This document shows, in pieces, positions 1-44,879 of a DNA stretch of 44,879 nt. Origin of the DNA: Falsiruegeria mediterranea M17 (GTDB taxonomy: Bacteria > Pseudomonadota > Alphaproteobacteria > Rhodobacterales > Rhodobacteraceae). The stretch lies in NCBI RefSeq assembly GCF_900302455.1, contig NZ_ONZG01000021.1, positions 1-44,879 of the forward strand. The letters are read 5' to 3'. Every line of letters starts with the position of its first letter. Within the stretch, counting starts at the first letter, position 1. A program made the translations under genes and the position numbers. The notes beneath the pieces are model-generated. The model was given only the letters and a program-made list of their open reading frames with translations, had not been told where the DNA came from and searched no databases.

Positions 1-63
1 GCCATCGCCCAAAACCTCCGGAAACTAGCAAAACTCAAGCCAATGGTGACAACCACCGGCTGA
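1..63 (+). mobile_element. C-terminal end of a transposase (cut by window edge)
   Basis: Reading frame 1 is open from the first base to a TGA at 61-63 and encodes about 20 residues including AIAQNLRKLAKL. This basic C-terminal sequence is what I associate with IS1182-like DDE transposases; the family assignment is from memory and tentative. The following bases up to about 190 carry no recognisable coding sequence and probably include the element's right end. That would explain why the neighbouring dehydrogenase pseudogene stops abruptly. Confidence 0.45.
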
Positions 64-189
64 CAACAAGCCTCAGCATCGGTCGTTCAATAAAATCAGC
101 GCAGTAGCTAAACGCGCAACGCCAAAACCAACGACTTTTTCAACGAAATCGGCGGTCTCCGGACCTTAGCTGCAAACGCGAGGTGGTTA

Positions 190-648
190 TCCATTACGGG
201 TTCTGCCCGCTCGTAATCTGCCTGATCCCTGCTGCACATGATCGACTGTTGTCCGTTCTCGGCCCCCGCCTCCCCCCCGGGACACCGGTGCGTCAACAAA
301 ACTAACGTGCTGCTGTTTGGCTACCGCGAAAAGTTCATACGAGACCTTGGACGAGAGGGTTGTGTGATCGACAAAAAGACTGCCCGCATCCACATCTGCA
401 AAGGCGCCGTCGTCGCCAACGCAAATGCTTCGCATATCGGTATAGTTCCCCACACATGCCATGACCAGCTCCGCCCTTTTGACGGCTGTTGCCGGGGTCA
501 AAGCGCGTGTTCAACCGCGCTGAGCGGCCCAGGCGTCCGCCTTGGCTGCCGTACGGTATTAGACGGTTACGTCGTGCCCCGCGGCCTGTAAGTGGCCTGC
601 GATCGGGTAGCCCATCATGCCAAGGCAAAGGAAAGCAATTTTCGTCAT
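190..648 (-). pseudogene. Broken 3-hydroxyisobutyrate / tartronate-semialdehyde reductase-like gene
   Basis: Reading leftward from ATG 648 gives MTKIAFLCLGMMGYPIAGHL, the N-terminal Rossmann motif of the beta-hydroxyacid dehydrogenase family (GarR/GlxR, MmsB). The same frame meets two in-frame stops (TAA about codon 30, TGA about codon 46). It resumes with family-like sequence (AELVMACVGN, then VDAPVSRGG, the substrate-binding DAPVSGG motif). A frameshift near 285-300 moves the continuation (AGAENGQQSIMC, ERAEPVM) into another frame. Homology fades by about 190, so the whole C-terminal helical domain with the catalytic lysine is missing. It starts 20 bp after the reductase gene on the same strand and was probably the last gene of the TRAP operon. 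In intact form it would have reduced a semialdehyde or oxidised a 3-hydroxyacid. Confidence 0.75.
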
Positions 649-667
649 CGTGAGTGTCCTTTAAAAG

Positions 668-1627
668 CTACAGTAAGTCGCCGGGCGTCTTACCAGCAAA
701 GAACGCGTCAAGGTTGTCGAGTGCGCGGAACCCCATCGCGTCACGCGTCTGGCGCGTGGCGCTGCCGATATGAGGCAGCATGAAGATGTTGTCATGCGTG
801 GCAAAGGCGGGGTTTCCGCCGGGTTCAACTTGAAAACAGTCAAGGCCCGCAGCTGCGAGGTGGTCCTGAGTTAGGGCGTCCAGCAACGCGGTCTCGTCCA
901 CCAGCGCTCCACGCGCCGTGTTCACAATCACAGCACCTTGCGGCAGCAGGGCAAAGCGTTCCTGGTTCATAAGGTTTGTCGTCTCAGCCGTGGCCGGGCA
1001 ATGCAATGACAGGAAATCTGCGATACTCAGAAGGCTTTCGACACTGCCATGGTAGGTCGCGCCCTGCGCGAGATCAGGGGCCAACTCGGTACGGTTATAG
1101 TAATGGATGTCCATGTCAAAACCGCGCGCTTTTGCAGCGAACGCACGGCCCACACGGCCCATCCCGATGATGCCTAGCCGAGCGCCTGTGACCTGCTTGC
1201 CGACCATAAATGCAGGTGACCAGCTATCCCAGGCACCCGTGCGCACGATCCGATCACCGGCCACCGCATGGCGGGCCGCGCCAAGCATCAATAGCATCGC
1301 CAGCTCGGCTGTTGCATCCGACAGCACGTCGGGCGTGTTCGTTATCGCGATGCCGCGTTCCTTGAGCGCGGGCAGATCGCAATGATCAACGCCGACAGAG
1401 TGGTTCGCCACGATCCGCAGCCGGTCAGAAAACCGCGCCACCACATCCGCACAAAAGTGTTCGGAATGGCAGGGTATGATGGCGTCGAATTCGGCGCTGG
1501 CCGCGATCAACTCCTCCGCCGTGCCGGGTGTGTCTTGGTGATTGATCACCACGTCATAATCGCGGGCGGCCCGCTTGAGCGTGGCGTCCGACAGGCGGCG
1601 TGTAATCCAAAGGCGCTTACGGGTCAT
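668..1627 (-). CDS. D-2-hydroxyacid dehydrogenase (glyoxylate/hydroxypyruvate reductase type)
   Basis: A 319-residue NAD(P)-dependent D-isomer-specific 2-hydroxyacid dehydrogenase, cytosolic, normal length for the family. The Rossmann motif G155-M-G157-R-V-G160 is followed by N178-R179 at the end of the second strand, a pattern usually linked to NADPH preference. The expected catalytic residues are present: R239 (NTARGAL), E269 (QVEPGGNP) and H286 (LPHIGSAT). It would interconvert a 2-oxoacid such as glyoxylate or hydroxypyruvate and its 2-hydroxyacid. I start it at ATG 1627 rather than the longer in-frame 1657 because MTRKRLWITRRL matches where the fold begins and 1627 overlaps the upstream small gene by only 11 bp, as in translational coupling. 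The substrate is inferred from family only. Confidence 0.87.
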   Translation of the reverse strand: MTRKRLWITRRLSDATLKRAARDYDVVINHQDTPGTAEELIAASAEFDAIIPCHSEHFCADVVARFSDRLRIVANHSVGVDHCDLPALKERGIAITNTPDVLSDATAELAMLLMLGAARHAVAGDRIVRTGAWDSWSPAFMVGKQVTGARLGIIGMGRVGRAFAAKARGFDMDIHYYNRTELAPDLAQGATYHGSVESLLSIADFLSLHCPATAETTNLMNQERFALLPQGAVIVNTARGALVDETALLDALTQDHLAAAGLDCFQVEPGGNPAFATHDNIFMLPHIGSATRQTRDAMGFRALDNLDAFFAGKTPGDLL

Positions 1628-1817
1628 TTTTGCGGACACATTCATCCCAGAAGTCATAAATCGCCAAACTGCAAACCACGATGGCGATGATCATGAACGG
1701 CAGACCGCCGTAAAACCCGGCAAAACCACTAGAGATGCTTTGCGACAAGCCGCCGATGAAAATGCATAGAAATGCAGTTCCAATGAACCCGGCGATCAGT
1801 TTCACAGTGTATGACAT
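1617..1817 (-). CDS. Small two-helix membrane protein, function unknown
   Basis: This 66-residue ORF has a strong ribosome binding site (GAGAGGAA, about 6 bp before ATG 1817). It sits 12 bp after the amidase stop and overlaps the reductase start, so it behaves as a real operon member. It contains two hydrophobic stretches, about residues 5-25 and 35-52, separated by a Gly/Ser-rich loop, and a charged C-terminus (DFWDECVRKNDP). I do not recognise the family. It might be an accessory to the TRAP transporter or a membrane anchor; there is no motif to decide. Confidence 0.65.
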   Translation of the reverse strand: MSYTVKLIAGFIGTAFLCIFIGGLSQSISSGFAGFYGGLPFMIIAIVVCSLAIYDFWDECVRKNDP

Positions 1818-1829
1818 GGTATTTCCTCT

Positions 1830-3173
1830 CTATGAGCCGGCCGCTTGGACCAGTTCGGTCTGCAGCCAGCGCGCGGTGCGCAGCAGCCGATCGTCTTTTT
1901 CTGCCGGGCCGATCAATTGCACCCCGATGGGCAAGTCTGTTTCCCCCACAAGTAGGGGCAGTGTGACACAAGGCAGACCGGCCAAAGTCCACAATGTACA
2001 GAATATCGGGTCTCCGGTGCCATTGCCAAACAGGGGCGCTTCGCCTGCGGCCGAGGGTGCGATGATCCCATCAAATTCTACAAAGAAATCGGCAAAAAAC
2101 GCCTCTGCAGATACTTTGACATCAAGGGCGTCCTCGTATTCGGTGTGGGTGATTTGACGCCCGCGAGTGATAACGGGTTTGAGTGTGTCGCTTATCTGGT
2201 CCCAGTGTTGGTCGAACACCTCTGCCTGATGCTGACAGATTTCGTATTCATGGATGCGCGCTTGCACAGCGACAAGATTCGATAATGTTTCCGCGGGCTG
2301 CATGCGGGTGACTTGCGGCCCCAGAATGTCCAAAACGGCTTCAAGCCCTGTGAGCGCAGCCTCTGACAAACGGTCGTTAAACGGCAATTCGAACCATACC
2401 AAATCAGGGGGCACGGGCACGTCTGCCGCGACGCCTACAGACATGTCCGGTCGGGGGCGGGCAAAACTGGCCGGGTCGCGCTGGTCATATCCGGCGATGG
2501 CGTCGGTTAGCAGCGCCGTGTCGGCGAGTGTGCGGCCAAAGCAGCCCACCTGGTCCAGAGAAACAGATGTTTGCAACACCCCTGTGCGTGAGATCACTCC
2601 ACGTGTGGGTTTGAAGCCGAACGTGCCGCAGAAAGATGCAGGCCGGATCACGGACCCGTTCGTTTGCGTGCCAATCGCCAGAGGCACATGAAATGCAGCC
2701 ACTGCCGCCGCTGAACCACTTGACGATCCCCCGGGGCTGTAGTTGGCATTGTGTGGATTGCGCGTCTCGTTTGCATGAACAAAGGCGAGTTCGGTTGTTA
2801 CGGTCTTGCCCATGATAACTGCGCCGGACTCGCGCAGGTGTTCGACCAGTCGGGCCACATTGTCGGTCTCGCGCCCTGCAAAGATCGGAGTGCCGCGCTG
2901 CGTCGGCATTTTGGCTGTGTCGATGATGTCCTTGAGGCCCACTGGTATTCCGTGCAAAGGCCCCAAAGCCATTCCAGCTTTGCGCAATCGGTCGCATTCG
3001 GCAGCCTGCGCAAGTGCGGCGTCCGGATCCAGAAACGCCCATGCCTTTATGGCCTCGTCTGTGGATTTGATCCGATCAAGGCAGGACTGCACCAAAGCGA
3101 CGGATGTCAGTCGCCCAGCCGCCATGGCGGCCAAGGCTTCTGTTGCCGAAAGAGTGTAGGAGTCCTTGATCAT
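1830..3173 (-). CDS. Amidase (amidase signature family)
   Basis: A 447-residue amidase-signature hydrolase, cytosolic, which hydrolyses a carboxamide to acid and ammonia by a Ser-cisSer-Lys triad. Visible catalytic elements are K81 in GIPVGLKDI, the Ser/Gly-rich loop GGSSSGSAAA (cis-Ser about 151), and the nucleophile S174 in TQTNGSVIRPASFCG. The usual TGGS around the nucleophile is TNGS here, a slight deviation. Its ATG overlaps the TGA of the upstream TRAP large-subunit gene (ATGA), so the two are translationally coupled. The context suggests the imported compound, or a derivative, is an amide. GatA is unlikely because no gatB or gatC neighbours are present and the gene lies in a transport operon. 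The exact substrate cannot be read from the sequence. Confidence 0.88.
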   Translation of the reverse strand: MIKDSYTLSATEALAAMAAGRLTSVALVQSCLDRIKSTDEAIKAWAFLDPDAALAQAAECDRLRKAGMALGPLHGIPVGLKDIIDTAKMPTQRGTPIFAGRETDNVARLVEHLRESGAVIMGKTVTTELAFVHANETRNPHNANYSPGGSSSGSAAAVAAFHVPLAIGTQTNGSVIRPASFCGTFGFKPTRGVISRTGVLQTSVSLDQVGCFGRTLADTALLTDAIAGYDQRDPASFARPRPDMSVGVAADVPVPPDLVWFELPFNDRLSEAALTGLEAVLDILGPQVTRMQPAETLSNLVAVQARIHEYEICQHQAEVFDQHWDQISDTLKPVITRGRQITHTEYEDALDVKVSAEAFFADFFVEFDGIIAPSAAGEAPLFGNGTGDPIFCTLWTLAGLPCVTLPLLVGETDLPIGVQLIGPAEKDDRLLRTARWLQTELVQAAGS

Positions 3174-4537
3174 GGAATGTAGGGCCCAAAGAGGTAGTCA
3201 GGGAACCACAATGCGATGCCGGGGAATTGGTACATAAGCACCATCGTAAAGATCACGATGCCCAAGTACGGCATGATCCCGCGGAAGATTTCCATCAACT
3301 CGATCTGCTTCTTTAGTACGCCCTTTAGGTAATACGCCGACATGGCCATGGGCGGAGTAAGGAAAGAAGTCTGCAGGTTCAGTGCTACGAGCATCGCAAA
3401 GAAATAGGGATTCACTCCGAAGACTTCGAGCAGAGGCAGGAAGATTGGCACGAAGATGATCAGGATTTCCGACCACTCCAGCGGCCAGCCCAGCAGGAAG
3501 ATGATGACTTGTGCAAGAATCAGGAACTCCCACGGCTCAAGGTCCATGCCTCCCACCCAATGGGCGATGATGTCATGGCCCCCGAGATAGGAGAATACGG
3601 ACGCAAAAGTCCACGAGCCGACAAACAACCAGCACACCATTGCTGTGGCTTTTGCTGTCAGGAACACGCTTTCCTTTAGTTTTGTCCATGTCATGGAACG
3701 ATAGAGTACTGCCAGGACCATACCTCCAAGAGCACCCATCGCAGCGGCCTCTGCCGGCGTTGCCAAACCGCCCAAGATGGATCCGAGGACAAGCGCGATC
3801 AGAACGGTCAACGGTACGAAGCTGACGAGCAGGTCCCAATAAATCTCACGCGGGGGTGGAGGGTCCTCCATCGTGGGCTTTGGGGCCAGCGACGGTGTCA
3901 ACCAGACTCGAAAGATCACGTATACGATATAGAGGCCGGCAAGCAGCATGCCTGGAAAGAGAGCCGCAGCATAGAGGCGCAGTGGAGACAGGTCGGCAAT
4001 CGCTGCATAGACGATCAACATGATCGAAGGCGGAATAAGAATGCCCAGCGTACCGCCCGCACAAATGACGCCAGAGGCGAAGCTCTTGTTGTAGTCGGCT
4101 TTGGCCATCGCTGGAAAGGCCAGCAAGCCCATCAACGTGACCACCGCACCAACGATGCCAGATGCGGTAGAGAAGACGGCACAGGTCACCAGCGCGGCAA
4201 TAGCAAGGCTGCCAGGCAAATTTCGAGCGGCCATGTAGAGCGAGAAGAACAGCTTGTCGACGATATTGGCGCGTTCCACTACGTAGCCCATGAACAGGAA
4301 CAGCGGGATTGCGACGAGTATCGGGTTCTCCATCACCGAATAGGTGTTCTGGTTCAGCAGATAGAAGATGTTGTTGTTGAATATGTCACCAATGCTCTCG
4401 ATGGAGCCGCCCTGATGGTAGGCGTAGTAGCCAAAGGCGACGCCCATTGCCAGCAATGTAAAAGCGATCGGGAAACCCAGCAGGACGAGGACGATAAAGA
4501 GCGCAAGCATCAGCAGGGCGACTTCGGGATTTGTCAT
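3170..4537 (-). CDS. dctM: TRAP transporter large permease subunit (DctM family)
   Basis: A 455-residue inner-membrane protein with about a dozen hydrophobic segments along its length, normal for DctM. It forms the transport channel of a tripartite ATP-independent periplasmic system, using an ion gradient to import a solute delivered by the binding protein. Family-like stretches include GFPIAFTLLAMG near the N-terminus, GGTLGILIPPSIMLIVYA in the middle and LTPPMAMSAYYLKG near the C-terminus. A ribosome binding site (AAGAGAG) precedes ATG 4537. It lies 30 bp after the small subunit and overlaps the amidase by 4 bp, so transport and hydrolysis are coupled. Confidence 0.93.
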   Translation of the reverse strand: MTNPEVALLMLALFIVLVLLGFPIAFTLLAMGVAFGYYAYHQGGSIESIGDIFNNNIFYLLNQNTYSVMENPILVAIPLFLFMGYVVERANIVDKLFFSLYMAARNLPGSLAIAALVTCAVFSTASGIVGAVVTLMGLLAFPAMAKADYNKSFASGVICAGGTLGILIPPSIMLIVYAAIADLSPLRLYAAALFPGMLLAGLYIVYVIFRVWLTPSLAPKPTMEDPPPPREIYWDLLVSFVPLTVLIALVLGSILGGLATPAEAAAMGALGGMVLAVLYRSMTWTKLKESVFLTAKATAMVCWLFVGSWTFASVFSYLGGHDIIAHWVGGMDLEPWEFLILAQVIIFLLGWPLEWSEILIIFVPIFLPLLEVFGVNPYFFAMLVALNLQTSFLTPPMAMSAYYLKGVLKKQIELMEIFRGIMPYLGIVIFTMVLMYQFPGIALWFPDYLFGPYIP

Positions 4538-4567
4538 CTTTTTTACTCTCTTGAAGCGCTAAGCGGC

Positions 4568-5158
4568 TTATCGATTATTCGGAGATATGGCTTCGATCGC
4601 CTCAAGATCGGCTTCGCTGAGCAGATCTTCAGTTTCCTTCACATCCGCCAGTCGCTCGGGCCAGACACCAGTGCGCATGGCCATTACGCAACGCACCAAC
4701 TCGGCGATGCCCTGTACCGCAAGCAAGCCACCGGCCAGTGGGATAAGTGACTTGAAGAAGTAGATTTGGATCGAGGCGGGGCTGTTAAAGCTGACTTCCT
4801 TGTAGCGCCAACTGTCCGAGGCAATTTCATAGCCGTACCAGACCAGTGCGATGATGCCGGGAAAGAAGAACAAAAAGTAGAGCAGAAAATCCAAGCCTGC
4901 CTGGACCCTGACCGGAAACAGGCGATAGACAACGTCAGCCCGAACATGCGTGTCCTGCGCTAGCGCATATGCGCCGCACATCAGGAACAATGCCCCATAC
5001 ATCTGGATCATCATGTCGAACGCCCAGACCGTCGGCGAATTCAGCACGTAGCGCACAAAAACTTCGTAGGACACCGACAGTGTCAGGATCAGAATGCACC
5101 ACCCAAAAGCCCGCCCCGTCCAAAGGCTGAGGCCCTCGATCGCGTGAACAAATCTCAT
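4568..5158 (-). CDS. dctQ: TRAP transporter small permease subunit (DctQ family)
   Basis: A 196-residue inner-membrane protein with four hydrophobic segments (about residues 15-35, 50-70, 88-110 and 138-160), the standard DctQ topology. It pairs with the large subunit as the membrane part of the TRAP importer. The segment around VRYVLNSPTVWAFDM resembles the first-loop family motif. A GGGGAG ribosome binding site lies upstream of ATG 5158. The C-terminal 25 residues are acidic. It follows the binding-protein gene by about 100 bp containing a strong hairpin. Confidence 0.92.
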   Translation of the reverse strand: MRFVHAIEGLSLWTGRAFGWCILILTLSVSYEVFVRYVLNSPTVWAFDMMIQMYGALFLMCGAYALAQDTHVRADVVYRLFPVRVQAGLDFLLYFLFFFPGIIALVWYGYEIASDSWRYKEVSFNSPASIQIYFFKSLIPLAGGLLAVQGIAELVRCVMAMRTGVWPERLADVKETEDLLSEADLEAIEAISPNNR

Positions 5159-5211
5159 CTCTTATTTTCTCCCCACAGATCCGCTGGGCTTACTGTGTAA
5201 CCTGCGGACAA

Positions 5212-5244
5212 GATGTCCGGACACCAAAACGATGCCCGGACATC
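5212..5244 (-). terminator. Intercistronic hairpin between binding-protein and membrane-subunit genes
   Basis: Two 12-base arms (GATGTCCGGGCA and TGTCCGGACATC on the minus strand) pair around a 9-base loop with a single G-U. No T-tract follows. In TRAP and ABC operons such hairpins commonly stabilise or attenuate the transcript so that the binding protein is made in excess over the permease. That role is inferred here. Confidence 0.6.
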
Positions 5245-5261
5245 TCAGTCTTGTACTGAAA

Positions 5262-6356
5262 TCAACCGAAGTAGTGGTTGTAAGCCAGCTTATAGTCTGG
5301 CTGGTTCAGGTTGAGATAGTTCATCACGTTCTTCGCATACGCTTTCTGCGATTCCATCACCTTGGCAAAGAACGGGTCGTCCTCGGCGATACGTGCTGTG
5401 ACTTTGTCCCATGCTTCAAGCTGTGCGGCCATCACCGAATCCGGCGTCCGGTATACATTCACGCCGTCAGATTCCTGCAGCTTCAGCAGGTCGTCCGAAT
5501 AGCGCTTGGTGTTGCCCCAGTAGAAGCCGGAGTTTTCAGCCATCGACGCATTCTTGATGATCGCCTTGTGCTCATCCGACAAAGCGTTGAATTTGTCCTT
5601 GTTGATCGTGACTTCAAAGAACTCCTGGCTCTGGTGATAAGACGCAAGGTGGTAGTGCTTGGACACGTCCTGCATACCAAAGTCGCGGTCAGAGGTGGGG
5701 TTGTTGAATTCAGCCGCGTCAATCAGGCCTGACTTCATCGCAGGCTGGATTTCGCCGCCCGGAAGCTGGACGACCGACATACCCATCTCGAGCAGAACGT
5801 CAGCAGCCAAGCCAACCGTACGGTACTTGAGGCCGTCCATTTGCGAAGCGTCTGTGATCTGCTCTTGGAACCAGCCAAGAGGCTGAGCAGGCATAGGTGA
5901 GTTGAAGAAGGACACGACGTTGAGACGCAGTGTATCCATCAGCTCGTCAAAGAGTTCCTGACCGCCACCTGCGTGGACCCATCCCAGTACTTCCTGGCTG
6001 GACCAGCCGAAGCAAGGGCCGGTGCCAAAGAGTGAAGCCGCTTTGGATTTGCCGTACCAATACGCAGGCACATAGTGTGCTGCGTCCAGAACGCCGCGGT
6101 GTACCGCGTCTTGCATCTGGCTGGTTTTTACAACCGCGTCGACCGAAAGCACTTCGATGGTCAGCGACCCGCCGGACATTTCGTTGACGCGCGCCGCGAA
6201 AGATTGCGCGTTCTCTAAGAAGATGCCGCCGCCCCATGCTGCTTGCATCTTGAGTGTTGTTCCATGGTCGTCCGCAATTGCGGGGGTCGCCAAAGCAGCA
6301 GCACCAGCAACAGCCGAGCCGCGCAGAAAGTTTCTGCGATTAAGTGTATCTTTCAT
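5262..6356 (-). CDS. dctP: TRAP transporter periplasmic solute-binding protein (DctP/TakP-like)
   Basis: A 364-residue periplasmic binding protein. It begins with a twin-arginine signal (NRRNFLRGSAVAGAAALA, cleavage expected after AIA near residue 28), so it is probably exported folded. The mature part carries TakP/FcbT1-like stretches: KYRTVGLAADVL with the carboxylate-binding arginine expected in this family, LPGGEIQPAMKSG, and DAAEFNNPTSD. I infer an organic acid ligand, possibly a 2-oxoacid or aromatic acid. I chose ATG 6356 over 6368 because a near-perfect GGGAGG site sits 5 bp upstream and the shorter form puts the twin-arginine motif at the usual position. First gene of the catabolic operon. 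Confidence 0.92.
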   Translation of the reverse strand: MKDTLNRRNFLRGSAVAGAAALATPAIADDHGTTLKMQAAWGGGIFLENAQSFAARVNEMSGGSLTIEVLSVDAVVKTSQMQDAVHRGVLDAAHYVPAYWYGKSKAASLFGTGPCFGWSSQEVLGWVHAGGGQELFDELMDTLRLNVVSFFNSPMPAQPLGWFQEQITDASQMDGLKYRTVGLAADVLLEMGMSVVQLPGGEIQPAMKSGLIDAAEFNNPTSDRDFGMQDVSKHYHLASYHQSQEFFEVTINKDKFNALSDEHKAIIKNASMAENSGFYWGNTKRYSDDLLKLQESDGVNVYRTPDSVMAAQLEAWDKVTARIAEDDPFFAKVMESQKAYAKNVMNYLNLNQPDYKLAYNHYFG

Positions 6357-6498
6357 GTTTCCTCCCAAGGAATCTGATGTGGCTCAAACTTTGCAACCAT
6401 TGGCCACACACAAAAATTCAGGCTTGGATGAACCGTTCTTTTTCGCCCTCCCAAGGCTCCTCAACCCAATGGTGGACCAGCGGCTTCTCCCGACCTTC

Positions 6499-6513
6499 GA
6501 CTTACGTTAAGTC
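6499..6513. promoter_or_regulatory. Palindrome upstream of the TRAP operon, candidate operator
   Basis: GACTTA-CGT-TAAGTC is a perfect 6-bp inverted repeat with a 3-base spacer, about 145 bp upstream of the binding-protein start. Its size and symmetry suit a dimeric repressor such as a GntR- or IclR-type protein, but no regulator gene is in the window. The remaining bases between 6357 and 6579 show no coding sequence. Confidence 0.35.
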
Positions 6514-6579
6514 AAAATAAGACATTGACAAGTGCTGAAATGGTGCGCGGCGATGTGCGATCGACTCCGGGTACTAGCG

Positions 6580-6921
6580 GGCCTTGTTGCATAAATCAGG
6601 TTCTGAGGGGATTTCACCTTTCCCCGGACGGACTTATCCTACGGCCACTGTGACGGGTCTGCCGAGGGCGGTATAGCCGTTCAGCACCGCGATGCGGGCT
6701 TGCAGCTCCGCGACCTGGCGGTCGAAGTCTCGAGCCATCAGTGACTGACCAAGCAGGTTGATGCCGTTCATCCTGCTTTCGACCCGGCTCCGGCGGTGGT
6801 AGCCGCTCCATCTTCGCCAAATGGCTCGGCCCAGGTACTTTGAAACGCGCAGCGCTTCGTTGCGTGCGACGACACCTGGGCTCGTCGGGGTCCAGGGTTT
6901 GGCGTCTTTGAGCAGCCTCAT
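6580..6921 (-). mobile_element. IS5-family (IS903-like) remnant: terminal repeat and transposase C-terminus
   Basis: The left boundary carries GGCCTTGTTGCATAAATCAGG, close to the terminal inverted repeat of IS903-group elements. Reading leftward from 6921 to the stop at about 6634 gives 95 residues typical of the C-terminus of IS5-family transposases (VARNEALRVSKYLGRAIW, SGYHRRSRVESRMN, LMARDFDRQVAELQ). The N-terminal two thirds, including the first DDE residues, are missing, so it is inactive. Confidence 0.75.
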
Positions 6922-7075
6922 CCGACTGGTCCAAGTTGATTGTTAGTGCATGATTGGCCTGCTTTCCATCAGGATGATGGCCTTTGGTGCCGGTGACCGA
7001 GTACCGTTTCCGAGCCATCTTCCATCCCCCAATTCGTGGTCCAAACAATGGCCCCGTTTTAGGGGGCAGGCACAA
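6922..7075 (-). mobile_element. IS3-like remnant, internally deleted
   Basis: The segment contains an apparent IS3-family left end with the transposase start MARKRYS, preceded by a sequence rich in CCCCC/GGGG as in several such elements. After about ten residues the frame loses similarity, and the segment runs into what looks like the other end of the element before joining the IS5-type fragment. The open frame continuing through 6614 is therefore an accidental fusion. Family assignment is from memory. Confidence 0.4.
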
Positions 7076-7146
7076 GTCTTGAGCCTAAGTCCCCCAGCAC
7101 CCCCTCCCTCTTTAACTGCTTAAATCTGAATTTCTTGATATTTGGA

Positions 7147-7174
7147 TTGATCCACTGACCTTCTGTGCTAATAT
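7147..7174 (+). promoter_or_regulatory. Candidate sigma-70-type promoter for the first type I secretion operon
   Basis: TTGATC (7147-7152) and TAATAT (7169-7174) are separated by 16 bp and lie 23 bp before the first ABC gene. The leader would be short. No other promoter-like pair is as good in the 7076-7197 gap. Confidence 0.45.
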
Positions 7175-7197
7175 TTTGACTGGTTCAGCAGGCATGG

Positions 7198-8727
7198 ATG
7201 GGTATGGAAGCGATACAGCGAGACGATCAAGTTAATAGTGCTCCCGCTCTCCCCAACCGTTCGCGGTTGTTCGTTAGTGTCATTTCCGTGGGCATCAACG
7301 TGCTCGTATTGGCACTGCCCCTCGCTCTTCTTCAGGTCTATGATCGAATTTTGCCGAACCAATCAGCAGGATCTGCGATTGTCATTTTTTCGGCTGTTGT
7401 CGTGGCGTTGTTGCTTTCAGGACTGCTTCGATACGTCAGATCTGGCATCTTTGCTCGCTGGTCTGCGTTGGAGGAACACCGGCTCTGGTCTCGAACCGCA
7501 CGGCAATTGCTTCAAGGGCATCACAGCAGGGAGGACGCTCTTATGCTCGCCTCCGCGCCCGCCAAGGCACGTGATGTGAATGTGGGTCAAACGATGCTGG
7601 CCCGCTTCGACGCGCCCTTCTCCATCGTTTTCCTCGCTCTGATTGCCTATCTCGGTGGAATCGTGGTCGCCGCGCCCTTGCTGGTTGCCGCCGTTTCAGT
7701 AGTCGCCTTTTTTAGTGTTGCTCCTCGGAACCGGGCGGCGCTGGAGCAAGAGCTGCGCGCGGGCGCGCAATTCGAGGCTGGTGTGACGGGGCTTGCGAAC
7801 ACATCCTCGAACACTACGAGGTTGTCCAGCCTCGGCTCTGTGTTTGCCCGATTGGCCTACGCCCGCTCGGTTCAGTCGAATGCAAACAGGACGACGCAGA
7901 ACGTCAGCACCTTCCAATTGGACCTGTTGCAAAGCGGCGCACTAATTTCGACCGTCGGTGTTGTCTGGTTGGGCGCCGAAGCGGTGCTCGCAGGACAGAT
8001 GACAACCGGCGGCCTTGCTGCCTGCACGTTGCTCGGCTCTCGGGCGGCATCCCAGCTTGTCGGGATTGCGGCGACTGGTCTGCGTGCTCAGCCCGCAGCC
8101 ATCGCAGCGGTGCAATCTAAGGCGGTCCTTGAAACCAATGAAGGAACCGAACGTCGACCGTCCCTTACAACGACAGAGTATCTACAGACGGCCGGCGGTG
8201 GTCTCTGGCTGCTCGAGGCGACCCTTAATCAATCGCCGTCCGAGAAGCTGGAAGCCATCATTGGTCACCTGCCCCGCAACCTCGCGGATCCCGAGGCGGT
8301 CCGGATCGTTCCAGCTCGGCCGCGGCTGCTGAGCGGTCGACTGATGGATTGTCTTTCCCGGCTGGACAAGGCTCTCGAGGTTCAAGCGTTGTCTCTGTCG
8401 CGCGAGGTCGGGCTTGACAACCTCGTTTGTCGCCTAACCCACGGGTACGATACGGAACTTGAGGCGTCCGGCCGACCACTCTCGGATGGCGGCGCCAAGC
8501 GCGCCGCGATAGTCCAAGCATTCACCGGCAATCCCAAAATGGTTATTCTCGAGGCGCCAGAAGCCTGCCTTGATGTCGAAGCACTGAAGATGCTGTCGGC
8601 ATTCCTTCTTGCACACTCGGATGACGTCAAGATCGTGGTGCAGACATCATCCGAGGATCTTCGCAACGACCTGGAAGTTGCCACTCGGCTCGAAAACCCA
8701 AGTAACTGGATCGAGGGGCTAGAATGA
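7198..8727 (+). CDS. Type I secretion ABC half-transporter with degenerate ATPase (no Walker A)
   Basis: A 509-residue protein. Residues 24-300 are an ABC exporter membrane domain with the LQVYDRILPNQS motif typical of type I secretion ATPases near the end of the first helix. There is no N-terminal C39-like domain. The nucleotide-binding part (about 330-509) is roughly 60 residues short. The region where Walker A should lie (about 335-365) has no GxxGxGKS/T; the Q-loop position reads ARPRLLSG; the signature is LSDGGAK (428-434) instead of LSGGQ; and Walker B is ILEAPEACLD, with the catalytic Glu replaced by Ala453. It cannot bind ATP through its own P-loop. It overlaps the next ABC gene by 4 bp (ATGA), suggesting a heterodimer. 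ATG 7198 is the longest start; ATG 7204 in the same frame has a GGATGGG just before it and is possible. Confidence 0.85.
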   Translation: MGMEAIQRDDQVNSAPALPNRSRLFVSVISVGINVLVLALPLALLQVYDRILPNQSAGSAIVIFSAVVVALLLSGLLRYVRSGIFARWSALEEHRLWSRTARQLLQGHHSREDALMLASAPAKARDVNVGQTMLARFDAPFSIVFLALIAYLGGIVVAAPLLVAAVSVVAFFSVAPRNRAALEQELRAGAQFEAGVTGLANTSSNTTRLSSLGSVFARLAYARSVQSNANRTTQNVSTFQLDLLQSGALISTVGVVWLGAEAVLAGQMTTGGLAACTLLGSRAASQLVGIAATGLRAQPAAIAAVQSKAVLETNEGTERRPSLTTTEYLQTAGGGLWLLEATLNQSPSEKLEAIIGHLPRNLADPEAVRIVPARPRLLSGRLMDCLSRLDKALEVQALSLSREVGLDNLVCRLTHGYDTELEASGRPLSDGGAKRAAIVQAFTGNPKMVILEAPEACLDVEALKMLSAFLLAHSDDVKIVVQTSSEDLRNDLEVATRLENPSNWIEGLE

Positions 8728-10664
8728 TGTCCGATGCCCCCAGCTTTCTCCAGTCCATTCTTAAGTTTCTCGACGGGCGCCACTCCGATCAGGCCTTAGA
8801 GGCTGCATTTGGGGGGTTCTCATCATCGCTGTCTGACATGGCGCGCGCCTGCAACCTGATCGGGGTACACGCCTCAGTTCACAAGGGCGTTCCGGCATCC
8901 TGGAGCGACGGGCATGATGGCGCTCTGATCACGAAAGAAGGCTCCAATTGGATTAGCATCGTAAGACGGGATGGTGATCTCAGTTCATTCCCGGAGCACA
9001 ATGAAGCGGATCAGGTTCTCTTGTCCAACGGGCCGTTTCTATATCTGCGCATGCTCCCCGAAGCAGAGGCATCGAAAGTCACGTATGCCAATCTATCGTC
9101 TCGCGCGCGCGGCGCCTTTGTCCATGTCGCGTGGCAATCCTTAGTCATCAACCTATGCGCTCTGGCGGTGCCTTTTTTCACCATGGCTGTGTACGACCGG
9201 GTGTTGGGGGGCGGCGCCGCTCAGTCGCTTCCGGCCCTCTTGTCAGGCGCAGTAATCGTTCTGATCACAATGCTGGCAATGCGGCGCGTGCGGTCGGGGC
9301 TTGCTTCTGCAGAATATGCCGCGCTTTCGGGGCAGATCTCGACACTGCTGGCGGGCAAGATGCTGCGGTCGCCTGCATCGAATGCGGCCGGAAATTCTGG
9401 CAGTACGATCATCGCGAGGGTACGGCAAGGCGAGCGCGCAGCTGATCTGTTCGCCTCTCCGAACATTGCGGCGATTTACGATGCGCCCTTTATCCTGCTG
9501 ACATTTGCCGCCCTGGTGATCGTTGGCGGCGGCATGGCGATCATCCCCGCGATCTACCTTGTGCTGTTTTTCGGTTTCGGCTTACTGATGAATGCTGGAA
9601 CCGGTGGCAGGGACCCTTATGCTGTCCGTCAGTCCCAGCGACGCACGCAGATGATCGGTGAACTGGTCGATGCCAACGGGGCCATTCAACGCGCCGGACT
9701 AAGCAAAAAGTGGCTTCAGCGGTTCGACGCGACCTTGCGGTCGAGCGCGCGCGACACACACCGTTCCATGATAAGAACCGGATCCCATTCGGCTATCGCA
9801 ACCACCCTCGGGTCTGGCACCGCTTTGGTTACGCTGGTCGTTGGAATCGATCTCGCACTGAAGGGCCATTTGTCGCCGGGCACGCTGATCGGGACCATGT
9901 TGTTGACATGGCGCATTACGGGTCCGGCACAATCGCTGTTCCTAGCAATTCCGCGCCTCAAGGCAATCCGCAGCGGTTGGACTTCGCTTCAGGTTCAGCT
10001 CCGTGCGCCCACAGTGGGTCAGGATTCCCATCTTCAGATCGCACTCGAACCTAAGGCACCCGCCGTGGCTGCGCAGGGTCTCTTCTACCGTCATGAAGCT
10101 GGTCAACCACCTGCCGTCACCGGCGTAACGTTTGATGTCGCCCCTGGCAGCGTGGTCGTCGTCATGGGGCCAAACGGGTCGGGTAAATCTACTTTGCTCC
10201 AACTCGTCTCGGGGCATCTTCGCCCGCAATCCGGGCATGTGACGCTAAATGGGCGCCAAATGTCCCAGTACGATCCCGACGAGATCGACGTGCGTTGCGC
10301 CTATGTCGGTGGTGACAAGAGCGTTTGGCTGGAGCGGAGCAAAACAAAGCTCAGGGTTGGGTTTTCCCTGGAAGCCGATGTGGAACGTGCAGCCTGGAGC
10401 GCGATTACGGGACATGACTGCTCGTTCTTCGTTCTCGACGATCCGCTCTCGGCAAATGGCAAGGATGCCGTGAACGAGATCGCGACGTTCATCGACGAGA
10501 GGCGTGGCAACGCTACAATCTTCCTTGCAACCCACGACACGGAACTCGCGGCGCACGCCGATATTGCCATCGTGCTGGACGCCGGAAATGTCGTCTATTG
10601 CGGACCTGTTCAGACAGAAAAGCCAGAGGCAAAATCTTCGACGGAGGAGAAAAGTAATGGGTGA
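8724..10664 (+). CDS. Type I secretion ABC transporter with Walker A but no signature motif
   Basis: A 646-residue protein: an N-terminal C39-like region without a catalytic cysteine (about 1-125), an exporter membrane domain (about 135-410, with MAVYDRVLGGG) and an ATPase domain (about 430-625). Walker A is intact (GPNGSGKST, K488 and S489), Walker B reads FFVLDDPLS (D572, with Asp573 where the catalytic Glu is usual), and the H-loop His604 is present. The segment between Q-loop (CAYVGGDKS) and Walker B is shortened and contains no LSGGQ-like signature. These losses complement those of the preceding protein. It overlaps the upstream gene by 4 bp and the downstream fusion-protein gene by 8 bp. 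Inferred role: the ATP-binding partner of a heterodimeric exporter in the inner membrane. Confidence 0.87.
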   Translation: MMSDAPSFLQSILKFLDGRHSDQALEAAFGGFSSSLSDMARACNLIGVHASVHKGVPASWSDGHDGALITKEGSNWISIVRRDGDLSSFPEHNEADQVLLSNGPFLYLRMLPEAEASKVTYANLSSRARGAFVHVAWQSLVINLCALAVPFFTMAVYDRVLGGGAAQSLPALLSGAVIVLITMLAMRRVRSGLASAEYAALSGQISTLLAGKMLRSPASNAAGNSGSTIIARVRQGERAADLFASPNIAAIYDAPFILLTFAALVIVGGGMAIIPAIYLVLFFGFGLLMNAGTGGRDPYAVRQSQRRTQMIGELVDANGAIQRAGLSKKWLQRFDATLRSSARDTHRSMIRTGSHSAIATTLGSGTALVTLVVGIDLALKGHLSPGTLIGTMLLTWRITGPAQSLFLAIPRLKAIRSGWTSLQVQLRAPTVGQDSHLQIALEPKAPAVAAQGLFYRHEAGQPPAVTGVTFDVAPGSVVVVMGPNGSGKSTLLQLVSGHLRPQSGHVTLNGRQMSQYDPDEIDVRCAYVGGDKSVWLERSKTKLRVGFSLEADVERAAWSAITGHDCSFFVLDDPLSANGKDAVNEIATFIDERRGNATIFLATHDTELAAHADIAIVLDAGNVVYCGPVQTEKPEAKSSTEEKSNG

Positions 10665-11958
10665 AAATCGCGGAGATCAACCTTTCGACCTTTACGATAC
10701 TTCCACCTTTGTCTGGATGCGCCGTGCGGCAATCGTTGTTCTGCTAGGACTTGCCGCGCTGGTGGTCTGGATGGTCTACATGCCGGTCGACGAGATCTCA
10801 AAAGCGCGCGGTGAAATCGAACCCATCACGCAAGTGAAACGCGTCGAAAGTCGACATGGCGGCCAACTGGCCGAACTGCGCGTGACGCGCGGTCAGATGG
10901 TGGAAGCGAGCGAAATCGTGGCTGTCCTGGATCAGGCTGAAGCGCAATCTGCACTTCGGGCCGCCGAAGTTCGCATTGCGGGTCTCTCCCTCGAGATTGA
11001 ACGCCTCCTCGCGCTTGCAGAAGGTCGAGAACCAGATTTCTCAACCCATGCTGAGGATTTCAGTGGCCTCGTGGAACGCGAGAAAGCCGCTCTGGCAGCA
11101 ACACGAGCCTTCATTCGCGCCGAACACTCGGTGATCCGCTCTCAAATCAAAGAAAAACGGGCCGAGATTAGCGCAATTGACGAGGAACGCCCCCAACTCA
11201 TCCAACAGATCGCCGTCGCTGAGGAGGAGCGCTCTGTTCAGCAGGACCTGTTGGATCGCGGCCTGAGCGCACGCGCGAAGCTTGCTGAACTGCGCGAACA
11301 GGAGGCTCAGTATCGTTTTGACCTTGCGCAACTCGCTGGCCGTCGAGCCATCGCCGAGGCTGAGGTCGCCGAACTTCAGGCCTCACTGACACAAGTCGAA
11401 TTGGATGAGTTTGCCAAGGCGAGAAGCCGGATTGCAGAGGCAGACTCCCAGCGTCGCGCATTGCAGGCTGAAGCTGCCGGCCTGCTGAGCCGCGTTGCTG
11501 AGACCGAGATACGCTCTCCAATTGCCGGGGTAATCCAATCGATCCCCGACGACACGATCGGCGACGTCATTGACCCCGGCGGCATGGTGGTCACGATTGT
11601 TCCGGCCGATGGTGGCTACCGTTTCAGCGGGCGCTTGTCGCCGCGCGATGTCGGCTTCGTCTCGGTCGGGCAACCCGTTCGATTGAAAATCGACAGCTTC
11701 GACTACAGCCGTTTTGGCGCATTGCCCGGCACAGTTGAGGAAGTGTCACCTACAACGGCTGTCGATGAGCGTGGAATAGCTTTCTACGAAGTCCTGGTGC
11801 AGCTTGACAGTGACCATTTCCGCGATGCCGAGGACGGCCTCATTCTGATCGCCGGGATGACCGGCGAGGCCGACATAAGGACTGGCTCCAAGACCGTTTT
11901 TCAGTATGTCTGGAAACCCATTTACACAAATCTTGACCTTGCATTGACCGAGCGGTGA
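10657..11958 (+). CDS. HlyD-family membrane fusion protein of type I secretion
   Basis: A 433-residue periplasmic adaptor anchored by one N-terminal helix (residues 24-43). It would link the ABC pair to an outer-membrane channel. Order: short cytoplasmic tail, helix, first half of a lipoyl-like domain (about 55-92, ESRHGGQLAELRVTRGQ), a long Ala/Glu/Arg-rich coiled coil (about 93-280), then the second lipoyl half (IRSPIAGVIQSI) and a beta-barrel (about 320-433). ATG 10657 is chosen because GGAGGAG stands just upstream and the start overlaps the ABC stop by 8 bp; the open frame upstream of it lies inside the ABC gene. No outer-membrane channel gene follows, so it may share the TolC encoded at 41948-43396. 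Confidence 0.93.
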   Translation: MGENRGDQPFDLYDTSTFVWMRRAAIVVLLGLAALVVWMVYMPVDEISKARGEIEPITQVKRVESRHGGQLAELRVTRGQMVEASEIVAVLDQAEAQSALRAAEVRIAGLSLEIERLLALAEGREPDFSTHAEDFSGLVEREKAALAATRAFIRAEHSVIRSQIKEKRAEISAIDEERPQLIQQIAVAEEERSVQQDLLDRGLSARAKLAELREQEAQYRFDLAQLAGRRAIAEAEVAELQASLTQVELDEFAKARSRIAEADSQRRALQAEAAGLLSRVAETEIRSPIAGVIQSIPDDTIGDVIDPGGMVVTIVPADGGYRFSGRLSPRDVGFVSVGQPVRLKIDSFDYSRFGALPGTVEEVSPTTAVDERGIAFYEVLVQLDSDHFRDAEDGLILIAGMTGEADIRTGSKTVFQYVWKPIYTNLDLALTER

Positions 11959-11969
11959 GGAGCGACGCG

Positions 11970-14900
11970 ATGTCAGACCATAACCCGAGCAAGCCCCAAA
12001 CTTCGCGCGCGACAGCGGACCCCAGGGACGAATTGTCAGAAGAAGTTTTTGCCTGGGTTGTGACTGACACGAGCGAACTTGCAGAAGTTCCGACCGAGGG
12101 CTCTCATGCTGCACCTGAGGGCTCCGAGCAAAGCGGGGGCGGTTCCGGCAATCGGCAGTTGTTGGTTTCTGCACCGGCCCTGGCACGCCATATGGGTGTT
12201 GATTTTTCCGAGCTGCATTCCGAACCAAGTCGTCTTGGGGCAGAACCCGGCTCCGACTGGTTAGCCTCGTCCGGCTTGGCCCCACTCCCACCGGTTCACC
12301 TTCGCGGCTCAGTCGCGGGCGAACCCAACTTCACCCACGCCTTACCGAGCATAGGATCAAATCAGAACGTCGGGCATGCGGTCATTCCAACGGCTTCAAG
12401 CGGCAGTGGCAGTCAAGCATCGAGACAGACGCCGAGCCATATCGTGACGGGCGGCCAACCAAACGGGCCCGCCATTGCCGGGTTCATCCCGAGCGCAAAG
12501 GAAGGCAACCCCGTCCCAATCGTGATCTCGGTGGTGAATGGCAACAACACCCTGAACGGATCCACCGTGACCTTGGGTGGATTGCCACCCGGAACAACCT
12601 TGGACCAAGGTCACGCAGGACAAGGCGGCACCTGGGTCCTCGGCCCTGGCACCGACTTAAAGACCCTGACCATGACGCCCCCGACCGACTGGTTCGGATC
12701 CGGACACATCGCAGCGACCGTTGTTGATCCAAACGGACACTCGGCGCAGATCCAGATGCCATTTACTGTGCAGCCGCAGCCCGACGCAGCCAAGATTACG
12801 GGAACGGACTCCGGAACTGCGTCCGAAGACCATGTATTGAGTGTGTCCGGCGCGTTGACGGTCATCGACCCTGATCCGGGCGAGGCACATTTTCACACCG
12901 CGGCCTTGACCGGCAGTTACGGTCGTGTGCAGATCGATCGATCAGGTCATTGGACCTATGTTTTGAACAACAGTTCTCCTTCGGTACAGGCGCTGGTTTC
13001 GGGACAGAGCGAGCACGAAACGTTCACCATCCATAGTGTGGATGGCACAAGCCATCAATTGGTGGTGATTGTTATGGGCACCGACGACAAGGCCGCGATC
13101 TCGGGCACCGCCGTGGGCGCCGTGACAGAGGACAAGCTGACCGCGACCGGCGGCAAGCTCGATGTCACAGACCCAGATGCGGGCCAGGCCAGCTTTGTGC
13201 CACAGACCGGCGCGGCAGGCGCCCACGGCAGTTTCACCGTGCAGCCCGATGGCACCTGGAGCTACACGCTCGACAACGGACAACCCGCTGTCCAGGCGCT
13301 CAAGACCGGCGACCAGATCACCGACACCCTCACCGTCTCAACCGTCGACGGCACCACCAAACAGATCACCGTCACCATCAACGGCACCGACGACAAGGCC
13401 GCGATCTCGGGCACCGCCGTGGGCGCCGTGACAGAGGACAAGCTGACCGCGACCGGCGGCAAGCTCGATGTCACAGACCCAGATGCGGGCCAGGCCAGCT
13501 TTGTGCCACAGACCGGCGCGGCAGGCGCCCACGGCAGTTTCACCGTGCAGCCCGATGGCACCTGGAGCTACACGCTCGACAACGGACAACCCGCTGTCCA
13601 GGCGCTCAAGACCGGCGACCAGATCACCGACACCCTCACCGTCTCAACCGTCGACGGCACCACCAAACAGATCACCGTCACCATCAACGGCACCGACGAC
13701 AAGGCCGCGATCTCGGGCACCGCCGTGGGCGCCGTGACAGAGGACAAGCTGACCGCGACCGGCGGCAAGCTCGATGTCACAGACCCAGATGCGGGCCAGG
13801 CCAGCTTTGTGCCACAGACCGGCGCGGCAGGCGCCCACGGCAGTTTCACCGTGCAGCCCGATGGCACCTGGAGCTACACGCTCGACAACGGACAACCCGC
13901 TGTCCAGGCGCTCAAGACCGGCGACCAGATCACCGACACCCTCACCGTCTCAACCGTCGACGGCACCACCAAACAGATCCAGATTACGATCCACGGAACG
14001 AATGACGCGCCGGTTCTGAGTACTGCGACGGCCTCAGCAACCGAGGACGGGTCCTCGGTCACCGGCCAGATGTCGGCCACGGATGTGGATACGGGTGACA
14101 CGCTGGCCTATTCTCTCGGGCAGACCGCCCCTGCCGGATTTACGCTGAACGCAGACGGCTCCTGGAGCTTCGATCCGACAGATGGGGCCTATCAACATCT
14201 GGCGGCAGGCGCGACGCAGCAGCTCACCATCCCGGTCACAGTCACCGACAAGACCGGGGCCACAGATACCGAGAACCTCGTCATCACGGTGACAGGCACC
14301 AATGACGGCCCGGCCGTCAGCGGCCCGGTCACGCTTCCGGGCGGCACCGAGGACAAGGCGGTGCAGATCACCGCGGCACAGCTTCTCGAGCATGCGACCG
14401 ATATCGACACGGGCGATGCACTCTCGGTGACCGGCCTGACGGCAAGCCACGGCACGATCAGTGGCGACGCGGCCAACGGCTTCACCTTCACGCCGGACCC
14501 CAACTACAACGGCCCGGTCGCCCTCAGCTACACCGTCACCGACGGCCATGGTGGAAACACCGCGCAAACCGCCAACCTGACATTGGCGGCAGTCGGAGAC
14601 GCGGCGGTGATAACGGCGAGTGTTCCTCAACTCAAAGAGGACAGGGACCTTACTGGTTTCGGCAGCGGCGCGGAGCTACAGGCAACGGGGCATTTCCACG
14701 TCACGGATCCCGATGGCCCGGCACAATCGCAATTCGTGCCACATGATGTGAACGGGCTGTTACAGGGGTCTTTTGGCGGCACGCTCCAGATCTACGCCAA
14801 TGGAAAGTACTATTATCATCTTCCGAATGTCGACGTCGATTATCTCAAGGACGGGGAGTCGGTACAGGATCGCTTCACCATTGATAGCGTCGACGGCACG

Positions 14901-17900
14901 ACCCAGGAGGTCGTGTTTACAATCCACGGCACCAGCGATGCACCCGTCATCTATTCCAACCGACACTATGTGTTCGAGGACAATCATCCGCTGGCGGGTC
15001 AGGTTGGCAAACCGCTGACCGACAGGATCAGCGCCGATGATGCAGACAAAGGCGACACTGCACAGCTGGTGTTCAAGCCCATAGCGCAGGTGCCAGGATT
15101 TTCTCTGAAGCCGGACGGTAGCTACACTTTCGACGCATCCAACAGCGCCTATCAGTATTTGTCGGAGGGGCAGAAGCACACAGTATCGATCCCCTTCTCG
15201 GTGACTGATCCGGATGGACACACATCGACAGGCCATCTGACGATCAAGGTGGAAGGCACCAATGATGTGCCGTCGATCGACGGAAGTTCCGTGACAACGG
15301 GCACCGTCACCGAGGACGCCAGTTCGACGAGGGCGACGGGAACGATGTCCGCGAGTGATGTCGATGCAGGCTCGCGGCTCCATTGGGCCGCGGTGGGATC
15401 GACCCAGGGACACTACGGGTCATTTGCCATCGATGCCCACACAGGTCAGTGGACTTACACGCTCGACAACAGCCTGCCTGCCACGCAGCAGCTTTCGGCT
15501 ACCGATCAACCCACCGAAAACTTCCGCGTCGCAGTGATTGATGAGCACGGTGCCCAGAGCCAGAAGACCGTTGTTGTCACGGTGAGCGGAACAAACGACG
15601 GCCCGGCCGTCAGCGGCCCGGTTACGCTTCCAGGCGGCACTGAGGACAAGGCGGTGCAGATCACCGCGGCACAACTTCTCGAGCATGCGACAGATGTGGA
15701 CACGGGCGATCAGCTCTCAGTCACCGGCCTGACGGCCAGCCACGGCACGATCAGTGGCGACGCGGCCAACGGCTTTACCTTTACACCGGACCCCAACTAC
15801 AACGGCCCTGTCAGCCTGAGCTACACCGTCACCGACGGTCACGGTGGAAGTGTCGCGCAGAAGGCGACAATCGCGCTGGCCGCCCGGGATGACCCGGCGG
15901 TTGTTTCCGGCACGGATACCGGCGACTTGACCGAAGACAAAAATGTAGGACCGTCGTCGGCACATCCGATTAGCGTTGGTGGCACCTTGAGCGTTTCGGA
16001 TCCTGACGGAGCGGCATCGAACCACTTCAGTTACTCCATCTGGGGAGAACATGCGGTCTCTGATCCTTTTGGCGGAAGCCTTCACATGGACCGCTATGGA
16101 AACTGGCACTATGCGGTGGACAACTCTCATGCTGCCGTTCAACGTCTCGCCGCCGGTGAAGAAGGGCATGCCACGTATCGTGTGAGCACCGCAGACGGCA
16201 CGACGCACCAGATCCAGATCACGATCCACGGGACGAATGACGCGCCGGTTCTGAGTGCTGCGACGGCCTCAGCAACCGAGGACGGGTCCTCGGTCACCGG
16301 CCAGATGTCGGCCACGGATGTGGATACGGGTGACACGCTGGCCTATTCTCTCGGGCAGACCGCCCCTGCCGGATTTACGCTGAACGGCGACGGCTCCTGG
16401 AGCTTCGATCCGACAGATGGGGCCTATCAACATCTGGCGGCAGGCGCGACGCAGCAGCTCACCATCCCGGTCACAGTCGCCGACAAGACCGGGGCCACAG
16501 ATACCGAGAACCTCGTCATCACGGTGACAGGCACCAATGACGGCCCGGCCGTCAGCGGCCCGGTCACGCTTCCGGGCGGCACCGAGGACAAGGCGGTGCA
16601 GATCACCGCGGCACAGCTTCTCGAGCATGCGACCGATATCGACACGGGCGATCAGCTCTCGGTCACCGGCCTGACAGCCAGCCACGGCACGATCTCGGGC
16701 GACGCGGCCAACGGCTTCACCTTTACGCCAGACCCGAACTACAACGGGCCGGTTGCCCTCAGCTACCAGGTCACGGATGGCCATGGAGGGACGGTCGCGC
16801 AAACCGCCAACCTGACATTGGCGGCAGTCGGAGACGCTGCCATCATCGGCGGCGTTGATACCGGCGATGTGACCGAAAACACGGCTGGAGTGGACATGTC
16901 GCCTGACTACGCGCAGCCAGGTATGGCCACGCTCCAGAGGTCCGTACTCTCTGCGGACGGCAAATTAACGATCCTCGATCCCGATGCCGGTGAAGCGGAG
17001 TTTGACACGGTTCGACCGGGCATAAATTATCACGGAACCTATGGCGACCTGTACCTGAAAGCCAATGGGGAATGGCACTATTACGGTGATGCCGGTCATC
17101 TGGCAGACGCTGGTGCTCGGCCGACCACGCGCGGCACGGCGATCGACCAGCTGGGCGTTGGCCAGACGCTGACGGACACGATCACGGTGCATTCCAAGGA
17201 TGGCACGCCGCATGACATCGTGATCACGATCCACGGCAGCAACGACCGGCCCTATTGCTCGTCCGAAGTCACGCTACGTCCCGGCACCGAGGATGTACGC
17301 CAGACGCTCACCACGACGCAGCTGCTCGCGAACACCGTCGATGTCGATGCCAACGATGCCGGCAAGCTGAGCATCGAAAACCTGCACCCTGATCACGGCT
17401 CGATCCGCGACAATGGCGATGGTACCTTCACCTTCACGCCTGGTAAGGATTACAGCGGCGCGGTCCACTTCACCTACGACGTGAAGGACGCCCATGGCGG
17501 GGTGACCCACACCGGAGCCACTACAACACTGGCGGCCGTCGGCGACGCCGCCGTGATCACCGGGACGGATACCGGGTCGGCGACCGAAGACAAGGTGCAC
17601 GGCCGGATCGTGATCAGTGGCGATCTGGACGTGACGGATCCGGACGGTCCAGGACAGGAGCATTTCCAATACAGCCAGTTTGGGGAACATGCTGTCTCCG
17701 ACCCGTTTGGCGGCAGCCTGCACATCAGTTCCGCGGGAACGTGGAGCTATGTCACTGACAACAGCAATGCAGCCGTTCAACAGCTCGCAGCAGGTCAGGT
17801 CGGTCATGCCACCTACCGGGTCTCTTCCGCGGACGGCACGACGCATCAGATCCAGATCACGATCCACGGAACAAATGACGCGCCTGTTCTGAGTGCGTCC

Positions 17901-20900
17901 ACGGCCTCGGCGACCGAGGATGGCAGCGCGGTCTCGGGACAGATGTCGGCGACGGATGTGGATACGGGCGACACGCTGGCCTATTCACTCGGCCAGGCGG
18001 CCCCTGCGGGGTTTGCGCTGAACGCAGATGGCTCCTGGAGCTTTGACCCGACCGATGCGGCCTATCAGCACCTCGCGGCAGGCGCGACCGAACAGGTCAC
18101 CATCCCGGTCACCGTCACAGATGGCACCGACACCGACACGCAGAACCTCACGATTACCGTCACAGGCACCAATGACGCTGCCGTCTATTCGGGATCAACG
18201 ACTGGCAGCATAACCGAAGACCAGCTCAGCAGGTCCGGTAGACTTGAAACCGCCTGGCACAATTTGGATGTCACGGACCCCGACACGGGCGAAGGACAGG
18301 TCGTCGCGATCGAAGTGGGCGGCGTATTGCACCAGCTTCCTGCGAATTTCGCCTCGACCATCCAAGGTACATATGGCTCTTTCCATACAACCCATGGCAC
18401 GGATGGGCACGATAAGTGGATGTATTTCGCCGACAATGGGAACCCGGCCATCCAGGGTTTGAAGGCTGGCGAAAACCTGGGGGAAACGGCGGTTCTGGTT
18501 ACTCAGGATGGTACGCGGGTTCCAATCTCGGTTACGATTCAAGGCCATGAAGACGGTGTGGTCATCGATACGCCTGCCTCGACTGCCGGTTGGCTGGGCG
18601 AAGTCGTCGAGGACAGCAAGACGCAAGTGAGCGGTCAGCTGCAAGCGCATGATACCGACACGCACGACAGCGTGTCCTTCACGACGCAGACGACAACGAA
18701 TGCCTATGGCACCTTTACGGTAGACGCATCCGGGCATTGGGCTTTTGCTCTGGATAACAACGCGGTGCAAAACATGCGCGCGGGCCAGCGGCATGCAATG
18801 GGCTTCGATATTGAAGCGGTGTCGACCGACGGTTCGAAGGCAATGCAACATGTCGAGATCTTCGCCCGAGGCACCAATGATGCCCCAGTGCTGAGCGCTT
18901 CGACCGCATACGCAACGGAGGATGGCCAGCGCGTTACGGGTCGGATGTCAGCGACTGACGTAGATACCGGCGACACGCAGCGCTTCTCGATCGCTCAACC
19001 TGTTGACGGGTTCACGATGAACCAGGACGGGTCGTGGAGTTTCGATCCCACGGGTGCAGCCTATCAGAACATCCCAGACGGCCAGACGCGAGATGTGACC
19101 ATTGCCGTTACGGTCGCCGACAAGGCCGGTGCGACGGATACCCGCAACCTTGTCATCACCGTTACTGGAACGAACGATTCCGCGCGGATCGCGGGTGTTG
19201 ACACTGGCCACGTGACCGAGGACGTCGGCCCCGGCCACCATACTTCGCTGGCCCGTATCTCCACGTCCGGCACGCTCACCATCACCGACCCGGATGCGGG
19301 CGAAGCTGCCTTTACCCCTGTAGCTGGAACGGCCGGCGCGGGCACTTACGGCAGTTTCACGCTGGATGCGAACGGGAATTGGACCTACACGGCCGACAAT
19401 AGCCAGGCGGCTGTTCAGGGGCTGGGTACCTCGAGCCCGCCGCTGACAGATACGCTGACCATCACCAGCATCGATGGCACGCAGCATACGCTGACCGTGA
19501 CGATTCACGGCACCAACGACGCGCCTGTTCTGAGTGCTGCAACGGCCTCGGCGACCGAGGATGGCAGCGCGGTCTCGGGACAGATGTCGGCGACGGATGT
19601 GGATGCGGGCGACACGCTGGCCTATTCACTCGGCCAGGCGGCCCCTGCGGGATTTGCGCTGAACGCCGATGGCTCCTGGAGCTTTGACCCGACCGACGCG
19701 GCCTATCAGCACCTGGCGGCAGGTCAGACCGAGCAGGTCACTATCCCGGTCACCGTCACCGACGGAACGGCCACCGACACCCAGAACCTTGTCATTTCCG
19801 TTACCGGCACAAATGATCTGACAGTTTTCGGCGGCGTTCAGACCGGCACTACGCATGAAGATGGAAACGATGTGCAGTTGTTCGGTTCAACGTACAAGCA
19901 CGACGCCACCGATTGGCAGAGATTTACCGTGCACGATGCCGATGGGCCCGTGAGCCAATTGCAGATCGAGTTTGGCGGCAAGATCGCGATCTGGGACATG
20001 CAATCAGACCTTGATGTTGCTACCCCTTACGGCAAGTTCCAGTTCGTACACGCTGATGGCCAAGGGGTTCTTTCGGAGGGCTACTATTGGAACTACATCG
20101 GTGACAATAAAAACGCTGCTGTTCAAGCCTTGAAGGCCGGGGAGGCTTTGCCACCAGAACAGATAACCTTGATTTCGCCAGATGGTGTTCGATTTCCGCT
20201 CACCGTTACTGTTCAGGGAGCGGAGGACGGGGTCCGGATCGACACAAGTGGAACGATTGACCATGTGATCGAACAAGGTCCATCAACCCCTGTCATCACC
20301 AGTGGACAGCTTCAGGCACATGATATCGACACATCCGACAGCGTGAGTTGGCAGGCGACGCCGACGGGGGGGATAACAGGTCATCTGGGTACGTTCACCG
20401 TCGATGCTTCCGGTCATTGGGAGTATCAGCTTGATCCTGCAAAAGCCGCGATGTTGGGCGACAAGATGCAGTTTTTTGAACACTTTAGCATTGTGGCGAC
20501 CTCGACCGATGGTTCAAAGGCGAACCAACAGGTGTCGGTTCAAGTGGTTGGTACCAATCAGGCCCCCTCCCTAAGCGCCATGACGGCCTCGGCGACGGAG
20601 GACGGCAGCCGGGTGACGGGGCAGATGTCGGCGACGGATGTCGATACCGGCGACACGCAGGCCTATTCGCTGGGCCAGGCGGCGCCGGCGGGCTTCACGC
20701 TGAACGGCGATGGCTCCTGGAGCTTTGATCCGACCGACGCCGCCTACCAGCACCTCGCGGCAGGCGCGACCGAACAGGTCACCATCCCGGTCACCGTCAC
20801 AGATGGCACCGACACCGACACGCAGAACCTCACGATTACCGTCACAGGCACCAATGATGCGGCCGTCTATTCGGGATCAACGACTGGCAGCATAACCGAA

Positions 20901-23693
20901 GACCAGCTCAGCAGGTCCGGTAGACTTGAAACCGCCTGGCACAATTTGGATGTCACGGACCCCGACACGGGCGAAGGACAGGTCGTCGCGATCGAAGTGG
21001 GCGGCGTATTGCACCAGCTTCCTGCGAATTTCGCCTCGACCATCCAAGGTACATATGGCTCTTTCCATACAACCCATGGCACGGATGGGCACGATAAGTG
21101 GATGTATTTCGCCGACAATGGGAACCCGGCCATCCAGGGTTTGAAGGCTGGCGAAAACCTGGGGGAAACGGCGGTTCTGGTTACTCAGGATGGTACGCGG
21201 GTTCCAATCTCGGTTACGATTCAAGGCCATGAAGACGGTGTGGTCATCGATACGCCTGCCTCGACTGCCGGTTGGCTGGGCGAAGTCGTCGAGGACAGCA
21301 AGACGCAAGTGAGCGGTCAGCTGCAAGCGCATGATACCGACACGCACGACAGCGTGTCCTTCACGCCGCAGACGACAACGAATGCCTATGGCACCTTTAC
21401 GGTAGACGCATCCGGGCATTGGGCTTTTGCTCTGGATAACAACGCCGTGCAAAACATGCGCGCGGGCCAGCGGCATGCAATGGGCTTCGATATTGAAGCG
21501 GTGTCGACCGACGGTTCGAAGGCAATGCAACATGTCGAGATCTTCGCCCGAGGCACCAATGATGCCCCAGTGCTGAGCGCTTCGACCGCATACGCAACGG
21601 AGGATGGCCAGCGCGTTACGGGTCGGATGTCAGCGACTGACGTAGATACCGGCGACACGCAGCGCTTCTCGATCGCTCAACCTGTTGACGGGTTCACGAT
21701 GAACCAGGACGGGTCGTGGAGTTTCGATCCCACGGGTGCAGCCTATCAGAACATCCCAGACGGCCAGACGCGAGATGTGACCATTGCCGTTACGGTCGCC
21801 GACAAGGCCGGTGCGACGGATACCCGCAACCTTGTCATCACCGTTACTGGAACGAACGATTCCGCGCGGATCGCGGGTGTTGACACTGGCCACGTGACCG
21901 AGGACGTCGGCCCCGGCCACCATACTTCGCTGGCCCGTATCTCCACGTCCGGCACGCTCACCATCACCGACCCGGATGCGGGCGAAGCTGCCTTTACCCC
22001 TGTAGCTGGAACGGCCGGCGCGGGCACTTACGGCAGTTTCACGCTGGATGCGAACGGGAATTGGACCTACACGGCCGACAATAGCCAGGCGGCTGTTCAG
22101 GGGCTGGGTACCTCGAGCCCGCCGCTGACAGATACGCTGACCATCACCAGCATCGATGGCACGCAGCATACGCTGACCGTGACGATTCACGGCACCAACG
22201 ACGCGCCTGTTCTGAGTGCGGCGACGGCTTCGGCGACCGAGGACGGTTCAACGGTGTCTGGCCAAATGTCGGCAACGGACACGGATAAGGGTGATGCGCT
22301 AACCTATTCACTTGGCCAAGCTGCACCTGCTGGGTTCACACTGAACCCTGACGGTAGTTGGAGCTTTGATCCCAAGGATGCGGCTTACCAGCACCTGGCG
22401 GCAAGCGCGACCGAACAGGTAACCATACCTGTAACCGTCACCGATGGCACCGATACCGACTCGCGTAACCTCGTGATTACCGTTACGGGCACCAATGACG
22501 GGCCTGTTGTTCATCCAGGAGACCTCGGAGCGACGCAACCGGGGGCAAACAAGACCTGGTCGCCTGCAGATCTGTTGGCCGCCATTCACGCGACCGACGT
22601 GGATCAGGGTGATCAACTGTCAGTTTCAAATATTCAAGTCGATGCGCGATACGGGAGCTTCCACCAAACCGGCGGCAACTGGGTGTTCACCCCCACATCC
22701 GGCGCAAACCAAACCGATGTCCCAGTGACGATCTCGGTAACGGATGGTCATGAAACTCGCAGTACTACGGCGACTTTGGATGTAACTGCGGCGCCAACAC
22801 CTCCCAAGGCAACGCAGGTTCAAGGTTCTGGAACCACGCACCTGTCGGGCACTCTGACCGGCGGTTCCGGGGGGTGGTCGATCGACAATGGCCAAGGCCA
22901 CGGAGTTCTCTCATTGCAGGGCCAGTACGGGACGTTGACCATCAATCCCCAGAACGGGCATTTCGAATACAATTATCGTGCGGATTCCGCTGTGATCAAA
23001 CAAGGCGGTGGCGGAACAACATCCGGGCGCCATACCGACACGTTCCGCATCCTGCAGCATGGAACGCATACGTCGGATGCAGAGGTGCAGGTCAATATCA
23101 ACGTCCAGAGCGTGCATGGGAACAGTGGTCACCACGTTGATCACACGACCCTGCTGGGTATTGACATCGTGCCAGTAACGCCTTCGCAACACAACGCTCC
23201 GAGTTACGATGAGCCTGCAATTGAGGTAACTGTGGACATGGATCCACAAGATCCCAATGACGAAATCATCGGCCTGAGCGACGTTGTTGAAGCGTCTGTC
23301 GCTCAACGATCAGAAGTTGCCGATGCTGAACAATCACAGGGCACTTCGCCCGAAAACGAACCCACCGAGCATTCGCGCGAGGCGATCGCCGGGTCCAGCC
23401 AGGACTCCCCAACATCCCCCTATCTTGACGCGATTGGAGGCGGGGTAGGTCCTGACGCGTCTTCTCAAACACCGGGCGTTGATCACGCAAACCCGTATGT
23501 GTCGGCACTTGGTGTTGACGCGTTATCGCCCGGTGACACACCTGTTCTGGATCCGACAACGTTGGATGACCCTATGGTGTCAGGAAATGCAGAGCCCGAT
23601 GCTCAGAATGAAAACGTAGAACCTGATCTCCCGATGGATGATCCGATTGTTCATTTGCCAGAAGATGACGATCCGTCAACCAACTCGGGCTAG
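11970..23693 (+). CDS. Giant VCBS / cadherin-like repeat protein, probable type I secretion substrate
   Basis: A 3,907-residue repeat protein, 11 bp after the fusion-protein gene, with a GAGGAG site spanning that stop (start ATG 11970, not GTG 11955). Residues about 1-165 are low-complexity and polar; about 170-270 form an Ig-like domain. The rest is a long train of VCBS domains (TEDK...DPDAG...GTYGSFTLD.NG.WTYTADN...TVTIHGTND) alternating with cadherin-like tandem domains (TEDKAVQITAAQLLEHATD). Each carries acidic turns such as DVDTGDT, plausible calcium ligands. The final 170 residues are acidic and Pro/Ser-rich. There are no RTX nonapeptides, no Sec signal and no obvious type I C-terminal domain, so export by the adjacent transporter is inferred from operon structure. 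Likely a cell-surface or biofilm adhesin. Several repeat pairs are almost identical at DNA level. Confidence 0.9.
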   Translation: MSDHNPSKPQTSRATADPRDELSEEVFAWVVTDTSELAEVPTEGSHAAPEGSEQSGGGSGNRQLLVSAPALARHMGVDFSELHSEPSRLGAEPGSDWLASSGLAPLPPVHLRGSVAGEPNFTHALPSIGSNQNVGHAVIPTASSGSGSQASRQTPSHIVTGGQPNGPAIAGFIPSAKEGNPVPIVISVVNGNNTLNGSTVTLGGLPPGTTLDQGHAGQGGTWVLGPGTDLKTLTMTPPTDWFGSGHIAATVVDPNGHSAQIQMPFTVQPQPDAAKITGTDSGTASEDHVLSVSGALTVIDPDPGEAHFHTAALTGSYGRVQIDRSGHWTYVLNNSSPSVQALVSGQSEHETFTIHSVDGTSHQLVVIVMGTDDKAAISGTAVGAVTEDKLTATGGKLDVTDPDAGQASFVPQTGAAGAHGSFTVQPDGTWSYTLDNGQPAVQALKTGDQITDTLTVSTVDGTTKQITVTINGTDDKAAISGTAVGAVTEDKLTATGGKLDVTDPDAGQASFVPQTGAAGAHGSFTVQPDGTWSYTLDNGQPAVQALKTGDQITDTLTVSTVDGTTKQITVTINGTDDKAAISGTAVGAVTEDKLTATGGKLDVTDPDAGQASFVPQTGAAGAHGSFTVQPDGTWSYTLDNGQPAVQALKTGDQITDTLTVSTVDGTTKQIQITIHGTNDAPVLSTATASATEDGSSVTGQMSATDVDTGDTLAYSLGQTAPAGFTLNADGSWSFDPTDGAYQHLAAGATQQLTIPVTVTDKTGATDTENLVITVTGTNDGPAVSGPVTLPGGTEDKAVQITAAQLLEHATDIDTGDALSVTGLTASHGTISGDAANGFTFTPDPNYNGPVALSYTVTDGHGGNTAQTANLTLAAVGDAAVITASVPQLKEDRDLTGFGSGAELQATGHFHVTDPDGPAQSQFVPHDVNGLLQGSFGGTLQIYANGKYYYHLPNVDVDYLKDGESVQDRFTIDSVDGTTQEVVFTIHGTSDAPVIYSNRHYVFEDNHPLAGQVGKPLTDRISADDADKGDTAQLVFKPIAQVPGFSLKPDGSYTFDASNSAYQYLSEGQKHTVSIPFSVTDPDGHTSTGHLTIKVEGTNDVPSIDGSSVTTGTVTEDASSTRATGTMSASDVDAGSRLHWAAVGSTQGHYGSFAIDAHTGQWTYTLDNSLPATQQLSATDQPTENFRVAVIDEHGAQSQKTVVVTVSGTNDGPAVSGPVTLPGGTEDKAVQITAAQLLEHATDVDTGDQLSVTGLTASHGTISGDAANGFTFTPDPNYNGPVSLSYTVTDGHGGSVAQKATIALAARDDPAVVSGTDTGDLTEDKNVGPSSAHPISVGGTLSVSDPDGAASNHFSYSIWGEHAVSDPFGGSLHMDRYGNWHYAVDNSHAAVQRLAAGEEGHATYRVSTADGTTHQIQITIHGTNDAPVLSAATASATEDGSSVTGQMSATDVDTGDTLAYSLGQTAPAGFTLNGDGSWSFDPTDGAYQHLAAGATQQLTIPVTVADKTGATDTENLVITVTGTNDGPAVSGPVTLPGGTEDKAVQITAAQLLEHATDIDTGDQLSVTGLTASHGTISGDAANGFTFTPDPNYNGPVALSYQVTDGHGGTVAQTANLTLAAVGDAAIIGGVDTGDVTENTAGVDMSPDYAQPGMATLQRSVLSADGKLTILDPDAGEAEFDTVRPGINYHGTYGDLYLKANGEWHYYGDAGHLADAGARPTTRGTAIDQLGVGQTLTDTITVHSKDGTPHDIVITIHGSNDRPYCSSEVTLRPGTEDVRQTLTTTQLLANTVDVDANDAGKLSIENLHPDHGSIRDNGDGTFTFTPGKDYSGAVHFTYDVKDAHGGVTHTGATTTLAAVGDAAVITGTDTGSATEDKVHGRIVISGDLDVTDPDGPGQEHFQYSQFGEHAVSDPFGGSLHISSAGTWSYVTDNSNAAVQQLAAGQVGHATYRVSSADGTTHQIQITIHGTNDAPVLSASTASATEDGSAVSGQMSATDVDTGDTLAYSLGQAAPAGFALNADGSWSFDPTDAAYQHLAAGATEQVTIPVTVTDGTDTDTQNLTITVTGTNDAAVYSGSTTGSITEDQLSRSGRLETAWHNLDVTDPDTGEGQVVAIEVGGVLHQLPANFASTIQGTYGSFHTTHGTDGHDKWMYFADNGNPAIQGLKAGENLGETAVLVTQDGTRVPISVTIQGHEDGVVIDTPASTAGWLGEVVEDSKTQVSGQLQAHDTDTHDSVSFTTQTTTNAYGTFTVDASGHWAFALDNNAVQNMRAGQRHAMGFDIEAVSTDGSKAMQHVEIFARGTNDAPVLSASTAYATEDGQRVTGRMSATDVDTGDTQRFSIAQPVDGFTMNQDGSWSFDPTGAAYQNIPDGQTRDVTIAVTVADKAGATDTRNLVITVTGTNDSARIAGVDTGHVTEDVGPGHHTSLARISTSGTLTITDPDAGEAAFTPVAGTAGAGTYGSFTLDANGNWTYTADNSQAAVQGLGTSSPPLTDTLTITSIDGTQHTLTVTIHGTNDAPVLSAATASATEDGSAVSGQMSATDVDAGDTLAYSLGQAAPAGFALNADGSWSFDPTDAAYQHLAAGQTEQVTIPVTVTDGTATDTQNLVISVTGTNDLTVFGGVQTGTTHEDGNDVQLFGSTYKHDATDWQRFTVHDADGPVSQLQIEFGGKIAIWDMQSDLDVATPYGKFQFVHADGQGVLSEGYYWNYIGDNKNAAVQALKAGEALPPEQITLISPDGVRFPLTVTVQGAEDGVRIDTSGTIDHVIEQGPSTPVITSGQLQAHDIDTSDSVSWQATPTGGITGHLGTFTVDASGHWEYQLDPAKAAMLGDKMQFFEHFSIVATSTDGSKANQQVSVQVVGTNQAPSLSAMTASATEDGSRVTGQMSATDVDTGDTQAYSLGQAAPAGFTLNGDGSWSFDPTDAAYQHLAAGATEQVTIPVTVTDGTDTDTQNLTITVTGTNDAAVYSGSTTGSITEDQLSRSGRLETAWHNLDVTDPDTGEGQVVAIEVGGVLHQLPANFASTIQGTYGSFHTTHGTDGHDKWMYFADNGNPAIQGLKAGENLGETAVLVTQDGTRVPISVTIQGHEDGVVIDTPASTAGWLGEVVEDSKTQVSGQLQAHDTDTHDSVSFTPQTTTNAYGTFTVDASGHWAFALDNNAVQNMRAGQRHAMGFDIEAVSTDGSKAMQHVEIFARGTNDAPVLSASTAYATEDGQRVTGRMSATDVDTGDTQRFSIAQPVDGFTMNQDGSWSFDPTGAAYQNIPDGQTRDVTIAVTVADKAGATDTRNLVITVTGTNDSARIAGVDTGHVTEDVGPGHHTSLARISTSGTLTITDPDAGEAAFTPVAGTAGAGTYGSFTLDANGNWTYTADNSQAAVQGLGTSSPPLTDTLTITSIDGTQHTLTVTIHGTNDAPVLSAATASATEDGSTVSGQMSATDTDKGDALTYSLGQAAPAGFTLNPDGSWSFDPKDAAYQHLAASATEQVTIPVTVTDGTDTDSRNLVITVTGTNDGPVVHPGDLGATQPGANKTWSPADLLAAIHATDVDQGDQLSVSNIQVDARYGSFHQTGGNWVFTPTSGANQTDVPVTISVTDGHETRSTTATLDVTAAPTPPKATQVQGSGTTHLSGTLTGGSGGWSIDNGQGHGVLSLQGQYGTLTINPQNGHFEYNYRADSAVIKQGGGGTTSGRHTDTFRILQHGTHTSDAEVQVNINVQSVHGNSGHHVDHTTLLGIDIVPVTPSQHNAPSYDEPAIEVTVDMDPQDPNDEIIGLSDVVEASVAQRSEVADAEQSQGTSPENEPTEHSREAIAGSSQDSPTSPYLDAIGGGVGPDASSQTPGVDHANPYVSALGVDALSPGDTPVLDPTTLDDPMVSGNAEPDAQNENVEPDLPMDDPIVHLPEDDDPSTNSG
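13077..13979 (+). repeat. Three perfect 306-bp tandem repeats encoding VCBS domains
   Basis: Units start at 13077, 13383 and 13689 (each 102 codons). I see no base difference among them until the third diverges at 13980. Perfect identity in synonymous positions implies recent amplification or ongoing homogenisation, and copy number may vary between strains. Confidence 0.92.
13976..14602 (+). repeat. Copy 1 of a 627-bp dispersed coding repeat (partner at 16211-16837)
   Basis: Encodes a VCBS-like domain followed by a cadherin-like domain. It matches the partner at an offset of 2,235 bp (745 codons) with scattered substitutions, so it is older than the tandem array. Confidence 0.8.
16211..16837 (+). 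repeat. Copy 2 of the 627-bp dispersed coding repeat (partner at 13976-14602)
   Basis: Same domain pair as copy 1, with small differences such as Thr versus Ala codons and Asn-Ala versus Asn-Gly before the conserved DGSWSFDPTDGAYQ motif. Confidence 0.8.
18066..19537 (+). repeat. Copy 1 of a 1,472-bp nearly identical duplication (partner at 20748-22219)
   Basis: Encodes about 490 residues covering several VCBS-type domains. Compared with the partner 2,682 bp downstream I see only about four base differences (for example at about 18178-18181, 18684 and 18752). The reading frame is kept because the offset is 894 codons. Confidence 0.9.
20748..22219 (+). repeat. Copy 2 of the 1,472-bp nearly identical duplication (partner at 18066-19537)
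   Basis: Near-identical to copy 1, while the 1.2 kb between the copies (19538-20747) is unrelated except for common domain motifs. Consistent with a segmental duplication within the gene or gene conversion between distant modules. Confidence 0.9.
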
Positions 23694-23720
23694 GTTGCAA
23701 TGCGACGGAAGAACTAAGTC

Positions 23721-23748
23721 GGAGCGCGCTAACCTGAAGCGCGCCTCC
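23721..23748 (+). terminator. Hairpin after the first giant gene
   Basis: GGAGCGCGCT, a 7-base loop AACCTGA, then AGCGCGCCTCC form a GC-rich stem with one bulged base, 27 bp after the stop codon. No clear T-run follows, so it is terminator-like rather than a textbook terminator. Its position suggests the acidic C-terminus of the giant protein is its natural end. Confidence 0.6.
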
Positions 23749-23795
23749 TGTTAGGAAACAACAAGTTATCTGATGGGAGATCACGGCATGGGAGC

Positions 23796-24224
23796 CGTTT
23801 ACCCGGCGTTGGCCCCATGTCTGCGATGGAAGTCGCAGCTTTCTGCCCTCCTGCGAAGAACTTCCGCAGTGGTCGTGACTTTGCCGCTTGGCTGAGTCTT
23901 GTTCGCAGGCAACACTCGACGGGCGGCAAATAGCGGCTCGGCCGCGTCACAAAGATGGGCCAAAAGGATGTGCGGCGATTGCTCATCATCGGTGCGATGT
24001 CTGTGATCAACTCAATTGAACGACGAAACCGTTGTGTTGAGCCCTGGCTCGCCCATATGCTTGAAACTCCCCCTAGGATGGTGGTGGCTGTCGCATTAGC
24101 AAATCGAATGGCACGCCGGCTTTGGTCGATGTTGGCGACAGGCCAAGAATATCGAAACCGGGCACCGCTGCATAAGGCAGAGCCCGGATACCGGCAGGTA
24201 TGTGAGGACGAAAGGATCGAATAA
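23796..24224 (+). pseudogene. IS110-family transposase remnant (C-terminal part)
   Basis: The plus-strand frame reads LPGVGPMSAMEVAAF, then RSGRDFAAWLSLVRRQHSTGGK, a TAG at 23931, then RLGRVTKMGQKDVRRLLIIG and VALANRMARRLWSMLA. This order is the C-terminal transposase_20 domain of IS110-family enzymes, with its helix-hairpin-helix GVGP motif and the catalytic-serine region. The N-terminal RuvC-like DEDD domain is absent and the TAG breaks the remainder, so it is inactive. Confidence 0.8.
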
Positions 24225-24482
24225 GGAAAGCGGATCGGCGAGATCGAATTTGGAAAAGCCATTGCAACCCTTCGTGGCCACGAGTCCGATAAACTGATTT
24301 GGACCTGAGTTCGCGTATTTCCATAAAGGCCAGCGGTCACATGCGCCGCACAAACAGGCCGGACACGTGACAGCACCCGATCATACTATCCAGAATTCGA
24401 AACTTCCCACCCATGGACCGGGGGCATCCATACGTGGGTTGCGACGAATCCTCTATCTTTTTGAAATGTAAGGAGAATGGAA
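24225..24482. mobile_element. Non-coding tail of the IS110-like element and left end of an IS30-like element
   Basis: No credible gene. The first part continues from the IS110-like gene and resembles sequence I associate with the downstream end of such elements in this group of bacteria. The last part, with AAGGAG at about 24471, leads into the IS30-like start at 24483. The element junction is not visible exactly. Confidence 0.4.
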
Positions 24483-24730
24483 ATGGGCCACACAAAGTTG
24501 GATTTGCGTAAGAGCCGCACAATCGAAGATATGCTTAAGCGCAAGTGCCGTTAAGCAAGATCGCGGCTGAGATCGATAGGCTCCGCTCGACCGTCTATCG
24601 CGAGATTAGGTGGAACTCTTTAACCGACGAAGAACTGCCATAGCTGAGCGGATACTATGGGCTGGTCGCACTGCCGGAAGCGGCCAAGCGTTGTGCACTG
24701 CGGCGCAAATTGACCGGTTTGACGCGTTAA
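24483..24730 (+). pseudogene. IS30-family transposase remnant (N-terminal helix-turn-helix)
   Basis: ATG 24483 begins MGHTKLDLRKSRTIEDML, followed after a frameshift near 24540 by LSKIAAEIDRLRSTVYREIR and TDEELP, with an in-frame TAG and then LSGYYGLVA. This matches the N-terminal HTH region of IS30 transposases (RRTIE...KIAAEIGRHRSTVYREIKRN). The DDE core is missing. The following bases to about 24850 hold nothing I can name. Confidence 0.75.
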
Positions 24731-24852
24731 ACTGCTCACCAATTCCAAAGATCCTCTGCCTTCTAACAAGTTTGCGACAGAACTGTTGCCGACCCGCTGC
24801 AAGACCCCAAGGGCAGCATGGCTTTGCGTCGCTTACACTACTCACATCGCGG

Positions 24853-24880
24853 TTGGCATAAGCTCTTTATCAAGTAATAC
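24853..24880 (+). promoter_or_regulatory. Candidate promoter for the RTX adhesin gene
   Basis: TTGGCA (24853-24858) and TAATAC (24875-24880) with 16-bp spacing, giving a leader of about 50 bases to ATG 24938. It lies beyond the transposase remnants in an AT-rich stretch, unlike its surroundings. No operator repeats are evident. Confidence 0.45.
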
Positions 24881-24937
24881 TTCAATTAAGACTTTGGAAA
24901 ATTTTCGGCTTCTTTTCTGTTTCAGGATACTCAGCAT

Positions 24938-27900
24938 ATGGCGACACGTCAGGATCAGGTTACCACTCGATCGCTCGCGCAAGCGGATGTTCGGCAAATG
25001 CTGGAAAATGGCGCTCCCAACGTCCTTGTCGTCGAAACTGACTTTCTGACCTCTGTAAAACTGCCCGAAGGGGCTGTTGTCGAGTATCCGGCGTTGATCG
25101 ACGGAAACCTCATACTCGTACAGCCCGAAGGCACGCTGATCGTTTTCCCCAACGCAACTGAAACCTCGCTCCTTGTTGATACCGGCACCGCTTTTGTTCC
25201 TTTCAGCCGTCTTTTGAATGTGGCGACGCCGGAAAGCGAATGGACCACGCTCGGCGATGTGTCTCGGGTTCCGCTCCATTTCATTCTCAGCCCGGGAACG
25301 CCTCTTCAAGGATCTGCGGATGACCTGAAACTGATCGTCGAGGACCCGCTTGTCGGGCTTGAGGTCAATCCCCTGCTGCCTCCAACAGACTATGCCTTTG
25401 GTGACAGGTTTGAGCGCCACTATAGCGGTGATGATGACAATGGTTCCTCACCAGCAGATCTGACAATTGTCCTGAAAGGCCCGCTGATAACAGCGGAAAC
25501 AGACGGCGTAACCGTCATTCGACCAGCCGATCAGATCGTCATCGTTACCAATCCACCTGACTCACCGGCCTCAGTTTCCGAAATCCGTATCGAAATCTCA
25601 GGATTGCCAGCCAATGCGACCAGCAGTCTTGGCAATCTCATCGCACAGCCTGACGGAACCAACACTCTGGCCTTTGTCGGGGCAGAGGCAGAATTTCAGA
25701 CACTGACGCTGTCCTTCCCAACCGACTTCTCAACTGTCTCTCGGTCCGACATTGCCAATGGTCCTCTGACAGGAACAATCGAAGTTGTTGCGAGCACTGG
25801 TGCAACCGAAACACTTGATTTTCCGATCCGCGTGACCCCTGAGGGTGATGTTGAGATTGATGATACGCTGCCGGATCTGGTTCCGGACGAGACGGATGCT
25901 CCGACGCCTGTTGTGCCGTCGGAGCTGCTGCTGCCTGCGGTGACGGATGCGGATGGGTCTGAGGCGCTGGAGGCGCTGGTTCTGACGATCACGGGTCTGC
26001 CGGGCGGCTCGGATCTGGCGGGCCTGGGGATCACCCTGCCCGCGGGCGCGACCTCGCGCATCGGGGATGACGCGGCGACGGGGGCGGCAACGCTGGTGAT
26101 CACGCTCAGGGCGGCGGATGTGGGCGACGTGCTGGCGGCGTATCAGGCGCTGTCGCTGTCCTTGCCTGCGGACTTCTCGACGGCCAACCGCTCGGACCTG
26201 ACGGGCGGCGCCACCGCCCTGCCGCTGAGCCTGACGGTGGATGTGCAGACCGACGAGGACCAGAACCCCGCAACCGACACCCCCACCGACGGCACCGCAA
26301 CCGCAACACGCATCGTCGAGATCGGCGCGACCGAGGACATCACGCTGAGCGCGCCGCGGTTGCGGCTTGCCTCCGAGGATGACGGGGTGCCGGGCAGCAG
26401 CCAGGGCGTGGATGTGGATCTGGGGATCGAGATTGCGATCACCGATCAGGACGGGTCCGAGACCGAAGACCCGAGCGATCCGCGCTTTGCGGCAACGGTT
26501 GAGATCCTCTTTGCGGGGCTGCCCGGGGCGGCGACGGCGAATGGCGGCACCCTGGATGCGGGTGCCGGGCGCTGGACCGGCACGGTTGCGCAGGCCGAGG
26601 CTTTGGTTCTGAGCCTGCCGGGGGATTACAACGGGGCGATCCTGTCGACGATCACGGTGACGACGCCCGAGGGCGTGGAGAGCGTGCCGCAGGCGATCGT
26701 GGTGACGCCCACGCCGGATATCGTGATCGATGGTGCGATCCTGAAGGCCGAGACGGACGCGCCGGTCGAGGTGCTGCTGTCGGACTTCATCTCTGTGCTG
26801 GTGACCGATCCGGACGAGACGGTGGAGAGCCTGAGCCTGAACCTGCCCGGCCTGCCGCCTGGGATGGGGGTCGCGGGCGATGGCGGTCTTGGCACCTTCA
26901 CCGACGCGGGCGACGGCAGTTTTACCTTTGATCTGACGCTGCCTGCGGGGTCGGGTGTGGACCCGGCCGGGGTGCGGCTGATCTTCCCGACGGATTACTC
27001 GACAACAAACCCTGCGGTGATGCTGGAGGCGGCGCTGACGGTGACCACCAGCGATGGCACCTCCACGGGCGACATCCCGGTGGTGATCACCGAAGAGGGT
27101 GACGTGTTGCTCGAGGATGCGACGCTGACCCTGGCCGAGACCGACGCGCCGGTGCTGTTCACGCCCGCGGCCAGCCTGGTGCCGCAGGTGACGGATGCGG
27201 ATGGCTCGGAAAGCATCGCGCTGGTGGCGGTGGTGTTCAACGCGCTGCCGCCGGGCACCCGGGTGTCGACCGATGGCGGCGTCAGCTTTGCGCCGCTGAC
27301 CAATCCGGCGCTGAACTTCATCGGCACGCTGGCCGAGTATCAGAGCCTGGTGCTGTCGCTGCCCACCGATTACTCGACGCAGAATCCGGCGACCACGCTT
27401 TATGCCGAGGTTGCGGCGGTGTCGGACGAAGGCGGCTTTGGCCTCGCGCGTCTGGATGTTGTTGTGTCGTATGAGCTGGATGTGACGCTTGCGGCGCCCG
27501 GCGCTCTGGTGGCGGTCGAGGATGGCGATGGGGTTGATGGCGGCGGCGTGACGGTGGATCTGCAGATCACGGTCCAGGCAACGGACCGGGACGGATCCGA
27601 GGACAGCACGCGCGTTGAGATCGCCTTCAGTGATCTGCCGCCGGGGGCGGCTGTGAACGGCGGCACGCTGGATGCGGGAACGGGCATCTGGACCGGCACG
27701 ATGGCGCAGGCCGAGGCGCTGACGCTGCATCTTCCGGGGGATTACTCGGGCACGATCAGCTCGGTGATCACGGCGCGGAGCCCGGAAGGCACGGTGAGCA
27801 CGGCGCAGGTGCTGACGGTTGCGCCTGCGGGCGATATCGACTTCCATATCGAAGAGCTTGTGGCCGCCGAGACGGATGCGCGGGTGGTGGTGACGCCGTC

Positions 27901-30900
27901 GGCGGCCTGGGCCGTCTCGGTCTCGGACAGCGATCCGGGGCTGCCGGCCGAGGGGCTGGAGACGGTGGTGCTGAGCCTTGCGGACCTGCCGCCGAACGTG
28001 CAGGTGCTGGGGGTTCCGGCGGGCACGATCAGCTACAATCCGGCTGCCGGGGGTCCGCTGACCTTCACCGGCACCGAGGCGCAATACCTGGCGCTGCACC
28101 TCTCCTTCCCGGCGGATTATTCCACCGAAAGCCCGGCGGCGGACGGCCTGGTGCTGAGCGGCACCCTCACGGCGACCTCAACCGAGGATGCGGGCGGCCA
28201 GTCGGCGCCGGTGAGCCTGCGGATCACCCCTGAGGGTGATGTTGAGATTGATGATACGCTGCCGGATCTGGTTCCGGACGAGACGGATGCTCCGACGCCT
28301 GTTGTGCCGTCGGAGCTGCTGCTGCCTGCGGTGACGGATGCGGATGGGTCTGAGGCGCTGGAGGCGCTGGTTCTGACGATCACGGGTCTGCCGGGCGGCT
28401 CGGATCTGGCGGGCCTGGGGATCACCCTGCCCGCGGGCGCGACCTCGCGCATCGGGGATGACGCGGCGACGGGGGCGGCAACGCTGGTGATCACGCTCAG
28501 GGCGGCGGATGTGGGCGACGTGCTGGCGGCGTATCAGGCGCTGTCGCTGTCCTTGCCTGCGGACTTCTCGACGGCCAACCGCTCGGACCTGACGGGCGGC
28601 GCCACCGCCCTGCCGCTGAGCCTGACGGTGGATGTGCAGACCGACGAGGACCAGAACCCCGCAACCGACACCCCCACCGACGGCACCGCAACCGCAACAC
28701 GCATCGTCGAGATCGGCTTCGAGCTGGACGTGACACTGGATGCACCTGCGACACTGACAAGATCTGAAGACAGCAGTGGCGTTGGTGTGACGCTGGATCT
28801 TGGTATTCAGGTTGCAGCAACCGATATCGATGGCTCGGAAGACAGTACGACGGTCGAAATCCAGTTTACCGGTCTTCCTGATGGTTCCACCTTCTCTGTC
28901 GGGCAATTCGATCCCGCTACGGGGATCTGGACGGGTAACATGGTGGCGGCCAATGCTCTGAACCTGACCCTGCCAGAGGACTATTCGGGCACAATCCAGA
29001 GCCAGATCAGGGCGCTGAGCCCTGAGGGAACAGTGAGCGTTGACCAGATCATCGAGATCACGCCAACCGGCGATATCGTTCTGGACGTCGAAGAACTGCG
29101 CGCCCAGGAAACGGATGCGCGTATTGTTGTTACGCCATCAACCGTCTGGCAGGTCAGTGTGGATGACACTGACGGAAATATGCCGTTTGAGGTGATCGAG
29201 ACGATCTCGATTAACCTTGCGGATCTGCCACCCAATGTTCTGGTCCTGAATGTCCCGGCATCGACCTATTCCTATGACCCTGCAACAGGCGGCGGGCTGA
29301 CCTTCACCGGAACCGAGGCTCAGTATCAGGCACTGCAGCTCTCATTCCCGACAGATTACTCGACCGAGAGCCCGGCGGCGGACGACCTTGTTCTGGACGG
29401 CACCCTTTCGGCAACATCCACAGAAGATGCCAGCGGTATCAGCACGTCGATATCTCTGCGCATCACGCCTGAGGGCGATGTTGAGATCGATGACAGCCTG
29501 CCAGACACCGTGCCAGACGAGACGGACGCTAGCACGCTGGTTACGCCCTCAGACCTGTTGTTGCCCGCTGCATCCGATCTGGACGGGTCGGAGGCACTGG
29601 AGACGCTGACGCTCGTGATCGACGGGTTGCCAGCCGGATCTGATGAAACCTCGTTGATGATAACGGTTCCGACCGGCGCAACCTTGAATTTTGCAACCGA
29701 TGCTGCAACCGGGGCCAGTACGCTGACCTTGACCATGGATGCCGCGAATGTGGGTGATGTCGCGGCGGCCTATGCTGCATTCAATCTGACTTTGCCTGTC
29801 GATTTCTCGACGGCAAACCGGTCCGACCTGACCGATGGGTCAACCACCCTGCCCCTGACCTTCACACTCGATGTGCAGACAGATGAAGATCAGGATCCCG
29901 CGACAGACACACCGACAGATGGAACAGCCACAGCGACGCGTGTGGTTGAGATTGGGTTTGAAGAGGACATTTCCCTCGCAGCCCCGTTGCTGATCACGGC
30001 CGAAGAGGATGGTGGAAATACCGGCGATCCCGATCTGGGCGTTAATGTTGATCTTGAGATCCAGATCGATATCACCGACCAGGATGGATCTGAAACCGCC
30101 GATCCGAGCGATCCCAGATTTGCGGCACAAGTCAGTATCGAGATGTTTGGTCTGCCTGCAGGCACTGGGGTCAATGGTGGCACCCTGACCGGCACCAGTT
30201 GGGTTGGCACCGTGGCCCAGGCAAACAATCTGGTCCTGTCCCTGCCCCCCAACTACAATGGCGAAATCCTCAATCTCATCACTGTGACAACACCTGAAGG
30301 TGCCGAGAACACCGTGCAGGGTGTCATCGTTTCCCCAACGCCGGACATCATCATCGAAGGCGAAGTAACCGTTGATGAAACCGATGCAGTGGTTGATGTG
30401 CGATTGTCGGATTTCATCGACATCATTGTCGATCCGAGCGAAACGATCCTGAACCTGACCTTTGATCTGGATGGGTTGCCTACGGGGACCGAGGTTTTGG
30501 ATGGCGGAGGTAATCCGATCGGCATGTTCACCGACAACGGCGATGGAACCTCCGATTTCCTCTACATCTTTAATGGGGTTGGCAGCATCCCCACTGGCGC
30601 GACGATCAAGCTGCCAACGGACTACTCCACGACGAACCCGATGCAGAGCCTGTTTGCCACGATCTCGGTCACGACAAACGAAGGAACCGTGTCCCGGGAT
30701 GTGCCGGTCACCGTGCGCGAAGAGGGCGATCTGGCCATTGGCGATGGCAGCTTTGCGTTGGCCGAAACCGATGCACCGGTTCAGTTCCGCCCGGCGGATC
30801 AGATCACACCGGTGGCAACGGATCTGGACGGATCGGAATCCGTCACGCGGGTTGCCGTATTGTTCAATGCCCTGCCAACCGGGACACGGTATTCAACCGA

Positions 30901-33900
30901 TGGCGGCACGACTTTCCAGGATGCGCTACCGACGCTGCAGTTTGTTGGCACGCTGGCCGAGTACAACAATCTGATCATCGAACTCCCAACGGACTTTTCG
31001 ACCGGGAGCCCTGCAACCACGCTCACAGGATCTGTCTTTGCCGTCACCGATGAAGGCGGTCTGGGCCGCGGCGATCTGACGGTGACTGTCGAAGCCGAAG
31101 GCGATCTGACATTGAGCGGGCCTGGCCGGTTGGATCTGGTCGAGAATGACGCACCGGGCGATATCGACGAAGACACCACGACAGAAGCGCCGCTTGATGC
31201 GCGTCTGGTGGATGCGATCTCGGCCACGTCCCCCGATGCCGATGGATCAGAGAGCATCGCGACCGTTGATGTCACGGTTTCCGGTTTGCCCGACGGGACA
31301 CAGTATTCGACCGACGGTGGAACCACTTTCATGGCCGTGCCCGCGGGCACGACATTTGTGTTCAATGGTCTTACCGACGCCGAATACAAGGGCCTGATCT
31401 TGCGTCTGCCCGACGATTTCTCGACCACCACGGACATCACGGGCAGCGCGACATTCACCACCGACGAGGCCATTCTCGCAGGTGAGACCGACGTTGACGG
31501 CACCGATGGGATTGAAACCCGAGGCTTTGTCATCACCGTCTCGTCGGAACAAGACGTGGTCATCGCGGCTCAGGACATCACGGTGATCGAGGATCTGGGT
31601 AGCTTCATCCCCCTCAACCTCGATGCAGCTGTCACCGATCTCGACGGCTCCGAGAGTATCACCGCCATCACGGTCGATTTCACCGGATTGCCGACAGGGG
31701 ACACCGTTTTGACCGGTGGTGTGATCGTGAACGGACCCACCGACAGCTGGACCGGCACCCTGGCCGAGTTGCAGGCGCTTGGCGTGGTATCCTTCCCGCA
31801 GCATTTCTCGGGCACTGTTGGTGTCACAGTCACGGTGCAGACGGACGAAGGCACCACTGCTGGCACTTCCGAGAGCTTTGATCTGAATGTGACGCCTGTT
31901 GCCGAGCCGACTCTGGTCATTTCCGTCGATGACAGTCCCGCCAGCGTAGACCGGATCGCCGCGGGGAATTATCTGGTCGACGAAGACAGCTCGTTCTTGA
32001 TGACCTTCGACGCGCAGACACCGGACCGCGACGGGTCCGAGCAACTGACAACCATCGTGGTCGACAACATGCCTGCGGGCTGGGTTCCGAACACGAATGG
32101 GACTGTTGATCTGTCGCTGTTCGAACAGGGTGCCGCGCAAGTGGCATCTGCCGCAGTTTCCGGCACAACACTGACGATCACGCTCAACAGCGGCGTGCAG
32201 GAGTTCATGGGCGCACTCAGGGTCACGCCTTTGGCCGATGACGACCGCGACGCTGCAACGATCGTCGGCGACGACCTCGTGGCGACGGTCACATCCGTTG
32301 ACACCGCGGCTGGCCTGCCCTCGGACACACAAACGGCGCAGGATGATCTGGATATCGATGTCGATGCGATTGTCGATCCGCTTGATTTCACGGTGGCCAA
32401 TTCGCGGACAAACGAAAACACCGGCGGCTCCAAACGTGTCAACATAGAGCTCAGCAATATTGCCCTGCAGGACAATGATGGCTCCGAAGTGCTGCAAAGC
32501 CTTGTGCTAAGCATCGCGGTTGCCACCGAAAGCGACAATTTCGATCCGTCCAATACCAATGACCTTCTGCTCGAAGTCAGCAACAAGGGACTGGCCTCGA
32601 AGGTGCAGATCACGCAGGCCGGATCGACGCTGACCAGCGTGGATTATGCGATCACGCCGCTGCCCACGACCAGCGCGCAGGAGTTTGCCGATGCGCTTGA
32701 TTTGATGCGTATCGTTGTGCCCCAGCACTTTAGCGGCGTCCTGACGCTTGATGGAACATTGGCCTGGAATGAGACCACCACCGGCGATGTCGAGGTGGAT
32801 ACCAGCGACAACTTCGCGACCACGGATTTCCAGATCATCCAAACAGTACGTCCACGTGCCGAAGCAGAGCTGACGGCTTCGGTGTTTGTCCGTAGACCAG
32901 CCGAAGTGGCCGATGACAGCCAGCAGATCGTCAGCGCCACGATCAAGGATGGCTCTGTCAGCGGGGATGAGATTCTGACCCTGCTGGAAAGCACCGCCGA
33001 TGGCAGCGGTCCTGGTCAGGTCGACCTTTACGTCGGGCTTGATGCTTCGACGCCCGATACGGACGGGTCCGAGCAGATCGAGACCATCGTGATCACGAAC
33101 GTCCCGACGGACTGGATCGCCGACCATCTCAGCGGCACAACTGTACAGCAATCCGCATTCTTTCAGCCCGATGGCGGCCTGCCACTGGCACAGACGACCT
33201 ACGACCTGATTGACAGCGCGACATACAACCAGGCGACCGGTGATCTGACCATTAGCTTTGTGCCGGATGTCACCTCTTTTGAAGCGTCGCTGCAACTGCG
33301 ACCCTCGCTTTATGAAGACTACGATGTTGATCGACAGAACGGCGATCCGTTCTCGTCTGTGGGTGACTTCTTTGGCGACGATCTGAACATCGAGGTTTCG
33401 GTATCGGACGACAACACCGACGAGGTGCGCAACGCCCAGGCGGATGCGACTTTTGATGTCGATGTGGACCCGGTCAACAACATCGCTGTCATCCTGACAC
33501 TGCCTCAGGGCAATGAGATGGTGATCGACGATGCCGGTGGTGTCTGGCAGATCCCCTTCCAGCCCGTCATTCAAGACACTGACGGGTCGGAATCCGTCAC
33601 CGCCGTTGTCATGCGCGAAGTGCCAAATGGCGTTACGGTCTATGTTCAGGATTCCAGCGATCCGACCGGCCCAAAGATCCCTGCTCTGCTGACAGATGTG
33701 AACGTGCCGCCCGGATTCAACTCGTGGAGCCTGGAAAACGAAAGCTGGCTGACGGCGGAACTGCGTGGCATTCCGACCCATTACGCGGGCGACTACCCTC
33801 TCAAGATTGACGTGGTGACAACCGAATCCGACGGTGGCAACACCCGCATCACAACGCTTGACGAAGTATTGCGTGTGGATCCGGTGATTGATGGCGGCGA

Positions 33901-36900
33901 TCCATCCGAAAGCTTCAACGGTCAGGAAGACACGGCACTTGCCACGCCCATCGATGGCAACATCATCGACAACATGAACAACTCACCCGGATCGCCCGAG
34001 GCGATACTGGGTCAGGTTGTCATCACAAACGTGGTGCCGGATTCCTTTGGCCGTGTGCCGACCTTCTTCCTTGGGCCGCCGCAAGCTGACCCGGTCATTC
34101 CCGACCGGTACTACAATTCACTGCCTGTCGACGCCAACGGTGAATTGCGCCTGACGCCGACACAGGCCGCCGAACTGTGGATCCTACCCGGCAAGGACAG
34201 CAACGAAACCATCGAGTTCGACGTCTCGGTCATCTACTATGAGACGATTGATCAAAGCCAGTTCCAGCTCGCAACCGGCACCGTCACGGTCAACGTTACA
34301 GGCATTGCCGATGATCCGATCCTTGAATTGCAGAACCCGGATCCGACCGACGATCCAAACTCAGGCATCACCGATGATCAGATCGACGATGCCTACCGGC
34401 CAACCGAAATAGTCGACGGTGTCGCGAACGCAGACCGGGTTTATGGCTATGCGGGCAAAGACAACGCGGCATTCGCATTGGACTCGCGCATTCGGGATAT
34501 CTTCCTGCGAACCGGTCCGATCTCACCCGACAACCTGTTCCGACCGGCAGATCCGATCGAAGGTCGTATGACCGAGATCACCTTTGCTGGCGGACAGTTC
34601 GACGGGTCCGAGACCCTGTACTACCTGATCACGGACGTTGATCCGAGTGTATCCTTCCTTGGCGGAACACCCATCGATTCGAGCGGTGAGTCCTATGTGG
34701 TCACGGCGGATCAACTCGCGACGCTGGAATTTGTCCCGACCAACGTGACCGAGGTGACCTATTACGACATGACAATCCACGCGATTGTCGTGGAAGATGA
34801 CCAACCCCTCAATGGCCTGATCGGAACACCCGAAGAAGTTCTGATGCTGATCGACTCTTTGCCGGGCGGATCAGTCGTCCCGATGGACTTTACCGTGGTT
34901 GTTGTACCAGCAACGGGTAATGGAACCGATCCCTGTGATCCGGAACAAGAACTGCCCCTTCCAATGCTCGAACTCATCGGCAGCGGAGACGAGGATACGG
35001 TGATCGAGTTGACGCTCAAGATCACGCCGCAGCCTCCGTTCTATGACTCCATCGACGATCTGGTGAACCTGCCAAACGGTGTTACCGGCGATTTCGGCAT
35101 CGGGATCGAGCTGCCACCGGGGTCATCATTGGCGACCGACCCGCCCGGAGGCGCGCTGTTCGACCCCGTCACCGGTTTCTGGGTCATCGACCTGTCCGTG
35201 CTTGGCGTTGATCCCAGCGACCCGACACAGACCGAAGGCAAGCTGCTGTTCACGCCGCCTCCGCATGAATCCAGCCCGACAAATCCGTTCGATCCGGCCG
35301 ATACCTTTGGGCCCGATGATCCGTATGACGAGCTGAACTCGCTCAACTATTCGATGATCCTCAACAACTTCACCTGCGGCACATCGGATTCAGCAAGCAG
35401 CACGTTCAGCCTGACCATCAATCCGGTGGTTGATCCGCCCGTGATCCGCCTGACCGGAGGTCGGTCCTTCGACGAGGACACGGTGTTCGATCTTGGCCTT
35501 TCAATCACGAGCCCGGATGGCGGCGAACGCCCCGGAGATACGGTTGAAATCGACCTTGATACAAGATCTGGAGCAGAACTGCTGGATGAGAATGGCAATC
35601 CGCTAACAGGTACTGATGTCGGTGGAGGCTTTACACGATTCCTGGTTGACTATGATGATATCGACACGCTTGGCCTCAGAGCGGCAGAGCATTATAGTGG
35701 TCAATTGGAAATTCGAATAACGGCCACAAGCGAGGATATTGACGGAAGTACTGCATCGTCGACGCTGTTTCAAACGCTTCAGGTCATCCCGGTTGCGGAT
35801 GATCCGTTCTTCAACTTTAACAACACGATCCTGGATCCAGACACCGGACAGCCCTTTGTCGACGAAAGCGGGCGTGTACCGATCATCACCGCGATCGAGG
35901 ACATTCCGCTGAACCTGAGCCAGTTCATCGAGGCTAACACTCCCGATCAGGATGGATCGGAGACCATTACAATCGTTCTGGCAGGTGTGCCGGATTACCT
36001 GAATGTCACCGGACCGTCGAACAACGGCTTCATCGACAACGGGGATGGCAGCTATACGATCTCCGAGGCGGCCTTCCCGCTGGTTTCCGTCGAGCTTGTG
36101 AATCAGCACGCCCGGACACCAGATTCCCTTGATCCCACCTTGCCTAGTGAAATCCCGCTCAGCCTGACGGTGAATACGCTAGAGCTGGCAAATTCAGATC
36201 AGGCGACCGGAACGCAGAACTTTGTTCTGCGCGTGCGGCCGGATGCAGACACACCCACGTTGACGGCTAGTATTGATCCAACAACCGGCGTCGAGGATTC
36301 CGGCGATCTCTTTACCCTGACCCTGTCCGGTGAAACACCAGATCCCCATGAAACAATGAGCTTTGAGGTCGTCGTTCCAACCGGCGGCAAGATCTTTGTG
36401 GATGGGATCGAACAACCGGTTGTCGGTGGCGTAGTCACCTTGGGTGGAACACCCAGCCCAACCGTGAACCCGTCGATCAACCTGGGCTTTGCACCAGATG
36501 GTGTGGTGACGTTCCTTGCGCCGCCTGATTTTGGTGGCATGACATCGCTGGATGTGACGGCCATCACCACGGATGCCGACGGGATCTTTACCGACACTGA
36601 GCGTACCCCGACGCAAACACTGGACCTGGATATCGCGGTTGCGCCGGATCTTGTGTTCAGTGTTCTGGACCCAGATGTGGAGTTGGATGAAACCGACGCG
36701 GTCGTGACCCACGATCCGGCTGGAGATTTCGATATTCAGGTCACCGATGTCGATGGTTCTGAGATGGTCGATAACGTGACCTACACGATCACCGGTGTTC
36801 CTGACGGCATGGCCTATCAGGTGGGCTCGAATCCGATTGTGCCAGTGACCACCGCCGATCTGAGCTTCACGGGCAGCCTTGCTGATTTCCAGCAGCTTAC

Positions 36901-38290
36901 GCTGATCTTCCCGCAGGACTACGCCACCAATGGCATGCCGCTGAACGGTACGATCAATGTCACCACAAACGAAGGCGGTGATGAAAGCGGAGCCTTCACC
37001 ATCGATGTAGATGGTGAGTTGGATCTGTCCGTAATGGTCGATGTGCAGCCCAACACTGCCCCACAAACCGGGGTACCCATTGTTGTCGACTTCGGTATCA
37101 TGGCCACCGTCACGGATGTTCAGGCGGTTCCGTCCGAAACGCTCGAAGAGGTGTTGGTAGACTTCACTGATCCCCTGCCCCCGGGCACGACATCCTCGGC
37201 CGGTACGATCAGCGGAGACCGCCTTACCTTGACGCGCGGCTCAACGTCCCCGGCGGACTTCGCAGTGCTTGTGGCCGCCCTGTCGATCACAGTACCGGGC
37301 ACCTATGCTGGCGTGCTTGAGGGTGAGATCACGGTCTCAACCAACCACGGCAGCGGTGTGCCCGAGGCGTTCCAGGTCGCAATCAATGATCAGCCGGACG
37401 TGAGCGGCCCGGTCAACATCAGTTCAACTGACCCGAGTTTCGCAATCTCGTTTACCGACCTTTTGGCCAATTCGACAGATCCGGATCAGCCGCTGACGGT
37501 CGAGAACATTACCTCCAGCGATCCGCTTGTGGGGCTGAATGTCATTGGCTCGACCGTATTTGTGACGGTGCCGGATGCCTATGTCGGAATGCCGACACTG
37601 ACCTATGACGTCGTCGACAGCGGACCTGGACCGGCGCGCTCGACCGCGACCGCAAATCTCGACATAGACACGTTGCAGATGGAACCGAATGGCACCCATA
37701 CAGGACCCGACGGGCTTACCCGTGATTTGATGGACAACGTCACCGGAGCAGTTGGCGGCACTGACATCGCGCGGGGCACCGGTGGCGATGACGCGGTGGT
37801 CCTGGACGTGACCAATCCTTACGTAGAAATCGAAGGGTTCGAAATGCAGGGCGGTTCTGACTTTGTGGACCTGAGCAATTCGACCCGTGATTTCCGGGTC
37901 GATCTTGGCGCCGGTGACGATTGGGGCAGAGGAGGTAATGGCAACGACGTTCTGATTGGCGGCGCCGGGGCGGACACCCTTGAAGGCGGCGGAGGCACCG
38001 ACATCTTTACGATCACGGATCTCGGGTCCGCCGATGTCATCCTGGATTTCGAGGAACCAGTCGGAATTCTGTTCCCGGTTGGTGTCGACCAGATCGATCT
38101 CACCTCTGTTGTTGCGCTGAGCCTGGGTGAAGACCTGGCAGACCACGTGGGCTATGAAAATTCCAACGGCGCATTGACCGTGGACGGATCACTGGCGGCA
38201 ACCGTCAATGCTGACGGCGGTGGCTTTGCTGACGAAGTTGAAGTGATCTTTACCAACGCCAGCGGCGCTCAAGAAACCGCAATCATCTAA
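24938..38290 (+). CDS. Giant RTX adhesin with DGSE-type repeats and type I secretion C-terminus
   Basis: A 4,450-residue secreted or surface adhesin. Residues 1-110 form a beta-rich domain (LPEGAVVEYPALIDGNLILV) with no Sec signal; it may hold the protein in the secretion channel, but no LapG-type di-alanine site is visible. Residues about 170-4270 are tandem domains of about 125-165 residues. Their recurring signature is T-D-x-D-G-S-E, then GLPxGT, then LP-x-D-[FY]-S-T, resembling the T1SS-143 class of repeats. A cadherin-like segment follows. Residues 4322-4359 hold RTX nonapeptides (GGNGNDVLIGGAGADTL) that bind calcium, and the last 90 residues match a type I target domain (VILDFEEP, VDQIDLTSV). 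ATG 24938 is preceded by AGGAT. The convergent tolC/ABC/HlyD operon (38383-43396) is its likely exporter. Role inferred: attachment or biofilm formation. Confidence 0.93.
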   Translation: MATRQDQVTTRSLAQADVRQMLENGAPNVLVVETDFLTSVKLPEGAVVEYPALIDGNLILVQPEGTLIVFPNATETSLLVDTGTAFVPFSRLLNVATPESEWTTLGDVSRVPLHFILSPGTPLQGSADDLKLIVEDPLVGLEVNPLLPPTDYAFGDRFERHYSGDDDNGSSPADLTIVLKGPLITAETDGVTVIRPADQIVIVTNPPDSPASVSEIRIEISGLPANATSSLGNLIAQPDGTNTLAFVGAEAEFQTLTLSFPTDFSTVSRSDIANGPLTGTIEVVASTGATETLDFPIRVTPEGDVEIDDTLPDLVPDETDAPTPVVPSELLLPAVTDADGSEALEALVLTITGLPGGSDLAGLGITLPAGATSRIGDDAATGAATLVITLRAADVGDVLAAYQALSLSLPADFSTANRSDLTGGATALPLSLTVDVQTDEDQNPATDTPTDGTATATRIVEIGATEDITLSAPRLRLASEDDGVPGSSQGVDVDLGIEIAITDQDGSETEDPSDPRFAATVEILFAGLPGAATANGGTLDAGAGRWTGTVAQAEALVLSLPGDYNGAILSTITVTTPEGVESVPQAIVVTPTPDIVIDGAILKAETDAPVEVLLSDFISVLVTDPDETVESLSLNLPGLPPGMGVAGDGGLGTFTDAGDGSFTFDLTLPAGSGVDPAGVRLIFPTDYSTTNPAVMLEAALTVTTSDGTSTGDIPVVITEEGDVLLEDATLTLAETDAPVLFTPAASLVPQVTDADGSESIALVAVVFNALPPGTRVSTDGGVSFAPLTNPALNFIGTLAEYQSLVLSLPTDYSTQNPATTLYAEVAAVSDEGGFGLARLDVVVSYELDVTLAAPGALVAVEDGDGVDGGGVTVDLQITVQATDRDGSEDSTRVEIAFSDLPPGAAVNGGTLDAGTGIWTGTMAQAEALTLHLPGDYSGTISSVITARSPEGTVSTAQVLTVAPAGDIDFHIEELVAAETDARVVVTPSAAWAVSVSDSDPGLPAEGLETVVLSLADLPPNVQVLGVPAGTISYNPAAGGPLTFTGTEAQYLALHLSFPADYSTESPAADGLVLSGTLTATSTEDAGGQSAPVSLRITPEGDVEIDDTLPDLVPDETDAPTPVVPSELLLPAVTDADGSEALEALVLTITGLPGGSDLAGLGITLPAGATSRIGDDAATGAATLVITLRAADVGDVLAAYQALSLSLPADFSTANRSDLTGGATALPLSLTVDVQTDEDQNPATDTPTDGTATATRIVEIGFELDVTLDAPATLTRSEDSSGVGVTLDLGIQVAATDIDGSEDSTTVEIQFTGLPDGSTFSVGQFDPATGIWTGNMVAANALNLTLPEDYSGTIQSQIRALSPEGTVSVDQIIEITPTGDIVLDVEELRAQETDARIVVTPSTVWQVSVDDTDGNMPFEVIETISINLADLPPNVLVLNVPASTYSYDPATGGGLTFTGTEAQYQALQLSFPTDYSTESPAADDLVLDGTLSATSTEDASGISTSISLRITPEGDVEIDDSLPDTVPDETDASTLVTPSDLLLPAASDLDGSEALETLTLVIDGLPAGSDETSLMITVPTGATLNFATDAATGASTLTLTMDAANVGDVAAAYAAFNLTLPVDFSTANRSDLTDGSTTLPLTFTLDVQTDEDQDPATDTPTDGTATATRVVEIGFEEDISLAAPLLITAEEDGGNTGDPDLGVNVDLEIQIDITDQDGSETADPSDPRFAAQVSIEMFGLPAGTGVNGGTLTGTSWVGTVAQANNLVLSLPPNYNGEILNLITVTTPEGAENTVQGVIVSPTPDIIIEGEVTVDETDAVVDVRLSDFIDIIVDPSETILNLTFDLDGLPTGTEVLDGGGNPIGMFTDNGDGTSDFLYIFNGVGSIPTGATIKLPTDYSTTNPMQSLFATISVTTNEGTVSRDVPVTVREEGDLAIGDGSFALAETDAPVQFRPADQITPVATDLDGSESVTRVAVLFNALPTGTRYSTDGGTTFQDALPTLQFVGTLAEYNNLIIELPTDFSTGSPATTLTGSVFAVTDEGGLGRGDLTVTVEAEGDLTLSGPGRLDLVENDAPGDIDEDTTTEAPLDARLVDAISATSPDADGSESIATVDVTVSGLPDGTQYSTDGGTTFMAVPAGTTFVFNGLTDAEYKGLILRLPDDFSTTTDITGSATFTTDEAILAGETDVDGTDGIETRGFVITVSSEQDVVIAAQDITVIEDLGSFIPLNLDAAVTDLDGSESITAITVDFTGLPTGDTVLTGGVIVNGPTDSWTGTLAELQALGVVSFPQHFSGTVGVTVTVQTDEGTTAGTSESFDLNVTPVAEPTLVISVDDSPASVDRIAAGNYLVDEDSSFLMTFDAQTPDRDGSEQLTTIVVDNMPAGWVPNTNGTVDLSLFEQGAAQVASAAVSGTTLTITLNSGVQEFMGALRVTPLADDDRDAATIVGDDLVATVTSVDTAAGLPSDTQTAQDDLDIDVDAIVDPLDFTVANSRTNENTGGSKRVNIELSNIALQDNDGSEVLQSLVLSIAVATESDNFDPSNTNDLLLEVSNKGLASKVQITQAGSTLTSVDYAITPLPTTSAQEFADALDLMRIVVPQHFSGVLTLDGTLAWNETTTGDVEVDTSDNFATTDFQIIQTVRPRAEAELTASVFVRRPAEVADDSQQIVSATIKDGSVSGDEILTLLESTADGSGPGQVDLYVGLDASTPDTDGSEQIETIVITNVPTDWIADHLSGTTVQQSAFFQPDGGLPLAQTTYDLIDSATYNQATGDLTISFVPDVTSFEASLQLRPSLYEDYDVDRQNGDPFSSVGDFFGDDLNIEVSVSDDNTDEVRNAQADATFDVDVDPVNNIAVILTLPQGNEMVIDDAGGVWQIPFQPVIQDTDGSESVTAVVMREVPNGVTVYVQDSSDPTGPKIPALLTDVNVPPGFNSWSLENESWLTAELRGIPTHYAGDYPLKIDVVTTESDGGNTRITTLDEVLRVDPVIDGGDPSESFNGQEDTALATPIDGNIIDNMNNSPGSPEAILGQVVITNVVPDSFGRVPTFFLGPPQADPVIPDRYYNSLPVDANGELRLTPTQAAELWILPGKDSNETIEFDVSVIYYETIDQSQFQLATGTVTVNVTGIADDPILELQNPDPTDDPNSGITDDQIDDAYRPTEIVDGVANADRVYGYAGKDNAAFALDSRIRDIFLRTGPISPDNLFRPADPIEGRMTEITFAGGQFDGSETLYYLITDVDPSVSFLGGTPIDSSGESYVVTADQLATLEFVPTNVTEVTYYDMTIHAIVVEDDQPLNGLIGTPEEVLMLIDSLPGGSVVPMDFTVVVVPATGNGTDPCDPEQELPLPMLELIGSGDEDTVIELTLKITPQPPFYDSIDDLVNLPNGVTGDFGIGIELPPGSSLATDPPGGALFDPVTGFWVIDLSVLGVDPSDPTQTEGKLLFTPPPHESSPTNPFDPADTFGPDDPYDELNSLNYSMILNNFTCGTSDSASSTFSLTINPVVDPPVIRLTGGRSFDEDTVFDLGLSITSPDGGERPGDTVEIDLDTRSGAELLDENGNPLTGTDVGGGFTRFLVDYDDIDTLGLRAAEHYSGQLEIRITATSEDIDGSTASSTLFQTLQVIPVADDPFFNFNNTILDPDTGQPFVDESGRVPIITAIEDIPLNLSQFIEANTPDQDGSETITIVLAGVPDYLNVTGPSNNGFIDNGDGSYTISEAAFPLVSVELVNQHARTPDSLDPTLPSEIPLSLTVNTLELANSDQATGTQNFVLRVRPDADTPTLTASIDPTTGVEDSGDLFTLTLSGETPDPHETMSFEVVVPTGGKIFVDGIEQPVVGGVVTLGGTPSPTVNPSINLGFAPDGVVTFLAPPDFGGMTSLDVTAITTDADGIFTDTERTPTQTLDLDIAVAPDLVFSVLDPDVELDETDAVVTHDPAGDFDIQVTDVDGSEMVDNVTYTITGVPDGMAYQVGSNPIVPVTTADLSFTGSLADFQQLTLIFPQDYATNGMPLNGTINVTTNEGGDESGAFTIDVDGELDLSVMVDVQPNTAPQTGVPIVVDFGIMATVTDVQAVPSETLEEVLVDFTDPLPPGTTSSAGTISGDRLTLTRGSTSPADFAVLVAALSITVPGTYAGVLEGEITVSTNHGSGVPEAFQVAINDQPDVSGPVNISSTDPSFAISFTDLLANSTDPDQPLTVENITSSDPLVGLNVIGSTVFVTVPDAYVGMPTLTYDVVDSGPGPARSTATANLDIDTLQMEPNGTHTGPDGLTRDLMDNVTGAVGGTDIARGTGGDDAVVLDVTNPYVEIEGFEMQGGSDFVDLSNSTRDFRVDLGAGDDWGRGGNGNDVLIGGAGADTLEGGGGTDIFTITDLGSADVILDFEEPVGILFPVGVDQIDLTSVVALSLGEDLADHVGYENSNGALTVDGSLAATVNADGGGFADEVEVIFTNASGAQETAII
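25835..26326 (+). repeat. Copy 1 of a 492-bp apparently identical coding repeat (partner at 28226-28717)
   Basis: Encodes one whole domain of the adhesin, from EGDVEIDDTLPD to ATRIVEIG. I find no difference from the partner 2,391 bp (797 codons) downstream. A diverged third relative lies at about 29466-29957 with different codon choice. Confidence 0.9.
28226..28717 (+). repeat. Copy 2 of the 492-bp coding repeat (partner at 25835-26326)
   Basis: The match to copy 1 ends sharply at 28717. Beyond it the codon use changes from very GC-rich to ordinary, so this copy marks the right border of an apparently imported block. Confidence 0.9.
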
Positions 38291-38293
38291 GTG

Positions 38294-38340
38294 GAAAGGT
38301 GCAGTGCAGTTCCCTGATCGCTGGCGTCAGGCCTTTTGTT
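38294..38340. terminator. Candidate terminator between convergent genes
   Basis: AAAGG ... CCTGA-TCGCTGGCG-TCAGG ... CCTTTTGTTT gives a nested stem followed by a T-rich stretch, just after the adhesin stop and before the end of the convergent HlyD gene. The inner stem is only 5 bp. Confidence 0.35.
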
Positions 38341-38382
38341 TCGCGGCCAAGACTGAGCCTGCTGGTCGAAATTCTGGCTTGC

Positions 38383-39702
38383 TTAGCGCTCCCGCATGGC
38401 TTCAAGCTGGGCTTTCCGGAATGGTTTGAGCAGGTAGTCCAGAACCGTGCGCTCACCGGTCTGGATGTCCAGGGACGCGACCATACCTGGTCGGATCTCA
38501 TGGCTTTCGTCTCCGCGAACCAATAAGTTGCTCTCGGTTTCGACTATGATCGGGAAATAGATCTCGCCCGTGGCCTCGTCCTGCTGGGCATCCGCGCCGA
38601 CCCGCATCACCTGTCCGTCCAGCGCACCGTAGATCGTGAAATCAAAAGATGTGAGCTTCACGCTTGCGGGCAACCCCGGGTAGACAAAGGCCACATCCTC
38701 GGGCCGGATCCGCGCTTCGACCTGTAGGCGATCATCTTGCGGTACGATCTGCAACAGCTCCTCGCCTGGGGCAACAACCGAGCCGATGGTATTGACGTTG
38801 AGCACCGACACGATGCCTGTGACCGGCGCGCGCAGGGCCGCCCGCGAAACCACATCGCTGGCGCTTTTGATACTCTCCTGTATCACGCTGATCTGATTGA
38901 GCGTATCTGACCGTTCAATGCTGATTTCTGCCCGACGTTGTAGTTTCAATTCCTCAAGCCTGGCTTCGGCTTCGCGCAGCGCAGCGCGGGCCTGCTCGCG
39001 GCGGCTCACCAGTGCGTCCTGCTCTTGCCGCCGTGCAGACAGTTCCCGCTCGATCGGAATGATCTGTGCACGAGGGACGACCCCACTTTCTGTCTTGAGC
39101 TCGATCTCTTCCTGCAACAAGCCGATCCCTTCAGCGACACGTGTCAGGTTACCTTCGGTCTCTTCAATCTCACGCTGCCTTTGGTTCAGCTGAGCCTCGA
39201 GAACCGCTCTCTGACCAAAGTAGCTGGCGGTTCGACTGTCAAAGATCGCAGCCTCGCGCAGGGCCTGGGCACTGTCGGGATCGATGTTCGTGCCATCGAA
39301 GCTGAGCGCATCTGCCCCCGCCAGTTCGGCCGCAAGACGCAATCCCCGGATCGACAATGCATCCAGTTGCGCGTTCAGTTCACCCAGCGAAGCCGAAGAT
39401 CCCGTATCATCAATGCGGATGATGATCTGGCCCGCCTCAACCGCGTCCCCCTCGCGCACGAGGATCTCACGAACAATGCCACCTTCAAGGCTTTCCAAAA
39501 CCCGCGCCTTGCCCGAGGGAACAACGCGACCTTGCCCGCGTGCAACTTCTTCGATGCGTGCTTGAGATGCCCAGACCACCGCCGCGGTAACCAGTGCGAT
39601 GACAATGATCAGCAGCAAGGTCAAAAGACGGGACGACCGCCCCATCCTGGCGGCATCCTGCCCTTGGGCAAATTCCCGGATTTTCCAGTCCTGCCCGCTC
39701 AT
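38383..39702 (-). CDS. HlyD-family membrane fusion protein (LapC-like)
   Basis: A 439-residue periplasmic adaptor with one N-terminal membrane helix (about residues 25-46). A lipoyl half-domain follows (ESLEGGIVREILVREGDAV), then a coiled coil rich in Glu/Arg/Ala (about 105-290), the second lipoyl half (LRAPVTGIVSVL) and a C-terminal beta-barrel (VEARIRPEDVAFVYPGLP). It connects the ABC exporter to TolC. Its ATG overlaps the stop of the ABC gene by 4 bp (ATGA). Unlike the adaptor at 10657 it belongs to a complete, conventional system. It ends about 90 bp from the adhesin stop on the opposite strand. Confidence 0.94.
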   Translation of the reverse strand: MSGQDWKIREFAQGQDAARMGRSSRLLTLLLIIVIALVTAAVVWASQARIEEVARGQGRVVPSGKARVLESLEGGIVREILVREGDAVEAGQIIIRIDDTGSSASLGELNAQLDALSIRGLRLAAELAGADALSFDGTNIDPDSAQALREAAIFDSRTASYFGQRAVLEAQLNQRQREIEETEGNLTRVAEGIGLLQEEIELKTESGVVPRAQIIPIERELSARRQEQDALVSRREQARAALREAEARLEELKLQRRAEISIERSDTLNQISVIQESIKSASDVVSRAALRAPVTGIVSVLNVNTIGSVVAPGEELLQIVPQDDRLQVEARIRPEDVAFVYPGLPASVKLTSFDFTIYGALDGQVMRVGADAQQDEATGEIYFPIIVETESNLLVRGDESHEIRPGMVASLDIQTGERTVLDYLLKPFRKAQLEAMRER

Positions 39703-41867
39703 GCCTTTGGCGCCTTGACCGAGGCGAGCACCTGATCCCGCGCCCCATCCATTCGGATCTGTCCGTTTTCAAGAACGATAACCCGATCGACCAAGGCCAA
39801 CAGGCTGGTTCGATGTGTCGACACAACCAGTGTCATGGACCGCTGCTGAAGGATCCGTTTAAGACGCTCGACAAAAAACTGCTCGGTCGCAGTGTCCATC
39901 GACGAGGTCGGCTCATCAAGAATGAGGACCTTTGGTTTCGGCAAGAGAGCCCGCGCAAGTGCAACCATCTGCCTCTGCCCGCCTGACAGGTTGGCCCCAC
40001 GCTCGGCAATCGGCATCGCAAAGCCCATCGGGTTCTTTGCCGCCAGCCCGTCCACCCCGGTCAACCGCGCAACCCTCAGCACATCTTCGACGGTGGCCTG
40101 CGGCATGCCAAAGGCGATGTTTTCAGCCAGCGTGCCGGAAAACAGGACCGCATTCTGGGTCACCAGCTGCACATCACGCCGCAATGTCGCCGGACCAAGT
40201 TGCGTAATGTTTAGACCATCCAGCGTCGCCAGACCGTCCGTCGGGCGGTAGAGACCGCTCATCAGGCGCACGAGGCTGGTCTTGCCCGCACCAACAGGCC
40301 CGATCAGCCCTATGGATTCTAATCCGGCCGTCTCAAAAGACACTTCTTTCAATGCGGGAACCGAGGCACCGGGATATTCAAGCGAGACATCCTTGAAAAC
40401 ATAGGCCCCCTGCTCGATCCGCGCGTTCAGTACGTTCCCGGCTGTCGGCTTTTGCGAGGGGCTTGCCATCAATGCATTGAGGCTGCGCAAGGTTGAAAAG
40501 GCAAAGCTTGCACGAACAAAAAGCGCTGCCAGAGACGCAGTTGGGGCAAGTGCCCGTCCCGAGAGGATCATCGCGGCAATCACGGCCCCCATGGTCAGAC
40601 TGCCCTCGAGCGCCAGATAAACGCCGATGATCACGATACCAATGCTCGACGCCTGCTGCGCCAGACCTGTGATCGTGGTCGAGAATGTGGCGAGTTTCTT
40701 GCTGCGCTCATTAACGCGGGCACTCTCGGCCACGTGCTGTTCCCAGCGGGACTGCATGCGCCCCTGCCCCGCTATCGATTTGAGCGTTTCCAATTCGGTC
40801 AACGCTTCGACAGCGACCGCGTTCTTGATACCCGTCGATTGCCGGGATGCGTTTGTTGCACCGCGCAAGGGAAGCATGATGAATGCTCCCAGCAGCAGCA
40901 CAACCGCCAGCGCGATGGCAGGCGGATAAGCCAGCGGACCACCAAGATACGCAATCACAGCAATGAACAGCACACTGAAACAAAGGTCGGTCAGGGTTGC
41001 CAGTGTTTGGGACGAAAAGAAGTCTCGAACCTGTTCATAGTCTTTGAGCGTATTGATCAGTGCACCTGCCGGCTGCATGGTTTGCTGCAGCTCGAGATCC
41101 GAAAGATGGCGAAAGATCGAGGCCGAAACAGCCTGATCCACGTTTCGACCCACATTGTCGACGACCGCCGCGCGGATCCATTTCAGGATCGCATCAAAAA
41201 CCAGCGCAATACCCACGGCTGCGACCAAAGACCAGAGCGTAGTGATCGCGGCTGTGGGAAAGACCCGATCATAGACATTCATCGTAAAGATCGGAACTGC
41301 CAGTCCAAGCAGATTGACCAGGACCGAAGCAAGCATGACCTGAAAGTACTCGGGCCAATAGCGCGCCGCCACGCTCCAGTACCAGTGTCTGGGTGCTTTG
41401 ACGGTTTCTGAAAGAGCCCCGCTCTGCGCAGTATCGCTCCGCACCAACAACGCGTGCCCGGCATAAGCCTTGATCAGATCTTCACGCGATAATTCAATGG
41501 GTTCATCGGATCGTGTTGGCCAGATGACACGACAAGTATCGGAGCCGCTTTCCAGCAGAACACAGGCTTCGCGATCGCGTAAAAACAGGATGGCAGGCAG
41601 AACGCCTTCGGGCAGCGCGCCCAGCTTGCGCCTGGTCAGATGCGCTCTGAACCCATGCTCTTCAAGCGCTGACACTGCCAGACCTGGTGTAAGCAATCCA
41701 TCAACTGGTAACGGAACACCCGCCAAAATGCCATCGACACCAATATCCTGCCCATTCAAACGGGCGCAGACAGCAACCGCCTGGGCCAACGGATCCGAGG
41801 ACAAGCGCGCAAAATCCCACTCCTTGGCTGCGCGCACACGTGGCTTTGCAGTTCCCTTTTGGGCCAC
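39699..41867 (-). CDS. Type I secretion ABC exporter with C39-like domain (LapB-like)
   Basis: A 722-residue inner-membrane exporter ATPase. It has an N-terminal C39 peptidase-like domain (about 20-150) that lacks the catalytic cysteine, as in exporters that recognise but do not cleave their substrate. The membrane domain is about 165-450 (MNVYDRVFPTAA). The complete ATPase domain has Walker A GPVGAGKTS (K529), signature LSGGQ (627-631), Walker B ILDEP (D651, E652) and an H-loop in VVSTHRTSL. All motifs missing from the pair at 7198-10664 are intact here. The first start in the frame is GTG 41867, without a strong ribosome site; it lies 80 bp after the tolC gene. Inferred to export the RTX adhesin at 24938-38290. 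Confidence 0.95.
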   Translation of the reverse strand: MAQKGTAKPRVRAAKEWDFARLSSDPLAQAVAVCARLNGQDIGVDGILAGVPLPVDGLLTPGLAVSALEEHGFRAHLTRRKLGALPEGVLPAILFLRDREACVLLESGSDTCRVIWPTRSDEPIELSREDLIKAYAGHALLVRSDTAQSGALSETVKAPRHWYWSVAARYWPEYFQVMLASVLVNLLGLAVPIFTMNVYDRVFPTAAITTLWSLVAAVGIALVFDAILKWIRAAVVDNVGRNVDQAVSASIFRHLSDLELQQTMQPAGALINTLKDYEQVRDFFSSQTLATLTDLCFSVLFIAVIAYLGGPLAYPPAIALAVVLLLGAFIMLPLRGATNASRQSTGIKNAVAVEALTELETLKSIAGQGRMQSRWEQHVAESARVNERSKKLATFSTTITGLAQQASSIGIVIIGVYLALEGSLTMGAVIAAMILSGRALAPTASLAALFVRASFAFSTLRSLNALMASPSQKPTAGNVLNARIEQGAYVFKDVSLEYPGASVPALKEVSFETAGLESIGLIGPVGAGKTSLVRLMSGLYRPTDGLATLDGLNITQLGPATLRRDVQLVTQNAVLFSGTLAENIAFGMPQATVEDVLRVARLTGVDGLAAKNPMGFAMPIAERGANLSGGQRQMVALARALLPKPKVLILDEPTSSMDTATEQFFVERLKRILQQRSMTLVVSTHRTSLLALVDRVIVLENGQIRMDGARDQVLASVKAPKA

Positions 41868-41947
41868 GGCTTTGATTTGAACGCGAGGTGTCGTGTCCGT
41901 CTGTTTTTCAGAATCAGATATTGCGTCTCTCCCGCATCGGACCCGGT

Positions 41948-43396
41948 CTACTTATCGACCGTTTTCCGCCAGTTCTTGAAGGAGTTTGCATCAAACTGAC
42001 GTTCGCTGCTGACCTCGCTCAACCCCGGTGCGCCCACCTGATCGCGGGCATAGGGTTGGGAATCCTCGGGCGGTTCCATTCCCAGTGTAGGCAACAGAAC
42101 CCCGATGGACGCCAGCAGGCGGTATTCGACATAGGTCGCAAGGCTTCGTGCATTGATCAGATTGGCCTCGGCCTGAAACAGCGCACTCTGGGTGTTCAAC
42201 ACATCCAGAAGCGACCGGTTGCCGACCAGATATTCTGTCTCATATGCCTCACGCAGGTTGCGCGACAGACGAGCCTGAGCCTGAATGGTCGACAACCGAC
42301 GTTTGGCGGAGCGAAGGGTCGACCAGGACTGGCGCACCTCGCTCTCGACCCTGCGGGTGTGGGACAATAGATGCGACCGGCTTTCATTCACTCGGCGCGC
42401 CTGCTCCTGACGCTCGGCACGTTTGCGGTTGCCCTGAAACTCGTATCGCATGACCACACCAACCCGAAAATCCTCGCGGTCGCCGGTAAACCCGCCAACG
42501 TCTTCGCCTGTTCGCCCCTCTGCTTCGAGGTGCAATGTGGGATACTGGTTCGAATTGGCCCGACGAGACAACGCCTCGGCAGAGCCGACATCCGACTGCA
42601 TGAACTTGATTGTCGGATTGTCCGAACGCGCCCGTCCAATTGCTGTCTCCAGCGAAGGTGGAACAGCGCGAGAGATGACCGGTATCGTCTGAAGCGCTTT
42701 TGCCTCGACCCCAACGGTGGCAAGAAACAAAGTCTTGGCGTCTTCGGAGTTGAGTTGAAACTCTAGAATGATGTCTTCGGCCAGGTAGACGCGCTCTTCG
42801 CCTTGTTGCAGGTCACCGATCCCAACGACCCCACGATCGTACCCGGTCTTCAAACGGCCATAGACATCACGATGATAGGCCAGATTGCTTTGCGCAAGTG
42901 ACAAAAGCGACTGGGTTCGCAATACGTCTGAATACAGACGTACGGCCTCCAACGACAAAACCTCGGAGCGCTCAAGAACCCGAAAGGCAGCACCGTCAAT
43001 CCGGTAGGCCTGACGCTCGATTTCAGACCGCGTCCGAAAGCCGTCAAACAACATCTGAGAAATGCGTGCGGTTGCTTCGTACCCATCAACCGACCCGGCT
43101 GCCGCCCCCAGATCAGGCGAGGCCGTTCCGCGGTTCTCACTGGTTCCGGCCCAGACCTCGAATTCGACGCGCGGTGCATAGAAGTTCCGCGCCTGTTCAA
43201 GCTCAAATTCGATCGCCTGTTTGTTTGCCTCGGCCGCCTTGATATCGGGGTTCGTCTCAAGAACGAACAGGATCGTATCCTTGAGAGACAAAGCGTCGGC
43301 CCTGCTTGCTCCCAAGGTGGCAGCGGCCACAGACAAAGCGCACATCACTGCTTTGAACACACAAAAACCCTTCGGTTGTGAAACTCTGAAACCCAT
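41948..43396 (-). CDS. TolC-family outer-membrane efflux/secretion channel
   Basis: About 480 residues, the normal TolC length. After an N-terminal signal peptide with hydrophobic core near CALSVAAATLGA (cleavage expected after RADA), the mature protein starts LSLKDTILFVLETNPDIKAA, a typical TolC/LapE opening, and shows the two alpha-barrel repeats. These end in features such as YEFQGNRKRAERQEQA and NRSLLDVLNTQSALFQAEANL. The frame is open to 43432. I prefer ATG 43396 because it gives a more usual signal peptide; a GTG at 43360 preceded by AAGGG would also work. First gene of the tolC/ABC/HlyD operon and the only outer-membrane channel in the window, so it may serve both secretion systems. 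Confidence 0.92.
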   Translation of the reverse strand: MGFRVSQPKGFCVFKAVMCALSVAAATLGASRADALSLKDTILFVLETNPDIKAAEANKQAIEFELEQARNFYAPRVEFEVWAGTSENRGTASPDLGAAAGSVDGYEATARISQMLFDGFRTRSEIERQAYRIDGAAFRVLERSEVLSLEAVRLYSDVLRTQSLLSLAQSNLAYHRDVYGRLKTGYDRGVVGIGDLQQGEERVYLAEDIILEFQLNSEDAKTLFLATVGVEAKALQTIPVISRAVPPSLETAIGRARSDNPTIKFMQSDVGSAEALSRRANSNQYPTLHLEAEGRTGEDVGGFTGDREDFRVGVVMRYEFQGNRKRAERQEQARRVNESRSHLLSHTRRVESEVRQSWSTLRSAKRRLSTIQAQARLSRNLREAYETEYLVGNRSLLDVLNTQSALFQAEANLINARSLATYVEYRLLASIGVLLPTLGMEPPEDSQPYARDQVGAPGLSEVSSERQFDANSFKNWRKTVDK

Positions 43397-43515
43397 GGTG
43401 ACAAACCTATACCGAAAATGCCTTAAGGACATAAGTCCAACTTCGATTACTTGAATAAGTCAGACACGTTGTCCACAATACAACAATAGCAAATTTCCCC
43501 GTATGAGGAATTTCG

Positions 43516-44208
43516 ATGCGTTTAACCCTGATACGCCTGAGTGCGGCAGTGATTACCATACTCCTTCCTTCGCTGCTGGCTGCACAGCTCATGGGAACAG
43601 TCAACTTCGACTTTGACTCCGATCAGCTGGATGCCCAAGCCCAGCAGAAAATCCTCGAAATTGCCGAGTCGCTGAAATCGACCGACAGCTACAAACCAAC
43701 AGTAATCGTTGGCTACACAGACGCTGTCGGAGGTTCCTCCTATAATGATAACCTCGGGCTTCGCCGCGCCGAAGCAGTCGCCAACGCGCTTAGGGCCGCA
43801 GGTGTACCAATAGATCGGGTGGGCAAGACCGAAACACGCGGCAAAAACGAGCTTCTGGTCGCCGTCTCTACACCGGAGCGCCTGAACCGTCGCGTCACCG
43901 TAGGTCTTGAGGACATTCTTGCTGCCTGCCGCAGTTATCGTGAGATTCCACTGACACCCTCGGATGTCGGGGACGCCCTGCAAGCTGACCTCGTTACGCG
44001 GGTGCAGGAGGCGGTGAGCTACTACGGCCAACTCACCAGCAACGGCGGCAATGCTTCGGCCTTTCAGATGGCAGGAGCCGCGCGCGCGGATTGCGAGCAG
44101 GCAGTTGGCTTTAACCGGGACGCGGTCCGCAAGGTCGAATATGCCAAAAAGTGCTTTTGTAGTTCGGCGCGAATGCAGGTCGCATTGGGCCTGATCCCGG
44201 CGAACTGA
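43516..44208 (+). CDS. OmpA-family peptidoglycan-binding protein
   Basis: A 230-residue exported protein with a Sec signal (MRLTLIRLSAAVITILLPSL, cleavage about residue 23). An OmpA-like domain begins immediately after (about 28-130): VNFDFDSDQLD, VGYTDAVGG and NLGLRRAEAVANAL, which carry the Asp and Arg expected to bind peptidoglycan. The last 95 residues contain four cysteines (including CRSYRE, CEQAV and CFCSS) and are not part of OmpA; I do not recognise them. A GAGGAA site precedes ATG 43516. Divergent from tolC across 119 bp, so the two may share regulation. It could anchor the secretion apparatus or adhesin to the wall, an inference from position. Confidence 0.88.
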   Translation: MRLTLIRLSAAVITILLPSLLAAQLMGTVNFDFDSDQLDAQAQQKILEIAESLKSTDSYKPTVIVGYTDAVGGSSYNDNLGLRRAEAVANALRAAGVPIDRVGKTETRGKNELLVAVSTPERLNRRVTVGLEDILAACRSYREIPLTPSDVGDALQADLVTRVQEAVSYYGQLTSNGGNASAFQMAGAARADCEQAVGFNRDAVRKVEYAKKCFCSSARMQVALGLIPAN

Positions 44209-44253
44209 TCTACCATTGCTCCATTGTGATGTCCGGGTATCTGAAAAAGCCCC

Positions 44254-44757
44254 GGGGTTATTGCCAAGTTGTTCGCCCGGTTTGAGCACACTATGCCGAC
44301 TCTATGAACATTCCAACAAACATGCCGCGCCTGAAGGGCTTCCGCTTTCCTCGTGACATCATCGCCTATCCCGTTTAGGCGTACCATCATTTCGCACTGA
44401 GCACGGCTAATGTTGAGGATCTGTTGGCGGAGCGAGGCGTGATAGTCAGTCGTGAAGCTATCCGGCTCTGGGTTAATCGCTTTGATCGACATTTCGCCAC
44501 CTGCATAAGGCGCGAACGGCCTGTACCGCGAGAAAGTGGCACTTCGATGAAGTTGTTATTTCAATCCGCGGCGTGAAACATTGGCTTTGGCGGGCCATTG
44601 ATGCGGATGGGAACTTGCCGGATACTCTTGTGCAAACGAGGCGAAGTGCCAGAGCGGCAAAGCGTTTTCTGAATCGGCTGATTGCGCGGTTCCATCAACC
44701 ACGCGTTGCGACAACCAATAAATTGCGCAGTTACATCAAGCCGATAAAGACCTTAGG
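44254..44757 (+). pseudogene. IS6-family transposase remnant
   Basis: From ATG 44304: LKGFRFPRDIIAY, an in-frame TAG at codon 25, then LSTANVEDLLAERGVIVSRE and IRLWVNRFDRHFA. After a frameshift near 44530 comes KWHFDEVVISIRGVKHWLW, the first DDE aspartate region, then AKRFLNRLIARF and LRSYIKPIKTL. This is the standard order of IS6 transposases. The end is cut where an IS5-type sequence begins at about 44757. A degenerate terminal repeat may lie at about 44254. Inactive. Confidence 0.82.
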
Positions 44758-44765
44758 CTCAGGAC

Positions 44766-44879
44766 TCATAACCAGAAAATGACGATTGCAGCGAGAGCGA
44801 TTGCCGACAGGAAGACTTTCGGGCACCGGTCATATCGTGTTGCTACTCGCCGCCAATCCTTCAGCCTCCCGAACATGAT
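44766..44879 (-). mobile_element. IS5-family transposase C-terminus (cut by window edge)
   Basis: Reading leftward from the window end to the TGA at 44768-44766 gives 37 residues including FGRLKDWRRVATRYDRCP and an Ala/Val-rich hydrophobic tail. This is the C-terminus of IS427-group IS5 transposases. It is intact as far as visible and interrupts the IS6-type gene, so it is the younger insertion. Confidence 0.75.

Follow-up and report, generated by a model that had tools for sequence, protein, structure and literature searches.

The locus analysed here raises the question of whether a type I secretion exporter can be built from two ABC subunits that each keep a different part of the nucleotide-binding domain (NBD) and share a single ATP site. 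The window, i.e. the whole stretch of 44,879 nucleotides analysed from the marine bacterium Falsiruegeria mediterranea M17, carries two genes on the forward strand encoding subunit A (7198..8727, 509 aa) and subunit B (8724..10664, 646 aa), both frames being long, clean and overlapping by 4 bp as stated in the original prediction. Subunit A consists of a transmembrane domain (TMD) and a reduced NBD, and subunit B of an N-terminal domain, a TMD and an NBD devoid of the signature-bearing helical subdomain. The best NCBIfam match of both is a type I secretion permease/ATPase; TIGR03375 (LssB type), on which the assignment of A is based, scores 137.9 bits (E 3.7e-40) with A and 223.6 bits with B, below the curated cut-off of 693 bits in both cases, and 781 bits with the canonical ABC protein of the same window, above that cut-off. 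No Pfam match up to E 0.1 was obtained for A, with PF00005 not reaching its gathering score; in B, PF00005 scored 57.9 bits (cut-off 25), covering only residues 466-537 and profile positions 2-73 of 137. Among solved structures, the top match of A was the bile salt export pump (8pmd), and the best three of B (PDB 7sgr, 8dck and 5l22, i.e. HlyB and PrtD) were found within the best 12 for A. A single-chain structure model of B (mean pLDDT 46, pTM 0.31) was not used.

Motifs were assigned by alignment with other A-B pairs and with the canonical ABC protein of the window. In A, the place of the P-loop is occupied by ATLNQSPSE (residues 341-349; 8218..8244, forward strand), the Q-loop Gln position by A373 and the H-loop His position by S484, and at Walker B both the Asp and the catalytic Glu are replaced, by Glu452-Ala453 (8551..8556, forward). 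The signature LSDGG (residues 428-432; 8479..8493, forward) and the D-loop Asp459 (8572..8574, forward) are kept. Subunit B has Walker A GPNGSGKST (residues 482-490, with K488; 10167..10193), the Walker-B Asp572 followed by Asp573 (10437..10442) and the H-loop His604 (10533..10535), all on the forward strand, and about 39 residues comprising the helical subdomain and the signature are missing after Gly530 (10311..10313, forward). The alignment, together with the segment lengths given below for B, thus bears out what had been read from the sequence: an A chain without Walker A and Q-loop Gln, with Ala453 for the catalytic Glu and a signature-like LSDGG ahead of a Walker-B-like strand, and a B chain with K488, D572 and H604, no signature and a shortened helical subdomain. 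It adds that B has lost its catalytic Glu to Asp573 and its Q-loop Gln to Gly530. The Q-loop Gln and the helical subdomain, both gone from B, are parts that help couple the NBD to the TMD, and their loss counts against the exporter reading given below.

In all, 63 A-B pairs were compared, 15 of which were picked for their likeness to the window proteins and not at random. The class searches used E limits of 1e-75 and 1e-90, of both of which the window pair itself falls short, so that other strongly reduced pairs may be absent from the sample. Those 15 came from five of the 19 listed matches of the plasmid searches and, in the phylum search, from loci of 10 genomes among the 46 that gave a match. 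The A-type matches above 500 bits numbered 40, of which 35 were fetched, 3 were already in the sample and two others, G518 and a contig of G043, were omitted for want of a B partner listed alongside; L128, whose B is cut short, does not enter the counts. As control, all seven motif residues were found in 24 of 25 ABC proteins outside pairs (one being an orphan B and two nearly the same protein), and chance was on this ground rejected as the source of the motif losses in the pairs.

The site formed by the Walker motifs of A and the signature of B (site 1) was more damaged in 50 of the 63 pairs and the opposite site in 3, with equal damage in 10; the four scored marks were intact at both sites in 10 pairs. 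Losses confined to one chain amounted, for A and B respectively, to 20 and 0 for the P-loop Lys, 0 and 35 for the signature Gly, 0 and 25 for the D-loop Asp, 33 and 3 for the H-loop His and 19 and 1 for the catalytic Glu, the sign tests on these losses taking kin pairs as independent; both chains had lost Glu in 13 pairs, His in 8 and the signature in 2. The P-loop Lys is kept in 63/63 B chains, the D-loop Asp in 63/63 A chains and the signature Gly (position 4) in 61/63 A chains. The fewest changes needed on the tree were 6 in A and 0 in B for the P-loop Lys, 2 and 6 for the signature, 0 and 5 for the D-loop, 12 and 5 for His, and 7 and 4 for Glu. Of the NBD columns with a conservation of 90% or more across the 63 pairs, 9 of 10 in A fall within the stretch that runs from the helical subdomain to the D-loop, and none of the 15 in B belongs to the helical subdomain or signature. 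Three pairs (L059, L060, L062) are damaged at both sites and three (L110-L112) lean the opposite way. Loss of the A Glu and of the B signature was not significantly correlated over the tree, where only 3 independent pairs were usable; a plain Fisher test over the 40 non-window pairs, ignoring kinship, gave p 0.02. As in heterodimeric exporters with a degenerate site, two different half-transporters are encoded together and the losses are concentrated in one composite site.

The window pair falls within a clade of 14 loci, one that unites long branches (with tree warnings), and 8 of these are of the window type with reciprocal deletions. The A P-loop Lys and the B signature Gly are lost in 14/14, and the B P-loop Lys, Walker-B Asp and H-loop His and the A signature Gly and D-loop Asp are retained in 14/14. 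Three segments were measured, from the start of the NBD to Walker A, from there to the Q-loop and from the Q-loop to Walker B; their median lengths in 40 other complete pairs are 36/48/81 in both chains. Seven of the 8 window-type loci have A segments of 17/32/79-80, the first figure depending on the alignment (17, 15 or 21 for the window A), and B segments of 36/48/42; the eighth, L070, has 11/30/80 in A and 36/48/22 in B. In L170 and L175, the A P-loop and the B signature are destroyed at full length and the B Glu and His are intact; Vibrio-type loci are likewise full length. The clade includes likely intermediates toward the reciprocal deletion.

Such losses could also mean that a formerly normal two-ABC system has recently decayed, a view with which the fuller motifs of distant pairs and the faster evolution of A (omega 0.07-0.24, vs about 0.045 for HlyD) are in agreement. 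However, the frames are open and free of stops in all 8 window-type loci, the deletions are of equal length in 7 of them, in different species, and the dN/dS measurement that had been called for gave, among five loci, 0.16-0.24 for the A NBD and 0.10-0.18 for the B NBD, far below 1, with the single exception of the B NBD in the near-identical pair L051-L052 (omega 1.6, on very few changes). Decay was therefore rejected, as very improbable. It is scarcely credible, in turn, that A and B work as separate homodimers or with other ABC partners, an A homodimer being without P-loop and a B homodimer without signature, and A and B being constantly adjacent. Four natural A-B fusions, found outside the clade (G437 and three Azospirillum plasmids), further support a heterodimer. 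An independent origin of the window pair was likewise rejected, on a tree of 21 of the 49 pairs then in the sample and 25 other ABC proteins, where a branch with support 99 separates the A chains from the rest and the B chains group only if the orphan B C_L063 is included, a strict B clade not being rejected (p-AU 0.108).

The surroundings of the pair point to a secretion operon. An HlyD-type membrane fusion protein follows (10657..11958, forward strand, start codon uncertain; TIGR01843 295 bits, cut-off 209), and in 46 of 49 loci HlyD lies next to the pair, the other 3 loci being at contig ends. Next comes a giant cadherin/Ig-repeat adhesin of 3912 aa (11955..23693, forward), the probable cargo; all 8 window-type loci have an open frame after HlyD whose start is related, and in 7 of them it runs off the end of the stretch. 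A second type I system, with the canonical ABC, its HlyD and a TolC-like outer membrane protein (41948..43432, reverse strand; PF02321; TIGR01844 222.6 bits, just below the cut-off of 225.15), lies about 28-33 kb from the pair, and its TolC-like protein could possibly be an exit channel common to both systems. A second giant ORF of the window matched no Pfam family at 1e-5; its C-terminus has RTX-like repeats as judged by eye.

Taken together, these data make it probable that A and B are obligate partners in a heterodimeric type I exporter with one ATP site, serving the adjacent adhesin together with HlyD and TolC. The sequence shows that the first strands and P-loop of A and the helical subdomain and signature of B, which would make up site 1, have been lost. 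Of the parts that make site 2, B retains its P-loop, its Walker-B Asp and its His, and A its helical subdomain, signature and D-loop. In the usual head-to-tail dimer the kept parts would lie opposite one another and hold one ATP. The losses and retentions across the clade uphold the single composite site originally proposed, with the opposite site lost, the low dN/dS speaking against decay and the fusions for a heterodimer; what does not follow is a normal ATPase, since neither the catalytic Glu nor the Q-loop Gln is present at the site that remains. Neither chain has the Glu in 12/14 clade members (2/14 have it), and the window pair, with Asp573, departs from a canonical second site. Hydrolysis at site 2 may therefore be slow or unusual, perhaps reliant on His604 and phosphate, and export would be driven or gated by ATP binding rather than by rapid alternating hydrolysis at two sites.

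A fast ATPase with Asp573 as catalytic base would be in line with the invariance of this residue in the window B and 6 aligned orthologues, but Asn is found there in 5/14 clade members and, as far as the available excerpt of the review PMC7756269 goes, Glu-to-Asp sites seemingly still hydrolyse ATP, but at a rate far below that of the transport cycle; we regard such an enzyme as improbable. The absence of Glu in most of the clade could also mean that A-B serves as a scaffold, either independent of ATP or only gated by it, and is energized from elsewhere, e.g. by the window's canonical ABC in a multi-ABC inner-membrane complex. The proximity of the second system is compatible with this, as are the solved HlyB-HlyD entries 7sgr and 8dck, each with six HlyB chains, which we take to be three dimers. 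This reading is nevertheless unlikely, given the P-loop Lys, Walker-B Asp and His that B retains throughout the clade and the HlyD and probable cargo that the pair has of its own; moreover, the annotation of the 19 and 11 kb around two Vibrio plasmid pairs shows no other type I ABC. We favour the one-site heterodimer and, more tentatively and with slightly greater doubt than confidence, propose that its subunits have been pared to complementary NBD halves, a P-loop core and a signature part, the giant adhesin being exported by a transporter that has only one ATP site and lacks the catalytic glutamate in both chains.

HlyB and PrtD (7sgr, 8dck, 5l22) are homodimers, and as single-gene ABC proteins they carry both half-sites in each chain, whereas A-B is split over two genes. 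One degenerate site, as in A-B, is found in TM287/288, TmrAB, TAP, CFTR and Pdr5. The second site is canonical in TM287/288, TmrAB, TAP and CFTR. In Pdr5, all four motifs of the degenerate site are changed and the other site is canonical, according to the part of PMC7756269 consulted. A-B is unlike these five systems in that the Glu of the remaining site is also lost and the dead site has had its subdomains deleted. In type I secretion, excerpts of PMC3034196 and PMC4316617 describe the Vibrio MARTX proteins RtxB and RtxE as two ABC proteins required for one substrate, with a heterodimer suggested. Compared by description alone, their genes flank the HlyD gene, and the window order is A-B-HlyD; those excerpts make no mention of subdomain loss. 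Two-ABC type I systems are thus already known, and the unusual design attributed to this pair is neither unique nor new as regards paired subunits; its distinctive feature is the reciprocal subdomain loss, of which no case was found in the literature searched.

It has long been debated whether two ATP sites are a requirement for ABC transporters and what role a degenerate site plays. The pairs offer a graded natural series, which begins with both sites intact, continues with the loss of site 1 and finishes with reciprocal subdomain deletion. With this series the two-site question can be tested directly in protein secretion, and its end point poses the question of how export runs without the catalytic glutamate. 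If the proposed reading is true, the family would be a natural experiment in which neither two sites nor the glutamate are needed for protein export.

Open frames and alignment confirmed both subunits and every residue named in the original prediction, which had proposed that the first ABC subunit (A, 7198-8727, plus strand, 509 aa) and the second (B, 8724-10664, plus strand, 646 aa) share one composite ATP site, the opposite site being lost; it had overlooked Asp573 at the catalytic Glu position of B and Gly530 at its Q-loop Gln position. The segments up to and just past the P-loop position measure 17/32 residues in A vs 36/48 in other pairs, the first figure being alignment-dependent (15 to 21), and the helical region of A is full size (79 residues). 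In B, the P-loop region is full size (36/48 residues) and 42 residues separate the Q-loop from Walker B, vs 81 normally. Since the segment lengths differ in this way, the losses are, on the alignment, deletions, each of a different subdomain. Pfam gives no ABC-domain match for A and, for B, one that covers residues 466-537 only. The deleted parts are those expected to face each other across site 1 (Walker motifs of A, signature of B), a pattern difficult to account for other than by a head-to-tail arrangement of A with B in which site 2 (Walker motifs of B, signature of A) alone matters.

Over 63 pairs, each site was scored for four marks: P-loop Lys, catalytic Glu, H-loop His and signature Gly. 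Damage was greater at site 1 in 50 pairs and at site 2 in 3, being equal in 10, and all four marks were intact at site 2 in 39/63 pairs, at site 1 in 13/63 and at both in 10/63. The P-loop Lys is intact in 63/63 B chains vs 43/63 A chains, the signature Gly in 61/63 A vs 26/63 B, and the D-loop Asp in 63/63 A vs 38/63 B; the values for A and B are 22/63 and 52/63 for the H-loop His, 31/63 and 49/63 for the catalytic Glu, and 23/63 and 44/63 for the Q-loop Gln. Site 1 was the worse in 36 of the 49 pairs outside a 14-locus clade and in 35 of the first 48 pairs, before 15 were added; in each of these sets site 2 was the worse in 3 pairs and the two sites were on a par in 10. Counting the fewest changes on the tree left this direction of loss unchanged, and sign tests, which treat related pairs as independent, went down to 6e-11; a coupled-loss test on independent tree pairs was without power. 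Losses in both chains (Glu in 13/63 pairs, His in 8/63) and three loci damaged at both sites (L059, L060 and L062) count against a clean one-site picture. The L062 pair (6859-10682, genome G004) has both signatures and both Walker-B motifs altered (Asn-Asn in A, Asn-Glu in B) in open frames. Loci L110-L112, with an H-loop Gln in B, are the only ones of the first 48 in which site 2 is the worse.

The 14-locus clade contains the loci with the reciprocal deletions of the window (window type), four Vibrio-type loci (two Vibrio plasmids and two genomes near them) and genomes G1090 and G896. Its support, to be read with caution as the branches are long, is 98 in a joint quick tree, 100/98 in a careful 27-row tree that includes 9/14 clade loci, and 90 and 93 with A or B alone (not starred); the clade persists with a support of 99 once the window type is removed and of 98 once the Vibrio type is removed. 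In G1090 and G896 the P-loop of A and the signature of B are lost by substitution, with Glu and His of B intact; in the Vibrio type Asn additionally replaces the Glu of B; the window type carries both deletions, with this Glu changed to Asp (7 loci) or Asn (1 locus). We infer that the stages followed in this order. Among the window and the window-type genomes G001 and G065, 19/27 site-2 motif positions are identical vs 3/11 of the site-1 positions still alignable, all three in Walker B of A (Fisher p 0.03); identity at other ATPase-domain positions is 17/123 in A and 39/128 in B.

The original prediction had called for co-occurring orthologous pairs with the same losses, and such pairs were found at 8 loci: the window, G003, G001, G065, two uncultured Shimia records, Shimia litoralis and Tateyamaria sp. 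Alg231-49. A profile search with A in the family sample matched at E 1e-40 in 5/394 genomes, of which G126 and G266 were merged with the S. litoralis and Tateyamaria records and counted once each. Across five loci, dN/dS counted pair by pair was 0.16-0.24 (ATPase domain) and 0.07-0.22 (membrane domain) for A, 0.10-0.18 and 0.04-0.07 for B, and about 0.045 for the HlyD adaptor; against the distant G001, the ATPase domains gave 0.42 (A) and 0.23 (B), with dS saturated above 2. The Shimia record L051 and the Tateyamaria record L052 have nearly identical pairs (dS 0.01-0.05), and their dN/dS of 1.6 for the ATPase domain of B comes from very few changes. They share a similar ORF directly upstream (about 7096-7810), transposase-like by eye, and differ in the genes farther upstream, which together suggests recent transfer.

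Tandem A-B pairs are common: 367 genomes of the class gave 40 A-type matches above 500 bits, and a B-type match adjoins 38 of them. In a tree with 21 pairs, a branch with support 99 separates the A chains from the B chains and the other ABCs, and the B chains group only if an orphan B, C_L063, is included. HlyD adjoins the pair in 46/49 loci, the remaining 3 stopping at a contig end. A and B form a single open frame in G437 (1317 aa) and in three Azospirillum plasmids (1363-1378 aa, annotated there as a single CDS), at L133 2038-5991, L144 3667-7758, L145 2134-6261 and L146 2143-6279. A large Ig-like or VCBS gene adjoins the pair in the five Azospirillum and Vibrio records.

In the window, A, B and HlyD are followed by a 3912-aa cadherin/Ig-repeat protein (11955-23693), the probable cargo. 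Downstream of HlyD, 8/8 window-type loci have an open frame whose start is related (e.g. window, DELSEEVFAWV; G001, DELSEEGFGWV; G065, PVSEEAFGWV). It is complete in the window only; in the other 7 loci, 409-1832 aa of it are covered by the available stretch. By eye, the C-terminus of this probable cargo in the window has no RTX repeat, and its start is common to window-type loci; type I substrates usually differ from it in both respects. The window also encodes another type I system, a canonical one (ABC, HlyD, TolC-like; 38383-43432), which adjoins a 4450-aa protein (24938-38290) with RTX-like repeats close to its C-terminus and no Pfam match at 1e-5. The genes upstream of A, which we take to be a TRAP transporter and an amidase, seem unrelated to the pair. 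Elsewhere in the same genome (G000, contig C48), locus L065 encodes a degenerate type I ABC (7054-8808) with GASSQGKTV, LSTFE, Asp-Ser at Walker B and the H-loop His missing; this protein is also conserved in another genome of the genus (L148, G002). HlyD and a 362-aa ORF on the opposite strand with an ABC ATPase match adjoin the degenerate ABC of L065, and no second full-length ABC was seen in that stretch.

Type I systems with two ABC proteins are already described, namely RtxB/RtxE (PMC3034196, PMC4316617). Degenerate ABC sites are likewise familiar, and that of Pdr5 ranks with the most deviant according to a review (PMC7756269). A limited search of titles and abstract openings in the open-licence PMC literature returned nothing pointing to reciprocal subdomain loss or to the A-B family.

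According to the same review (PMC7756269), ATP hydrolysis at Glu-to-Asp sites seems to be slow, and computational work on HlyB describes a direct catalytic role for the H-loop His and discusses phosphate-assisted catalysis (PMC6222333). His604 of B, the H-loop residue, is retained in 14/14 clade loci. Taken together, these data favour, from sequence, a single site 2 at which ATP would be hydrolysed slowly or ATP binding would drive gating. Because B has lost its Q-loop and helical wall, the coupling of its ATPase domain to the membrane domains may also be altered.
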